This document shows, in pieces, positions 1-64,000 of a DNA stretch of 64,000 nucleotides (position 1 is its first letter; every line of letters starts with the position of its first letter). A model generated the notes under the pieces. It ran no database searches and had not been told where the DNA came from. It saw only the letters and a list, made by a program, of their open reading frames with translations. The translations under genes and the position numbers were made by a program. The stretch spans positions 603,794-667,793 of the forward strand of contig CAJQUW010008951.1 in the NCBI GenBank assembly GCA_907163375.1, given 5' to 3'. This DNA comes from Prostheceraeus crozeri (lineage: Eukaryota > Platyhelminthes > Polycladida > Euryleptidae).

Positions 1-811
1 CTTCAGGTTAATCACAATCAATGTCTTTGATTGTGATGACATTTTGCTCTTTCAGTGCCGGTATTTCAAGTGACATGATCAAGTTCAAGAGAGAACTTCT
101 ATAAAAAGACGGTGCATCAAAGTTCAGTTCTTCCATCGAAGCTCTCACCATTGCTTCTCAAAGGTTGGACACGGACGGAGGATTTGCAGAATATTTTTCT
201 TTCCTCTATATTGATACGAAGATCAGTCAAGTCCTTTTAATTTCTCCAAAACTGCAAAAGTTAGCATATCTCATATGTGGTACTTGATCACAATTCGAAT
301 TCATTTAATGAAATCGAAGCTGCATGGGGGGGGGTTTATTTTATGCGGAGTTGCTTCTCTACCTAACTACTTACTCCATGATTGAGATCCTGTCCTGCTT
401 CTTGACTCAAATTTCAAATTTGCTAATTTTGTAGATCTAGGTCTATTTCACGTTGCTCATCCACCAGAGTAAATGGATATGTTAAGCTAAGCCTCTTGTC
501 CAAATCATTAACTAGAAGGCTGCCCTACGGCCTATAGAAATCACTGTGTAGAATTGAGCCATGGATGGTTAGATTAAAAGTATTCTTTGCAGTTGGAATT
601 CAATTGTCAACATTTAACTGTGGAATAATGCAATTTTTCTAGTTATATAATGTTTGATTCACCAAATTCTTCTTTTGTTCTGAACCTAATTAGCATTGTG
701 AACCCATTGACATCCTTTAAGTTAATTATGATCATTGTCTTTCATTGTGACTTTTTGCTCTTTCAGTACCGTATGATATGGCAGAGAGCGGGAGGACCAT
801 AATTCAATGCG
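1..811. repeat. Left host flank made of an interspersed repeat family
   Basis: No gene is visible. Much of this stretch matches, at a diverged level, sequence at 20585-21360, 27920-28388, 33096-33440 and 41630-42720. Shared landmarks are a CGGAGGATTTGCA segment near 177, a TTTCTCCAAAA segment near 241 and a TTTTGCTCTTTCAGT segment near 42 and 753. The family is long and unclassified, and no coding region was found in any copy. The Polinton inserted at the right edge of this stretch. Confidence 0.6.
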
Positions 812-817
812 AATATA
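812..817. repeat. Target-site duplication, left copy (AATATA)
   Basis: The hexamer AATATA immediately precedes the left TIR and recurs at 20323-20328 immediately after the right TIR. Six-base duplications are the family standard for Polintons. Confidence 0.9.
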
Positions 818-1540
818 AGTAATGGATAAAAGACCGTTCCAGGACACCATAAAATCAAAAAAATGGTATCTTTAAAAACGACATAAATTCATGAATTTAG
901 ACCCTTTTTCAGGTTTTTAAGACCTAAATTCATGAATTTGGTTCATTCAAAAAGTACCATTTTTTTCAAAAATGGTACTTTTAAAAACAACATAAATTCA
1001 TGAATTTGAACCCTTTTTCAGGTTATGAAGACCTAAATTCATAAATCGGCTAAAGCCAGAGGAGCTTCGCTCCGATTTGGGCGTTTTTAAAAATACACAA
1101 TTTTCAAATTTTTCAAAATCTCAAATTTGTGATTATGACATTTTTCATTGCTTAAATCATGACCGTTCCAGGACACCGAAAATCATAAAAGTTAAGAATC
1201 TCAAATTTGTGATTATGACATTTTTCATTGCTTAAATCATGACCGTTCTAGGACACCGAAAATTATAAAAGTTAAGAATCTCAAATTTGTGATTATGTCA
1301 TTTTTCACCCCCCGCCAAAATCATGACCGTTCTAGGACACCGAAAACCCGGACACCGAAAAAATCATAAAAGTTGAGAATTTCAAATTCATGAATTTTAT
1401 CCATCTTTCAGGTTTTTAAAATATATCATGTGACTAAAAATATTTCTTTAAAAATGGAAGAAACAAAAGTGGAAGGAACTTCAGAAATGGATGAAACCGC
1501 AAGAATATATCCTTCGTTATCTCAATTAAAAATAAGTGAA
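818..1540 (+). repeat. Left terminal inverted repeat (723 bp)
   Basis: This is the reverse complement of 19615-20322 and stays collinear from the outer AGTAATGG to the inner ...AATAAGTGAA at 1540. The two arms differ in length by 15 bp, which is explained by an extra CCGGACACCGAAA-type unit near 1345-1360 in this arm. The outermost motif GACCGTTCYAGGACACC at 832-848 recurs at 1161-1177, 1241-1257 and 1325-1341. The palindrome AAATTCATGAATTT occurs at 885, 926, 994 and 1384. The inner 87 bp encode the first 29 codons of the first gene. Confidence 0.93.
1047..1076 (+). repeat. Dispersed double mini-hairpin, type B copy in left TIR
   Basis: A 30-bp unit with two adjacent palindromes, GGCTAAAGCC and GGAGCTTCGCTCC. 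Near-identical 30-mers lie at 16216-16245 (plus) and 18876-18905 (minus), and the mirrored TIR copy is at 20066-20095. Confidence 0.8.
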
Positions 1541-2119
1541 TTAAATATTGAAAAACACAAAGATAGAGTAAGGTATATGAAAGATAAGGAATCTCAATTA
1601 TTATTAAGATTAGAGCATTATAAAAAATTAAGAAAGAGATGGACTAAAGTTAAGAATGTAACACAAGGAATTGGCATATTCTTAACAATAAGTTTAGGTG
1701 CTTTAACAATTGTTATATCTTCAGGTGTTTTAGTAATTCCAGTAGTTGCTACAGCTTTAACAGGTACGGGTGTTTTTGCAACTTCACTTGCTACAATGTT
1801 AGAAAAATCTTTAATAACTAAGAAACGAAAATCATTAAAAACTAAGCATTTACATATTAAAGAAGTATATGATAAACTACATTACTACTTTCAAAGAGTA
1901 TGTGATGATAATGTTATTACGTTAGATGAGATTGAAAAATTTGATCAAATAGCTAATGAAGTAAATCAAATATCATTTCAATCACAGACAGAAAAAGTTG
2001 ATGATAAAAATAAAAAGGATGGCAAAATTTCTAGTGATGGTAAAACTTTTAGTGATGATAAAATTTTTTTAGAAGAGCTAAAAACTTTATTAGACAAAAC
2101 TTTATTAAACAAAACTTAA
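1454..2119 (+). CDS. Coiled-coil protein with two membrane segments
   Basis: About 221 residues from the ATG at 1454; the frame is open further upstream only through a GTG. The N-terminal part is charged and helical, with a Lys/Arg-rich stretch. Residues of about 70-115 form a long hydrophobic region rich in Gly, Val and Ile that can hold two membrane helices. The C-terminus is a degenerate Asp/Lys repeat of the DGKISSDGKTFSDDK type. It is the first gene after the left TIR, and its first 29 codons lie inside the TIR. I do not recognise the family. A role in membrane interaction or virion egress is a guess from the hydrophobic hairpin alone. Confidence 0.7.
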   Translation: MEETKVEGTSEMDETARIYPSLSQLKISELNIEKHKDRVRYMKDKESQLLLRLEHYKKLRKRWTKVKNVTQGIGIFLTISLGALTIVISSGVLVIPVVATALTGTGVFATSLATMLEKSLITKKRKSLKTKHLHIKEVYDKLHYYFQRVCDDNVITLDEIEKFDQIANEVNQISFQSQTEKVDDKNKKDGKISSDGKTFSDDKIFLEELKTLLDKTLLNKT

Positions 2120-2196
2120 TACGAGAAAATTTTAAACGAGAAAATTTTAAACGTGAAAACTTTAAACGTGAAAACTTTAAACGAAAAGATTACAAA
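2110..2196. repeat. Tandem 15-bp repeat after the first gene
   Basis: About five imperfect copies of a unit like ACGTGAAAACTTTAA run from just before the stop codon to about 2195. The spacer to 2352 is AT-rich with nothing else recognisable. Confidence 0.7.
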
Positions 2197-2351
2197 CAAC
2201 AAAGCAATAAAAAAATAATTTGTTCAGTAAAATGTTTTTGCTGTATACCAATGTTACCACAAAATTCAAATATTATATTTTAAAAAAATAGACAAAATTA
2301 AAGCTGATAATAAAAAATAAAATATTAAAACATTATATTTGTATATTTTTA

Positions 2352-3140
2352 TTACTCGGTAAACAATTGTTCGATAACTCTTTCATGAATTTTTTTATCA
2401 ATATTAATTGTGATAAATCCATAATCTTTTGACCAAGCATTATTACACGATTGTTTAAATTCATCTTTATCTCTTATACATAAATCTCTTAACAAATCAC
2501 TTAAGTTTCTTGCATTTATTTCAAATAGTATAAATATATTTGCATTCTTTCTAATAACACTTCCATCTAATGAATGCATACTTTGTGTTAAATAAAATAC
2601 ACTACAGTTATTATGTCTACCTCTTGTGAAATAATTTCTTTGAACTGACTGATTTCTGTCATTAACACAATCATCAAAAATTACACAATGTTTCATTGTT
2701 TTATCTAGTTTACTAGGATCTTGCATATTACCACTATCATCTATTAATTGTATTTTTATATGTTTATTTTTATTGGATTCAACTAATTGTTTATTTTTTG
2801 CTGCTTCTTCACACCACAAATTTATTTCTTCTTCATATTCAGATTTTTCGTATTCTTCGAATAGAGAAGCAATTGCTGTTTTTGTAAGATTATTTTCAAA
2901 TCCATATTTTAAAAATTGATAGACGGGTTGTTCTGCCGTTGTTGTATAAATTATAAGATTGTTATAATCCAAAAAATTTGGAGTTGTTAAAATTTTAAAT
3001 AATAGATATGTTTTTCCACAACCCGATCTTCCACAAATAACTGACAAAACTTTATTAGATAAATTTGGATGATGATTAAATTTAAGTTTTTTTTTATTTA
3101 AAGACATTTCATTCATTTTTAAAGTAATAAATTCATCCAT
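2352..3140 (-). CDS. A32-type genome-packaging ATPase (FtsK/HerA superfamily)
   Basis: 262 residues with an ATG at 3140. A Walker A motif, GRSGCGKT, lies near residues 37-44 and a Walker B, VIFDD, near 153-157. It is followed by GRHNNCSVFYLTQS, the conserved segment after Walker B in poxvirus A32-like packaging ATPases. Length is typical for Polinton ATPases. By family knowledge it would pump element DNA into the procapsid. The penton-like gene lies directly upstream on the same strand, as expected for a virion-assembly block. A homologue in the second virus-like element is at 59472-60089, and a distant paralogue is at 9899-11467. Confidence 0.9.
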   Translation of the reverse strand: MDEFITLKMNEMSLNKKKLKFNHHPNLSNKVLSVICGRSGCGKTYLLFKILTTPNFLDYNNLIIYTTTAEQPVYQFLKYGFENNLTKTAIASLFEEYEKSEYEEEINLWCEEAAKNKQLVESNKNKHIKIQLIDDSGNMQDPSKLDKTMKHCVIFDDCVNDRNQSVQRNYFTRGRHNNCSVFYLTQSMHSLDGSVIRKNANIFILFEINARNLSDLLRDLCIRDKDEFKQSCNNAWSKDYGFITINIDKKIHERVIEQLFTE

Positions 3141-3235
3141 TATTGAATTAGTGTTTTTAGAAACAAAAAAATAAAAATAAAATTTTAATTTAAGTTTATT
3201 TTTTTTTATTTTTTGTTTCTAATAATAAGGTTAAA

Positions 3236-3291
3236 AAGATTAATAAGATTAATAAGATTAATAAGATTAATAAGATTAATAAGATTAATAA
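3236..3291. repeat. (AATAAGATT)n microsatellite
   Basis: About six tandem copies of the nonamer AATAAGATT lie in the spacer between the packaging ATPase and the penton-like gene. A short inverted pair of CTCGAACGGGAG-like motifs follows near 3345-3380. Confidence 0.8.
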
Positions 3292-3358
3292 TGAAAATGA
3301 TAAAAAAAATTAAACTTCTCTATTGTAGCGTAAAAGTTTATACCTCTCGAACGGGAGT

Positions 3359-4147
3359 TTATACCTCCCGAACCAAAAGATCTATCATAATCTCTTCACC
3401 TCCAAAATTTATTTCTTGTCCTTTCTCATCAGTGATTCTAATGTTAATGTTGTTAATAGTTTTTCTTGTAATAGGGAAATATATTAATGTTTGTGGAAAT
3501 ACATTTAATCTATAACCAATGGGTACAGTAAAAGCTGGAAAACTGAATATTAAATTTGATAATTTACCATTTATATATCCTCCTTCAATAATGTCACAAT
3601 GTACAACAATTGAATTTATTTCAGTTATTTTTGGAATCTTCTCACCTAAATGATAACCTTGACTATAGGTTTGTTTATTAAATCCTAATAGCTTTGACAA
3701 TGATCTATCATGATTAAAATCAACTTGATGATTTTCGTCTAAAGTAAGAGAAAATTTATTAACTGCCGGTTCAACTGCAAAATGTAATTGTTTCTTATCT
3801 TTAAATGGTATACCTAAATGTCTCTTAATTTCATTTGATATTGTTTCAACTTCGTAAGAACCAGGAAGAAAAGTTAATATTTTCCATGTTTTGCCTTTAT
3901 CAGTAGAATATCTAAATTGATCATTCACATCTTTGATAACGTTTTGAATAGTGTTAAATGTGGAGAAACTAGTCAATGCAATTTGATAATTTTTATTTTG
4001 TTCCAAATGTAGAATGGGTTCTAAATTACAAGTGTGTGATGAAGTAGTTGTTATAATTTTTAACGTCGTACTAAATTTTGATGAACCCAAAATCTCTGTT
4101 AAATTTTGTAAATGATTATTAATTTTGTCTAAATCTGCTGAACACAT
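3359..4147 (-). CDS. Minor capsid protein, penton-like single jelly-roll
   Basis: 262 residues with an ATG at 4147. It has the layout of Polinton minor capsid (penton-base-like) proteins: beta-rich throughout, with an internal KLLGF...GYHLGEKIPKI segment followed by VVHCDIIEGGYING and a C-terminal INFGGEEIMIDLLVRE strand pair. Such pentamers occupy the vertices of double jelly-roll capsids. It sits beside the packaging ATPase on the same strand. Assignment rests on recognition of this conserved C-terminal half; a structural prediction would settle it. Confidence 0.8.
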   Translation of the reverse strand: MCSADLDKINNHLQNLTEILGSSKFSTTLKIITTTSSHTCNLEPILHLEQNKNYQIALTSFSTFNTIQNVIKDVNDQFRYSTDKGKTWKILTFLPGSYEVETISNEIKRHLGIPFKDKKQLHFAVEPAVNKFSLTLDENHQVDFNHDRSLSKLLGFNKQTYSQGYHLGEKIPKITEINSIVVHCDIIEGGYINGKLSNLIFSFPAFTVPIGYRLNVFPQTLIYFPITRKTINNINIRITDEKGQEINFGGEEIMIDLLVREV

Positions 4148-4209
4148 TTTTAAACTAAAAATTAAATAAATATTTTTTATAAAAAATTAGAAACAACATA
4201 TTTCAGCTA

Positions 4210-4283
4210 CGGGCGAAGCCCTGGAGGACATCAGAGATGACCGGTTCGGGCGAAGCCCTGGAGGACATCAGAGATGACCGGTT
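4210..4283. repeat. Tandem 37-bp duplication carrying GGGCGAAGCCC hairpins
   Basis: Two identical 37-bp units at 4210-4246 and 4247-4283, each with the palindrome GGGCGAAGCCC followed by CTGGAGGACATC. The second unit runs over the stop codon of the gene ending at 4268. The reverse complement shares about 23 bp with copies near 14140-14172 and 16730-16756. Confidence 0.85.
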
Positions 4284-5089
4284 ATACTTTTATAATCCTC
4301 TTCATTTAGAATCTTCTTTTCTAACAGTCTTTTCAATATAGCATGAATTTCATTGAAACTAGAATTATGTCCTTCTTTTATTGCAGATATTAAAATATTT
4401 AATCTATTTAGTAATTCTTGTGGATCATCTGGTAAAAATACAGTTGTTTCTGTTTTCTGTTTTTCAGATAAACCTTTCCCTACTTTAACTCCCGTTGATA
4501 ATAAATTTTCTAATTGTTTATAACGTCGAAGAGATTTTACTGCACCAACTCTGTCTAACATAGCTTTATATTTTATGAGATCTTCTACAGCATAATTATT
4601 TAAATCTGCTCCTCTTAAAAGATTAACAAAATTTCTATCTAAATTAAAAGGAGATTTATCTGGTGAAAAAATTAAACCTCGAAAAGGTTGTGGAAATATT
4701 TCTTTTTGTCCGAGATAAAATCTAGGTATTGTTTTTCCATCTATAAATGAAATAGAATGTTCAAATTGCATAGATTTTGGTAATTTCTTATTAATGTTTG
4801 ATTCTAGTAATCCATAGTCATCTAATATAGTTTTGTGCTCTGGATCTGTTATATCAATTTGTTTATCATTATTTGTACTTTCTTTTTCAAGAGTTTTAAA
4901 CGGTTTCATAGTTTTCTCAAAATCAGTTTTTACTTGCTCGGTTTGCTGCATTTTTTCAAACATATCAGATTGAATACCAGCTTTTATCATTCTATGTTGA
5001 AGATGATTTTCTTTCATAATATTTCTTTGTTTTATTAACTCTTCTAATTGTTTTATTCTTTGAAAATTATCAGCTCTAACTTTATCCAT
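4268..5089 (-). CDS. Coiled-coil protein of unknown function, probably structural
   Basis: 273 residues with an ATG at 5089. The first 45 residues are a basic coiled coil (MDKVRADNFQRIKQLEEL...), closely matched by the separate 57-aa gene at 13930-14103 on the other strand. A middle part carries short beta-like motifs including FIDGKTIPRFYLGQKEIFPQPF, followed by Leu-rich helices to the C-terminus. It lies between the polymerase and the penton-like gene. The gene downstream of the packaging ATPase in the second element (60086-60778) has a similar size and a vaguely similar YEDLIQY-type helix, but homology is not established. No enzymatic motif is seen. Confidence 0.75.
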   Translation of the reverse strand: MDKVRADNFQRIKQLEELIKQRNIMKENHLQHRMIKAGIQSDMFEKMQQTEQVKTDFEKTMKPFKTLEKESTNNDKQIDITDPEHKTILDDYGLLESNINKKLPKSMQFEHSISFIDGKTIPRFYLGQKEIFPQPFRGLIFSPDKSPFNLDRNFVNLLRGADLNNYAVEDLIKYKAMLDRVGAVKSLRRYKQLENLLSTGVKVGKGLSEKQKTETTVFLPDDPQELLNRLNILISAIKEGHNSSFNEIHAILKRLLEKKILNEEDYKSITGHL

Positions 5090-5184
5090 TTTTATATGAT
5101 AATTTTATATTATTATTTTATTTTATTTTTATAATATTTTATATTGTTATATTGTTATATTGTTATATTGTTAAATTTAGAAAA

Positions 5185-5278
5185 TTAAAAAGGTTCAGTA
5201 GTTATTCCATCAGGTAAAATTTTTCTTTTATCATCAAATGGATCTAATGCTAATTTATGTTCTTCTTTTAAATACATT
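5185..5278 (-). pseudogene. C-terminal tail of the DNA polymerase, out of frame
   Basis: On the minus strand, an open stretch of about 30 codons ends at a TAA at 5185-5187. It contains ALDPFDDKRKILPDGI, the typical extreme C-terminus of Polinton-type polymerases. It is one frame away from the polymerase ORF that stops at 5268. The break maps to the short A-run near 5276-5278 and looks like a one-base loss. If it is genuine, the polymerase lacks its last 30 or so residues. Confidence 0.75.
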
Positions 5279-7568
5279 TATGTTTTTTTGAATTAAGTCT
5301 ATAATTACATGCTGTTTTTATTTCAGTATTAAATAATGCATTTTTATAATCTTGAAATGTTATTTGATTAGCCACTGATGCCTTTGAAATTCCTTTTAAT
5401 GTTTTATGTGTTTTAATATTATTAGTTGTATCATAACAGTAACATTTAGATTTTAAAAATATAGCTTCTGTTATGAAATCTTCATTTCCTTCTAATTCAT
5501 CTTTTACTTTACATAAATCAGAAGGATGAATAATATCTTTTATTTTATTAATTTCTTTATCTAGTGAAGAACCATATGGTACTGTTAATTCTAAGAAAAT
5601 AGAATCGGTATCTGTAAAGTGTAATTTATAGTTTTTGCCATAAGCAGGTGCTAAATAATCATATATAAAACTATACATAAATAGTTTAGCTAATTCTAAT
5701 ATAGTGAAACCAATGAAATTAAACTTATCATGTTTTACAATGCTTCTTCTTAGATGAACAGCACAAAGTTCATCACTGAATCTAGTAGTTCTTTTATATG
5801 TAGGTTTCCTTGTTAAATTTTGAAATCTATCTCTATCATAAACTATTTCAATATTTTGTCTATTACGTACATTTTCTAAAGTCTTACCATAAAATGCATT
5901 ATTCATTAATTTGAAGAAAACGTTTCCAAAATCATCTTTATTTCTTTTAGCTATTTTACGTTTTTCAATATTGAACTCTATATAATTTTTTAACCATTTA
6001 GATTTTCTATACTCTAGTTTTCGATGTATTTTGGTGAGAATCATGCCATGATTTAAATACCAATCTAGCATTCTTCCTTCAACAACATACTTTCCTTTAT
6101 TACCTTGTGTTAACATAAGTTTTTTTGTTGGTCTGTATTTTTTCGGCATTATAGATTTTTGATAATCTGAAAAATCTTCTATATTGGGAATTTTGTTTTC
6201 TGGACAGAAAGGATAATATTTTGTTGCTTCTTTTATATAATCAGGGTATACTAAATCAACTTCATATACATAACCAAAATTATTTTCACCATCATATGTT
6301 CTTTGATAAACAAGATTATTACACCATGTCATTTCACCTGTTGGTAATTCTTGTATCATGCAAGAAGAATATAAGCTATTAAAATCATAATATAACAAAT
6401 AGTTTTCTCTCATGAATTCATCAATTGCTTTTTCACGTTCTACTCCTTCTCGTTTCGTTCGAAAAATTTCTAATATTTTTTCTTTTTCTTCTGGAGATAA
6501 AGGTTTCATTATTCCATATTCTTGTGGATTTACTTTCTTATTATAACATTTAACATATCTATTACCTAAAACTGATGAAACTCCACCTCTAATTCCAGAT
6601 TCAAAAAATAATAATTTATCATATGTATTTTCTTTATAATGTTTAAGTTTAACGGACTTTGTCCTAGAGCCATCGGCTTGAACATTTGTATGTTTTAATC
6701 CTGCTAGCCATGTTAAACCTGGTGTAGAATAACAATAACATGGATCTATTCCGTAATATTCTAAACACATATCACGAAAGTTTTCAAAAAGATCAGCTAG
6801 TATTAATACATCTATCTGTAGATATTTCATTGTATAATCATACATTGTTTTACAATTTAACTCTCTCCAATTCTTTTCAGCTTCTGCATAATCTTCTTCA
6901 GATAATTGTGATTGTTTTAATGTTGATTTAAATTTATTTATTGGAGGAAGTTGTTCTTCTTCCATAATTTTATTCACAGAATTAAAATCAGTCTTCGACT
7001 GTGAACCACAGGTTTTATCTCCAGTTATATCAGTCTTCGACTGTGAGCCGCAGGTTATATACTCATACGGAAATATTCCTTTTAAAGGTTTTAAATTATA
7101 TTTATTTAATATTTTACACTGTTCAGGTTTCAAAGTTTTTCCCATAACATCTAATGAATAAGGAGTAAAAAATCTAAATGCATCTAAAATTCTAATACAA
7201 CCTAATTGCATTGAAAAATATTCTTCTTCTTGTTTACATAGTACATTTATTTTTTGTTGTTGTAATTTTTCAGATGAAAATAAATCTTTCATTACTAGAT
7301 GGAAATCATATTTAGAACCATTGTAGAAATATAAAGGAACAAAGTTATATTTAAATTTGTTAGCATTAAGATTACAAGAATTATGTGCTGCACCTCTATA
7401 TAATCCATTTAGATGATCATGATCTTTTACTTTATCAATATATCTACCTCTGCCAGTTTTATATTTATTTGTAAAACCTTTTCCACAGTAATAACAATTT
7501 ATTTCATCATAAAATTCTTTTCTTTCTTCATCCGTTAATGGTATCATTGGTTTATTTGTTTCAAGCAA
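5268..7568 (-). CDS. Protein-primed family B DNA polymerase, C-terminal part (exonuclease and palm)
   Basis: About 766 residues, with no ATG at the start; the frame opens upstream of the TTG at 7568 and overlaps the N-terminal ORF. Residues 25-66 carry a Cys/His cluster of the endonuclease VII type (CYYCGK, KDHDHLNGLYRGAAHNSC). Exo II is at about 82-90 (YNGSKYDFH) and Exo III at about 249-259. Palm motif A is YYDFNSLYS near 393, motif B is KLMNNAFYGKTLEN, and motif C is TDTDS. Together these indicate a complete polymerase/3'-5' exonuclease core for strand-displacement replication of the linear element. A 9-residue repeat TCGSQSKTD occurs twice near 172-195 and is encoded by mini-hairpin units. 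The N-terminus and Exo I are in the adjoining ORF. Confidence 0.9.
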   Translation of the reverse strand: MLETNKPMIPLTDEERKEFYDEINCYYCGKGFTNKYKTGRGRYIDKVKDHDHLNGLYRGAAHNSCNLNANKFKYNFVPLYFYNGSKYDFHLVMKDLFSSEKLQQQKINVLCKQEEEYFSMQLGCIRILDAFRFFTPYSLDVMGKTLKPEQCKILNKYNLKPLKGIFPYEYITCGSQSKTDITGDKTCGSQSKTDFNSVNKIMEEEQLPPINKFKSTLKQSQLSEEDYAEAEKNWRELNCKTMYDYTMKYLQIDVLILADLFENFRDMCLEYYGIDPCYCYSTPGLTWLAGLKHTNVQADGSRTKSVKLKHYKENTYDKLLFFESGIRGGVSSVLGNRYVKCYNKKVNPQEYGIMKPLSPEEKEKILEIFRTKREGVEREKAIDEFMRENYLLYYDFNSLYSSCMIQELPTGEMTWCNNLVYQRTYDGENNFGYVYEVDLVYPDYIKEATKYYPFCPENKIPNIEDFSDYQKSIMPKKYRPTKKLMLTQGNKGKYVVEGRMLDWYLNHGMILTKIHRKLEYRKSKWLKNYIEFNIEKRKIAKRNKDDFGNVFFKLMNNAFYGKTLENVRNRQNIEIVYDRDRFQNLTRKPTYKRTTRFSDELCAVHLRRSIVKHDKFNFIGFTILELAKLFMYSFIYDYLAPAYGKNYKLHFTDTDSIFLELTVPYGSSLDKEINKIKDIIHPSDLCKVKDELEGNEDFITEAIFLKSKCYCYDTTNNIKTHKTLKGISKASVANQITFQDYKNALFNTEIKTACNYRLNSKKHKCI
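6989..7043. repeat. Two CAGTCTTCGACTG hairpins inside the polymerase gene
   Basis: Perfect palindromes with a TTC/GAA loop at 6989-7001 and 7031-7043, part of a direct duplication. The duplication adds an in-frame TCGSQSKTD repeat between the exonuclease motifs. Confidence 0.75.
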
Positions 7569-9754
7569 TTGTGAAAAACGTCTTCTACTTTCTTTGTAAA
7601 CATTTCTGAACTGTCTTCACCATAGTATTGTAAATATTCTGATTTAAATAATTCAGGATAATTTGAATGAATGTACATTCCCCAACATAATGGTTTTTGT
7701 TCAAATAAATATTTTTCTTTACTTTTTCCAGGTGCACTTTTTCCAGGCGCACTTCTTTCAGGCGCACTTTTTTCAGGCGCACTTTTTTCAGAATTATAAT
7801 TTTCAGAATTATAATTTTCAGAATCGGGTGAAGCCCTGGAACTTTCCGTTCGATTTTGTGTCATATTAACATTATATGCTTCAAAATCACAATAAATAGT
7901 AAAGGGTACTTTATTTTTAAAATACCATTTATTATATTCTAAATAATCATCTTTAGGAAAAGTATTTTGAACTGCTTCGTTTTGTTGACAATTCTCCAAA
8001 TGTCTATTCATTTCTTCTAAAGTTCTAAAACTTGTCATACATTGAAGACAAGGAAAATTTTTATTATCTGAAGTTTTTGTAAATATAGAAACATCTTTAC
8101 ACAATATAAAATGACCCTGATAATATAATATATTCGCTTGTGCTGGTTGTTTTGACTGTTCTAGTTTTTCAAATTCATCTTTATATATTTCATGTGTTTC
8201 ATTAATTTCTTTTGTAAGATTAAATGTATTTTGATAATAATTTTGATTTAATATTTGTAACTGATAACTATATTCTTTATCATATTGTTCTTTATATTGT
8301 TGTAGACATTTTTTTAAACATTCATTTATTTTTTGATTGGTTTCATTTTCTTCATTATTTAATTCTTTATTATTTAATTTTTTATTATTTTCTTCATTTA
8401 ATTTTTGAATTGTTTCTATCTTATTTTGATATTTATGGTGATATTCTTGTAGTAACATTTGTGTTTGTTGTTGATAATCTATTTTACATTTTTGTAAACT
8501 TTTATTTAAATTTTCTAATTTTTGTTGATATTCTGAAGATAAAGATGAATATTTGTAATTATAATCATCAGTACGTCCTTTATAATTATTATGATTAATC
8601 ATTATTGGTGATAGTGTTTTAACAAGTTCAAATTTTTCAGTACATATTATATTTCCTTGGTAGAAAATATTATGATGCATGTAATTACCTCTATCATTAT
8701 ATACTATTTCTGATTGGCAAAAATTTTTATTATTCAAATAAAATTTTTTTGAATCTGAGTAAAGTGGAGTAATTTTACCAATAGAAACATAATTCACATT
8801 TAATTCAAAAACATTTACTTCAATTAAATTTTTATTCTTTTTATGAAACTTTAGTAACCTATTATAATCATATGGAAATTCATCTAAGCCATCAGAAAGA
8901 TCAAATTCACTTATGTATTCTTCTTTATTGTAATGACTTAGTCTTTCTTTGTGATATTTTGCAGGATGTAAATGTGCTATAATACTCCACAGAAAACAAT
9001 AATCATCTTCATTTTTTATGTTGATTATTTGTGGTGAACTGAAAGGCAAAGGAACATAACTACCACCAGTATTATTTTTATATTTATCAATTACTATTTT
9101 CTTAGATATTATTTTAACAAATCTCCAACCAGATTCACGTAACTGGGCTTCAATTATACAATTTTCTAATTTAAGTATCATCGATTCAAATATGGGTTGT
9201 ATATCATTTACATTATGTATTTCTTGTGAATTTGTAAAATGTCCTTGTATTATTTCTTCAGGAATTCCATCAGGTCCATTTTTTGTATAAAGTACTTCTA
9301 CATTCATATAACATTTGAAAGATTTCTTAAATATATTATAAAAGTTGGTTAGAATATCAGAAAAAGTTTTATCGGTTTCATTATGTTCAAAAGACTGATT
9401 AAATAAATATTTTATATTTGCTAAGGCTTCATCGGTTCGTTCAGCTTCATCAAATTCATCTATTTCGTTAAATTCATCAGTATCGCTAAATAAATATTTT
9501 ATATCTGTTACGGCTTCATCTTCACTATTAAAAAATTTTTTATATTCCGAATGTGAATAATCATCAAACATTTTTTTAACTTTTATATCAGTAGGCAATG
9601 TTTCTAGATAGTTTTTATAACTATTTAATTTTAATATATTTCCATCATCAACTCGTTCTACATTTTGTAAATGCATTTTACTTTGTAGATGAGATTGATA
9701 ACTTCTTTTTGTTTGCAACTTTTTTTTACATAAGTTGCAATAAAATTTTTCCAT
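7544..9754 (-). CDS. DNA polymerase B, N-terminal part with zinc fingers and Exo I
   Basis: 736 residues with an ATG at 9754. The N-terminus has a C2H2-type finger (CNLCKK...SYQSHLQSKMH). The central part is Gln/Asn-rich coiled coil, and a second finger (CLQCMTSFRTLEEMNRHLENC) precedes Exo I, IYCDFEAYN. A region with YCFLWSIIAHLHP is typical of the N-terminal extension of protein-primed polymerases. Just after Exo I is a tandem KSAPE/KSAPG repeat, preceded by SSRASP encoded by a mini-hairpin. The frame shifts by one base into the ORF ending at 5268. The likeliest point is the five-A run at 7574-7578 (plus strand), because both sides then read as conserved polymerase. A real break or an assembly error is possible. 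Confidence 0.88.
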   Translation of the reverse strand: MEKFYCNLCKKKLQTKRSYQSHLQSKMHLQNVERVDDGNILKLNSYKNYLETLPTDIKVKKMFDDYSHSEYKKFFNSEDEAVTDIKYLFSDTDEFNEIDEFDEAERTDEALANIKYLFNQSFEHNETDKTFSDILTNFYNIFKKSFKCYMNVEVLYTKNGPDGIPEEIIQGHFTNSQEIHNVNDIQPIFESMILKLENCIIEAQLRESGWRFVKIISKKIVIDKYKNNTGGSYVPLPFSSPQIINIKNEDDYCFLWSIIAHLHPAKYHKERLSHYNKEEYISEFDLSDGLDEFPYDYNRLLKFHKKNKNLIEVNVFELNVNYVSIGKITPLYSDSKKFYLNNKNFCQSEIVYNDRGNYMHHNIFYQGNIICTEKFELVKTLSPIMINHNNYKGRTDDYNYKYSSLSSEYQQKLENLNKSLQKCKIDYQQQTQMLLQEYHHKYQNKIETIQKLNEENNKKLNNKELNNEENETNQKINECLKKCLQQYKEQYDKEYSYQLQILNQNYYQNTFNLTKEINETHEIYKDEFEKLEQSKQPAQANILYYQGHFILCKDVSIFTKTSDNKNFPCLQCMTSFRTLEEMNRHLENCQQNEAVQNTFPKDDYLEYNKWYFKNKVPFTIYCDFEAYNVNMTQNRTESSRASPDSENYNSENYNSEKSAPEKSAPERSAPGKSAPGKSKEKYLFEQKPLCWGMYIHSNYPELFKSEYLQYYGEDSSEMFTKKVEDVFHNCLKQINQ
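7826..7836. repeat. Mini-hairpin variant GGGTGAAGCCC inside the polymerase gene
   Basis: A degenerate copy of the GGGCGAAGCCC family, followed by CTGGAA. It is read in frame on the minus strand as part of SSRASP, the same peptide encoded by the copy at 16739-16756. Confidence 0.65.
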
Positions 9755-9898
9755 TTTTTTATTTTTTTTAGAGAAAATTTGAGAAATTTTTTTTTAAAAA
9801 AAAAATTTATGTTTTAATTTTTAGAGAAAAAAAATACTAATATATCTGCAAAATCGTGCGAAGCCCTAGTACCTTCGGTTTGATTATGATAAATTTGT
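9755..9898. repeat. Intergenic spacer with a mini-hairpin
   Basis: AT-rich spacer between the polymerase and the second ATPase. GTGCGAAGCCC at 9856-9866 is another member of the hairpin family, followed by ACCTTCGGT, a second small TTC-loop palindrome. Confidence 0.6.
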
Positions 9899-11467
9899 TT
9901 AATTATTAAGTATTTCACTTACACCATTTATTAATGGTTTTATATCATTATATGTTTTTTTGGCTTCATCAAATGTAGATTTAGCATCAGAAAATGTAGA
10001 TTTAACATCAGATATTATTGGGGTTGCTTTTCTTAATCCGTTTCTAACATCATTTATTGCAATTTTTAAATAGTTTAATGTTTCATTATCTTGTAATCTT
10101 TTTGGTATTGGTATACCAAATTTTGCATTTAAATAATGATCAAAATAAAAATAAAATGTATCAGGAATAATTTTTAGTGGTACTTTTGCTTCGGATTCTA
10201 AAAAGATAATTATTTGTTCTATAACTTGATTTGATAAATGTTTTGTATTTGCATACATTCTAATATCAAAATCTTGAGAGTTATTATAGATTTCATGTTC
10301 GGTATCTACTAATATATTTAAATCTTTATCATATACTTGCATATGTTCACTTATGGTGTCAACACGTATTATTCCATATTTATGATGTGTATAATATGAT
10401 AAAGGCATATTCATTTTATAATTTTTATTAATATCATTAAAGAATGCTGCATTATTTTGTGTAGTTGTAAAAAATGTTTGAATGTTTTCTCTAATTTTAT
10501 TATCTACATCACAAGCTTTATGAGCTAATACAACTATTTGAATATTTTGATGTCTTCCTTTTGTAAATATTTCTGACATATTTTTTTGTTTTGATAAACT
10601 TGCAACATCATCTAAAATTAATAAAGATTTATTTTCAGGTGTACCAGCAAAACTTTCCATATCTTGTAACTCATCTAATTGTTTATCATTATAGACGTTT
10701 GTAAAAGTTGGCCATTCAGAAGTATGCATACAAAAAATATGTACTTTTGTTTCGTCCTTATAATATTGGTTTATATATTTTTTAATAAACGTAGTCTTAC
10801 CACTTCCAGTTTTACCGTAAACAATGAAATGTAAATTTTCTTGATACATTTTACCTTGTTTAATATTTTTATTATTAGTTTTTTCCTTAATCTTATCTTC
10901 CTCAGTCTTCCATCCTTCAAAAGTTTTTTTTTCTTGATTATAAAAAATCATTCTCTTTTGTTCCTCTGTTAGAAAGTAACCCCATTGATTTCCAATACAT
11001 ATAACAAGATGATAAATAAAAAATATTAAAATACATGCTAACAATATTTTTATACAATGAAATTTTAAAAAATTCCAAAGACGTGTAAGATCTGATTGTG
11101 GTATTTTTTTATTAAGAGATGAATTAGGGGGTAGTGTCTCTAAATATCTTTTATTATATGTATTTTTATCTATATTATTATATATATTTTTATCTATATT
11201 ATTATATATATTTTTATCTATATTATTATTATTATATCTAGTATTATATATAGGATTATCTACAATATTATTAATATCTTTTAGATTCGGATCTTGAGGG
11301 GTTAGTGTATCTTGAAACTCAGTGTTATTCATATAATTATTTATTATTTCGTTTATTGCATTAAGAGATTTATGACGACTTAGATTACTTTTATTACTTT
11401 TATTACTTTTATCACTTTTAATTATAACCGGTGAATATAAATCTTCCAAATTTTCGCTTTTATTCAT
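9899..11467 (-). CDS. Second A32-like ATPase with an N-terminal membrane anchor
   Basis: 522 residues with an ATG at 11467. The first 130 residues are low-complexity, with SNKSNK repeats and three YNNIDKNI-type repeats. A single strong membrane helix (ILLACILIFFIYHLVICIG) lies at about 138-159. Then comes an ATPase domain with Walker A YGKTGSGKTT near 217-226, Walker B LLILDD near 282-287, and FTKGRHQNIQIVVLAHKA. The last segment aligns with TRGRHNNCSVFYLTQS of the packaging ATPase at 2352-3140, so the two are paralogues. A C-terminal heptad-like DVKSTFSDAKSTFDEAK repeat follows. The domain suggests DNA or protein translocation at a membrane; the exact job is unknown. Confidence 0.85.
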   Translation of the reverse strand: MNKSENLEDLYSPVIIKSDKSNKSNKSNLSRHKSLNAINEIINNYMNNTEFQDTLTPQDPNLKDINNIVDNPIYNTRYNNNNIDKNIYNNIDKNIYNNIDKNTYNKRYLETLPPNSSLNKKIPQSDLTRLWNFLKFHCIKILLACILIFFIYHLVICIGNQWGYFLTEEQKRMIFYNQEKKTFEGWKTEEDKIKEKTNNKNIKQGKMYQENLHFIVYGKTGSGKTTFIKKYINQYYKDETKVHIFCMHTSEWPTFTNVYNDKQLDELQDMESFAGTPENKSLLILDDVASLSKQKNMSEIFTKGRHQNIQIVVLAHKACDVDNKIRENIQTFFTTTQNNAAFFNDINKNYKMNMPLSYYTHHKYGIIRVDTISEHMQVYDKDLNILVDTEHEIYNNSQDFDIRMYANTKHLSNQVIEQIIIFLESEAKVPLKIIPDTFYFYFDHYLNAKFGIPIPKRLQDNETLNYLKIAINDVRNGLRKATPIISDVKSTFSDAKSTFDEAKKTYNDIKPLINGVSEILNN

Positions 11468-11802
11468 TTATTATTTTTTAAATAAAAAATTTAGGAGTTA
11501 TTATTTGTTGATTCCGGACTAGCATTCTTACACTCTTATGAGTGTTTTTAACCTCTGTAGAACCTCCGGAATGTGTCGGAATTTTTGTTCCTATACTCAA
11601 AAGAAGTATGTTCCGAACCTCTCCTCTCTTCCGGAATGCTTAAGAATATTTTAATAAAATAATATTTTATTCTTTATAAAAAATAATATTTTAATATATA
11701 TAAGATTATTTTAGTTGAAATACAACTATTTTAGTTGAAATACAACTATTTTAGTTGAAATACAACTATTTTAGTTGAAATACAACTATTTTAGTTGAAA
11801 TA
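11468..11802. repeat. Intergenic spacer with a five-fold hairpin array
   Basis: No ORF. Near 11510-11640 are repeated TTCCGGA/TCCGGAA half-palindromes. From about 11710 to 11803 a 20-bp unit, TTTTAGTTGAAATACAACTA, is repeated about five times. Each unit is itself an inverted repeat (TAGTTG-AAATA-CAACTA). A terminator, replication or regulatory role is possible but not shown. Confidence 0.8.
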
Positions 11803-12236
11803 CTAATATAAATTATTATTTTGACATAAATTATTATTTTGACATAAATTATTATTATGTTGATTATTATGTTGATTAAGTTTTGGACATAGTGTTACAT
11901 GTCGCTGAAAATTTTTCTTTAATATAATTTTTTGACAACCTCTACATTTAACTTTTTCTTTTAAACAATCCTTACACTGATATTTACTATCATAAAACTC
12001 TGTCTTAGGTTTAGTATTTTGACAACTTGTACATTGTCTTGTAGAACTTATACAAGAATTATAATGATTAGTAATTCCTTGATTTGTAAAATATTTATTA
12101 CAATTACGACATAACTGATCTTTTAATTTATCTTTTTTTTCTTTTTTAACCTCTTCTGTTTGTTCGCATAATTTTAAATGACGTGTAAAATTTTTTGATG
12201 TTATATATTTATTACATCCGGAACATATTTTTTTTT
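11803..12236 (-). pseudogene. C-terminal zinc-finger half, out of frame with the upstream ORF
   Basis: Minus-strand frame open to a TAG at 11803-11805. It encodes several Cys/His clusters: CSGCNKYITSKNFTRHLKLC, LCRNCNKYFTNQGITNHYNSC, then CTSC...CKDC...CRGC...HVTLC. It ends in a short NNNLCQ repeat. It is one frame from the ORF at 12201-12725, and the break coincides with the nine-T run at 12228-12236. The two pieces are best read as one multi-finger protein interrupted by a one-base homopolymer change. Confidence 0.75.
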
Positions 12237-12725
12237 GTTATTACTTTCAACAAATTGATTTTTATCAATATAATTATTTTGTGCTACATTATTATTTTGA
12301 ACAAAAGGATTATTTTGAACAAAAGGATTATTTTGTGCTACATTATTATTTTGTGCTAAATAATTATTATTATTTTGCCTAGGTGTATTTTGCCTAGGTG
12401 TATTTATTCTAGCAGTATTTTGCCTAGGTGTATTTATTCTAGCAGTATAAAGATTTTGTTCTTTATCTGAAATAAATAAATGCTTTAATCTTTGTAATGG
12501 TTGCTCTGATTGAATATTATTATACTGAATACTATTATAAGGTTGAATATTATTCTGAATATTATTAGGTTGAATATTATTAGGTTGAATATTATTAGGT
12601 TGTATATTATTAGGTTGTAATTGATTCATATGCATACCACATGGTGTGTTTTTCATATGAGAATATAATAGTGTTTGATTTAAAAAACGCATATTGCAAA
12701 CTTGACAAATTTGAGTCATTTCCAT
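12201..12725 (-). CDS. Zinc-finger protein, N-terminal part with Asn/Gln repeats
   Basis: 174 residues with an ATG at 12725. A C2H2-like finger near residues 7-29 (CQVCNMRFLNQTLLYSHM) is followed by tandem NIQPN repeats, alternating TPRQN/TARIN repeats and QNNPFV/QNNNVA repeats, all encoded by short direct DNA repeats. The last 8 residues are probably a frameshift artefact, because the adjacent frame continues with further zinc fingers down to 11803. It may bind nucleic acid. I do not recognise a specific family. Confidence 0.75.
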   Translation of the reverse strand: MEMTQICQVCNMRFLNQTLLYSHMKNTPCGMHMNQLQPNNIQPNNIQPNNIQPNNIQNNIQPYNSIQYNNIQSEQPLQRLKHLFISDKEQNLYTARINTPRQNTARINTPRQNTPRQNNNNYLAQNNNVAQNNPFVQNNPFVQNNNVAQNNYIDKNQFVESNNKKKYVPDVINI

Positions 12726-12754
12726 TTTTTTTATTTTTATTAGGAAAAATTTTA

Positions 12755-12845
12755 TTTTTTATAATTTATGTATTTTTATAATTTATGTATTTTTATAATT
12801 TATGTATTTTTATAATTTATGTATTTTTATAATTTATGTATTTTT
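12755..12845. repeat. Tandem TTTTTATAATTTATGTA repeat in a divergent promoter region
   Basis: About five copies of a 17-bp unit fill the spacer between the leftward zinc-finger gene and the rightward fibre-like gene. The TATAAT/TATGTA content and the position between divergent genes make it a candidate bidirectional promoter. Confidence 0.7.
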
Positions 12846-12882
12846 TATAATCAGAAAAAATTTCCTTTTTTATTGTTTAAAA

Positions 12883-13770
12883 ATGATGTTACCAAATGTT
12901 GGTGGAGGTGCATATATCCCGAATAATCGTGAATTAGAAATAGAGATAGAAAATTATATCATGAAAACTGGAGACGTTTTATCTGGACCATTGCATCTTT
13001 CTATTCTTCCACAACAAAATACAGAGTTAACAAATAAACAATATGTTGATACACAAATCAATGACTTAAAGGAAAAATATATAAACGATGTTATGGTTCC
13101 ACTGATGAACGAATTAAAGTTGCTTAAACTTAATGACAAACCATTAAACGAAAAATTATCAAAACTTGATAAAAAGGATAGAGAGCCAGAAGCAGATATA
13201 GCAAAACTTTTTAAAAAGATTTCAGAACAATCAAAAATTTTAATATTACTTTCTTTAAATTTAAAATCTGCAGTCATTAAAAATAAACATCAGATAAAAA
13301 TGTTAAAAGAACAATTAGAAGATGAAATAGAAAAACTACCTGAAAGAATTAAAAAAAATTTAAAGCAGTTGCAAACTACATTCCAAAAAAGTGTTGATGA
13401 ATTGAGTTCTAAAATTACTCAACAAATGAAAAAGATGAATAGAATAATAAATGAAGTAAACTCACTTAATGAAGAAGTTGATAAAATGAAAACTCTTAAA
13501 ATCAATTTAGAAAATGAATTAAAGAAAAATTTACAAGAAAACTCTAAAGAAAATAAAGAACAGTTAGATGCTGTTAAAAGACAATTAGATGTTCTTAAAA
13601 TTAAGTTAAATGCTCTTAAAACGGCATTGAAGATTAATCAGCAGAAAATGCAAGTTAATAGAAAAGAAATTAAAGTACATCACACGCTACTTGACGCAAT
13701 AGATAAAGTGCAACAGGCAATTAATAAAGTTATCTCGAAGTTGTTAGATATTCATAAACGTAAATCTTAA
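12883..13770 (+). CDS. Fibre-like coiled-coil protein
   Basis: 295 residues from the ATG at 12883; upstream in-frame codons are encoded by the spacer repeat and are discounted. Residues 7-15 are GGGAYIPNN. A TGDVLSGPLHLS...NKQYVD motif at about 29-56 resembles the repeated GD(T/V)(M/L)SG-L...KYVD element of phage tail fibres and virus collar proteins. The rest is long Lys/Glu-rich heptad coiled coil to the C-terminus. A trimeric virion fibre or receptor-binding stalk is plausible, but no globular head is visible. It starts the rightward structural block. Confidence 0.7.
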   Translation: MMLPNVGGGAYIPNNRELEIEIENYIMKTGDVLSGPLHLSILPQQNTELTNKQYVDTQINDLKEKYINDVMVPLMNELKLLKLNDKPLNEKLSKLDKKDREPEADIAKLFKKISEQSKILILLSLNLKSAVIKNKHQIKMLKEQLEDEIEKLPERIKKNLKQLQTTFQKSVDELSSKITQQMKKMNRIINEVNSLNEEVDKMKTLKINLENELKKNLQENSKENKEQLDAVKRQLDVLKIKLNALKTALKINQQKMQVNRKEIKVHHTLLDAIDKVQQAINKVISKLLDIHKRKS

Positions 13771-13929
13771 ACAAGTATTGTAAATATTAACTTAAATATT
13801 TTTTACCTACAAAAAATAAGAATCATAAAAAATATAAATATAATTTAAAAAATACAAAAATATAAATATAATTTTAAAAATATAAAAGTATAAATATATA
13901 AAAGTATATAAAAGTATATAATTTTAAAA
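13771..13929. repeat. AT-rich spacer with ATATAAA repeats
   Basis: Repeats of AAATATAAATATAATTT and AAAAGTATAT fill the gap before the 57-aa micro-gene. No other signal is seen. Confidence 0.5.
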
Positions 13930-14103
13930 ATGGATAAAATTAGAGCTAATAATTTTAAAAGAATTAAACAATTAGAAGAGTTAATAAAAGAAAGAAATAT
14001 TATGAAAGGAAATCATAGAATAAAAAGAATGATTGATGCAGGTTTAGTTTCTGATAAAGTTAAACCAAAAACGCAATCTGCAAAAGTTAAGAACAAAAAA
14101 TAA
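13930..14103 (+). CDS. 57-aa micro-gene, paralogue of the N-terminus of the 4268-5089 protein
   Basis: ATG at 13930, TAA at 14101-14103. The product begins MDKIRANNFKRIKQLEELIK and matches the first 45 residues of the minus-strand protein at 4268-5089 (MDKVRADNFQRIKQLEEL...) almost position by position, including ERNIMK, N-H and the M-I-A-G segment. It then ends in a Lys-rich tail (VKPKTQSAKVKNKK). The homology shows that the short frame is real. It may be a basic, DNA-binding or assembly peptide derived by duplication of a coiled-coil module. The function is unknown. Confidence 0.75.
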   Translation: MDKIRANNFKRIKQLEELIKERNIMKGNHRIKRMIDAGLVSDKVKPKTQSAKVKNKK

Positions 14104-14136
14104 ACATTTTTTTATAATGGACATCGGTTCATGGGT

Positions 14137-14174
14137 CAACGGAGATGTCTTCCAGGGCTTCGCGCTTCGCCCGT
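14137..14174. repeat. Type A mini-hairpin copy between genes
   Basis: GGGCTTCGCGCTTCGCCC at 14155-14172, preceded by CGGAGATGTCTTCCA. The preceding bases are shared with the copy at 16729-16756, and its reverse complement is shared with 4210-4283. Confidence 0.75.
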
Positions 14175-14213
14175 ATTTATATTTTTCCAAAAAGTCAAAT
14201 TTATTACTAAAAA

Positions 14214-14759
14214 ATGCCTATAATTTATAAACACAATCTTAAACATTTTGCATCAAATAATAAAATTGCTCATGAACCATCTCAGAAACCTGTGTACCAT
14301 TATGATAGTGTAGAAACTGTCGGAACACAAAAGTTCCTAGGCACCGCAGGTGCCGTCCAAAAAGAAGGGGATGACATCTTTTCTGGTATTGGTAGTATCG
14401 TTAACTTAATTAAAAATAATAAAGATTTGATTACATCTGCTGCAAAAGGAGCAGCTGCTATAGGTAGTACAGCTAGTGCAATATCAAATGCTGTTAAATC
14501 ACAAAACGAATTAAAACAACTAGAAGCTATTCGTAAACTCAAGAATGATTCTGAAGAACTAAAAAAATTAAAAAAACTTTCAGATGAAACAAAAAACAAA
14601 ATTGCTAACATAGCTGTTGGGGAAACCTTGAGGAGCGGAGCTCCGTCTGATAGTAAACATAATGAAAAAACAATTGAAGAAATAAGAGGTAATGGCGTGA
14701 GCAGCAACCTTCCGTCTAACCAACAAAGCTGTAGCGGAGCTGGTCTAGCAAAATTCTAA
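14214..14759 (+). CDS. Small virion-type protein with amphipathic helix
   Basis: 181 residues with an ATG at 14214. A Lys/His-rich N-terminus is followed near residues 55-95 by a Gly/Ala/Ile-rich amphipathic stretch (LIKNNKDLITSAAKGAAAIG), then a Lys/Glu helix and a Ser/Gly-rich tail ending GAGLAKF. Composition and position just upstream of the major capsid gene fit a minor capsid or membrane-active protein analogous to adenovirus pVI, but no family-defining motif is seen. The coding sequence contains a mini-hairpin variant GGAGCGGAGCTCC at 14632-14644. Confidence 0.7.
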   Translation: MPIIYKHNLKHFASNNKIAHEPSQKPVYHYDSVETVGTQKFLGTAGAVQKEGDDIFSGIGSIVNLIKNNKDLITSAAKGAAAIGSTASAISNAVKSQNELKQLEAIRKLKNDSEELKKLKKLSDETKNKIANIAVGETLRSGAPSDSKHNEKTIEEIRGNGVSSNLPSNQQSCSGAGLAKF

Positions 14760-14856
14760 AAATTATATTTTAGTAAAATTTTTTTTAGTAATTTTTTTAG
14801 TAAAAATTTTTTTCTATCTGTGAGAAAAACAAAAAGTCAAATTATTTCTTATAAAA

Positions 14857-16191
14857 ATGTCTTCGCTTATCGAAAATAAATTTAGATTAGATGATCCTCC
14901 GTTCACCAGTTACAATCAAAAAAAGAATGACTATATAAGAATTGCTATGAATCCCGGATCTTCCAGTAGAGTAAATACTGGAGGAGATTTAATCTTTGAA
15001 GTTGATAATCAGCAGAGTTATTTATATTTACCTGATTCATTTTTACACTGTGAATATTCTTTATATAGTGATGCTAATTTTACAACACCATTACCAGATA
15101 CCGATAATATTACACTAGAGAATAATTTTTTCCCAAGTTTATTTACACAAATGCGTTTAGATGTTGCAACTCAAAATATAGAAACAATAAGTGATTCCCC
15201 AGGTGTAATTGATACAATGCTTAGATTTATAACAATTGGTGAAAATAATAAAAAGCATGAAATCGAAGGTTGGTTTCCTGATACTAATGATGGTATAATT
15301 ATTGATGATTTAACTCACGCTGGAACAGATGCCGCAGGAATTGCGAAAGATGTAGAAAATATTGCAAAACATTTAAATAAAACAAATAATGAAGCATATA
15401 AAGAAAGACGTGAATTTAACAAAAAAAGTAAACAGACAGTAAATTGGTCATTGTGTCCATTATTCGGATATTTAGATTATGATAAAATATCATATCAATT
15501 AAAATTTAAATTAATAATTCATCGTACAGCAAATAATGAATTAATCTTTTTTGGTAAGACTGGGAAAAAAGCATATTTAAAAATTGATAGACTTGAATGG
15601 TGGATTAAGCATATTACTCCTAGTTTAGAGGTTGAAACAGCTATTGCAAAAAGATTAAATACTAACAAACCAATTCCAGTTAATTTTCTAAAGAGAACTG
15701 CTAGTTCAGTAACTTTTTCCGAACAAAGATTTAACTGGCATTTTACTAGAACTGCGAATACTCCAAGATATTTATTACTAACATTTCAAAGAAATAATTC
15801 TCCAAGTTTTGATAAGAACAATAATATCTTCCATATTAATACAATTCGAAGTTTACAAGTTTCATTAAATCAAACTCGATATCCAATTGATCCATTAAGA
15901 TTCGATGATACCAATAATCAATTTATGGAAGGATATGATTCTTATAGAAATCTTTGTATAGAATTTGGAGTTGAACCACAACTAACTCCTGGAGATTGGA
16001 GACATTTATATCCAATTTTCTGTTTCGATTTAAGTGCACAATCTGAAGATATTATTAAAAATGGTTGTGATGTAACAATTAATATTGAAAAGAAAGATTC
16101 CACAACTTCATTGATGGCTTATGGTTTATTGCTAGAAGATGCAAAATATTCTATTGAAATTCTTAATGGAAAGATGGTTAGGATTGGTTAA
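14857..16191 (+). CDS. Major capsid protein, double jelly-roll
   Basis: 444 residues with an ATG at 14857. It has the signature of Polinton-type major capsid proteins. An N-terminal beta domain is followed by RYLLLTFQRN, QVSLNQTRYPIDPLRF, a YPIFCFDLSAQSED segment and a C-terminal pair of strands ending in SIEILNGKMVRIG. The FDLSAQSE segment corresponds to FDLTADSDIS in the capsid protein of the second element (62550-63826). It is shorter than adenovirus hexon and in the range of compact capsid proteins. Trimers would form pseudo-hexagonal capsomers. The gene lies in the rightward structural cluster. Confidence 0.85.
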   Translation: MSSLIENKFRLDDPPFTSYNQKKNDYIRIAMNPGSSSRVNTGGDLIFEVDNQQSYLYLPDSFLHCEYSLYSDANFTTPLPDTDNITLENNFFPSLFTQMRLDVATQNIETISDSPGVIDTMLRFITIGENNKKHEIEGWFPDTNDGIIIDDLTHAGTDAAGIAKDVENIAKHLNKTNNEAYKERREFNKKSKQTVNWSLCPLFGYLDYDKISYQLKFKLIIHRTANNELIFFGKTGKKAYLKIDRLEWWIKHITPSLEVETAIAKRLNTNKPIPVNFLKRTASSVTFSEQRFNWHFTRTANTPRYLLLTFQRNNSPSFDKNNNIFHINTIRSLQVSLNQTRYPIDPLRFDDTNNQFMEGYDSYRNLCIEFGVEPQLTPGDWRHLYPIFCFDLSAQSEDIIKNGCDVTINIEKKDSTTSLMAYGLLLEDAKYSIEILNGKMVRIG

Positions 16192-16389
16192 TAACCTGAG
16201 GACCCTTGGTCCGATTGGCTGAAGCCAGAGGAGCTTCGCTCCGATAGGTTAATTAAAATTTTTTTCATAACTAGAATAGATTAAAATTTTTGTTAACTTA
16301 AAAATTCTTAACTAAAAATTTTTCATAACTAGAATAGATTTAAATTTTTTGTTAACTTTAAATTCTTAACTTAAAATTTTTTATTAAAA
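16192..16389. repeat. Spacer with a type B mini-hairpin and a 50-bp duplication
   Basis: The type B 30-mer lies at 16216-16245. Then a roughly 55-bp AT-rich unit (CATAACTAGAATAGATT...) is repeated twice between about 16265 and 16380. Confidence 0.7.
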
Positions 16390-16917
16390 ATGTCGCAAGC
16401 GAAAAGTAATATTAATAATAAAACTGTTGAATTAAAATTACGTAATATTGTTGACAAAAATACCCCTAAAACTATTACGATTAACAAAAAAAAGTATTAC
16501 ATAAGTAAACCAATGATAAGGAATATTCAATTACAAGAAGAAAAGAATGGTGGGATTCTTCCATTAATTCCACTAATAATAGGTGGCATAGCTGCAGCAG
16601 GAAGTGTTGCAGGTGGGACAGCTGGTATTGTCCAAGCAGTAAATAAAAATAAATCAGAGAAGGCAGCATTAGAAGAACAAAAACGTCATAACAGAGAGTT
16701 AGAGAAAGTTGCTAGGGGTGAAGGGACAACGGAGATGTCTTCCAGGGCTTCGCCCGAAGGAAAAGGAGTAGTAGATAATTTTATTAGTAAATTAAAATTA
16801 GTTGATGAAGGAAAACGAGTTCTTAAAAATATTCTCCACAATGTTGATGATTTAATTGAAATTAAAGAAACTAAAGATGGTTCTGGAATATATCTAAGTC
16901 CTAGTATGATAAGGTAA
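16390..16917 (+). CDS. pX/pVI-like precursor with GG-hydrophobic hairpin
   Basis: 175 residues with an ATG at 16390. The Lys-rich N-terminal half ends in GG at about residues 54-55, followed directly by a hydrophobic ILPLIPLIIGGIAAAG stretch with Pro and Gly. This is the arrangement seen at the C-terminal end of adenovirus core precursor pX. The GG junction is a plausible adenain-type cleavage point, although the residue four places upstream is not the usual Met, Ile or Leu. A helix and a mini-hairpin-encoded MSSRASPEGKG follow. It probably acts in genome condensation or membrane penetration. The call is an inference from layout. Confidence 0.65.
   Translation: MSQAKSNINNKTVELKLRNIVDKNTPKTITINKKKYYISKPMIRNIQLQEEKNGGILPLIPLIIGGIAAAGSVAGGTAGIVQAVNKNKSEKAALEEQKRHNRELEKVARGEGTTEMSSRASPEGKGVVDNFISKLKLVDEGKRVLKNILHNVDDLIEIKETKDGSGIYLSPSMIR
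16745..16755. repeat. Mini-hairpin GGGCTTCGCCC inside a gene
   Basis: Perfect 4-bp stem with a TTC/GAA loop, embedded in a 26-base match to 14137-14162. It is read in frame as SSRASP. Confidence 0.7.
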
Positions 16918-16975
16918 TAACCTCAGAACCTTTGGTTCCTTTCGGTAAAACATTCATTTTATTTTATCTTTTAAA

Positions 16976-18286
16976 ATGAATTCCACAAATTCCGAAAATT
17001 TAATTAAATTAAAAATTTCTAATTTAGATTTATTGAATTATCTATTAAACAAAAATAAAAACTCAAATTGTAAAATTTATGAAGGTAACGACGACAAACA
17101 AAGTTTGGCTACTACCTACGGTGGTGACATACAAAAAACATTAGAAAACTTTCCTGGATTTATTTGGAGTAAATATTCGAAAGAAAAACATCTTCCTGGT
17201 CATTCATATACCGGTCCAGGAACTCGATTAGATATAAGACTAGATGAGAATAATAATCCGAAACCAGGTGAAGAACCAATAAATAGAGTAGATGGCGCCG
17301 CTTACAGGCATGATTTAGCTTATCGAAATCATGATCTAAGTTCTCGACATGCAGCTGATAAGAAGATGATTCAAGAATTAGATAGTATTCAGAATCCTAC
17401 ATTTAGAGAAAAAATTGAAAGAATGTTTGTTAAGAAAGCTTTACAAGCTAAAATATTATTCGGTCAGGGTTTAAATGAAAATCATAATTCAGACGTTTAT
17501 GCATCTGAAATTCATAAAGAATATAGAAAGCCTAAATATTTATTAAAAGTAAAAGTATTTAATAAAGATGATATTTGGAGTGCTGATCTTATTCATATGC
17601 CGAATGAAAGGGACTACAAATACGCATTGACCGTTATAGATTTATATACACGATATGCTTGGGTAAAGCCTTTAAAAAATAAAAGTGGTCTTTCAGTTAA
17701 ATATGCGTTTGAAGAAATCTTTAAAGAAAGTAATAGAAAGCCAAAAAAATTGTTTGTTGATAAAGGGTCGGAATTTTATAACCGAAACGTTCAGCCACTA
17801 TTTGAAACTGTTTATTCAACTGAAAACGCAGGAAAAGCTGTAGTGATAGAAAGATTCAATCGGACGTTAAAAAATAAAATTTTCAAAAAGTTTACTCAGC
17901 AAGGAAATCAGAAATGGTTGAGGATATTACCAGGAGTTGTAGAAGAGTACAATAATAAAGTTCATTCAGGTATTGAAGAAACCCCAAAGAATGCTTTTGA
18001 CGTCCCTGATTTAATACGAAAGAAAATATTCGAGAATAATTATTCGAATGAGAGTAATCCGAATTTGCAGAAACTTAAGCCGAAATTTAAAATTGGAGAT
18101 AGAGTTAGAATATTTAAATATAAGAACAAATTTGAAAAAGGCTTTGTTGGCTATTGGACTAAAGAAATATTTGAAGTTTGCAAAATAAATCAAAGTTATC
18201 CGATTACTTATGAAATTAAAGATTTAGATAATGAGAATATCAGAGGCCGTTTTTATCAAAATGAATTACAGAAAACAGAGCTTTAA
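16976..18286 (+). CDS. Fusion of parvovirus-type phospholipase A2 and retroviral-type integrase
   Basis: 436 residues in one uninterrupted frame from the ATG at 16976. Residues 57-160 form a parvovirus VP1-type phospholipase A2: calcium loop YTGPGT (78-83), catalytic His-Asp H112/D113 within YRHDLAYRNHD, and DKK at 128-130. After a short Asn-rich linker, residues 181-436 form a DDE integrase: D204 in WSADL, D262 in VDKGSEF and E292 in IERFNRTLKN, followed by a C-terminal SH3-like DNA-binding part. The N-terminal helix-turn-helix seen in the second element's integrase (61004-62050) is missing and replaced by the phospholipase. The D262-E292 spacer is 29 residues, shorter than usual. Membrane breach at entry and integration would thus reside on one polypeptide, unless the adenain-type protease separates them. 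Confidence 0.88.
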   Translation: MNSTNSENLIKLKISNLDLLNYLLNKNKNSNCKIYEGNDDKQSLATTYGGDIQKTLENFPGFIWSKYSKEKHLPGHSYTGPGTRLDIRLDENNNPKPGEEPINRVDGAAYRHDLAYRNHDLSSRHAADKKMIQELDSIQNPTFREKIERMFVKKALQAKILFGQGLNENHNSDVYASEIHKEYRKPKYLLKVKVFNKDDIWSADLIHMPNERDYKYALTVIDLYTRYAWVKPLKNKSGLSVKYAFEEIFKESNRKPKKLFVDKGSEFYNRNVQPLFETVYSTENAGKAVVIERFNRTLKNKIFKKFTQQGNQKWLRILPGVVEEYNNKVHSGIEETPKNAFDVPDLIRKKIFENNYSNESNPNLQKLKPKFKIGDRVRIFKYKNKFEKGFVGYWTKEIFEVCKINQSYPITYEIKDLDNENIRGRFYQNELQKTEL

Positions 18287-18320
18287 CCTCTAGGTGGCGC
18301 TTTAGCTAGCTTCGCTTGAG

Positions 18321-18749
18321 TTATAGATTGTTTAACTCTAACATAATATCTAGAAATGGTACTCCTTTTTGTAATTTAAATAAAACATAAAGACATAATT
18401 GTCCACAATAAGTTGTTCCCTGTTTTTGAATTTGAAACGTATTGTATGTTCCCGTTCCAAGTAATTCTTTTACTTCATTTGTAGGTGGAAGCCCGTATGA
18501 GTCAAAATAATAATTATCTCCGTTTTTACTAAAGATACCTGCTGACCAATGTACGCCGTTTTGGTCTGAAGTGTGAAGATTCGTTATGAAATTTACAATT
18601 ATTGATGGCCTATTATTTAGGAATTGTAATTCATCCCTCATCAATATGTGAAAATTCTTTATTCCTAATCGATTAGCGATTTTCTTTAGGTCGAAATTTG
18701 TCGTAGTTTGCTTTCCATATAATTTAAAAAACTCATTTATGTTGCTCAT
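18321..18749 (-). CDS. Adenain-type cysteine protease
   Basis: 142 residues with an ATG at 18749. It shows the adenovirus protease order of catalytic elements: H67 in VHWSAG, D83 in YFDSYG, Gln near 110 and C115 in TYCGQLCL. By family knowledge it matures virion precursors, usually at GG or GxG sites. It is somewhat shorter than adenain. It is the rightmost gene, convergent with the phospholipase-integrase gene 35 bp away. Part of a homologous gene begins at 63826. Confidence 0.88.
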   Translation of the reverse strand: MSNINEFFKLYGKQTTTNFDLKKIANRLGIKNFHILMRDELQFLNNRPSIIVNFITNLHTSDQNGVHWSAGIFSKNGDNYYFDSYGLPPTNEVKELLGTGTYNTFQIQKQGTTYCGQLCLYVLFKLQKGVPFLDIMLELNNL

Positions 18750-19614
18750 TTTATAATAAAAAAATTTCTTAAGGGACCCCTAGAAGACAGAAGGGAGGGG
18801 TATTGATTTAAAACTGTTCTCTAATGATGTCTTTCCTTACTACTTATTCGATTTTGAAATGATTATATTATAATTATCGGAGCGAAGCTCCTCTGGCTTT
18901 AGCCGATTCTAATCTATATTGTTTTATATATTTCAATTTTCTTCATGACTTCATTTGTAAAATATGTTTCATCGTTAAAATGATTGTTTAAAATTGTCAT
19001 AACAACTATCCCGCATGTCGCCGTCTATGCGTTCTAAATTTAGAAGAAGAATTTTATTCTCATTTGCTTTTATTGTCAATGCACTCTTATGTGCTTAATC
19101 TATTCATGTCTTCACAATGGGAAGTACTTTACTATCCGTATGTGTTTGGCAAACGCTAAATGAATTTTGCAAATCGATTTCTAAAACTGAATTTGAAAAT
19201 AGACTTTGCAAATGGATTTTGAAAATAGATTTTGAAAACAGATTCTGAAAATAATTTACGTAGGGGTAAATTGAAATGTCAAAACTTTACGCACGCGTAA
19301 GTTGAAATGTCAAAAGTTTACCGATGGGTAAATTGAAATGACAAGATATACATAGCATGATAATTTTAGGGGAAAGCTGCTAGATGTTTCTCTCTCTTCA
19401 ATCTCTCTCTCTTCAATCTCTGTCTCTCTTCAATTATCAGCCAGTGTACGAGTTCATTGAATAATTTTGAGTTTATGAGTTACAATGATCTTCTAGTTCA
19501 CACAATTAGTACTTTAAATAATGTTGAGCATACAATAACGAAGAATGACTAAGTAATAATTGCGTCTTCTTAATTTATCATAGTGCTCTAATCTTAATAA
19601 TAATTGAGAACCAT
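18750..19614. repeat. Gene-free right arm with short tandem repeats
   Basis: No convincing ORF. A type B mini-hairpin lies at 18876-18905 (minus). GATTTTGAAAATA-like direct repeats lie near 19170-19250. Three copies of a roughly 31-bp unit (TTTACG...GTAAATTGAAATGTCAAAA) lie at 19255-19345, and a CTCTCTTCAAT microsatellite at 19390-19432. Confidence 0.6.
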
Positions 19615-20322
19615 TTCACTTATTTTTAATTGAGATAACGAAGGATATATTCTTGCGGTTTCATCCATTTCTGAAGTTCCTTCCACTTTTGTTTCTTCCA
19701 TTTTTAAAGAAATATTTTTAGTCACATGATATATTTTAAAAACCTGAAAGATGGATAAAATTCATGAATTTGAAATTCTCAACTTTTATGATTTTTTCGG
19801 TGTCCTAGAACGGTCATGATTTTGGCGGGGGGTGAAAAATGACATAATCACAAATTTGAGATTCTTAACTTTTATAATTTTCGGTGTCCTAGAACGGTCA
19901 TGATTTAAGCAATGAAAAATGTCATAATCACAAATTTGAGATTTTTAACTTTTATGATTTTCGGTGTCCTGGAACGGTCATGATTTAAGCAATGAAAAAT
20001 GTCATAATCACAAATTTGAGATTTTGAAAAATTTGAAAATTGTGTATTTTTAAAAACGCCCAAATCGGAGCGAAGCTCCTCTGGCTTTAGCCGATTTATG
20101 AATTTAGGTCTTCATAACCTGAAAAAGGGTTCAAATTCATGAATTTATGTTGTTTTTAAAAGTACCATTTTTGAAAAAAATGGTACTTTTTGAATGAACC
20201 AAATTCATGAATTTAGGTCTTAAAAACCTGAAAAAGGGTCTAAATTCATGAATTTATGTCGTTTTTAAAGATACCATTTTTTTGATTTTATGGTGTCCTG
20301 GAACGGTCTTTTATCCATTACT
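19615..20322 (-). repeat. Right terminal inverted repeat (708 bp)
   Basis: Mirror of 818-1540, lacking only a 15-bp unit. Its inner end carries the first 29 codons of the leftmost gene in mirror orientation. On the minus strand an ATG at 19699-19701 opens a 35-codon frame that stops at 19594. The motif GACCGTTCYAGGACACC occurs at 20292-20308, 19963-19979, 19883-19899 and 19799-19815 (minus). Confidence 0.93.
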
Positions 20323-20328
20323 AATATA
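20323..20328. repeat. Target-site duplication, right copy (AATATA)
   Basis: Matches 812-817. Confidence 0.9.
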
Positions 20329-21361
20329 AAACCAATTTCAATACTCTCCCCAAATATTTAATGCCGAGTAAAATGAATAAAGAATAAAAATTGCCTTTAG
20401 TGTATTTAGGCATTGCTTTTCCGACTGAGTCACCTTATCTTTACTGAGTGTTTCATTACAACTCTCATGGACGCTCAAAATACTTTGTTTTACGAAATTT
20501 GATTTTACACTACTAGTGTAATAGATTTTACACTGGAATCGCGACTTATCAACTTGCACAAGCCAAGCATGAACAGGCGTCACGAAACAGCTTTCAGTGC
20601 CGGTATTTCACAAGTGACATAATAAAGCTCAAGAAAGTACCCCAATTAAAAAAGGCTGAGCATAAAAGTGATGCACTTCCATCGAAACAATGAACATTGC
20701 CTCTCAAAGGTTGGATACGGACTGGCCAATTGACTCAATGATAGCAATACAGAAGAAGGAATGCATCATAAAAATTCTCCGTCCGTGTCCAACCTTTGAG
20801 AGGCAATGTTCATTGTTTCGATGGAAGTGCATCACTTTATTTAATGCATAGAAGAGTATTTTCTTGAACTTGATAATGTCACCTAAAAGGCAGGCACTGA
20901 AGGAGCAAAATGTCACAATGAGAGACCATCCATGTGGAAGGCGATGTTCATAATTAACCTTAAGATGTGAATGGTAAATTTCTCCTTCATTTCTTGAATC
21001 CATTTTCTTGTGGTCCCATTTACATATTTTAACGTAGATTGTGATTATTCTCTCTGATTATGATATTTTGCCCTTTCCGTGATAAATGATCACGTTATAG
21101 AAAATACTCTTTCTTCTGAGAGTGGCATTAATAAGTTATCACCCATCAAATTGCTAATTTAATAGACACATTACCACCCCAAGTTTTACATGACACGGAG
21201 GATTTGCAAAATAATCCTTCTGATAGGCCGACTGCTATCATGATCACTCAAATCCGTGTAAATTTCTCCAAAAGTGTAAAAATTTGCATATGTCACATGT
21301 AGCACTTGGTCTCAACTCGACTTCATGTAATAGAATCGAAACCATATAGTAAGTAAAAAGT
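20329..21361. repeat. Host repeat family copy with a foldback segment
   Basis: No gene. 20665-20722 and 20781-20838 form an inverted repeat with arms of about 58 bp (AAAGTGATGCACTTCCATCG...). The remainder matches the left flank family at 1-811. The copy is interrupted at 21362 by the next element and resumes at 27920. Confidence 0.65.
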
Positions 21362-22999
21362 CCCGAGTGACTCTTTTCTATGGGTTTATAAGGGAATATA
21401 TGGGATTGTAAGGGATCCCATATGATCCCATTCACGATGCAAATAGGATCATATGGGTTCCTTGGGGATTATGTGGAATCCCTTAGAATACCATAGGCCT
21501 ACAACTGAATCCCCTAGAATCCATGATCCCATTCACGATGCAAATCGGATCATGTGGGTTTCTTTGGGATTGTATGGAATCCCTTGAATCCCATGCACCT
21601 GAATCCTTAAATCCTTACGATTCTCATTAAAGGATTCCTTATGTAGAATATGAAAGGAATTAGGCCTAGTCAAAATTAATTCTAATCAATCAAAATCAAA
21701 CCGGTCATAAAGATCTTTATGGATGACTTGCAAGGTTTTTACTACATACAACGATTTGGATCAATAACAGTGTGGGCCAATCGCTCACATATACATTATA
21801 TAATCGACTACACTGTGAAAATGGACGCAATGGACTCTAGACCTACACGTGTACATGGAGTAACTTTAAAATGTAATTATGTAATTTACTATCCTTTGGT
21901 ACATGTAACCCACTGATTCGAATCCTATTTATCTGGCAAGAATCCTATATGCTTCCTACCATAACCTGTGAAACCCACCATTTCCTGGTAAAATCCTGGC
22001 AGGTTTTGTAGGAACATCAGTAATAACTCTATTCTTGATAGGATCTCAATCGGAAACACCAGAGAAATAGATTTCTCACGCTTTGATCTATCGTCAGTGA
22101 TGACGTGATGATTCACTCACAAGGCTTCAACCGACCTCGATTTCGCCAGACGACGGATATCTATGATTCAAATTTTTCAAACGAGCGAAAAACGTTATTA
22201 TTTTGAATACAATCAACCGACATCGTCATTCATTTGTTGGTGAACTTCGAAGACGGTGAGTTAGCGTGCAGTGGAAGTGTGAATGATACAGAAAAATTGT
22301 ATTTTAATTTTGTTCATAGGACCAAAATGTCTGTTGTCTTTAGCTGCTAGCCGGTTCTTGGGGGTAGGAACCTTCTCCACACCTCATTAGGAGTGGCTGG
22401 CATGTTTTTATACCACTTATAATAAGTTTTATTTCACTAAAGAGAGCTGTTCATAAAAAACGGACCATTTAAATTGCGACTAAGTTCAATCGATTCTCAT
22501 GCCTTCCAATCTTGTCACACATGAGCGCGTCATGCATCATTCGAAAGCTCACATTCTCAGCTTTCAAATAAGCTGTCATAAACTCGTATCCGTTATTGTG
22601 TCGTTTGGACAGCATTCAAAGCGTAAATATCACACAATTTGCAAGTCATAATTTTTCAATGAGAAAATACATGTATGTGAGTGTGATTATTAATGTATCA
22701 GACACGGCCAATTTGTCATTAAAGGTTTTCGTGTTTGGTCTCTTTAGAATCCTTACGATGCAGGAAGTAAAAATAATGTAGGTGTTATTCAAATCAGTTC
22801 AAAAGTTCTTTTTCAAACTTCATTCAACATTTTTCTCATGACAGCTTAAGTACGCGAACACCGTTGCAAGATCAACATTGTTGACTCCAGAGATGGAAAC
22901 CGGCCGCCTGACCGGATCGGTCAGTGTTTCAGACCGGCACAGGCCGGCTTTTACATTTTTATATAATGAGCAAATTTATCACCAAGCAAGAGATTTCTT

Positions 23000-24135
23000 T
23001 GTTAAAGGAGCATCTTTTGATCACTCAGTTAAGCCAATTTAACTTTACGTTCTCTACCTTTCCTTTTTGTCTAAGAAATAGATATCTCGTAAACTTTTTC
23101 TTGTAAAAAGTTTTAAATTCAAGTTCTTATGAATGAATTAGGTTTCAATCCAGGCGATCCTTTGCCGAACGATAATAATACATATTCTCTAGTGAATGAT
23201 AATATTGATGATATCATCAAGCATCACTCTGATTACATTGGTAGACATTTTAGCATTAGCTGCTTTGACAAAAATCATAAACTTCCAAAAATGTTCTGGT
23301 TGCCTAAGCTGCACAAGATTTCATACAAATTTCGTTTTATAGCTGGTGCTAGAAGTTGTAGCTCGAAACAGCTATATGTTGTCATTAACATGGGACTGGC
23401 GATTATCCGTCAGCATTTTAAGAATTATTGTGACGCGATCCGTAATAATAGCGGAATTAATTGCTTTTGGAGTATCCTTTCAAGCATCGAATTCCTCAAA
23501 AAGATAGAAAATAAAAATATTCTTGATCTGCAGGTGTTTGTATTTCTACAGTATATACTAATTTGAAGCAAATAGAAGTTAGCAATCACATTTTTGCTTT
23601 TTTAGAGACAATTTTCAGTAAGAAATTTATATGCATTGGTTACGACAAAAGTTTTTCAAACTTTAGATATAGTGGTTATTATTCTAGGTGTATTGATGGT
23701 CTTTGTATAATTAACTACAAATTCTTCGATAAGTTAATACCCCAGATTTACCCCATTGACTTGGAAGCCAACCGATGTGGTAAAAACAATATAATTATTG
23801 ACTACTTAGACGTTACAATTAACGTGTATGATTCTGGTGTACCACAAAATTGACGACTTTGATTTTAACGTAACTCTTCTTACTTTTCCCGAAAATATCA
23901 TGGCTCACAAGAAAGGCATCAAAGTTTTCTGCAGCCATGTACGCTCGTATCTGCTCACAACTCAAAGGCTTTGAGGAGAAAACGTCAAAGACGTTCACTT
24001 TGCTCGTTAATAGACGTTATGATAAAAGTGAACTTCGCTTGAACGCGGAGAAGGCTTTACACAAGCACCACCATCTTCTAAGTAAATTTGGTTTATTTTC
24101 TGCTTGTCAATTGTTTAACTCTTGTTTTTCATAAA
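23000..24135 (+). pseudogene. Penelope-like reverse transcriptase remnant
   Basis: Three broken plus-strand frames. 23129-23566 contains LPKMFWLPKLHKISYKFRFI and NNSGINCFWSI, the conserved N-terminal RT segment of Penelope-like elements. 23563-23853 contains NIIIDYLDVTINVY, and 23937-24134 contains a thumb-like part (CSQLKGFEEK...). Frame changes lie near 23560 and 23855, and the YxDD box is not recognisable. A CAGCTAGGATGAGTCTGAACG segment near 24310 may belong to the same element. No GIY-YIG domain is seen. Confidence 0.7.
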
Positions 24136-27100
24136 CTGGTGTTGATTTTTTAGCATCTTTGATTTGAATTTATTTGAATTTTAGGTTGATACAATTTTAC
24201 TTCTTACCGAATATTCCGTAAATATTTATCTTCTTACTTAATGCTTTCTTTTTTGATAACAATTTAGTTAACTGTTGGTCAGAGACTGCGCTTTCCAGCG
24301 CAGGGCCCAGCTAGGATGAGTCTGAACGCTACAAAAGGTATGGGCCGAAAGCGTGAATCTTATCCTGGTCCTTTTGCTGACGACCTTGTATGCCAATCTT
24401 AATCTTTCTCAACTTAACATGTTCATTACTCCTCGGAGTGAACGTTAACTAGTACTCTAAACTATACTCGTTAACTATTACAATTGCAATTTTAATTCTT
24501 TTCTCTCTCTTACATTCTTTATTTTATCTGCCGTTTATTTCAGAATTATCATAACGTCTCTGTTAATCAACATGTCTTGAAAAGTTATTCCTAGCCTCTG
24601 ATTTGTTGAGTCAGACTCACCCATCATTGTAGCGTTTACGTAACTTTCTTAGTCTGCAGGTAATTGTCAATGTCGTTCAGAGGTCAATGATAAGGATAGC
24701 TTGGCATTTTGGATGTGTGACATATTTTCTTCCAGACTGCACACTTCCGGTTCCTGGCCGTAACATTTAATAGATTCTCGCTTGATTTTGAGTCATTGGA
24801 CTTCAAATGAATTTACAGGTCAGTTGCCTTCATGCAGTAATACTATTTCTTTAATTGTAATTCAAACAATTTTTACTTAGAGTGTTAATGCTCAACGATT
24901 GACAATGGAATCGTAGATAATCCTTGTCTAAGATTAATAAAAGCTTTTCAGTAAAATTTCAATAATTGGATGTTCGAGATTACTTTGCAATTATCGTTAT
25001 GGCAAATTTGGCTAACCGCACCGTGAACTTATCATATCAATTTTTCGGATAATCAATAATCACGCTTAGATTTGTTCTCTTTTCCTATCAGTGAAACGCA
25101 TTCGTACAAAGAGTCCCTCAAAAACATTATTTCTATACCTTCTCATCACAGTAACGCGCTTTGTATGTTAAGCCCATCAGTGAAAATGCTATTCCGCGTA
25201 GACGATTTGCCCATAGGCCCAAGGCGTACTTTGATTTTGAATGATTTTGAAAGGTTTCATCAGCCTCATCAGCATTTTGGTGACTTGCTGCTGGTGAGAA
25301 ACTGGCCTGATTTATCTGTTTCTTCGCATCCTTTATATCGTCGTTAAATACCGTGGACTCACCGCATCTTTGATCTCACTAGTAATCTCCTGCATTCGAC
25401 TTATGGACTATTATCGTAAATATCATATTTAATTTTCTACATACATTACAACGTAAATCGACCGTACAGAAATAATTTGGAACGTTTGGCCCCATAGAAA
25501 TCCCCAAACATTCTCTAATTAAAACTCAAATCGATTTGATTATGTTGTAAATAGATTGCCAATAATGTGTAATTTATAATCATGATATCTTCACTACCAG
25601 TGATGCATTCATTTTCAAATCTGCTGATTTCAAGTTTGTTGATATCTGAGATATCTCGGTTGAATATATATGTATTATATAATGTATAAGACAATGTGTG
25701 CATTCATTTCGAGTGCAATAATCGCAAAGTGAATGATATAGCAAGCAATGTATTACTTTATTAAATAATTTTTATAAATTTATATCAGTGCAAGTCTATG
25801 TAGCAGTGACACTGCTGCAGTGTGCAATACTTTTCGGAGCACAAGTGCAATTATTGGTAAAATTATTGGACGCCTAGACATCGGAATATAAACACATTGA
25901 GATCAATACTTCAAATGAGGACACTATTGTATTATATCTTTGAATGACAAGCAAATATTTAATGATATTTGTGAACATACTTAACTTTTTCTAGTCTAGG
26001 CTATATGCAATTACAAGATTACTACGGTAACATTGTAAACATTTTGCACACCGGTATGGTATGTTGCATAACCCACTTTCTTTTTTCCAAGCTTCACGTT
26101 GAAAAAGTGTCAGACGAAAATTTGGCGAATATAATTATAAGTTATTTATATCAACTTTATCATTTTTTCAATTATTAATCTGTTTAATATATTTAAAAGT
26201 CAAGTGTAATATTTGTCAAATCAAACCTCTAAATCAGCGATTGAGCAAGTAGGTGTACTTTATAGCTTCCATGTACATGTATATATCATGTATAAGCCAT
26301 TTTTTGTGAATATTTTCTGTATTAAAACATTGCCGAAGAGTACGTTCTATAATCACGGTTATGTCACACTTAAAGTTATCTTAGATGATAACATGATAGA
26401 ATACTGATATACAGTACGATGGTTATGCGTGGACAATGAATATTTTGACTACGAGAATGGAATCTATTGATCATTATGCCCATAGCCACGCATAGCCATC
26501 GTATAACAGTATATTATTTTAGCTAATGAAGCCAAAGTCATAGGGCGGGTATAAATGTATACTTACATTTTTAATTTTACGGCATATATTTTCCTTATAT
26601 ACCGTATTTTTAGTGCATGTATAAAAGTAATTTACATAATAAACATCACTTTGATTATACTTACATGTACTGTCTGCCGTCCGAAAGTAAAATAACATAA
26701 CTGACATTATTGGTAATTTACAGTTTTTGAACCGTGCTTTCAAACAAAAATTCATTTTGTGGACCTGTATTCAATGCAACAAATGTACTCGTATATTTGA
26801 GTCTCAGACATTAACAAAATCAAATATGCAAAACAAAAAGAGAAGATTGTCTTACATGACAGCCATCAAAATATCAGTTATGCTATTTTACTTTTGGACG
26901 GCAGCGGTACTGTGCATTAAATTAGAAGCTTTTTAAATCCCTTTCATGGGAAGCTTTTTGGTTGTCATGCATTAATTTATTCTTACTGGTGTTATTGGTG
27001 TCATGCAATTTCACATTGCATTGATAGGAATAGGCCGATAGGTATTCTACATTGAAGCATTCATTCTTTTCATACTAGGCCTACTTGCAAAGTTCATCAT

Positions 27101-27700
27101 TTCATTTTTTAGCTGAATAGCCGAATGAAATTTTTGTACTTCATAATTAGCGATTTTCAACTTCACTGTAGTGCATGAACATGTGCATACATGTAGTATA
27201 ATCTGAAAAGCCAATATATCTGAAGAGGATCTTAGGCGATATACGAAATCAACAACCCAACAACTGTCTGCACGAATCATTTGAATAAGACCGTTCACAG
27301 AAAATTACGATAATTATGTAGCTATGTCATATAGATGTCATACCGTATACTAAAGTGGATGGTCCATGCATTTAATCTCTCATTTTATTATTTTCAGGTT
27401 TCGGTGCCGATCGGTATGGCAAAGTGAAAGCTGAAACAGAGTCAATTGTGCGCAAAAAGTTACATACTGAAGCGACATTACTGAAAAAACAAAATTTGTC
27501 CTGAACACACGTAATACATATCATGTGGCAATTTTGCACTTTTTCTTCAATCTAATTATCGTATTATTTTCGTGCTAAGGGAGTCAGTCTCAAGTGTAGC
27601 TACTTTTATCTAAGGAAATCGAAGGCTTTTTTAATTTACCTATTAAATTCCTATGACATAACTCTAAGGGAATGCTAAACTATGGCTTGAAAGGGTTTTT
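24136..27700. other. No recognisable gene
   Basis: Only short unconvincing frames (for example 25072-25347). A pair of ATAACATAA-CTGCCGTCCAAAAGTAAAATA-like inverted segments lies at about 26675-26700 and 26878-26905. Otherwise I see nothing supportable. Confidence 0.5.
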
Positions 27701-27919
27701 TGAACTCGTATGGGAATGAAAGGGATTTCCATGGGATATCATATGGGATTCATAAGGGATTTTAAGGGGATCCCGTAGAAAGCCCATAGAAAATCATATG
27801 GGATTCGCAAGGGGTTTTAAAGGAATCCCATAGAAACCCCCTTTTAGTCCCATTAAAAAAGGTCCAAAAATACCATAGAAAATTTTGTATAAGAATCCCA
27901 TACAATTGAGTCACTCGGG

Positions 27920-28388
27920 GTAGGTAGTGTCGACTCAAAGAAGTATATCTGTATGCAGAGAAAATGTTTATATGAAAAGATTCATTTTTTGCGGAGATGA
28001 CGTTCCTGCAGTTCACAAATTATTTGAGCAGTTTTTAAAAATCTAAATTTTTGTAAATTATTCCTGTGTTTATATGCTACCAAGATGAAGCCCCTTTGTA
28101 AGCTGTATGAAACAAGTTGGATATCAAAAGTAATGAATATTTGCTGAAATTAAGATGATTGTCAAAAGAAATTTATGAACTGCATTATAATGCAAGTCTT
28201 CATGAGAACGTCGACATCTTGTCATGCTTTCTTGGTTGAAACTTCAAGTTTTTAATTCCATTTTCATCATACAATTTTATTCATTTTATGATTCACTCAA
28301 ATCTAAATAGTGATGCATTTATACCTTTTAAGTTGATTGTGATCATTGACAGTGATCATTTTATTTCATTTTGCTCCTCCAGTGGCAG
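27920..28388. repeat. Continuation of the host repeat family, up to the Ty3 insertion
   Basis: GTGTCGACTCAAAGAAGTA and the following 300 bp match 41655-42180. The stretch stops at the Ty3 LTR and resumes at 33096. Confidence 0.6.
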
Positions 28389-28573
28389 TGTTATGGATGT
28401 TGATACATGAACTCTTGACATTTGTTTATATACGTCAATTTAATGTTTGATATATGTGTGAAGAGACTTAAAATAAACGAGTATCAATTACGGTTCGCAA
28501 AGCGCATAACACCGGACTTTTCTGTGTTATTGCATGTAACTGCTGCTGTGTATATGTGTGCTAATTCCTAACA
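28389..28573 (+). repeat. 5' LTR
   Basis: 185 bp, TGTTATGG...CTAACA. A short TTTATATAC and a later AATAAA-like ACTTAAAATAAAC lie inside and could serve as promoter and polyadenylation signals. Confidence 0.93.
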
Positions 28574-28597
28574 TCAGCGGTGGGATTGTAACCATCA
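28574..28597 (+). promoter_or_regulatory. Probable tRNA primer-binding site
   Basis: Directly after the LTR, TCAGCGGTGGGATTGTAACC resembles the complement of a tRNA 3' end with its T-arm (GTGGGATT..AACC), most like a Leu tRNA. Inference only. Confidence 0.45.
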
Positions 28598-28693
28598 GCG
28601 ATAACAATTGTGTGAAAGTGATTGATAACCAAGGTGTGTTAATAATTATTTTGTGTGTTCAATATATTAATTTCACTTAGTGACACCGAGGTT

Positions 28694-29467
28694 ATGGATT
28701 GGAAGAAACTTGAGTTTGAGAGCAAGAACCCGTTAGCATTCTTTAAGAGTTTGGAAAGAGTTGCGAGTTTTAGTAAGTGGGGTGACGAAAAGAGGGTTAG
28801 TGCTGCAGTGTTACAGATCGGATTCGTAGAGGAATGGTTGGCAGATGAGGTAGAGAGCAAGAGTTTCGATACGCTAGATGAGGTGCGAGATTTTGTGATT
28901 GCGAGGCTTCAACCGCCAGAGAAGAGAACTTTGGCATTGAAGGAATTCCATGATAGCAAGATTAGGTTGAATGAGTCACCTAGGGAGGCTGCGGAGAGAT
29001 TGAAGAGACTAGTGAGGGAAGCTATGCCGGAAGCAAAACCAGAAACTGTGACCATGATGGTCAAGTCACAGCTGATTGAAGCAGCACCGCATGTGTGGAA
29101 GGAAAAGTTATATGAGTCCCCGTTAGATTCACTTGATACGTTGATCTGTAAGATGGAGGTATTTAGAAAGACTGAAGTTTCGATCAAGAGAGTGTATGGT
29201 AGCGGTCAGAAGTTTGGTCAAAATTCCAGAATGTTCCATGGTAGAGGCGATGGTGTTGATCAGAGTCAGAGGGGCTTCAAACAGCACGTAGGTCAGAGGA
29301 GCAGTGGTACAGGTGTTAACTCCAAAAATGTGTGTTATGCTTGCAGAAAGCCAGGGCACTATGCCAAAGACTGTCAGGAGCGTCGTTGCTACGCATGCCG
29401 GGAAACTGGACACTTAGCGGCACACTGTCCTAAAGCATCAAGTAGTAACAGAGCAACCGAAATGTGA
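28694..29467 (+). CDS. Ty3/gypsy Gag with two zinc knuckles
   Basis: 257 residues from the ATG at 28694. A capsid-like helical domain with LKRLVREAMPEAKPE is followed by a Gly/Gln/Arg-rich linker and two CX2CX4HX4C knuckles (CYACRKPGHYAKDC and CYACRETGHLAAHC) near the C-terminus. It packages and condenses element RNA. The stop at 29465-29467 overlaps the Pol frame, which is one base back. Confidence 0.9.
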   Translation: MDWKKLEFESKNPLAFFKSLERVASFSKWGDEKRVSAAVLQIGFVEEWLADEVESKSFDTLDEVRDFVIARLQPPEKRTLALKEFHDSKIRLNESPREAAERLKRLVREAMPEAKPETVTMMVKSQLIEAAPHVWKEKLYESPLDSLDTLICKMEVFRKTEVSIKRVYGSGQKFGQNSRMFHGRGDGVDQSQRGFKQHVGQRSSGTGVNSKNVCYACRKPGHYAKDCQERRCYACRETGHLAAHCPKASSSNRATEM

Positions 29468-32400
29468 AGCGGGTCAGGAAAATTAGTGAACCACTACGAC
29501 AGATTGTCAGAAGAATTGAGTCAGCTAAGAGGAGTGATGAAGACATTTTCATTAATGTCAGTGTTGAAGGTCGACCAATAAAAGCAGTGATTGATACAGG
29601 TAGCCCAGTTTCGATTATTAATGAAGATACAGCATTTTCATTATCTCTAGGTAGTCACTCAGGTACCATCGATCAGATGCTTGAAGGCATTGATGGAGGA
29701 AAGTTGCATACTGTCGGTGAGGTGTTGGTTTGGCTAGAAATAGACGGGATCCAGCGGCAGGTTCTTTTCTACATTGTGCGTCATGTGTCTGACGGAATGC
29801 TTTTAGGGCGAGATATCTTGAAGGATTTCAAAGTGTTAGTTGATTGTGAAGACTCCTCCTGTTACATTAAGCGCGTTAAGGAAGCGAGAGAGAGTCCTAG
29901 GATTTCAGGAGCGGAGCACTCAATTGTGACCACGTCAGGTGCACCTATTTCGGTAAAGCCTTACCGGATTCCTGTTCATTATGTTGACAGGGTAAATCAG
30001 ATGTTGATTGAAATGGAGGAGGTTGGAATCATCAGAAAGTCTTGGAGTCCATACTCTTTTCCTGTGGTCATAGTTCCCAAGCCACATAGTGAGGAGTTAC
30101 GCTTAACCATTGATTATAGAAAGCTGAATAATGTGACCCAAAGTGATCCCTATCCAATGCCTGACTTACGTAGATTAGTGCAGCAAGCAGCGAATGCGAA
30201 GCATTTCTCGGTGCTAGATGTTCAGAAAGGTTTCTGGCAAATTCCTATGAGGGAGCAAGACTGTCAGAAGACTGCATTTGTTGTTAACGACAGTCATTAT
30301 GAATTTACTGTTATGCCGTTTGGACTGAAGAACGCAAGTAAGACATTCCAGCGAGTAATGAATGAGATGATGCAAGAAGTAAATAGTAAAAGTGACAAAA
30401 CATGTGCAGTAGCTTACATCGATGATATATTGATTTTTAGCGACACGATAGATGAACATGAGAGACACATTCAGTTGGTTGTTGAAGAGTTGAACAAGAG
30501 AGGTGTAGTTCTGAACGAGCGCAAGTGTTCATGGCGTAAGGAATTTGTGGACTACCTGGGTTACACGATTGGTCACCAGTCCATTCGAGCAAGGGAGCAG
30601 TTCGCTGAAGAAGTTGAGACATGGAGTGAACCTTCAAATGAGAAAGAATTGAAGAGATTTCTTGGATTCACTGGATTTTATAGGGAATGCATCCCTCAGT
30701 ACGCAATCATTACTCAGGAACTGAATGATTTGTTGAAGAAAGATAGAGAGTTCGAGTGGAGGGATGAGCAGAAACAAGCGTTTTCTAGACTAAAGGAGGC
30801 GATAAAGGAGGCTCCACGCAGGTACTCACTTGACATGACCAAGCCAATAACATTGGTGACAGACGCCAGCGGAATAGGATGGGGCGCCACACTTGAACAG
30901 GAAGGGAAACCGATAAACTTTGCGTCAGGCAAGTGGAATAAGGTGGAACAGGGGTACTCAACTACAAAAAAGGAAATGAGAGCATGTGTAAATGCAATAA
31001 AATCATTCCAGTGGCAAGTTGTAGGAGCTCCAGACATAACGTGGGTCACTGATCACCAGCCGTGCAAGAACATACAGCCGAACTTACTAGATCCTGTTCT
31101 ATTTAGATGGTGGAGCAAGATTCACTCCCTGGGAGTGAAAATTAGCTATGTTCCAGGTGAAAAGATTCCGCAAGCTGATGCGCTGAGTCGGAAAACAGTC
31201 AAATTAGTGAGGACAGATGATGAGTGGAGGCGCGCAAAAGAGGAGGATCTTGCGATGATTTGGGCCATATGTGTGAAGGAGGGGTTAACCGACATCAACA
31301 AACATGATGGTGATGAAGAGAAAATGAGTTACACGAAGTTGATGGATAAGTTGACAGTTGTGGATGGAAAATTATTTTTCGAGAACAAGTTGGTGGTACC
31401 GAAAGGGCTTAGATCGGAGATGGTGGAGAAGGCGCACAAAGGACACATGGGAAGGAAAAGGACAAGTCGATTGGTGAATGAGAAATATTGGTGGCCAGGG
31501 TGGCGTCGTGAGAGTGATGAGTTTGTGGCCAATTGCATTGTATGTGCTAAGTCTAAGTACAATCGTCAAAGTCATGTCTCAGAAGGAATAGGGAGGATTG
31601 AAGTGATTGGTGAACCTTTCGTGCAGTGGGCCCTGGATGTCAAGGGACCATTGCCTACCACAAGCAACGGTAACCGTTTTATACTGGTTGCAACTGACCT
31701 ATTCACAAAGTGGGTGGAAATGTATCCTATTCCTGATCAGCAAGCGAAGACAATCGCTGACAGAGTGTTAGATCTTGTCTGTAGGTACTCGATACCAAAA
31801 GAAATTCTAACAGACCAAGGCTCCAATTTCCAAAGCATTCTTTTTAAAGAATTGTGTGAATATCTAGGTGTCAAGAAGCTGAGAACTACTGCATGGAATC
31901 CTAGATGCAATGGGGAGGTCGAACGTATTAACAGCACACTAGGGGAGATGTTACGATGCCATGTCGAAGAAAAGGCGGATGAGTGGGATTGCTTCCTGGG
32001 TGTCATTGCGTACAACTACAGAATAACTAAGCACAGCGTCACTAATTTCAGTCCATACCAACTAGTGTTTGGTCGCATTCCCCATACTAGTCTAGATGCG
32101 CATGTTGATGTTGATCCAAATAGTCCTCGTACGTACTGCAATAGTCTACAAGAAGCATGTAAGCAAGCATCCGAATGGCAGAAGTTGGCGTTTGAGAGTC
32201 TATTGTCTGCTAAGGAAAAAACTTGTAGAGATGCCACGAATGACGGTTTTAAGGAAGGGGAGTATGTCATGCTAAGGAAATATTGGATAGAGCCAGGAGC
32301 GGTTAGAAAGTTGAGTCCATACTTTGACGGACCGTTTGAAGTCGTAGGAGCAGAGAGGCCGGATTACATTGTTCAGATACAGGGAAGGCGAAAGAGAGTC

Positions 32401-32739
32401 CATGGTAGGAACTTGAAGCGTTATGGGATGAAAGGTGATGGTAAGGATAGATCAGTAGGTTGCATCACCATAGAAGAAGAAGCAGAACTAGATGGAAGCA
32501 TAGATGAGCCAGTCAGTAGGAAACTCCATTTATATACCGATCCTGAAGAAGATCCCGGAATGATTATGGAAGTGGGCGGCAGTGAAGTCGAGCCTGAAGA
32601 GCGAGCAGTGGACAGCGAAGTGGATGAAGAACAAGCGGCGAACTCAACGGAGGGCGAAGAAGAACAAGAGGATCCTTTCTCCTTCGTCAGGGGATTATCG
32701 AAATATGGAAGAGTGCGGAGAAAGCGAGTGATGGAGTAG
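29464..32739 (+). CDS. Ty3/gypsy Pol: protease, RT, RNase H, integrase
   Basis: 1,091 residues, with no ATG at the start. The frame is open from 29449 and overlaps the Gag end, so expression needs -1 frameshifting or an equivalent; no canonical slippery heptamer is seen. Protease DTGSP is near residue 44, RT YIDD at 319-322, RNase H begins with VTDASGIGWGA near 466, and integrase has an HHCC finger (HKGHMG...CIVCAKSK). The DDE residues lie in WALDVKG, LTDQGSNF and NGEVERINSTL, and a GPFEVVG C-terminal module follows. The order PR-RT-RH-IN places it in Ty3/gypsy. An acidic tail of about 90 residues ends the protein. Confidence 0.93.
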   Translation: MKRVRKISEPLRQIVRRIESAKRSDEDIFINVSVEGRPIKAVIDTGSPVSIINEDTAFSLSLGSHSGTIDQMLEGIDGGKLHTVGEVLVWLEIDGIQRQVLFYIVRHVSDGMLLGRDILKDFKVLVDCEDSSCYIKRVKEARESPRISGAEHSIVTTSGAPISVKPYRIPVHYVDRVNQMLIEMEEVGIIRKSWSPYSFPVVIVPKPHSEELRLTIDYRKLNNVTQSDPYPMPDLRRLVQQAANAKHFSVLDVQKGFWQIPMREQDCQKTAFVVNDSHYEFTVMPFGLKNASKTFQRVMNEMMQEVNSKSDKTCAVAYIDDILIFSDTIDEHERHIQLVVEELNKRGVVLNERKCSWRKEFVDYLGYTIGHQSIRAREQFAEEVETWSEPSNEKELKRFLGFTGFYRECIPQYAIITQELNDLLKKDREFEWRDEQKQAFSRLKEAIKEAPRRYSLDMTKPITLVTDASGIGWGATLEQEGKPINFASGKWNKVEQGYSTTKKEMRACVNAIKSFQWQVVGAPDITWVTDHQPCKNIQPNLLDPVLFRWWSKIHSLGVKISYVPGEKIPQADALSRKTVKLVRTDDEWRRAKEEDLAMIWAICVKEGLTDINKHDGDEEKMSYTKLMDKLTVVDGKLFFENKLVVPKGLRSEMVEKAHKGHMGRKRTSRLVNEKYWWPGWRRESDEFVANCIVCAKSKYNRQSHVSEGIGRIEVIGEPFVQWALDVKGPLPTTSNGNRFILVATDLFTKWVEMYPIPDQQAKTIADRVLDLVCRYSIPKEILTDQGSNFQSILFKELCEYLGVKKLRTTAWNPRCNGEVERINSTLGEMLRCHVEEKADEWDCFLGVIAYNYRITKHSVTNFSPYQLVFGRIPHTSLDAHVDVDPNSPRTYCNSLQEACKQASEWQKLAFESLLSAKEKTCRDATNDGFKEGEYVMLRKYWIEPGAVRKLSPYFDGPFEVVGAERPDYIVQIQGRRKRVHGRNLKRYGMKGDGKDRSVGCITIEEEAELDGSIDEPVSRKLHLYTDPEEDPGMIMEVGGSEVEPEERAVDSEVDEEQAANSTEGEEEQEDPFSFVRGLSKYGRVRRKRVME

Positions 32740-32910
32740 AATGTGACTGTTCGTGATTCGTTACCGTGTGATGTGAATTTGTGTACCACATGAAGTCCTA
32801 AACTTTCGCAAGCTCGTAATGATCTCAAGTGCGAGTCTGTGCGACGTTGTATATATCTCCGAACTTGTGCAGTGAAATCTTGTCAAACCGTGTGCTTAAG
32901 GGGGGAGGTA
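32740..32910 (+). promoter_or_regulatory. 3' untranslated spacer with polypurine tract
   Basis: AAGGGGGGAGG at 32899-32909 immediately precedes the 3' LTR and is the plus-strand priming tract. Confidence 0.8.
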
Positions 32911-33095
32911 TGTTATGGATGTTGATACATGAACTCTTGACATTTGTTTATATACGTCAATTTAATGTTTGATATATGTGTGAAGAGACTTAAAATAAAC
33001 GAGTATCAATTACGGTTCGCAAAGCGCATAACACCGGACTTTTCAGTGTTATTGCATGTAACTGCTGCTGTGTATATGTGTGCTAATTCCTAACA
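32911..33095 (+). repeat. 3' LTR
   Basis: 185 bp, one mismatch to the 5' LTR. Confidence 0.93.
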
Positions 33096-33450
33096 GCAGG
33101 TAGCTTGTGATGTGATCACGCTAAGGAAAATGCTCTTATTGATGAGGCCATGTATTAAAGTGATAGTAGCCCATCGGATTGCTAATTTAACTATCTATAT
33201 TACCTCTCTCCACACAGGTTGACATGACACGGAGGATTTGTAAAATGCTATTATTCCTTCTGCTTTGCTATCACTATCAGTCAAATCCATGTAAATTTCT
33301 CCAAAAGTGTAAATTTGCATATCTCACATATGGTGCTGGGTCTCATTCGAGTTCATTTAGTAAAATCGAAACTGTATAGGCCTACATATTGGGTATTAAA
33401 TCAATGCTGAGTTGCTACTCTACCTAATATTTCAAATTTCTTGAAACTGT
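33096..33450. repeat. Host repeat family copy, continued
   Basis: Contains the shared landmarks CACGGAGGATTTGTAAAAT and TTTCTCCAAAAGTGTAAATT. No gene. Confidence 0.6.
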
Positions 33451-33619
33451 TATCAGAGTCTAAATTTGAATCAGTATATCAGTCCTTATCAGTCGATGAA
33501 AAGTGTCTGTCATGGCACGGAATAGCACTCAGAGCATCGTAGAATAGTCTGGTAGAATGACAGACACTTTTCATCGACTGATAAAGACTGAGATACTGAT
33601 TCAAATTTAGACTCTGATA
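33451..33619. mobile_element. 169-bp foldback MITE
   Basis: TATCAGAGTCTAAATTTGAA at the left pairs with TTCAAATTTAGACTCTGATA at the right. The arms extend about 65 bp with few mismatches around a 40-bp loop. Ends of TA type fit a Tc1/mariner-related MITE. Confidence 0.7.
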
Positions 33620-33669
33620 TAGCAGCTGTTATATTCAGCTAATATATTCAGCAGTATAAACCAGTGTTT

Positions 33670-34760
33670 GTATAAACCTTGGCTTACTCTCCTGAAGAGA
33701 ATGAATGAACAGTGGCTTCTATACAATCATTTGAAGGAAAAGGTGAGGTACAAAATTTAAGAAGCCAAAAACTCATGGAGCGAGAGGATAACACAAAGGA
33801 GTAAAAATGTATGGAGTATTGTAAAAGAGCTTCGGGGTAACCAAGCAACCACTTACCCATTTCCTGATGAGAACTTGGAGCTGTCGAACTTTATTATGGA
33901 ACTCTCTAAACATTTTCCGGCATGTTTCAATAATGGACCTGATGTTGATATTGATCAAGTATTTGAAAATGAAGTTTGGGACATTAATATAACTGAAGAG
34001 ATGGTTTATCAGCACCTGATAAAGCTTAAAAGAAAGCAATCTCGTGGTTTAATGACAGCATAGAAGTCAGACTGCTTCGAGAAGGTGCGGAGATTATATC
34101 AGCACCATTGTCGGATATTTTTCGAGCATCCATTGAAAGCAAATGCTTCTCAGAACTTTTGAAGAACGCTTTTGCAAGAAGGATTCCGAAAGCAAAACAG
34201 CCATCCGTTCATGATTTTCAGCCTATCTCGTTGCTGTCTGTCATATCTAAAGTTTTTGAGAGACTTGTCCTTGCTCAGATAAAATCGTCGCTCGTAATGC
34301 ACTTTGGTGATAATCAGCACGCGTTTCACCCGTTTGGTTCCACCACAAGTGCTATCATTGACATACATGACAAGATCACAATGTTCATGGAAGATTCTCA
34401 TGTTAGCTCCGTCAGAGTAACCCTAGATTTTTCAAAAGCATTTGATTTAATTCAACACGGCAAACTCATCGAAACTTTGTCTCGGTATAATTCCAACTCT
34501 GTATTTCTGGTTTGGCTACTTTCGTATCTGACTTGTCGATGTCAAAGAGTGTACATCAATGGTGCATTGGGTCCTCTCATTCGTGCATCGTCACCTTCGT
34601 GCCATAAGGCTCCGTTATAAGAACCTACCTATTTGCTCGATTTATCGCCCCTTGAAAATTGATCTTCCGAACACCAAGCTTGTCAAATTTGCTGATGGCG
34701 TTGATCTAATTGAGGCACGTAGCACGTACAGATTGTCCGAACTCTGATGCCCTATCGTCG
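33670..34760 (+). pseudogene. Degraded LINE (Jockey/CR1-type) reverse transcriptase
   Basis: Broken frames. 34108-34620 reads FQPISLLSVISKVFERLVLAQI and VRVTLDFSKAFDLIQHGKLI, core RT motifs of Jockey/CR1-like LINEs, and the next frame near 34684 has FADGVDL, a decayed FADD box. The upstream part at 33875-34063 is in another frame. It is clearly dead. Confidence 0.75.
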
Positions 34761-34952
34761 ATAGAAAGTTGAACAACCGAAAACAATATGAGACTCAATC
34801 ATACTAAATGTAAACAAATAATTGTAAAACGAACCAAAGATTCCTTTATTGAACCTTACCGTGATATACAGCTAGTGTCAGACTTATCTTGGGAGTGACT
34901 TTGAATGATAGACTACAGTACGTTGCAGTAAGTTTTAAACACTGACACTTAA

Positions 34953-36530
34953 CACTAGAAGGACCAAAAAGTTTCACTACCTAGAAGGACCAAAGCGGTC
35001 AAAACTGACCGGCATATCTTAAGTTGTTAATTAAACTATTTCATATTATACATATTCACTTATACTATTGCATCAGTTATTATTTTAGTCATTACCCATA
35101 ATGTCCGATGTCATAATATCACATCTAAGCCGGTGTTGCATAATATGACATGTATATGCTATCATCATGTACGATGATGTGATTACAAGAAATTGAAAAA
35201 ATAATGATAGTTTGATGATTTGAAAGATTCCATCAAAGTCGACTACCAGAGAAATTAGGTATTTTACATGAAAAGTTTCTTTTGAACATCCAATCGACTT
35301 GTAAAGAAATGGAACAATAAAAGCTACCTCACTTCAGCAGCAATGAAACATGTAGCAACTGCCTCTTTTTTTGCCATTCCGCAGCAACTTTTTTTGCACA
35401 CTCCATATTATGTCATAGACTTATTTGAATAGCCATACTGTCATTTTCTCCGCCAAGGCCAACATTCTCGCGATTCTTGAATCGACTACAATGAGATTGC
35501 GGCAGGCTCACTTCTGCTTTGAAAATACAAGTAGTATATGCTGTCGCTGTGATAAATCGTATGTAGCTGTCATTCGAAATAGTGACGATGATTTTATTCC
35601 CTCCATATCAATGAGGTTGAAAAACACCGCCATTGGCAAACGCCGACTATCAGCTTTGCGTGAATGGTATCTCGAAATCTGGTCGAAAATAACAACTCCA
35701 CATTTTGCAGTGTTGTAACATGAAACCGTTTCAGGAATCCTTTTTGGATGGTAATCAAATTCTTGATAAACTCACGACGCTGGATCCGAGCTTTTCCCTG
35801 CAGGCACTTGTTCATGTTCGAAATCACGAGAGCAAATATCCATTCAGTCCTTGAACGTGATGCTACAGAACTTCAGTTGTTTCGTGATCACTTTTACTGT
35901 CACTGTCAGAATAGTCCGCATGCTAGTCACTATTCTGTATGTCTTCGTCGTTGGAATCATTCCAATCGATTCTTTGCAACTCAGTCAGTATCTGATTAGC
36001 AATGAGCCTTCTTGCCCACTCATTGCTTCGATCACCTTTAGCTATACGGTTGCTAATGAAACAGACATGATATCTACACAGTCATTGACTAATGAATTCC
36101 ATGACTTTATTCATCATCTCCTCTCCATGGTTCTTAGTTGCTTTTTTGAAGACATCAATCAATGTTGATTGTCGATATACCAAAGGAATTTGTGCAAAAT
36201 TGAAGCAAAAAATGATATTCAGTACTTGTCACTGCACATCGAATTTTCATGAAATTTTGAATATGAGGGATTTTTGGAAATGAATCGCCATGGTCCAGCT
36301 GTAACAAAATAGAAATCAAAGACATAATAAATCATGCGTAGTCCATGGTTGACCTTTCCATGTGAAAATCATTGCTCATGCGATACATTTCACTAACGTT
36401 TGACAATGCAGCAATCCGGTTTGAGACTACACACTTATTCCAATTTCTATTCGAAAATTGAATTCAAATTACAAAAATTCTAAGCGATATTAATAAGCGG
36501 TCATTTTTGACCGGTCCGGTCCTTGTAGGT
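34953..36530. mobile_element. Possible decayed piggyBac-like element
   Basis: TTAA at 34949-34952 is followed by CACTAGAAGGACCA, and GGTCAAAACTGACCGG lies at about 34999-35014. Near 36498-36528, GGTCATTTTTGACCGG and GGTCCTTGTAGG form the inverse. No intact transposase was recognised inside, and the right TTAA is missing. Confidence 0.35.
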
Positions 36531-36767
36531 AGGCACACATAAAACAAAGAAAGTAATAGGTCCAATCAAATTTTGATGCGACTAATATGAAGCCATTACA
36601 TATTCAAGAAAAGTCAAGACAAACTAAGTCGGAATATCGAATTTGATAGAAGCTATAGCACTTCGTAGTTTAGCAGCGGTCAAAAATTCATCTGGCTTCT
36701 TTTCTCTCAGAGTTTCATTTCTATGGTCCAAAATTCAAATTGATACATCAAACTCCAACTTTAAACT

Positions 36768-37883
36768 ATGACTAATCACGTGCATCGTGAAATCAATTAC
36801 CACGTCCACGTCAATTTGAATCTTGAATTTTCTAGATTTACGCCATTTATTCGTTATCTGCGAGAGAGCTTTGAAATGGACGAAAGACTTGAAAAGCGTA
36901 TTAAAATTATTACTTTATCAAAGAACACAGACAAGACAGTGACTGAAATCGCAAATATTGTTAGTATGTGAAAAGCCAGTGTGAGCCTTATTTTGAAACA
37001 ATAGCTGGTAATGCATATTTAAATTATCAAAACTGTGATGGTTCAAATAAAAAGCTATCAGACCGAGATCTCCGTCGTATGCGTATCATTAGTGGAAACA
37101 ATCCGAGAAATACGGCAAAAGATATTTAAGAAGTGGGTGACCCAGCTGATTCAGTTAGCCTAAGGAGTAAAGGACAATACAAAGAGGATTGAATGACATT
37201 GGTTGTCGTGCTGAGTGTCCAAAAAGTGACTAAGGCTCAGACAGAAAAACTTATCAGTGGGCATTGCAGCACCGTATAATTGGGGAGAAGATCAGTGGAA
37301 TAAAGTGAATTGGAGTGACGAAACTGTGATTGACTTGAGAATCAACAGTCAATCAAGTCCACAATTTGTCAGAGTTGCCTATCGTTTTCCTCTTCTGAGC
37401 ATTATTGTTTAACGACAAAACTCCCGACCAGAGCATTCATTTATTTGCTCCTGCTTCTCATTTTACGGCCCAGGACGAGGCCATATTGTGGAGGGTCAAA
37501 TGAATACCGAATGGTATGTGTCAGAAATAATCAGGAATCGTGTTATTCAGCAGTGGTATCATGGCTCAGATGGAGTATTTCAACAAGATAATACTCCATG
37601 TAATAAGAGCAAACGAGCGATGTAAGAATTTCGTTCCGACACTATCAGCGTCATGGATTGGCCCCTATCATGCCCCGGTTATCAACTCAATCAAGAATAT
37701 GTGGGGAATAGTGAAGAAACGAATTCTGAAATTGAAGCCGAAATCACGAAACGATATAAAAACTAGATTCATTAAAGTATGGCATCACGATGATGAGACA
37801 TTGAACATTATGCAATCTTTGGTGAGATCGATGCCGCGACGTGTGAGTGCAATGATCGATTCTCGAGGATTTCATACAAAGTA
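36768..37883 (+). pseudogene. Decayed Tc1/mariner transposase
   Basis: 36768-36971 gives an N-terminal HTH-like part (LSKNTDKTVTEIANIV). A second reading near 37070 continues the paired-like domain. 37540-37883 ends SLVRSMPRRVSAMIDSRGFHTK, the classic C-terminus of Tc1 transposases. Several frame changes and stops lie between, so it is inactive. Confidence 0.7.
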
Positions 37884-38328
37884 ATGAACTCATTTTCATG
37901 AAAGCAAGCTTCTTCTGCAAGATGTTGCTCTAATTTACATTCTTAACATCTTATGAAATTTGCATTCTACGATCTTATTAAAGCGATCGTAGCAATACGA
38001 TCTCCGTCCGCGGATTTTTGAACATTCCCTTGCCACCAGTGGCTTGTACTATAAATTGTTAGCATTTTAATTATCACACAGACGCCGTTTGGGATAACGT
38101 GAATCTTGCTTTACAATAGGGGTATACTTTCATGCAATGTGAAAGATCTGGAGCAAAAATAATGTACTTTATTTTGGAGTTTGCTAATTGTTAGCTTCAA
38201 AGTTAAGCTTTATTATGCAGCGTTGATGATAGTGATACAAATTCTCCATGTGTTGATGAACATGTGATGATGTATTTAGCACACAGTCCACGCAGCATTC
38301 ATAAGCGACCAAATTGGAAGATGTATAT

Positions 38329-38424
38329 GATAAACCACTGTTTTGAAGAGTGAACCAAGGATCATCTACGAGTGCGAAGCACGAGTAGATGTCTTGGTTT
38401 ACTCCGAAAAAAGTGGTTTATCAA
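38329..38424. repeat. Hairpin with GTGCGAAGCAC core
   Basis: TGATAAACCACT and AGTGGTTTATCA at the edges and CATCTACGAGTG/CACGAGTAGATG inside form a near-perfect foldback. The tip is GTGC-GAA-GCAC, the same loop type as the Polinton mini-hairpins. Confidence 0.65.
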
Positions 38425-38631
38425 TATTTCTATTCCGATCATATAAATGGGCATCTATCAATGATCTATCGATGTCCATGATCAATCTGATCCTATATCC
38501 CGAACATAGTCATGGAAATCTGTAATACTTAGATTTATAAATTTTAAACTAATTTTCAATAATATAATATGCCTGAGAAATCAATTCTCTGCCACAATTT
38601 CACTATTGTCTAACTGTCAAGCCTACGAAGA

Positions 38632-38826
38632 ATGAATGATTCATTTCTAGAAGAATATGTTGACGAATTCGATTCTCTTATGATGGACTTTTTCAATGAT
38701 GACTGTACACAACAAGCTACTTCTGCATCAACCTCTAGATTTGCTACAACATCATCAGAAGAAATACAAGAACATTTGAAAAGAAGAGTACCTGAGGAAA
38801 GTAGAGGAAGAAGAGGAAGTACCTGA
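38632..38826 (+). pseudogene. N-terminal fragment of the Crypton-type protein
   Basis: 64 codons from the ATG at 38632, acidic then Ser-rich, ending in an RGRRGS repeat. The following 90 bp contain GAGGAAG repeats and frame changes before the recombinase frame opens. This may be a decayed exon or a separate exon. Confidence 0.45.
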
Positions 38827-38916
38827 GGAAGAAGAGTACCTTGAAAAGAAAAGTCATGTGTAAAGCTGTTCAAATCATGGCATAGTGAATGGAAAATAAG
38901 ACTGGATGGGTGCAAG

Positions 38917-39969
38917 GTGTTCCATGAGCTGGAAGAGATGAGCGATAGCGATTTGAATTACTGCTTAAAGTTTTTTTTGGCAGATGTGCGTAAACAGGAC
39001 GGAACGAAATACCCGCCAAAATCGTTAAAGTCTATATTTTCAATGATACAACATTATTTACAATACGAATGCGGCAGAGATTGGTCATTGTTCAAATCTA
39101 CAGAGTTCAAAGAGGCACGCGATGTCCTTGACGCAGAAATGAGAGTCAGCGCAGAAGAAGGAAATGTTGCAGCCCCAAAACGCGCAGAACCAATATCTGA
39201 GGATGATGAAAAGGAATTATGGCAGAAGGGTATTCTAGGATCTGGTACACCAACTCAACTCCAAGAAAGTCTGATTTACTGTCTCGAAATTCAATTGGGA
39301 TTACGTGCAGCAGCAGAACATAAGCAGTTGAAGTTTGGAAACAACAGTCAACTGAAGCTAATAACAGAAAATGGAGAGAAGGTTCTTCGATACACAGAAC
39401 ATGTATCAAAATGCAAAAACTTTGGTCTGAAGCAATCGACATTGGATCCAAAATCTGTAAGAATATTCCCTAACAAAGAAAACCCCAGTCGCTGCGTGAT
39501 AAACCTTTATGAACTGTACATTTCGCATAGACCGACTGAATGTAAATTGCCTGATTTTTACCTAGCGAGGATCAATAATCCGACTTCATCAGTGTGGTAC
39601 AAAGCTCAACCCTTGGGAATTCATCAGATTGAAGGTGTTACCAAGCGATTCATGTCTAGCATTGGCAAAACAGGATATTACACGAATACAAGCTTACGCC
39701 GCTCAGCTAAGACAAGGTTGGTGAAGGCAGGGATACCGAAAGAGGTGGTAAAGAAACGCATGGGCCATATATCAGACGCCGATGAGGTCTATATTCATGA
39801 GCAGCTGATGGAAAGAGAAATGGGAAGCATACTCTCTGGTTCAAACCCACAGCCTGTGTCCTCTGTTGTCCCGTCTACATCTTTTTTGTCAGAGTCAGAG
39901 CAAGAAGCTACCAAGCCAAACAAAACAATCATATTTAATAACTGTTCATTTAACAATTGTACATTTTAA
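38917..39969 (+). CDS. Crypton-type tyrosine recombinase (DUF3504-like)
   Basis: 350 residues from the TTG-initiated open frame; homologous sequence extends upstream to about 38865 (FKSWHSEWK...), so the true start is earlier. An N-terminal LKFFLADVRKQDGTKYPPKSLKSI is typical of Crypton and Crypton-derived proteins. The catalytic part shows R in GLRAAAEHKQL, NTSLRRSAKTRL where the HxxR box has Thr instead of His, then KKRMGHISDADEVYIHEQ with His and the candidate Tyr. The tail NNCSFNNCTF resembles Crypton C-termini. The catalytic substitution and disrupted N-terminus suggest loss of activity or domestication. Confidence 0.7.
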   Translation: MFHELEEMSDSDLNYCLKFFLADVRKQDGTKYPPKSLKSIFSMIQHYLQYECGRDWSLFKSTEFKEARDVLDAEMRVSAEEGNVAAPKRAEPISEDDEKELWQKGILGSGTPTQLQESLIYCLEIQLGLRAAAEHKQLKFGNNSQLKLITENGEKVLRYTEHVSKCKNFGLKQSTLDPKSVRIFPNKENPSRCVINLYELYISHRPTECKLPDFYLARINNPTSSVWYKAQPLGIHQIEGVTKRFMSSIGKTGYYTNTSLRRSAKTRLVKAGIPKEVVKKRMGHISDADEVYIHEQLMEREMGSILSGSNPQPVSSVVPSTSFLSESEQEATKPNKTIIFNNCSFNNCTF

Positions 39970-40016
39970 CTATGTTTTGTTATATATGTTTTCTAAAGGA
40001 TGCAGTATCAGAGATC

Positions 40017-40102
40017 ACATCAGTAGATGAACTTTCAAGCAGTAGATGAAATTCAATTTTCCATTTCATCTACTGCTTGCTTGAAAGTTCATCTACTGAT
40101 GT
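40017..40102. repeat. Foldback hairpin downstream of the Crypton-type gene
   Basis: ACATCAGTAGATGAACTTTC at the left pairs with GAAAGTTCATCTACTGATGT at the right, and an inner pair CAGTAGATGAAA/TTTCATCTACTG nests inside. It could be a MITE or the Crypton element's edge. Confidence 0.65.
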
Positions 40103-41629
40103 CATAGAAGTGGATAATGGTATACTTTCTATGGTATTGTTAATTTCTATGACTGATGTAATATCTTATCACATGGATAAATATATATATCTGGATTAAT
40201 AGGTAGTTTATACACTTTTTCGTCTACTTTATATTAACATGGGGACATAGGCAATGGAGGAATAGAAATAGACTGTAAACTCGTGAGATATTTGGAAACT
40301 AAAGATATCTGTGATGAGTAAAATAATATCTATGATAGCTTCAAACTTCTGGCGTATTGTCCGATATCTTCGTTGAGGATACACATCCTCCATTTCTAGT
40401 TCAGATGGTTCAGATAGTTCCAAATCGTTTTCAGATCTGCCCAAATGAATTGCAGATATGATCTAGATGAGTTGGAGATCTCCAGTTGAATTAAAGATCT
40501 TTTCTAAGTTGAGCTTGTGACAGATATCTGAAATTCAGCTAGAGAAATCTGAAATCCATCTTATGTCTGAAATTCATTTGGAAAGATCTGAAATAGACAT
40601 AAAGGTGCAGTTGGTTAATTAACATACAGGGATGATAGAGAAGTTTTTGGACTTTGAATATTAGTCTTTTCAAACGACTATAATAAGTTTCCAAAACAAT
40701 TGAAAAAACGTCAATCACCGAAAAATTAATTTCAAAATTTTTCATTTGCATCACTAGTTATTCACCAGGCTGAAACTACAACATGGATCCATGTATTGCA
40801 AATAATAAACAGAGGGCATTTTGGGTCCAAGTGGAATCGATCATCGGATATCTGTCAATGTCAAAGATGTTGTCAATGTGCATTGCATAACATGCGTATA
40901 ACATATGTTGTTTGTTTTTATTTGCTTAAGCCAATTTTATATCAAATTTTCTGATAATTCATATATATTTTTTCTGTTGTATCATATAATTTCTTACCGC
41001 AAAATTACATTTACACGTTAGATTATTGCGAAGCTTGGCAATCGCGTTTGGCGTGGCCGGGCAACGGTGGGCACAGCAACGATGTATATGTACAACCATA
41101 GCCAGGCTTCGTACTTATTACAAAGAAACAATCTGCATGATCAAAAGTAAAGACGCGGTTCATTTTTCTGTTCAGAAAAGTCATTTAGTCATGTATTAGG
41201 TGAATTGTAAGTGAACTTCACTCTGCTTTTATCTAAGAATGAAACAATTGGTTTTCATTTGTTATATTCCTATATAACATGCGCTCTTCATAATCAACTC
41301 ACATAAAATAATGCAATGAAGTCTAATTGAAAGAATTGTATCAGCAGGGTGCTCTTATTTGCAACTGGGTTTTGCAAGACATCTGAAAAAGTAGAATAGA
41401 CTATTATTTGATGCAATTTGGACGCTAGACATGTATAAAAATTCCTTGATTTATTATTAAAATGCGTTTTGGTTCTGTAATTACTAAAAAGAGGTAATGA
41501 AAGAGCACATTGTTGCTCGCTTACAAATATTTTCAAAGTCAGGCAATATCAGCAAATTTCCATTGGTTTCGTTGCACACAAGGTAAAAACACGTCTATTT
41601 ACTATCTATCCCTTTATAAGGTTAAATAT
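40103..41629. other. No recognisable gene
   Basis: Low-complexity CATTTGGAAAGATCTGAAAT-like repeats near 40430-40600. Nothing else is supportable. Confidence 0.5.
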
Positions 41630-43070
41630 CTTTGAGTAGGGATAGTAGAGTGTCGACTCAAAAAAGTATCTGCATAAAGTAAAAATTTTTATATCAAAAG
41701 ATTCAGTTTTTTGAGGAGATTACGTTCCCGTGGTCTAAAAAATTATTTGAAGACTTTTGAAAAATGTCAAAATTTGCCAATTTCTATACTACCCAAAGTG
41801 TTTATATACTTACTTTGATACTACCGAGATGACTCTCCTAATATGAAACAAGATGGATATCAAAAGAATGAATATTTGCTAATGGGGCTGTTCATTAACT
41901 AAAATTCTGCCGACAGAAAATTAAACCGATTTAATATTCTGCCGGCAGAATAATCAGCCGACTTAATGAATGACGGTATATCACCGAAACTGGCAGAATA
42001 TTCAGTCGGTTTCGGTGTTATACCGTCGTTCATTAAGTCGGCTGAATATTCTGCCGGCAGAATATTAAATCGTTTTAATTTTCTGTCGGCAGAATTTCAG
42101 TTAATGAACAGCCCCAATAAGAATCCAAACAAATCTGAAATCAAGCTGATTATCAAGGGAATTTGAAGATCCGTATTATTATGGAAGTCTTCATGAAAAA
42201 TTCACGATATTATTTGTGCTGTCTTGCCTGAAATTTCAAGCCTCTAATTCAATTTTCACCGGGATGATTTTATGATTCACTAATTTCATGTTTCACTTCT
42301 TGAATCTGAATGGTGATGTGAACCCATTTACATCTTTCAAAGTCAATTCAAGTCATTGTCTTTGATTCTGTTATTTTGCTCTACCAGTGGCAGGTTGCTT
42401 TTCATCTGATCACACTTAATTAGGAAGATGCTCTTGAGGTTCAGTATGAATGCAGAGCAGGTCAGTTGACAATTTAACAAACTTACCTCTACAAATCTGT
42501 CAATACACGGACGATCTGTAAAAAAATATCATTTCCATCTGCTTTATGCTATCATGATCAGTCGATTCCGTTGTAATTTCTTCAAAGCTGCATAAATTTG
42601 CGTATCTCACATTTGGAAATAATTCCAACTGTATCTCTTTTGAGTTCATTTAATAAAATCGAAAGTGTATACACATTGGGGATTTAATAAATGCGGAGTT
42701 ACCACTCTACCAAATATATTTACTCTATGCTTTAAACCTCAGTCAAGAAAGCACAATTAAATCTTAATTTTTTCATGAGAACATTCATTATAATGCGGTT
42801 CATGAAATTCCCTTGATAATCAGCTCAATCTCCGCTTAGTTGGGATGCTTATTAGTAAATATTCATTCCTTTTGATTTCCAAATTGTTTCATGCTACTTA
42901 TAGGGTAGCTTCATGTTGGTAGTATATAAATTTGCAAAGTTTTAACCACAGACATCGAATACCAAACATGAGTGTTTTGAACTGCAGGAACGTAGTCTAC
43001 GCAAAAAACTGAATCTTTTGATAAAAAGCTTCACTATATGCAGATACTTTTTGTCGGCTACTCTACCTAC
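41630..43070. repeat. Host repeat family copy with long inverted arms
   Basis: 41650-42230 matches 27920-28260, and 42290-42720 matches 1-400 and 33100-33440. Then 42770-43060 is an inverted version of the first part (for example AATATTCATTCCTTTTGAT against ATCAAAAGAATGAATATT). The family therefore appears to be bounded by long inverted repeats. A MITE is inserted at 41884. Confidence 0.55.
41884..42115. mobile_element. 232-bp palindromic MITE, copy 1
   Basis: GGGGCTGTTCATTAACT at the left and AGTTAATGAACAGCCCC at the right, almost fully palindromic, with AAT duplicated on both sides (41881-41883 and 42116-42118). The paralogous site near 28138 lacks it. The TIR and 3-bp duplication suggest a PIF/Harbinger-type MITE. 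Confidence 0.75.
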
Positions 43071-43259
43071 TACATACTTTCTCTATGACTGAACCAAACA
43101 CTGACTCTGTCATTTTCAAATCCTCTTTCAAGTTCCACGTGTCTCAAGGCTTCCTGTTGGAGATCCTCTTGTTTTTAGTGGAGAAGCTCGATCTAAAGTC
43201 CTAAAACAAAAGCATCGAATTACAAAGAATTTCTGAGTACACTGGCAATTCTCATTATT

Positions 43260-43488
43260 GTGCTGTTCATTGACTAAGATTCTGTCGACAGAAAGTTAAA
43301 CCGATTCAATATTCTGCTGCAGAACGACTAGCTGACTTTTTGAACGGCGGTATAACATCGAAACCGACTGAATATTCTGCCTGTTTTGTATAATGCCGTC
43401 GTTCATGAAGTCAGCTGATCGTTCTGCTGGCAGACCAATAAATCGGTTTAATTTTCTGTCGACAGAAAGTTAATTAATGAACAGCCCC
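43260..43488. mobile_element. Palindromic MITE, copy 2 (diverged)
   Basis: Same family as 41884-42115: GTGCTGTTCATTGACTAAGA at the left, TTAATTAATGAACAGCCCC at the right and TCTGTCGACAGAAAGTTAA inside. About 75-80% similar by eye. Confidence 0.7.
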
Positions 43489-44280
43489 AGTGTGATAAAA
43501 TTAAATTTGCGAGCATTTTATTCAGTGTTTAAAATTTCTATTAATATTAAATGTGCTGCATCATTGTATTATAATTTTATGTTTCGAATTTCTGGCTCAT
43601 GGCTTCTCTGATACAATTCCTCCTTTCTTAACGATGAAAATTCATCCTCACCCTACGTTTGCGCATTTTTGACCTAGCTCTCATTCTCTTGGTAGGAAGG
43701 ATATTCTTTTTCATATTATTTAATTGATTGTTCCTAAATAACGACAGTGCTCACCGTCTAGGTAAGTGAACCCGTTACACAACATTTGTCCTTCAGCTAA
43801 CTAAACATCATCATGATGACTTTAGTAATTGGCACGCTCTATGATTTACACATTCCTACGAATAGCATGTTGCATTCTTTTTTTTGTGGTAGATTTTGTG
43901 AGATAATTGTAAATTTTTTTGATCCAGATGTAGGACACTGGGTACCGGGGTTAAGGGATTAGTTGTAAAGTGACCTAAATGTTTCAAACACATACTTCAC
44001 ATGCAACATTTTCCGGTAATTGAGGATTCTTCAGAAAATCAGTGTCAAGGATCTATATTGCATCGAGAACACAAGCCTTCACATAGTTTCTGGATCCCAG
44101 AGGTTTTCCACACCTAAATCTCTTCATTGAAATAACGGCGACATAAATTTGTTTCACCTCTTGCGACCACACTGCGCCCGACCATCAACGTCCTTCCCAT
44201 TGCTCATTGAATTTATACCAGGGTATTAGTCATAAGCAAGTAATTTTTCTTGCAGCTGTCTTGAACAGTATTAGTAGCTA

Positions 44281-46020
44281 GGTGTCCGCGCTCCCTGGAA
44301 AACCTTGAAAACCTGAAAAAACCTGGAAATGAATTTTACCCTGGAAACCTGGAAATCCTGGAAAACTCCTGGAAAATGAAATTTTACCCTGGAAACCCGG
44401 AAATACTGGAATACACCTTGAAATTGTGAACTAATGAAAGCAATTTCAACCAATGCAACGCCACCTTTCAATCATTTTTCTTCAATAATATTAATTCATC
44501 TTATGTAGGCTTCTTAGGCATAGAACTTTGGGTGGATTTTCCCAGGAAATTTTCCCTTAAAACAGGAAAGGGAATCTTCCAGATTTTTTTACGGCCATCT
44601 GGGTTATTCCTGATATTCACCAGAAAATAGGCCTACTACATAGGCAGGAGAGATACGAGCAGTAGAGGGTGAGGTTTGTAGTCTTCTAAGATGGAATGAC
44701 GTCTTCATGAAGTAGCTCATGGCGCCGTCTTGAGACAAAACATCTTCATGATGCGTTGTATGAGATTCCTCTGATCACAAGTCATTACAAATGATGTTAG
44801 CCACAGGTCCCCTCTAGCCACTCATGGACCAACTCTAGCGATGCATGGATTAGACAATGCATCATTTATGTTGTATGCCCGCTACGAGATTTATGCTTCC
44901 TTGCTACACTTCTTGGCTCTTTAGTAGTTCCCCTCCTATACCGTACATACTAAATAACCAATCGCCATAAAATTTCAAGGCAAATTACTATTTTCTATTA
45001 AATAGTTTTTATTTTGGAACAGTATCTTTAGAATAACATGATTGTTTAGCCGATGCCTTAAACATCATGAGAAAACGTGACTACTGGTATACCAATTAAA
45101 GACAGTGTGCTGCAAAAAAATGTTCACGTCGATCGATTTATGAATACATTCTAGGAGAATGATGTCTGTCTTAGGCTTCCTTAAAATTATAGGCCGATTA
45201 GAGCTTGCTTGTAGAAATTCTGAATACCGGTGCATTATTATGAGCAATGAGCATGTTATTTTATTTTACTCAAAACATTTTATTTATATTGTTATTCGTC
45301 TTAATTGCAGTACATCATTGGCACCAGTGGCGATTAATTTTGCAAAAATTACATAGTGTGGGTATGTGTATTCAAGAAGTAAACCGTGCATTGTGAAGTA
45401 GACAATTCCATTTGTTCTAGTGTGTGCGGGATATAGGCTACTATTACTCACACATTGTGAAACTCATTATACACGCCAATAAATTTTGATTCACAAAACC
45501 CTCCCTCTTATCATGACATTTTGAAACGACATAATCTCAGAAAAGTCGTAATTCCTGCTTGATATAATTGCCGAGAAAATGTTTTTTACATTCCAGGAGG
45601 TTTTGCATGCAGCGCTTTAAATAGGTTGACTTATTTTTTCCAGTTTTACTCCTGAAAAGCTTGAGTCTTTCTTCGCCTGCGGCGCTTTGAAAATATTAAA
45701 CTTTTGCTAGTTATACTCCCAAAAGGCTGGAAGTTTCGCTCGCGCCGCTTTAGAAAACATGAAAATTCTGCTATACTCCCAACAGGTTGGAGATTTCGAC
45801 GGCGGCGCATTAAAGGCATGAAAATTCTACCAGTTACACTCCAAATATACTTCTAATCATAGGCTATCAAAACTGAAAATGGGACCCAGACAAAGTAACG
45901 CATGGGCTTCCGGATTTTTTTGACACCGCGTTTTCATCCCTGTTTAAATCTGACCCCTGAATTTTAGTAAATTTCCCTGGAAAACACCAGGAAATTTTCA
46001 TTCAAACTTGCGCGGACACC
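44281..46020. mobile_element. Possible DNA transposon with GGTGTCCGCGC ends
   Basis: GGTGTCCGCGC at 44281 is the inverse of GCGCGGACACC ending at 46020. The left end continues into CCTGGAAA repeats (44290-44420), and similar CCTGGAAAACACCAGGAAA lies inside the right end. No transposase or convincing target duplication is seen. Confidence 0.4.
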
Positions 46021-49000
46021 CTGCAGTAGTCAAGTGGCAATTTTGCAGATGGTTCAATAGAATTTACCCTAATTAAAAAATCAGAAATCCAAACATTTCA
46101 TACATTCAGCTCAGTCATCATTTACTTCGTTCGCAAGCTGTCGTCATCAAGGAGCATTTTTTGATCCAAATCAGGGCCGTAATCGTTAACTATCATTTTT
46201 ATTTTCTCAGCCATCGCCTTGTGCTTCAATATATCAATTTATCTATTGCATCTTTAATCAGGGTGATGTCTGAGCCTTGGACGTCCTGGAAATCGCCTAT
46301 TGACTAGCCACACATCCTTTGCGTGGCAATTTTATACATCCTTTATTAACAATTAACCTAATTTCATTCTTATTATTAATTGCATTTACTATTAGAGGCT
46401 TTTGTGGACATCAATCCCCTCAACTAGTCTAAATATCGGCAGTCAAATGTGACAAAATGTTTATTCACTGATCTCAATTGCAATGACAACTAGTGTGTGG
46501 AGACATTGATCTTGCCAATTGACATTCGTCTCATGTAAACGGTCGTAACTCAGTTGGTAGAGCAGTGTTGGTAAAAAACCAAATTTTAAATAGGTGGGTT
46601 TTCTGTTTTTTTAAATAGGTGGAGTTTTTAAGTACATTCACCAATTGATAGACGCACGATCGAATTTGAGACAGATATTGATGGTCGGTTATGTCCGATG
46701 TCAAATCGTAAGCTCAGCGGTGTATTCTAATTCAAGTTTCAAACTATTTAGAACATAATATTTCTTCATTATCCGATCTGCACGTCTTATTCTTCTTGTA
46801 ATGCCGAGACAGTTCTTTCGGTATGAGATAGGAAGACATAATTCAGGCTTGACGTCTAAATGGGTTAACAATTATGCATCCGTATGAAATTGTAAGTGAC
46901 TTTGACATCAGTAGATTATCTATTTTAGTATTTATCCCTAAGGAAACCAATCAATGATACAACTGAGCGTGTAATATCACGTGTTTGATTTCGTGATACT
47001 AAAATCAATGATCCAAAAATGTTCATAACAAAAACTTTGGCTAGTACAAAAATTACTGAAAACGTATGGGAAGTCCTGCGATCGTGGAAATTAAATGATA
47101 TAACAGACTGATTAAACCGATTACCGATGTTTGCCGATAGCAGGTGATGTCTCATGGATGCGAATGCTCCGTAGCCGCTCCTATAGAACTGTTTTTAGAA
47201 CTTTAGAATTAGGCTAGAAGTGCAATTAAAACAATTATTTAAACGGTCATGTTGAAGTTCCGATCTGATGATATACAACCTTCAATTTTAAAATTCTGGC
47301 CTTATATAGAAGAAGCACAATCTACTATTGTAAATAACGCCGCATCCTATTCTAAAAACCCACAAAAATTCCTATGTAGGAAACCCATAAAACCCGCTGG
47401 CTTTTTAAATGTTTTTTTAAAAATATGCCAATCCTGTGGTAGAGTGACAGGTCTAGATAACATGTGCATCATCTACATGGCAATTTTATCTATCGTTTAT
47501 CTCATTTCATTCTTAATGTTAATTTGTAGCACCCCGGGAATGTTATGTGATTTTCAGCAACAAGTTTATTTAGTTTCCTCGGCTATCTTCCTATTTGAAG
47601 TAGGCTAAATATTTAAAATGACGTTTTAATGGCACCACTGGGAATTGGCCAATGCGACATTATCTGGAGCGCTTTTTGGTACCTTTTGTCCAGATGCCCA
47701 TCCTGCCACTTCCAATTGCGCTTTCAGGGCTATTGACCAAAGATAGCCTTGACTAGCACTAAACCGCTGTTACAGGGAGACTAAAGTCCCTTTGAAATGA
47801 TTAAACATGCATACGTGCCTGCATAATTATTATTAGGCCTGCCCATTTATTTCTCTAACTTTTCTAGATTATCTTGCCAAAGGTTATTCTATGTCGTGAA
47901 TTATTTCGTCAACACAGCAGGCCTACTCACTGTGATGTCCAAAATATAAAAGGAAATCGAAGTAGTTTCACAACAATTAAGTGCCGTAATTGATAATGCC
48001 TGGCAAGATGAAAACTGTCAACTTAATGGTCTATGATGTCTATCATCTCTTTCTTTGTAATTGTTTCTGTCATTACGGAACAGTTTTATGGAGAAAAAGA
48101 TGGTTGGTCTGCGACTGGATTTCCGCAAAATGTTACGCAGCTAATTTCTTCCAATATCAGCCTATGTTCTCAAGGACATGATGATTGCTACAAATAATGT
48201 TGAATTTTTGTTGATTATATGATAGTCACTAATTTGACCATGGCGAAGAACGAGCAACTGAAACTTTGCTGTATAATTCATTGAATATACCTAATTAAAG
48301 GATTTTTGGCGAGGCTTTTTTGTTCTCTATGATTGAATTTAATATTCTACCGATCGTTGAAAAACAATTATTTTACATTAAGTTTACTCAGTGCCGCATT
48401 TGAGAATAGCTGCTACGAATCTCGACCATTTGACAATACCTTCTTTACGTATTTACTAGTGCTCTGCACTAGAATTAGTGCAAATTTCATAAAGTACTAT
48501 AGTGGAAAATAAATTGGGCTATTAATTCTCGCTGAACCAATTCAAATATTTTGATCAATTAATTTTTATCTTATTTTTTAGTGAATATTTCCTTTTGATA
48601 TAAGTTAATATACTGTAGGGTTTATTCATTACACAGGTATTTTGGTATTTTCTATTTATGATATTTTTATTTAGGCCCAATCAACTGCTTTCCTAATCTT
48701 GTGCTAATGATACAGGCCTACTACTAGACCCATTACTGTACAGTTATACTAGCAACTGAGTGCACTTCATGCAAATAATTTCATCAAGTGCATTTCATCA
48801 AAAAATATCTTTCATTAATATTTTTCATTGCACATTTATCAGTAGGTCCACCATTTAACCGTACTTTTCAATTGATCTAAAAATCCACTTAGCCAATTGC
48901 TAGTAGCCTACGTGATACAGTGATCCACTAAACCAATTACAAAAAAACAGAGGAAAACTGTTCAAACACTTTTCACAATTTTTCGATCACTTTCGTAAAT

Positions 49001-50668
49001 GTCGCTCGCACTGAACAAGATTAGAATTTCTTTTAATATGTCATCATCTTGAAAATCCATCTCCTTGCCTGGTCTCGTCAGAAAAAATAGGCGTTTCACT
49101 ATCCTGTTCCAGCCATTTTCAAGATAATTGAGCACTCCCTTTTTTTAATGCCGGAATGTAAATATATTCAGGTAAAATTGCACATATCCAACGTTTCGGT
49201 CGTTTTGACCTTTATCAAGGGTTGCACCATACTTATCTCCTGTTCTGCTTGATTTCTCCTGCAACACATTTGTATCATCTAGCTCAGGCAATTTGTCCAA
49301 GCATTTCCAATAATTATACTTCAATTGCGGTGGGTCTTTCTGAATGGCTGTCACTCATGCATATAAGAAAACGCATTAAACTTAGTAGAGAGTCCTATTA
49401 TCAGAATTTTGGCCAAACAATTAATTATTTTTCGGTCACGTTTTGGGCCAACTTCAGACATGGTAACGCTCATCTGACGAATTAATGGCCAATTTTTTTT
49501 CAGCTACAGTACTAGGAAAATTCAACAAACTTCTAAGGCCTCTCTTAATTTTATTTTGCCAATATTTGTATTTGAATCTCATCAATGATGCTTAGCCGCA
49601 ACCAGAAAATGGCAAAAAGTTGTATTGACTAAATTGCTAAGTCAGTTGCGGACGAAATGTCCGAGTTTCTATTGTTTCTTTTAAAAATATGCACATGCAG
49701 CTTGTAGCAAAGGAAGAGCTTATCATCGCTGCCTTTTTCAAAATCATGAATATATCTGAAAACATCAGGAAAAATAAATTGAATCGAAGCAATGTCACTG
49801 CAATCTACAAATTACTGCGCATGAGGGACCTAGACACCACTCGTTTTGAGGCAGTCTCTCTGTAATAGGCCTATTGCTACCAGGTCGAACGAAAAAGTCT
49901 CTCGGACAGAATACTGGATATATCTTCAGATTCTGGGCTATGAGATGGACTATGACATATTCACTATGAAATTCCGATATTCTTAGGTCGCAAGAAATTC
50001 GTTGGCCCATGATTGATTTCTTATGAACTTGAATCATCTATGATTTTCGTCATTTTTCACATTTTTTCTCAACATCAGGAAATGCATTCAGTAATTTAAT
50101 GATATAGCCTTGATTTTCAAAATGTTTCAATTTCATCACTTAGAAATTTGATGTTTAATTGAATTGAATAATGTTCTAGTTGGATTTATCATATTGTATG
50201 CTTAAAGATCATTCTTCATTATCTGTTGTGACTAAGATTTGTAGATAGAATTTTTAACTTTCAGAAAAACTGTGCAGCAAAATGTCGAACGTTTTGGTGT
50301 ATTATCGGTTCTCGTAAAAGAACCGGTGGACCGTGCAAATCCCTGGCATTTACCTATACGGGCCCTGCCACTCCGTATGTTGCTATATGCAAGTACCTCT
50401 GTAGCATTAAAGTAGTGCTATACATTCCTGATGATGTGGTACTACCCACGAAATATGACTTAAATAGCATCAGGGCTTATCTATCTTGACTGAAATCTAA
50501 TGAACATCAAGAATGCTGCTAAAGAAGTCGCTAGCAGAATTGTTTTGAATTCTTTTCTAACAGTTAAAAAGACTCCGAGATTTTTAGCCAAGCCAATATC
50601 CGTGAGGCGTTTAACTTGATAATATGTGAAATGAAAATTGCCACTGATATATCAAGCGATATATATCT

Positions 50669-50670
<2 letters not shown>
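46021..50670. other. No recognisable protein gene
   Basis: A tRNA-like A-box segment lies near 46541-46567 without a matching B box. A CCAACGTTTCGGTCGTTTTGACC motif at 49189-49212 resembles terminal motifs of Penelope and other retroelements. Remaining short frames are not convincing. Confidence 0.5.

Positions 50671-50724
<54 letters not shown>
50671..50724. repeat. (TA)n microsatellite
   Basis: About 26 uninterrupted TA dinucleotides. Confidence 0.9.
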
Positions 50725-50728
<4 letters not shown>

Positions 50729-50789
50729 TTTATTGGCCGGTGGAATAAATGAATGAAAAGGAAGACTAGGCCAATACACAATATCTTAT

Positions 50790-50885
50790 TATGACAATAT
50801 TTCGACTGTCTCTTTTACAAGTCTGATGGTAAATGATGGTTTTTACCATCAGACTTGTAAAAGAGACAGTCAAAATATTGTCATA
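50790..50885. repeat. Foldback hairpin (about 43-bp arms)
   Basis: TATGACAATATTTCGACTGT pairs with ACAGTCAAAATATTGTCATA; the two arms cover GTCTCTTTTACAAGTCTGATGG and its inverse around a 9-base loop. Confidence 0.75.
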
Positions 50886-51914
50886 AAACGATCTTATTTA
50901 TTGGCCTCGTCTTTCTTTTTATTTACATATTATTTATTATATATAGATATAAAATGTTGCTCTATTCTGTCGGTTTTCATCTCATGCAATCTTTCAAAAT
51001 CTCGTTTGAATATTAGATTCGTGATTTTTCTGTCTGTTAAATTTCATTTAATTAACTAGAATAAGCATTTAAAAATTAAAGATCTGCTGAATAGCACATT
51101 TCAATGCCGATAAAAGTCACATTCACGAAAATACAGTCACTGTCGTAGCAGTTATCTACTTAAGTTGTACAGTGTAGGTACTGATATCCAATGAATCTAA
51201 ATCTTTATGCGTAGGTATTCCTTTTGATAGAATGTTGACCTGCTGCTACAATGAACATATATGAACATATCGTATTTAGTAAGGATGGGCTAAAAAATGA
51301 TTTGCGGATTAGGGAAAGATTTCAAATAGCAACTTATGACAGACAATTTTGTATACTGTGTAGTTGTTTGCCATGCAAGAGTTAGCCTTTGTTATCGACA
51401 GCCGCTTATTGGGTAACTTCCAAAAGCAGTCGGTGATTGGGGATATGAAACCTTACTTGAAGTGGGTGGGGCAGATTACATTAGGCATGGACTCCATGGA
51501 ATTTCTGATGCAATACATTAGTCATAGGACTCCGGTCAGGATAGATTTTTTATAAATATTTTGTCGCCTCTGTGAAGGGACAACGTTTTTTATCGGACAC
51601 ATTGAGATGAGAATATCTCAGATGAATTTCTCTATCTGAGATGTCTCCATCCACTTATCAATGATGCAATCGTAATTAAGTCAACTTATTGTCAACATTA
51701 TTTTGGGCTACCATAGTGTCAAAAGTGCTACGTCTTAAAATTTTTTTAAGAAATTTAACATGATATATCCGTGTGGTCTCCAAGCGTGTCATGCTTGCGT
51801 TCCAAGATCGAGGTGGAAGCGTTTGGTGTTGCACCTCTTTCAAATAAATATTGATCAAGCATTATGATAACATGATGACCTTTTTGAAGAGTGATAATTT
51901 CTCTCGGTGTCGTA

Positions 51915-53354
51915 GGGGAGACCGGGGCACTTTGGCCGCCGGGGTAAATTGGCCGACCCACTTCTATTTCTTCGTTGAAGGTTAAAATAGAAATATTCTA
52001 TATGTCCACTCATCTACCTGCATGCAACTGGATACAAGCAATTCGTCAGTGGTGGCTCAACAAGAAGAATCACTAAATGAATGTGTGCCTGACAGCGAGC
52101 TCATTAACCACTTGAAGCATGTGCAGGAGAATATACACAATAACTCTTTCTATGCTGTGTGCTACGATAAAAGATACTATATTGGACGCGTTGATCACGC
52201 AAAGTGCAAAGTGAATACACGATCGGTCAATTTCTTTGTCCGTGATCGTTATCTGTTCAAATGGCCCAAAAGGAGAGACATCGATGAAATTCATACTTCT
52301 AGATTATTCTACGGACCTATTGAGATTGAAGGGCATGATCCCTTCACTCTCAATAGTGCCCCTATCGATGAGATATATAGACAAATTCGCGCAGTTTTTC
52401 CGAACGGTTTGCCAACAGACGTGTTTAGGCCTACTTTGGCATATAGGCTACGCTGAGTTTTTGCGGGGTTACAGATCCGGAATGGAAGAATTTTGTTTTC
52501 GTTCGCTTTTGTATAACCGATTGTGATAACTAAGTAAGTAATATCAATCTGATTGACAAACATTTGAAACATGATAATTTTGTACCACTGAATTTTCAAT
52601 CATATTTTTTGTAATTTTGTTGTTCATGCTATGCTTATTTTCTATTTCTTTTATCTCATGCATTGTACGAATCGTAATACAAATCCCAATAGTCCAAAAA
52701 AATAGTTTTTTATGATAACAAAAGCCTTATTTCGAGTTTTGTATTCGGTTGTATTTCATATCCTAAGTAGACCTAGGAATGCCCTAGGCCGTCATATAGA
52801 TTAGGCCTACATGTGCAATTAACGTGATACTGGTATAAAAAGCTAATATAAGCAAAGCATGATGATGTTCGGAACACTGAAATATGGTAAACGGATCTTG
52901 TCCTTTATGCTTATTTAAGAATATTTTTGGAGCTGACGAAAATCCTTTTTAAATGTCCTAGTTAGGTCTTGATTTCAAAACAAATGCTTGAATCTACTCA
53001 CCCCTATTTGACAATTATACTTCAAAATCGATATTTGAACATGATGACATAGGATTGTAATATTCTAAATTATATTTCCATCTCCCTTGCTGCAATGCGC
53101 AACTATCAATGACCGGCCAACTTGCCCCAGGTAGGCGGCCAAATTACCCCACCCCCGTGGTCACTTGGCCGCCAAAGGTGCATGTTTTAGATCTGCCCGT
53201 GTCAGTTAGGTGTTACTTGGATTGCCTTAAGAGTTGGTGTGAAGATACATAATACCCAATAGTTGAAAAACTATGAATTAATTGGTGACAAGAAGCTTTT
53301 TTGAAAAGCTACATTCAAATTTCAAAAAAGCGGCCAAAGTTCCCCGGTCTCCCC
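51915..53354. mobile_element. pogo-like (Tc1/mariner superfamily) deletion derivative, 1,440 bp
   Basis: Ends GGGGAGACCGGGGCACTTTG and CAAAGTTCCCCGGTCTCCCC are flanked by TA at 51913-51914 and 53355-53356. Internal GGCCGCC/GGCGGCC subterminal pairs lie near 51940 and 53130-53170. Only a C-terminal-type ORF remains inside, so the copy is non-autonomous. Confidence 0.7.
52022..52456 (+). pseudogene. C-terminal fragment of a transposon-encoded protein
   Basis: 144 codons from an ATG at 52022. The segment SFYAVCYDKRYYIGRV...VNFFVRDRYLFKWPKRRDIDEI resembles the small beta-barrel domain at the C-terminus of many pogo/Tigger-type proteins in invertebrates. DDE catalytic parts are absent. This is a remnant within the 51915-53354 element. 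Confidence 0.5.
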
Positions 53355-53522
53355 TATATCTAGTCTTAAGGGAAGCAAGTTGCATTTGTAGCTTGACGTT
53401 TGAATTTTGCAATTGAATACCGGTACTTGTTTTGTGTTGTATCAATATATTAAATGAATTGATTTTTTATTGGCTCTATACCGTTGCTTCCTTTGTTCAT
53501 TGCAGGGTGACTAGTGAACTGC

Positions 53523-54725
53523 ATGGGTGTCGTTGAACAGAAAACAAGTGATGAAATTGCGTTATCAACAGTGGAAGCTTTCTATCGTCGATACGAACCG
53601 AAGGAAGTGCTGGGCCATGGAATTAGCAGCGTCGTCCGGCGTTGCGTAAATCGTTCCACCAAGCAGGACTACGCAGTAAAAATCGTGGATTTGAATAGCG
53701 GTGGCGCCAACAATGAATGTACAGCTGAAGAACTGCGTGATATGGCTATGAAGGAAATTGAAGTGCTGCGGCGTGTCCATGACCATCCGAATATCATGAT
53801 ATTGGCAGACGTTTTTGAGACAGAAGCTCACATGTTTATCGTGACTGAACTTTGCCACGGTGGTGAATTGTTCGATTTTATCACTGAACAGGTGACGCTG
53901 TCAGAGAAACGGACACGTCTCATCATGCGTCAGGTACTCAGTGCTTTAGAGTTAATGCATAGCAGAGGGATTGTTCATCGCGATATTAAACTAGAGAATA
54001 TCCTCTTTAGTGACGAAAGTCATCAGAAGGTGAGGATTGCAGATTTCGGGTTTGCCGTGGTCGTGGAAACTGACACGGAGTTGCAGGAGGGCATGGGAAC
54101 GCTAGGTTATCTAGCCCCGGAAATCCTAATGTATGTAAATGGCCAGACAGAGGTTGGCTACGGTCGTCCGGTGGATATGTGGGCGGCAGGTGTAGTCATG
54201 TTTAATCTCCTTGGTGGCTCACCACCATTTACTTCACGTCGACGGATGTTTCAATCCATTCGAAGTGGTGCGTATTCTTTCGACGATCCTGCATGGGAAG
54301 AGGTGAGCGACACTGCCAAGGATCTCATTAGTCGATTGATGTGTGTAGAACGAGACAGTCGACTGACTGCCTCTGAGGCTCTTCGTCATGATTTCTTCAA
54401 GCAATTTGACGCCCCTACAACGGGTCCCGTCATAACATTCGAAGCTCGTGCATTCTGGCGTAGAGCTACTATCGCTGTACTTTCCCTCGTTCGTTTAGAC
54501 CAGCTTCGTCGAGTAAGTAGGCCTATGTCTCTCAACGTCGTTACCGGCAAGCCTTACCGACATCGACGAGTGCGAAAACTCATTGATAACGCCGCCTTCC
54601 ATATTTATAATCATTGGGTGAAGAAAGGTGACGAGCAAAATCGAGCTGCACTTTTTCAGAACTCAATCCAAGCTGTGCAGACCGATGAGTGTGAAACGAA
54701 ATGTAAATCACCATTAGTTTGGTGA
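53523..54725 (+). CDS. Phosphorylase b kinase gamma catalytic subunit, single coding exon
   Basis: 400 residues from the ATG at 53523. The protein kinase domain has a glycine loop GHGISSV near 31-37, catalytic Lys in AVKIVD (about 53), HRDIKLEN (152-159), DFGF (174-177) and YLAPE (196-200). The C-terminal region has FWRRATIAVLSLVRL and HWVKKGDEQNRAALFQ, characteristic of the calmodulin-binding tail of phosphorylase kinase gamma. The enzyme phosphorylates glycogen phosphorylase. The whole coding region is one exon, whereas PHKG genes normally have many introns, so this is probably a retrogene. A good 3' splice site (TTTGTTCATTGCAG at 53492-53505) just upstream suggests a 5' UTR intron. All key catalytic residues are kept. 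Confidence 0.88.
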   Translation: MGVVEQKTSDEIALSTVEAFYRRYEPKEVLGHGISSVVRRCVNRSTKQDYAVKIVDLNSGGANNECTAEELRDMAMKEIEVLRRVHDHPNIMILADVFETEAHMFIVTELCHGGELFDFITEQVTLSEKRTRLIMRQVLSALELMHSRGIVHRDIKLENILFSDESHQKVRIADFGFAVVVETDTELQEGMGTLGYLAPEILMYVNGQTEVGYGRPVDMWAAGVVMFNLLGGSPPFTSRRRMFQSIRSGAYSFDDPAWEEVSDTAKDLISRLMCVERDSRLTASEALRHDFFKQFDAPTTGPVITFEARAFWRRATIAVLSLVRLDQLRRVSRPMSLNVVTGKPYRHRRVRKLIDNAAFHIYNHWVKKGDEQNRAALFQNSIQAVQTDECETKCKSPLVW

Positions 54726-55300
54726 ACTGACATATTTTATGACGCATCGTTCGCTGCGTAGATGTGACGAATGGCTTTAAAGGGCTGAGTGTCGTTTAAG
54801 TATCCGTTTTAACATAATTTATCGTGTGATGAAAGGGAACTTAATCCTCACCATCTACGTAAGCCATTCTGTGAATAAAGCCCACTTTTGGGTATTGTTG
54901 GGCCATGATGCATGACAGGTATTATTTTTTCCTAGCGCCAAACCTTTTCCCGGCATGTTCCCGATTTATGGATCTGATGATAAATACAGTATGACTTATC
55001 ACAATCAATTTGACTTTTGCTCTTTCATCATGTAAATGAAGCGCTTTCCATTGGATTATTTTGCATACCTACACATGCTAGCGTTTACATGGTTCCTATG
55101 CTCCAATAATGTTTTAAAATGTCCTAGAATTTCTTGCAAATGTTATGTTGTCCTGGGATCTGTCATTTAAAATTCACTTCCTTCAATTTGATATTATTCC
55201 GCGACATGTGGCTCATATATTTGGCTCCCTAGTTTCAGGAAATCATTCAAAAATTCTTGGTAATTTCTAATAATAAATGATTGTCGATAGTAGTAAGCAA
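54726..55300. other. Kinase 3' flank, no gene seen
   Basis: The sequence near 54990-55030 resembles the host repeat family (TATCACAATCAATTTGACTTTTGCTCTTTCATCA). No poly(A) tail marking a recent retrocopy was identified. Confidence 0.45.
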
Positions 55301-56520
55301 GTGACAAATACTGGATAGCGCAAGATGGCCGCCGTCGTGGCTGCGTCCCCCCCCCCCTCTGGCACGGCAGAGTGTCGTGGTCGGCCGCCGTGGTGCTTCG
55401 TGTCTGAGTCCCCCCCCCCCTCTGGAACGACAGAGGTTGTGGTCTGTCGTGGTGTGCGGCCGGGTGGGTCCACGTTCACAACATGTTCGCTGACGTCCCC
55501 CCCCCCCCCTCTGCAACAACAGAGTGTGAGACTCGGGTGCGTGGGTCCGACCGCCTGGTGGACGTGGGCGACCGTCTAGGTTGACGTGGGCGACCGCCAG
55601 GATTAGTCTTGAGGCTATAGTGTGTGATGTTTTGGGTGCAATCTGCTGAATGTTGGGTTGTAAAATGGGTTGTTTCGAGTGGAAGGAGTGGTCGGATGAG
55701 AAAACGGAGGTCAGATTCGGATTCAGCGTGAAATTCTGCATCGGTAGGGTGAGTTTCAAGGCAATCGGCGAGAAAAACTGTTTCTTCTTCAAAATTTTGA
55801 CATAGAATTTGGGACGTTTTGGTGTGTAGCGCCCAAACGAAGCATCGGATGAGAAAACGGAGGCCAGAATCGGAATCTACGTGAAATTTTGGGTTAGGAA
55901 GGATGTTTCCAGCGAAATCGGAGAGAAAAAATTTTCGGCTGACGTCCCCCCCCCCCTCTGGACAGCTTGCTTCGATTTTGGCTTCTAGTGGACGGATTTT
56001 GTCGTGCGATAGCTCGTTTGAAAGCTAAGAGTGAGACAAATTCAGTGAAACAATCGGCTTGTTCCTATCTGTCTTCGTTCAAAAGTTAGAGCGGTTACAA
56101 GATTTTAGGTCGGAGCTCGCTTACCTGAAAAAATCCTAAGTGTCAGAGTGACTTTGTATGGGTAAAATTTGAAAATTTTCCAAAGTGTGGAATTTCGACC
56201 TGGGACCGTCACCAAAACATTTTTCATCAAATTCTGAAATTTCACTGACCTCCCCCCCCCCCCCCCTCTGGACAGCTTGCTTCGATTTTGGCTTCTAGTG
56301 GACGGATTTTGTCGTGCGATAGCTCGTTTGAAAGCTAAGAGTGAGACAAATTCAGTGAAAGAATCGGCTTGTTCCTATCTGCCTTCGTTTACATGTGAGA
56401 CGCCATTTAAGATTTTGGGACATTGGTGAAAAACGACAGAGTTAGAATTTGGGACGTTTTGGGCTGTAGCTTCAAAACGAACTATCGGATTGGTAAACGG
56501 ATGCCAGATTTGGAATCAAC
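55300..56520. repeat. Poly-C leader repeats of the second virus-like element
   Basis: Five C-runs of 10-17 bases, each followed by CTCTG (near 55349, 55411, 55497, 55946 and 56250). A direct repeat of about 140 bp (GACAGCTTGCTTCGATTTTG...) lies at about 55945-56085 and 56250-56395. A second direct repeat, GAATTTGGGACGTTTTGG, lies at about 55806 and 56447. The block has much higher GC than its surroundings and precedes the promoter of the first viral gene. It may belong to the left terminal repeat of the element; the right end is outside the window. Confidence 0.65.
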
Positions 56521-56533
56521 TTGATGTTATTGT

Positions 56534-56610
56534 CCAATGAGGATCATCATCCAATGAGAATCAAGCATTTCTTTATAAATAGCGAGCCTTCCACAGTGAG
56601 AATCATTCCA
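56534..56610 (+). promoter_or_regulatory. CCAAT/TATA promoter of the first viral gene
   Basis: CCAAT at 56534-56538 and 56551-56555, then TATAAATA at 56574-56581. An initiator-like TCATTCC lies about 25-30 bases downstream (56602-56608). Spacing is that of a standard RNA polymerase II core promoter. Confidence 0.75.
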
Positions 56611-56685
56611 TCGTTGAATCACACGAGTGACGGACGCACATTTTCTCTCTCTCTCTCTAGTTCCCTGTTCTATTATCCAACTAAA

Positions 56686-57380
56686 ATGGTAAGTCGCTAC
56701 TTCCCTCCCTCTCCTCCCTTGAACGTAAACTTAATACAATCTTTTTTCATTTTCAGGCATCTACTCCATCTGCTGCACTAGTAGGACAAAATGGCGGTCA
56801 AACGTTACAAGGTTCGCTACGGTCAGATCATCTACAACTGAGGCCAGTGGAAGAAACATCCAAGGTACATAATCCTACACCGCTACAGCGTAAATTTAAA
56901 CAAGCCTTGCGTTATGATGATCATAGCGTAGTACTCCAAACGGGAATGCTCCCTTCCACGGATGTCAAGATAATGCACAATCAGTATGGGGACTACATAC
57001 TGATCCCCGTGAGTCCGTACATTCGCCACCAACTTGATATTATTGAGGAGTACGTGACATTAAATATGGACATTCCTACTCCTCTTGCTCAAGAGTGGAA
57101 GGCGAGAGATGACAAGGATACTCCCTATAGAAAGATTTGGGATGGTAATCACATTTGCCTACCGGTATCACATTGGTGTACTTACTATAAGAAGGAGGGA
57201 GATCATTCAATACCCATCAGATGTGATGAGCTCGGAGAAGGTACTTGGGATATCCTTTTCAAAGTGAATGGGCTATATTATGGTCGACACAAGGATAATA
57301 AAATAGCCTCTCTCTCTCTCCATGCATATGGAATCCATCCTATATATTCCGAAACCACCCAACGTGGACGACATAATTGA
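56686..57380 (+). CDS. Spliced first gene of element 2, unknown function
   Basis: Exon 1 contributes only ATG (56686-56688). The intron is 56689-56756 (68 bp, GTAAGT...TTTTCATTTTCAG) and exon 2 is 56757-57380, keeping the frame and adding about 30 residues before the first internal Met. The product is about 208 residues, with LQRKFKQALRYDDHSVVLQTG, IWDGNHICLPVSHWCTYY and a GTWDILFKVNGLYYGRHKDNKIASLSL strand-rich C-terminal part. The beta-rich tail could be an OB-like fold, hence perhaps a single-strand DNA-binding protein, but that is a guess. The gene overlaps the next frame near 57377. Confidence 0.7.
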
Positions 57381-57424
57381 TCAAATCCTTAACAGCAGTG
57401 GTACGAAGCGCAAGTCGGAGAAGA

Positions 57425-57625
57425 ATGCTACATCAAAACGCAAATCAAAGAAGGAGAATTGCTAGTCCTTTCCTAACTCTACCCTATGACAATTCGCTTA
57501 TGTGCTTTGAGTGTCGTAGACGTGGTCTTATTAGATACATTTTACTTCTTCGTTGCCATCATATCATTTGTGTATTTTGTCGTGAAAAGCATCGATGTAA
57601 TTCTTCATTTTGTAATATGTTATAG
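57425..57625 (+). CDS. Small RING-like zinc protein
   Basis: 66 residues from the ATG at 57425; the frame is open upstream without ATG. A Cys/His pattern CFECRRR...LRCHHIICVFCREKHRC resembles the first half of a C3HC4 RING finger, with a basic N-terminus. If functional it may be an E3-type or nucleic-acid-binding accessory protein. It is short and may be missing a 5' exon. Confidence 0.55.
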   Translation: MLHQNANQRRRIASPFLTLPYDNSLMCFECRRRGLIRYILLLRCHHIICVFCREKHRCNSSFCNML

Positions 57626-57677
57626 AACGTTTCCTTAGATGTGTAAATTTCCGTTTTAGGCTTCTATCATCATTTTT

Positions 57678-58207
57678 ATGGATTGTGAGGGTGAACCTGT
57701 ACAGGAGCTCAGTGCTATTGCTATGAACAATTGGACATATCAGATTGTTAGTGTCTATCATCAACATGCCAACTGCGATCCCAATGTTGATCAATGGGCG
57801 AGAAAACACATTCATGGACTTAATCTGAAATATTTGCAAGACTATGGCTTTTCTTGTGAGAGTGCTCTTCTTATTGACTTTAAACGATGGTTAGCTGCTT
57901 TCAATGTTATACGCATCTTTTGTAATAATCCTGTAAGGAGAGGAAAGTATTTCCCAATCTAATCATTGATGATATTTTGCTCCCACCTTGGGATAGTAGA
58001 GTGAATCAACATTATCATGAAGTCACAAAACGTTTTAAGGATTTGTGTGTTCCTATTTTGTCTGTTCGTTGTAGTAGCTACGTTCATAACCAATGCTTCT
58101 TTCCTCCTTACCTCAACACTGCCAAAGTCCTGTATGGTTATCATTGCTCGCTGTATGATAGTTACCAGCTGTATCTATTTTATCTCTTTCAAACCATTGA
58201 TTTATAA
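57678..58207 (+). CDS. DEDD-type 3'-5' exonuclease, frame broken once
   Basis: The first frame is 57678-57962 and the second continues to 58207; the shift lies near 57943-57948 (GGAAAG), a probable one-base loss. Motif I is MDCEGEPVQELSAI (Asp-x-Glu), a middle motif has FCNNPVRRGK, and the last motif is HCSLYDSYQLYLFYL (His..Asp). This is the DnaQ/RNase T-like DEDDh order. The Met at 57678 sits at the end of a hydrophobic strand whose codons continue upstream to an AG acceptor (CCGTTTTAG at 57651-57659), so the real N-terminus is likely provided by splicing. The role may be proofreading or end processing of element DNA. Confidence 0.65.
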
Positions 58208-58294
58208 TGCATGCTTGTTACCATTATTCAATAAATGTTACTATGAGAAGAGTTGTTGTTTTCATGCAATGGATGGGTTAGATAAAGGGCGATC

Positions 58295-58705
58295 ATGTCT
58301 TTCTCAAACGACTGCGGAACATTACGTTTTCATAGGCAAAGTTTAAAAGGAGCTGTTCAAGATTATGTGATAAAATTTCATAAAGATGAGACCGACATCG
58401 AAGCAGTGGTCGATGATGCTAGCACTCTATTTCTAGAGTTAATGAATACATTCTCTGATAGCATTATCATGGCGCGATTAGTTGCGAAAATTAAGTTTAG
58501 TCATTTTGGAAAGGAAGAGGTGGAAAGTCGCTCTTTCCATTTTGCTTCTTATTCAATGGAAGTGGTAGATCACCCCCAAGAATTTTTTAAAAGACATATG
58601 ATAAAAATTGCTGAACGTCTTAACGCATTTAACCATCATGGTAGCAGTCTAGTGATTGAAGCGATTTCAGATATTCACATTCAACTTTCCATAAAGAAAA
58701 ATTGA
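58295..58705 (+). CDS. Conserved-looking viral protein of unknown function
   Basis: 136 residues with an ATG at 58295. A mixed alpha/beta pattern contains LFLELMNTFSDSIIMARLVAKI, SRSFHFASYSMEV and a C-terminal HHGSSLVIEAISDIHIQLSIKK. The last segment resembles the beginning of the N-terminal extension of protein-primed polymerases, but there is no catalytic motif. The stop is 2 bases before the next ATG. Confidence 0.6.
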   Translation: MSFSNDCGTLRFHRQSLKGAVQDYVIKFHKDETDIEAVVDDASTLFLELMNTFSDSIIMARLVAKIKFSHFGKEEVESRSFHFASYSMEVVDHPQEFFKRHMIKIAERLNAFNHHGSSLVIEAISDIHIQLSIKKN

Positions 58706-58707
58706 AA

Positions 58708-59031
58708 ATGCAGTGGTACTTGATTGTAGCACAACTGGTTTTCGAGCTATGTCTGCTCACTCTCGAAGTATATTCCTTCTGTACATGCGTCTATTATTTA
58801 GAAAAGGCTAGCAAATTCATATCTTCAAAAAGACTTGCTATAGACATCAGTAACGGTGAAACTATGTGTTGCGATGTATGTAAGCGAAAGGATGGAAATG
58901 AAAAGCGCATCTTCAAGAGATGTAAGCATGCTTTTTGTCAACGCTGTTTCATACGTAATTGCATTCAACTTTGCCAATGTAACCACTGTGACATTGCTCA
59001 TTTCGAGTGTCACTTATGTCGCAATAGTTAG
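58708..59031 (+). CDS. Membrane-anchored RING-finger protein
   Basis: 107 residues from the ATG at 58708. The N-terminal 30 residues form one membrane helix (LIVAQLVFELCLLTLEVYSF). The C-terminal half has a RING-like array: CCDVCKRKDG, RCKHAFCQRCF, then CQCNHC and CHLC. It is a putative membrane E3 ubiquitin ligase that could act on host or virion proteins. It is the second RING-like gene in this cluster. Confidence 0.65.
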   Translation: MQWYLIVAQLVFELCLLTLEVYSFCTCVYYLEKASKFISSKRLAIDISNGETMCCDVCKRKDGNEKRIFKRCKHAFCQRCFIRNCIQLCQCNHCDIAHFECHLCRNS

Positions 59032-59082
59032 TACCTATGCAAATGTGGTAAAGATAGGTTTTAGCAAAGACTAACACGGAAA

Positions 59083-59440
59083 ATGGCGAAACGTAAAATG
59101 ACGAAACGTAAAAGTCAAAAGTTTTCCTTCAGCCATTCAAGCTCTCCGACGAATGAAAGCAAATCAGCGATACAATGCTATACGACATGCTAACGATAAA
59201 TTCATTTGTGAAATTATTTCTCATGTGAGGAAGTTGAGGACGAAGAAATTAGCGCCAAAACAACGAAAGTTACTTAAGCGATATGCTACGAAATTGCGTT
59301 TCATCTCCAATCCTAAAGTCGCCCTTCAAAGAAAGAGGAAAACTCTAACACAAAAGGGCGGTTTCCTTTCAGCAATACTTCCAATGATAGCTCCTGCCGT
59401 GGGCAACCTATTGGGAAATATCTTTGGCTCTAAGCGTTAA
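59083..59440 (+). CDS. Basic protein with C-terminal GG-hydrophobic tail, frame broken once
   Basis: The ATG at 59083 opens a Lys/Arg-rich start. The main conserved frame is 59153-59440, reached through a one-base shift at the T4 run 59122-59125. The main frame is highly basic (RKLRTKKLAPKQRKLLKRYA) and ends QKGGFLSAILPMIAPAVGNLLG. Basic region, GG and hydrophobic tail form the same layout as adenovirus-type core/lytic precursors and the Polinton gene at 16390-16917. It is likely a virion core or membrane-active component. Confidence 0.65.
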
Positions 59441-59471
59441 TTATGCAAATGTTGAGTCTCAAAGTAATAAA

Positions 59472-60089
59472 ATGGATTTCAGACTTCAATGTGATAAAGT
59501 TCTGACTGTATCAGGTCCATCTCATGCAGGTAAAACTGTTTTCACGCTGAATTTATTGGATAAAAGAAGGGAGTTGTTTAAGGAACCTATCAATCGAGTG
59601 ATTTGGTGTTATGGTATTTATCAACCGTCGCTGTTTCAGGAATTGCAAAGTCGCAACTTTATTCGACATGAAGGAATTATTCCAGTGGATAAACTTCAGT
59701 CTAATGATGTTGTTGTATTGGATGATTTATTAAAAGAAAGTAAGAATTCAAAAGATGTTACAGATATGTTCACTCGCGCAGCACACCATAAAAGGTGTTT
59801 TATCATCTATATTACACAAAATTTGTTTCCTGATGGAAAAGAAGCTCGTACACGAAACCTGAATACACACTATTATGCTATTTTCAAGAATCCGCGAGAT
59901 AAAAGTCAATTTGAAATTTTAGCGCGACAAGTTGCACCCAGAGGATCAAAAGCCTTAATTGAAATTTTTCAAGCAGCTACTGAAAAACCATACGGTTACT
60001 TATTCATTGACTTTACGCAAGAGTGTCCGGAAGAATTTAGATTTCGAAGTGATATTTTGAAAACTCCCATGATTATCTACAAACTATGA
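59472..60089 (+). CDS. A32-type packaging ATPase
   Basis: 205 residues from the ATG at 59472; the frame is open upstream. Walker A is GPSHAGKT (about residues 15-22), Walker B is VVVLDD (about 82-87), and the post-Walker B strand is RCFIIYITQNLF. It lacks the C-terminal extension of the Polinton homologue at 2352-3140. Its stop overlaps the next start by 4 bases (ATGA). Confidence 0.88.
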   Translation: MDFRLQCDKVLTVSGPSHAGKTVFTLNLLDKRRELFKEPINRVIWCYGIYQPSLFQELQSRNFIRHEGIIPVDKLQSNDVVVLDDLLKESKNSKDVTDMFTRAAHHKRCFIIYITQNLFPDGKEARTRNLNTHYYAIFKNPRDKSQFEILARQVAPRGSKALIEIFQAATEKPYGYLFIDFTQECPEEFRFRSDILKTPMIIYKL

Positions 60090-60778
60090 GTTCTTATTCT
60101 CGCATGATTGTTATTCCTCAGGATGAATATGTACAATTGACTGCCATGCAGCAAGTAAAGCAACCTCTTGCAAATCAAATGTATAGGAAAGAAATAGATT
60201 ATCAGCAAAATGTTCACATCAAAGATCCACATCGTGCTGTATTATTACAATCGGAAACTGTTGAGCAATTGAAAAACTTGAAGAATAAGATGCGTGACTC
60301 TGTATCGACTGCTACACCTTTAGCATCTCGCGCACATGCCATATCTCTTTTCAACAGTATTGAACCCCATCTCAATGTAAATGATAGAGGAGAAATCATT
60401 ACAGATGAAAATAAAGTGATTGATGCTTCACGTTATGAAGACTTGATTCAGTATGCGACACGTAGAAAGCGCCGTCAGGGCTATGTTCCACCTGGTTGGT
60501 CATACTTTCTTAAACTATTGAAAAAGCATAATGTGCCAAAATTTGCTTTAAATAATGAGACATTGAAAGAACTTGATTCAACAGTGGCTACTACTCCAAT
60601 GCTTCAGGCGATGAAAATGCCAACAAATTGGTTTAAGACGTCACCTGCTACATCCCCTCCCACACTCACTAAGCAAACAAGAGGAAGAACTCGACGTAGA
60701 TCTACATCGCCACTAAAACTGGTAAAAGGAAAACGTAAAACAGCTCCTCCTAGGAAATACATGTTCTCAGACTATTAA
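60086..60778 (+). CDS. Unknown structural-type protein downstream of the ATPase
   Basis: 230 residues with an ATG at 60086 overlapping the ATPase stop. Helical N-terminal half with RSETVEQL-like segments; a YEDLIQYATRRKRRQGYVPPGW motif in the middle; a very basic tail (RGRTRRRSTSPLKLVKGKRK). The position next to the ATPase parallels the 4268-5089 gene of the Polinton. No catalytic motif. Confidence 0.65.
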   Translation: MSSYSRMIVIPQDEYVQLTAMQQVKQPLANQMYRKEIDYQQNVHIKDPHRAVLLQSETVEQLKNLKNKMRDSVSTATPLASRAHAISLFNSIEPHLNVNDRGEIITDENKVIDASRYEDLIQYATRRKRRQGYVPPGWSYFLKLLKKHNVPKFALNNETLKELDSTVATTPMLQAMKMPTNWFKTSPATSPPTLTKQTRGRTRRRSTSPLKLVKGKRKTAPPRKYMFSDY

Positions 60779-60779
60779 T

Positions 60780-61007
60780 ATGAAGCAGATGTGTTGCTTG
60801 CCATGTAATGAGCCGCCAGAGGTGAATGTCGTTGTCACTTGCACTTGCTGCGCCAGCTCTCATAATGAAACCCCTAAGCAATGTGAACACGATCGCAAAA
60901 CCGCTAAAGCTAAATGCTGCAGTTGTTGTAAATGTAGAAAGGCAAGAAAAAGACAAAAAGATGAGAAGGAGGAAAAAAGAGTCAGCCGTCATCGACTGAA
61001 CGTTTGA
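60780..61007 (+). CDS. Cysteine-rich small protein
   Basis: 75 residues with an ATG at 60780. Twelve Cys residues in CC/CxxC patterns (MCCLPCN, TCTCCASS, CCSCCKCRKARKRQK) followed by a basic tail. It may be a zinc-binding or virion core peptide. It overlaps the start of the integrase frame. It is not recognised. Confidence 0.5.
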   Translation: MKQMCCLPCNEPPEVNVVVTCTCCASSHNETPKQCEHDRKTAKAKCCSCCKCRKARKRQKDEKEEKRVSRHRLNV

Positions 61008-62050
61008 AGTCAATCTATTATGATGTAAAACATCCGGCAGGATTTGCATCTATCAAGAAATTATCAAAAGCGAGTGGTCTTCCACAATCACAAGTGAAAC
61101 GATGGTTAAAGGGTCAGGCTACCTATACACTCCACAAACAAGCGAAAAAGAAGTACCGCACCCGCCATTATATTGTTCATGACATCGATGAACAGTGGCA
61201 AGCAGATTTGTGCGATGTTGCCTCCATTTCAAAACATAACTCGGGCAATAATTTTATTTTAACCGTCATTGATATTTTCTCGCGTTATGCGTGGGCTCAA
61301 CCTTTAAAAACTAAAGAAGGGAAAGGAGTAGCAAAAGCATTCCAAACAATTTTTCGAGAAGGTCGCATTCCAAAAAGAATTCAGAGTGATCAAGGAAAAG
61401 AGTTTGAAAATCAGCATGTGACAAGATTATTTGAGAGGCATGACATTGAGTTGTTTAGTGTAAAGAGCGCTTATAAAGCTGCACTCGTTGAACGTTTTAA
61501 TCGCACATTAAAAAATCGCTTGTGGCGACATTTTACTGCCAACTTGACACAAAATTGGACAAAGGTTCTACAAGATACACTCCATGCCTACAATCACTCT
61601 ATCCATCGTTCTATTGGACTCAGACCAGTAGATGTAAATGCTGACAATGTAGATAAAGTGCGCGAATCATTCCAACGTAAACGCACTCATGTGAAAAGTG
61701 ATGTGAAAATTGGCGATAAAGTTCGTATCTCAAAAGTGAAAAGTGTTTTTGCTAAAGGGTACCTCCCGAATTGGACAGAGGAGGTATTTACAGTATCAAG
61801 GATTAATCAAAAAGACTCTCCGACCACCTACAAGTTGAAAGATTACGATAATGAAGAAATTGAGGGTAGCTTTTACCGCGATGAGATTGAGGTAGTCACT
61901 GAAAGTGAAACATATTTGGTAGAGAAAATCATTCGATGTAAAAAACGGCAAGGTGAAGAATGGTGTCTTGTTAAATGGACTGGTTATCCTTCAAGTATGA
62001 ACTCTTGGATGCGTCGTGCCGACATCTTTCATCTAAGTGATCGACAGTGA
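61004..62050 (+). CDS. Retroviral-type integrase with C-terminal chromodomain
   Basis: 348 residues as an open frame from 60965, with no in-frame ATG before the catalytic core, so the start must come from splicing, frameshifting or a non-AUG codon. A helix-turn-helix-like part (LSKASGLPQSQVKRWLKGQ) precedes the core: D in WQADLCDV, D in QSDQGKEF and E in LVERFNRTLKN, with 33 residues between the last two. After an SH3-like part, a chromodomain (YLVEKIIRCKKRQGEEWCLVKWTGYP) ends the protein and may guide integration to modified chromatin. It is homologous to the integrase half of 16976-18286. Confidence 0.85.
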   Translation: MKSIYYDVKHPAGFASIKKLSKASGLPQSQVKRWLKGQATYTLHKQAKKKYRTRHYIVHDIDEQWQADLCDVASISKHNSGNNFILTVIDIFSRYAWAQPLKTKEGKGVAKAFQTIFREGRIPKRIQSDQGKEFENQHVTRLFERHDIELFSVKSAYKAALVERFNRTLKNRLWRHFTANLTQNWTKVLQDTLHAYNHSIHRSIGLRPVDVNADNVDKVRESFQRKRTHVKSDVKIGDKVRISKVKSVFAKGYLPNWTEEVFTVSRINQKDSPTTYKLKDYDNEEIEGSFYRDEIEVVTESETYLVEKIIRCKKRQGEEWCLVKWTGYPSSMNSWMRRADIFHLSDRQ

Positions 62051-62091
62051 TTCATGCAAAGTTGTAACTAACAATGTTTAGGGTTTGAGCT

Positions 62092-62547
62092 ATGAATCCA
62101 ACTGCCTCATTTTATTCACGACCCTCCTATGTAAGTGGTGGAGGACAAATTTACATCGGTGCTCGCCGCCAACGTGGAGGTAGCATACTTGGTGCACTGA
62201 AATCTGTTGTAGCACCTCTCATATCCAATGTCGGTAGATCTTTAAAACGAAATGTTTTAAGTAATGCCGTTGGCTTTGCTGGTGATGTTGCTAGTGATCT
62301 TTCCAGAGGTAGAAGTTTTAAGAGCAGTTTGTTGAATCGTGGGAAGGAACGCGGTTTAAAAACATTGAAGCAGACCATTGCTGGTGTTACTCAAGGAAAG
62401 AAATCACCTAAACGAATGAATAAAGGAAGGAGGAAACATCGCGGAGCTGGTAAGGTGCGATCTTCAGTCAAAAGGCATTCACGCAAACGTCGCAGAGGCT
62501 CTAATCATTCATCAGGCGCTAAACGACGACGCTGCTATAACTTCTAA
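62092..62547 (+). CDS. pX/pVII-like basic virion protein
   Basis: 151 residues with an ATG at 62092. ARRQRGGSILGALKSVVAPL near residues 25-44 has a GG junction followed by an amphipathic helix. A second part, DVASDLSRGRSFKSSLLNRG, follows, and the C-terminal 45 residues are almost all Lys/Arg/Ser/Gly. Known partners of this type of capsid gene have the same make-up. It is likely a DNA-condensing and possibly membrane-active core protein. It ends 2 bases before the capsid gene. Confidence 0.65.
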   Translation: MNPTASFYSRPSYVSGGGQIYIGARRQRGGSILGALKSVVAPLISNVGRSLKRNVLSNAVGFAGDVASDLSRGRSFKSSLLNRGKERGLKTLKQTIAGVTQGKKSPKRMNKGRRKHRGAGKVRSSVKRHSRKRRRGSNHSSGAKRRRCYNF

Positions 62548-62549
62548 TC

Positions 62550-63002
62550 ATGGAGTGTAAAACTTCCGGTTTTTGTTTGTTCGATCAACAAGCCATACAG
62601 ACAGATATTCTTAGTTCAAGTATTGTAGATTATCATCCTCGAACAGCTGAGAATGCTGGCCCCATTGAATTTGTTATTCCTGGTGGTAGTGATGACTACA
62701 TAGATTTGAGTTATGCGATGCTTGATTTGAGGTTTAGAATTCAGCAAGCAGATGGAACTGCTATTGACGATGCACATAAAGTTGGACTGAACAATTTACC
62801 ATTGACTACATTACTTCGTGATGTTTCTCTAACGATTGGAGAGCAGCAGGTGGAAGGTGGTCAAAGCGATTATCCCTATAAATCATATTTCAATCATGTA
62901 TCACAGTTTCATCCAGCAGCACAAAAAAGTCATATGGAAGCCATGGATGGTACAGAGATGAAGCAGGAAAATTTGATGTTGAAACAAACAGTGGCTTTGT
63001 AA
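62550..63002 (+). CDS. Major capsid protein (F54H12.2-like), N-terminal part
   Basis: 150 residues with an ATG at 62550. The segment FVIPGGSDDYIDLSYAMLDL with TTLLRDVSLTIGEQQVEGG is the N-terminal jelly-roll of the double jelly-roll capsid family annotated in animal genomes as F54H12.2-like. The frame shifts by one base near the A4 run 62968-62971, after which this frame ends at 63000-63002 while the homologous sequence continues in the frame 63014-63826. This is a probable one-base loss. Confidence 0.8.
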   Translation: MECKTSGFCLFDQQAIQTDILSSSIVDYHPRTAENAGPIEFVIPGGSDDYIDLSYAMLDLRFRIQQADGTAIDDAHKVGLNNLPLTTLLRDVSLTIGEQQVEGGQSDYPYKSYFNHVSQFHPAAQKSHMEAMDGTEMKQENLMLKQTVAL

Positions 63003-63013
63003 AGCGATCTGCT

Positions 63014-63826
63014 ATGATTAAAGATAGTAGAGTATGTCAGCTATATGGTCCGCTGAATTTAGACTTCTTTAGACAGTCAAAGTTTTTACTGTGTAATACC
63101 AGCATGCGACTCAAGCTGACATTGAATAAGCCTGAATTTGCGCTGAATGCATTTGCTAAAGTTGACAATTTTAGAATTCATGTGGAAGATATTGCACTTT
63201 ACATTCGTCGAGTAGTACCGAATCCAAGTGTCATTAGAGGGCATGCTGAAGGCCTTAACCGCCAAAATGCCATTTACCCCGTTCAGCATACAAAGCTTCT
63301 CACCTTTACAATTCCGAAAGATCAAAAGAGTTTCATGAAAGATGGCCTCTTTCCATCGGAAGCACCGAAGCTCCTCATGGTGGCAATGGTTGAAAATGAT
63401 GCATTTAATGGTAATATAAAGAAGAATCCTTTCAATTTTAAACACAATCAGTTAAGTGAAATTGCTTTACGTGTAAATGGTGTGAGTCATCCTGGTCCAC
63501 CCTACAAACCAGATTTTGCTTCGGATCAATTTATGCGCAGTTATGTTGATTTTATGGATGTCTTTGGCTTTTACAATACGGATGACACCAACGGACTGAC
63601 TATGAAAGAGTTTAAGAGTGGATATACTATTTATGCATTTGATTTGACTGCTGACAGCGATATTAGTGCACCCTATCGTCAAGCGAACGTGCCTCATAAT
63701 ATTCGTTTGGATTTGACGTTCAAAAGAACACTACCTGAGACGATCAATGTATTAATTTATGCAGTCTTCGATTCAAATATTGAAATTACAAAGTATCGTG
63801 ACGTGATTCTTCAGTATAATCGTTAA
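63014..63826 (+). CDS. Major capsid protein (F54H12.2-like), C-terminal part
   Basis: 270 residues; the homologous frame begins slightly upstream of the Met at 63014. It contains LYGPLNLDFFRQSKFLLC, AEGLNRQNAIYPV, YAFDLTADSDIS and a C-terminal NVLIYAVFDSNIEITKYRDV pair of strands. FDLTADSDIS matches FDLSAQSED of the Polinton capsid protein at 14857-16191. Joined to the preceding ORF it would be a roughly 425-residue double jelly-roll capsid protein. Its TAA overlaps the next ATG. Confidence 0.82.
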   Translation: MIKDSRVCQLYGPLNLDFFRQSKFLLCNTSMRLKLTLNKPEFALNAFAKVDNFRIHVEDIALYIRRVVPNPSVIRGHAEGLNRQNAIYPVQHTKLLTFTIPKDQKSFMKDGLFPSEAPKLLMVAMVENDAFNGNIKKNPFNFKHNQLSEIALRVNGVSHPGPPYKPDFASDQFMRSYVDFMDVFGFYNTDDTNGLTMKEFKSGYTIYAFDLTADSDISAPYRQANVPHNIRLDLTFKRTLPETINVLIYAVFDSNIEITKYRDVILQYNR

Positions 63827-64000
63827 TGAGTTGGTTGACTGCTGACGATATTAAGACTAAAGTGCAGCGTAATGCAGACGAAGCGACGTTGAAAGCTTTC
63901 GATAATGTCTATTCACTCGATACCTTACCACCTGCAGTAAATCACTATCCATCTTTATTGTGCTAAACACTCATTCACAGAATTTAGGCGGTGAGCATTG
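63826..64000 (+). CDS. Adenain-type protease, N-terminal part (cut by the window edge)
   Basis: ATG at 63826. The first frame closes at a TAA at 63964-63966. A one-base shift at the T3 run 63954-63956 opens a frame that runs to the edge and ends in NLGGEHW, the catalytic His motif of adenovirus-type proteases. Compare VHW in the Polinton gene at 18321-18749. Gene position right after the capsid gene fits. Confidence 0.6.

What the first reader, a model, noticed from the sequence alone, without database searches (positions are those of the whole stretch)
16976..18286. Phospholipase A2 fused to integrase in a Polinton
One open frame carries a parvovirus VP1-type phospholipase A2 (YTGPGT, HD at 112-113) and a DDE integrase (D204, D262, E292). 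I know both as separate proteins in Polinton/adintovirus elements, but I do not know of a fusion. The phospholipase occupies the place of the integrase's N-terminal helix-turn-helix. If real, the entry enzyme and the integration enzyme travel together on one polypeptide, perhaps inside the capsid, and may be split by the adenain-type protease.
Basis: partly seen in the sequence, partly recalled or inferred. Interest (0 to 1): 0.87.

Follow-up and report, generated by a model that had tools for sequence, protein, structure and literature searches.

The report
Phospholipase–integrase fusion in Polinton elements
A virus-like mobile DNA element makes one protein that joins a membrane-cutting enzyme to the enzyme that inserts its DNA into chromosomes; the same joined protein occurs in many related elements, which suggests, without proving it, that both enzymes travel together in the virus particle.

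Summary
Observation confirmed. Frame 16976-18286 (436 aa) holds a parvovirus-type phospholipase A2 (PF08398) and a DDE integrase (PF00665), both above Pfam cut-offs. It lies in a 19,505-bp Polinton (818-20322) with 6-bp target duplications and near-identical terminal repeats.

It is not an indel artefact. In the same genome 96 of 96 scored copies span both domains, 91 without a stop. Of the 120 nearest database proteins listed (997 found), 100 carry both Pfam domains. In 155 full-length fusions the catalytic residues of both enzymes are near-invariant, and the two domains co-diverge (r 0.71). About half of the listed chromodomain-type relatives are fused too, some with further N-terminal domains. 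The architecture is common but undescribed in the papers I could search.

Best reading: a virion-borne polyprotein; phospholipase for entry, integrase for inserting the incoming DNA, comparable to Gag-Pol delivery of retroviral integrase. Packaging is inferred. Protease cleavage is open: the linker LFGQG fits the (recalled) adenain consensus, but only 17 of 155 fusions have such a site. The 'replaced helix-turn-helix' idea is not supported: near unfused integrases lack an N-terminal domain as well.

The parts
812..817 (.). left target-site duplication AATATA
   Evidence: identical 6 bp next to both ends
818..1540 (+). left terminal inverted repeat, begins AGTAATGG
   Evidence: inverted repeat arms; 711 of 728 alignment columns identical over 813-1540: 2 mismatches, one of which lies in the target duplication, and one 15-nt gap
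5268..9754 (-). family B DNA polymerase region, split over two overlapping frames in this copy (broken)
   Evidence: DNA_pol_B_2 1.6e-14 in the downstream frame; frames overlap by 73 nt
9899..11467 (-). A32-like packaging ATPase
   Evidence: Pox_A32 1.7e-10
14214..14759 (+). small protein, probably virion-internal (inferred)
   Evidence: position beside the capsid gene, kept in related copies; no Pfam family over its cut-off
14857..16191 (+). [quoted passage not shown]
   Evidence: DJR-like_dom 1.3e-18
16390..16917 (+). pX-like small protein directly upstream of the fusion gene
   Evidence: weak Adeno_PX match under the cut-off; same strand and next to the fusion in 19 of 20 fetched copies
16976..18286 (+). 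phospholipase A2-integrase fusion gene, 436 aa
17183..17425 (+). phospholipase A2 domain (residues 70-150)
   Evidence: PF08398 1.6e-8; H112 155/155, D113 154/155, Y116 154/155, D128 155/155 in fusions
17456..17500 (+). linker (residues 161-175) with LFGQG at 161-165
   Evidence: GxG at the junction in 130 of 155 fusions; model pLDDT under 50 at 164-167
17501..18283 (+). integrase part (residues 176-436): catalytic core with D204, D262, E292 and C-terminal beta domain, no chromodomain
18321..18749 (-). probable adenain-like cysteine protease
   Evidence: position, and my reading of the sequence; no Pfam family over its cut-off
19615..20322 (-). right terminal inverted repeat, ends CCATTACT
20323..20328 (.). 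right target-site duplication AATATA

Best explanation
The gene makes a two-enzyme polyprotein that is a component of the Polinton virion. SHOWN by sequence: both enzymes lie in one frame, both keep their catalytic residues, both are under purifying selection, they have co-diverged, and the gene sits between a pX-like small virion-type gene and the protease. INFERRED: the polyprotein is packed into the particle; on entry the phospholipase opens the endosomal membrane as the VP1 phospholipase of parvoviruses does; the integrase enters with the linear genome, binds its terminal repeats and inserts it with a 6-bp stagger. Fusing the integrase to an entry protein would guarantee that each particle carries both, as Gag-Pol does for retroviral integrase. 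Whether the particle protease cuts the conserved GxG linker during maturation is open; I think it slightly more likely than not in this lineage.
For: Both domains over Pfam cut-offs. 96 of 96 scored genomic copies fused. 100 of the 120 listed nearest relatives carry both precomputed Pfam domains; 117 of 120 by my more lenient profiles, which also count partial phospholipase ends. Phospholipase first in 185 of 185 two-domain proteins. Catalytic residues near-invariant in 155 fusions, the window included. Pooled pairwise dN/dS over 10 copies: phospholipase 0.25, integrase 0.11. Domain distances correlate, r 0.71 in 108 representatives, largest of 1000 permutations 0.094. No Met lies between the last phospholipase helix and the core in 93 of 155 fusions, and in the window only M150 and M208 lie in 140-210, so ATG re-initiation is a poor way to make a separate integrase. 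pX-like gene next to it on the same strand in 19 of 20 fetched copies, even where the capsid block is inverted. 12 of the 155 fusions carry a shared N-terminal helical domain that ends in LDG[GSA] just before the phospholipase. In the related virophage mavirus an integrase is said to be packaged in the particle (PMC6723459, passages) and its lipase was detected in virions (PMC11903649, passages).
Against: No virion, proteome or enzyme data for this family. The strict adenain site is in the linker of only 17 of 155 fusions; in 106 of the 130 with GxG the residue two before it is K or R. Stand-alone phospholipases also end at GxG, so the motif may only cap the last helix. Unfused integrases and stand-alone phospholipases exist, so fusion is not needed for the life cycle of all relatives. 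The N-terminal domain of the long forms has no Pfam family and is called a virion protein by inference only; its model is of low confidence. The window's own polymerase is broken, so this copy is not shown to be active.
Confidence: 0.5

Rival explanations
1. The fusion is an expression economy only. Both enzymes are made from one late gene, but the integrase works in the producing cell (transposition of new copies) and the phospholipase in entry or egress; joint packaging has no role.
For: Polintons also move within genomes: thousands of candidate places in this genome (6,835 first-look candidates for PF08398). Unfused relatives do without the link.
Against: Long co-divergence of both domains and a conserved junction. 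The gene lies with the capsid-side genes, and mavirus packs its integrase (passages).
Confidence: 0.22
2. The phospholipase domain serves the integrase: it stands in for the missing zinc-binding N-terminal domain as a multimerisation or tethering module, and lipid cleavage is secondary.
For: The structural match to PFV integrase starts at model residue 165, so the phospholipase lies where PFV has its N-terminal domains. The 35 residues between the phospholipase end and the core hold no cysteine.
Against: Phospholipase catalytic residues are conserved in 154-155 of 155 fusions, which a pure scaffold would not need. Near unfused integrases lack an N-terminal domain as well.
Confidence: 0.13
3. 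The proteins are functionally separate: the precursor is always cut in the producing cell and the fusion leaves no joint particle component.
For: Fitting adenain-type site in the window's linker; flexible linker in the model; variable linker length, -16 to 86 by my end points, median 14.
Against: Strict site in only 17 of 155 fusions.
Confidence: 0.12
4. Artefact: an indel or annotation error joins two genes.
For: Raw reads not seen.
Against: Same junction in 96 of 96 scored copies and in many independent database proteins.
Confidence: 0.02

Closest known systems
Polinton/Maverick (polintovirus, adintovirus-like) elements
   Same: 6-bp target duplication, long terminal repeats, family B polymerase, rve integrase, A32-like ATPase, double jelly-roll capsid gene
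   Different: integrase fused behind a phospholipase A2. In Sf Maverick 1 and 2 a phospholipase-bearing CAP and INT are separate frames (PMC5803895, passages)
Parvovirus VP1 phospholipase A2 (PF08398)
   Same: calcium-loop motif, HD dyad, Y and D at the expected places (correspondence recalled)
   Different: there it is the N-terminal extension of a capsid protein (PMC11903649, passages); here of an integrase
Retroviral integrase and Gag-Pol delivery; PFV integrase
   Different: no zinc-binding N-terminal domain; partner is a phospholipase, no reverse transcriptase
Mavirus virophage
   Same: rve integrase of similar fold (rank 7); integrase and a lipase both reported in particles (passages)
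   Different: two separate proteins, and the lipase is of the PLA1/lipase-3 kind
Polinton lipases related to parvoviral PLA2, reported by Yutin et al. 2015 (PMC4642659, passages)
   Same: same phospholipase family and the same proposed entry role
   Different: no fusion to the integrase is mentioned in the passages that I saw

Membership tests
Polinton/Maverick | 6-bp target-site duplication | tested here: met
   AATATA on both sides
Polinton/Maverick | long terminal inverted repeats | tested here: met
   about 720 bp
Polinton/Maverick | family B DNA polymerase | tested here: met
   DNA_pol_B_2 1.6e-14; frame broken in this copy
Polinton/Maverick | rve integrase | tested here: met
   39.6 bits, cut-off 32.6
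Polinton/Maverick | packaging ATPase and double jelly-roll capsid protein | tested here: met
   Pox_A32 1.7e-10, DJR-like_dom 1.3e-18
Polinton/Maverick | adenain/Ulp1-like protease | tested here: inconclusive
   18321-18749 has no Pfam family over cut-off; assigned by eye and position
Parvovirus-type phospholipase A2 | PF08398 match over cut-off | tested here: met
   35.1 bits, cut-off 23.9
Parvovirus-type phospholipase A2 | calcium loop and HD catalytic residues | tested here: met
   YTGPGT, H112, D113, Y116, D128
Parvovirus-type phospholipase A2 | phospholipase activity | not testable with these tools
   needs an assay
rve (DDE) integrase | D, D, E triad | tested here: met
   D204, D262, E292; 29 residues between the last two; in the 130 fusions that the script could parse the count is mostly 33 (67), 46 (24) or 29 (23)
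rve (DDE) integrase | zinc-binding HHCC N-terminal domain (retroviral type) | tested here: not met
   about 35 residues, no cysteine, between phospholipase and core (sequence); structural match begins at 165
rve (DDE) integrase | C-terminal chromodomain of the chromodomain-type Polinton integrases | tested here: not met
   no Chromo match in the window protein; present in other fusions (12 of 70)
Adenain substrate | (M/I/L)xGx|G or (M/I/L)xGG|x site in the linker (consensus recalled) | tested here: inconclusive
   met in this copy (LFGQG, 161-165); 17 of 155 fusions overall
Virion protein | present in particles | not testable with these tools
   no particles or proteomes at hand

The most novel reading that the evidence does not exclude
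A large part of Polintons carry a DNA-virus counterpart of Gag-Pol: one virion polyprotein, in some lineages Zn-ribbon, helical core, phospholipase, integrase and chromodomain in a row, that couples membrane penetration to chromosomal integration, so that each entering particle brings its own integration enzyme.
Probability: 0.35. Interest if true: 0.82.

Novelty: new variant of a known kind. Interest (0 to 1): 0.62.

Why it matters
Polintons are thought to be viruses as well as transposons, but how an incoming particle would integrate is unknown. A fused entry and integration enzyme, conserved in both active sites and over a wide range of relatives, predicts that integration is done by enzyme brought in by the particle. 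That can be tested with public proteomes and with two recombinant proteins. It also shows a domain architecture that is common in sequence databases but not described in the texts that I could search.

Tried and rejected
Indel or decay artefact: rejected by copies and relatives. Replacement of a helix-turn-helix: not supported (70 of 119 rows printed). A conserved strict adenain site: not borne out (17 of 155), though the density of such sites is higher in the junction than elsewhere (0.32 against 0.03 per 100 residues). A single origin of the fusion: not shown. On the integrase tree (125 rows, 99 fused) the state changes at least 10 times, 6 forced by well-supported branches (shuffled mean 23.8); on the phospholipase tree (157 rows, 104 fused) 22 and 8 (shuffled mean 44.7; few columns, and some 'alone' rows are probably cut off by contig ends). 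Direction (fusion or fission) cannot be read from unrooted trees. Chromodomain-type copies in this genome: 89 of 89 scored matches to P0104 reach from its residue 49 or earlier to 435 or later and none goes past 442, so no chromodomain was matched (27,421 first-look candidates, full-length matches favoured). Unfused integrases in this genome: not tested, because the search did not complete. IMG/VR: no relative found in three scans. Genome contigs of prokaryotes: one distant 28% match in a MAG, not used. Fold library searches listed integrases only; the phospholipase part was barely tested by fold. The second model, of a long polyprotein (P0236), has low confidence (mean pLDDT 66.2) and no fold search was made with it. 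Literature: ten searches gave listings; passages of eleven papers were seen. None of these passages mentions the fusion. One search is void: the tool altered the term. Three likely key papers are not held, so absence from print is not shown.

Full report
1. What is there. The frame 16976-18286 encodes 436 residues with a parvovirus-type phospholipase A2 (PF08398, residues 70-150, 35.1 bits against a cut-off of 23.9) and an integrase core (PF00665, residues 198-275, 39.6 bits against 32.6).

2. The element. Terminal repeats of about 720 bp lie at 818-1540 and 19615-20322. Over 813-1540 the repeat alignment has 711 identical of 728 columns, with 2 mismatches (one in the target duplication) and one 15-nt gap. 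The element is 19,505 bp and is flanked by AATATA on both sides. With a family B polymerase, an A32-like ATPase and a double jelly-roll capsid gene it is a Polinton. The polymerase is split over two overlapping frames in this copy, so this copy is young but not shown to be active.

3. Other copies. In the window's genome (2.05 Gb, 14,165 contigs) 96 of 96 scored places match the protein over both domains, 91 without a stop. PF08398 gave 6,835 first-look candidates and 150 of 150 scored matches over the cut-off. I fetched 20 of the copies with short frames: 19 of 20 have integrase remains downstream of the phospholipase, and 19 of 20 have the pX-like gene directly upstream on the same strand. 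The capsid block is inverted relative to the fusion gene in 9 of the 19 with a capsid match, while the pX-fusion pair stays together. Over 32 loci the junction is in frame in 29 (27 of 30 distinct). So the fusion is ancestral for this family, and the broken junctions are decay. The 20 were picked for short frames, the 96 for high scores; neither is a random sample.

4. Selection. Over 10 copies with open frames (45 pairs, not independent) the pooled ratio of non-synonymous to synonymous change is 0.25 in the phospholipase, 0.11 in the integrase, 0.22 in the 15-codon linker (few sites) and 0.50 in the N-terminal 59 residues. Both enzymes are kept.

5. Relatives. A protein search found 997 relatives; of the 120 listed, 100 carry both precomputed Pfam domains, 117 by my own profiles, which also count partial phospholipase ends. 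Unfused integrases of about 300 residues were inside the length limits of that search. A search with the integrase part of a chromodomain-type protein found 5,661; of the 119 new ones listed 53 are fused and 66 are not by my profiles. A search with the phospholipase part found 153; of the 120 listed 106 are without integrase, but the length limit excluded full-length fusions. The phospholipase comes first in 185 of 185 two-domain proteins. The only organism named in these lists as I saw them is Lottia gigantea: 13 gene models, of which 3 run on into the start of the integrase. That animals in general are hosts is an inference.

6. Active sites. In 155 full-length fusions, the window included, H112 is kept in 155, D113 in 154, Y116 in 154, D128 in 155, D204 in 155, D262 in 155 and E292 in 154. 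The last G of the calcium loop is less constant (93 of 155).

7. History. Pairwise distances of the two domains correlate (r 0.71 in 108 representatives; largest of 1000 permutations 0.094), so they have long travelled together. Both trees need several changes between fused and unfused (at least 6 and 8 forced), so fusion or fission has happened repeatedly. Some stand-alone phospholipases end right at the GxG motif, for instance in GAGN, and unfused integrases begin just before the ELHKP stretch. The fusion therefore looks like an end-to-end join of two neighbouring genes.

8. Extra domains. Some fusions carry an N-terminal zinc ribbon (PF18930, DUF5679) and a C-terminal chromodomain. In 21 of the 155 the phospholipase starts after residue 75. 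Twelve of these share a helical domain (MGRYY...) that ends in LDG[GSA] just before the phospholipase, a strict adenain-type site; the other nine have no such site there. The twelve are close relatives and are not independent. Calling this domain a virion protein is inference (no Pfam family).

10. Mechanism. I favour a virion-borne polyprotein: entry by the phospholipase, integration by the co-delivered integrase. The steps shown are the fusion, its conservation and its gene context. Packaging, the order of events and cleavage are inferred. The closest experimental support is from mavirus, where an integrase is said to be packaged (PMC6723459, passages) and a lipase was detected in virions (PMC11903649, passages). 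A strict adenain site is present in this copy's linker but in only 17 of 155 fusions, so cleavage is not a settled family trait.

11. Novelty. Ten searches of the held papers and passages of eleven papers gave no mention of the fusion (listed under Tried and rejected); three likely key papers are not held. Sf Mavericks have the two as separate frames (PMC5803895, passages), and phospholipases in Polintons are known (PMC4642659, passages). I file it as a new variant of a known kind: known element, known domains, an architecture that is common in databases and apparently undescribed.

Noticed in passing
window 5268-9754: The Polinton polymerase is split over two overlapping frames, so this otherwise young copy is broken in replication.
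   Followed up: partly
L013, L015-L019, L023, L024, L027: The block of capsid gene and its small neighbour (14214-type) is inverted relative to the pX-fusion pair in 9 of 19 decayed copies with a capsid match.
   Followed up: no
genome G000: Very high Polinton load: 6,835 first-look candidates for PF08398, with groups of matches a few kb apart on single contigs, for instance C2357 and C8454.
   Followed up: no
window 28655-32739: Gypsy-type retroelement with gag-like zinc-knuckle frame and a pol frame with protease, RT, RNase H, H2C2 and integrase.
   Followed up: no
window 38917-39969: Frame with DUF3504, QRICH1 and a weak tyrosine-recombinase match, Crypton-like (naming recalled).
   Followed up: no
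P0236, P0180, P0209 and others: Long polyproteins with a helical core domain, phospholipase, integrase and chromodomain in one frame, some on megabase contigs.
   Followed up: partly
window 16976-18286: Only 29 residues separate D262 and E292; in relatives the count varies in steps (29, 33, 46), so the loop before the last catalytic residue is variable.
   Followed up: no
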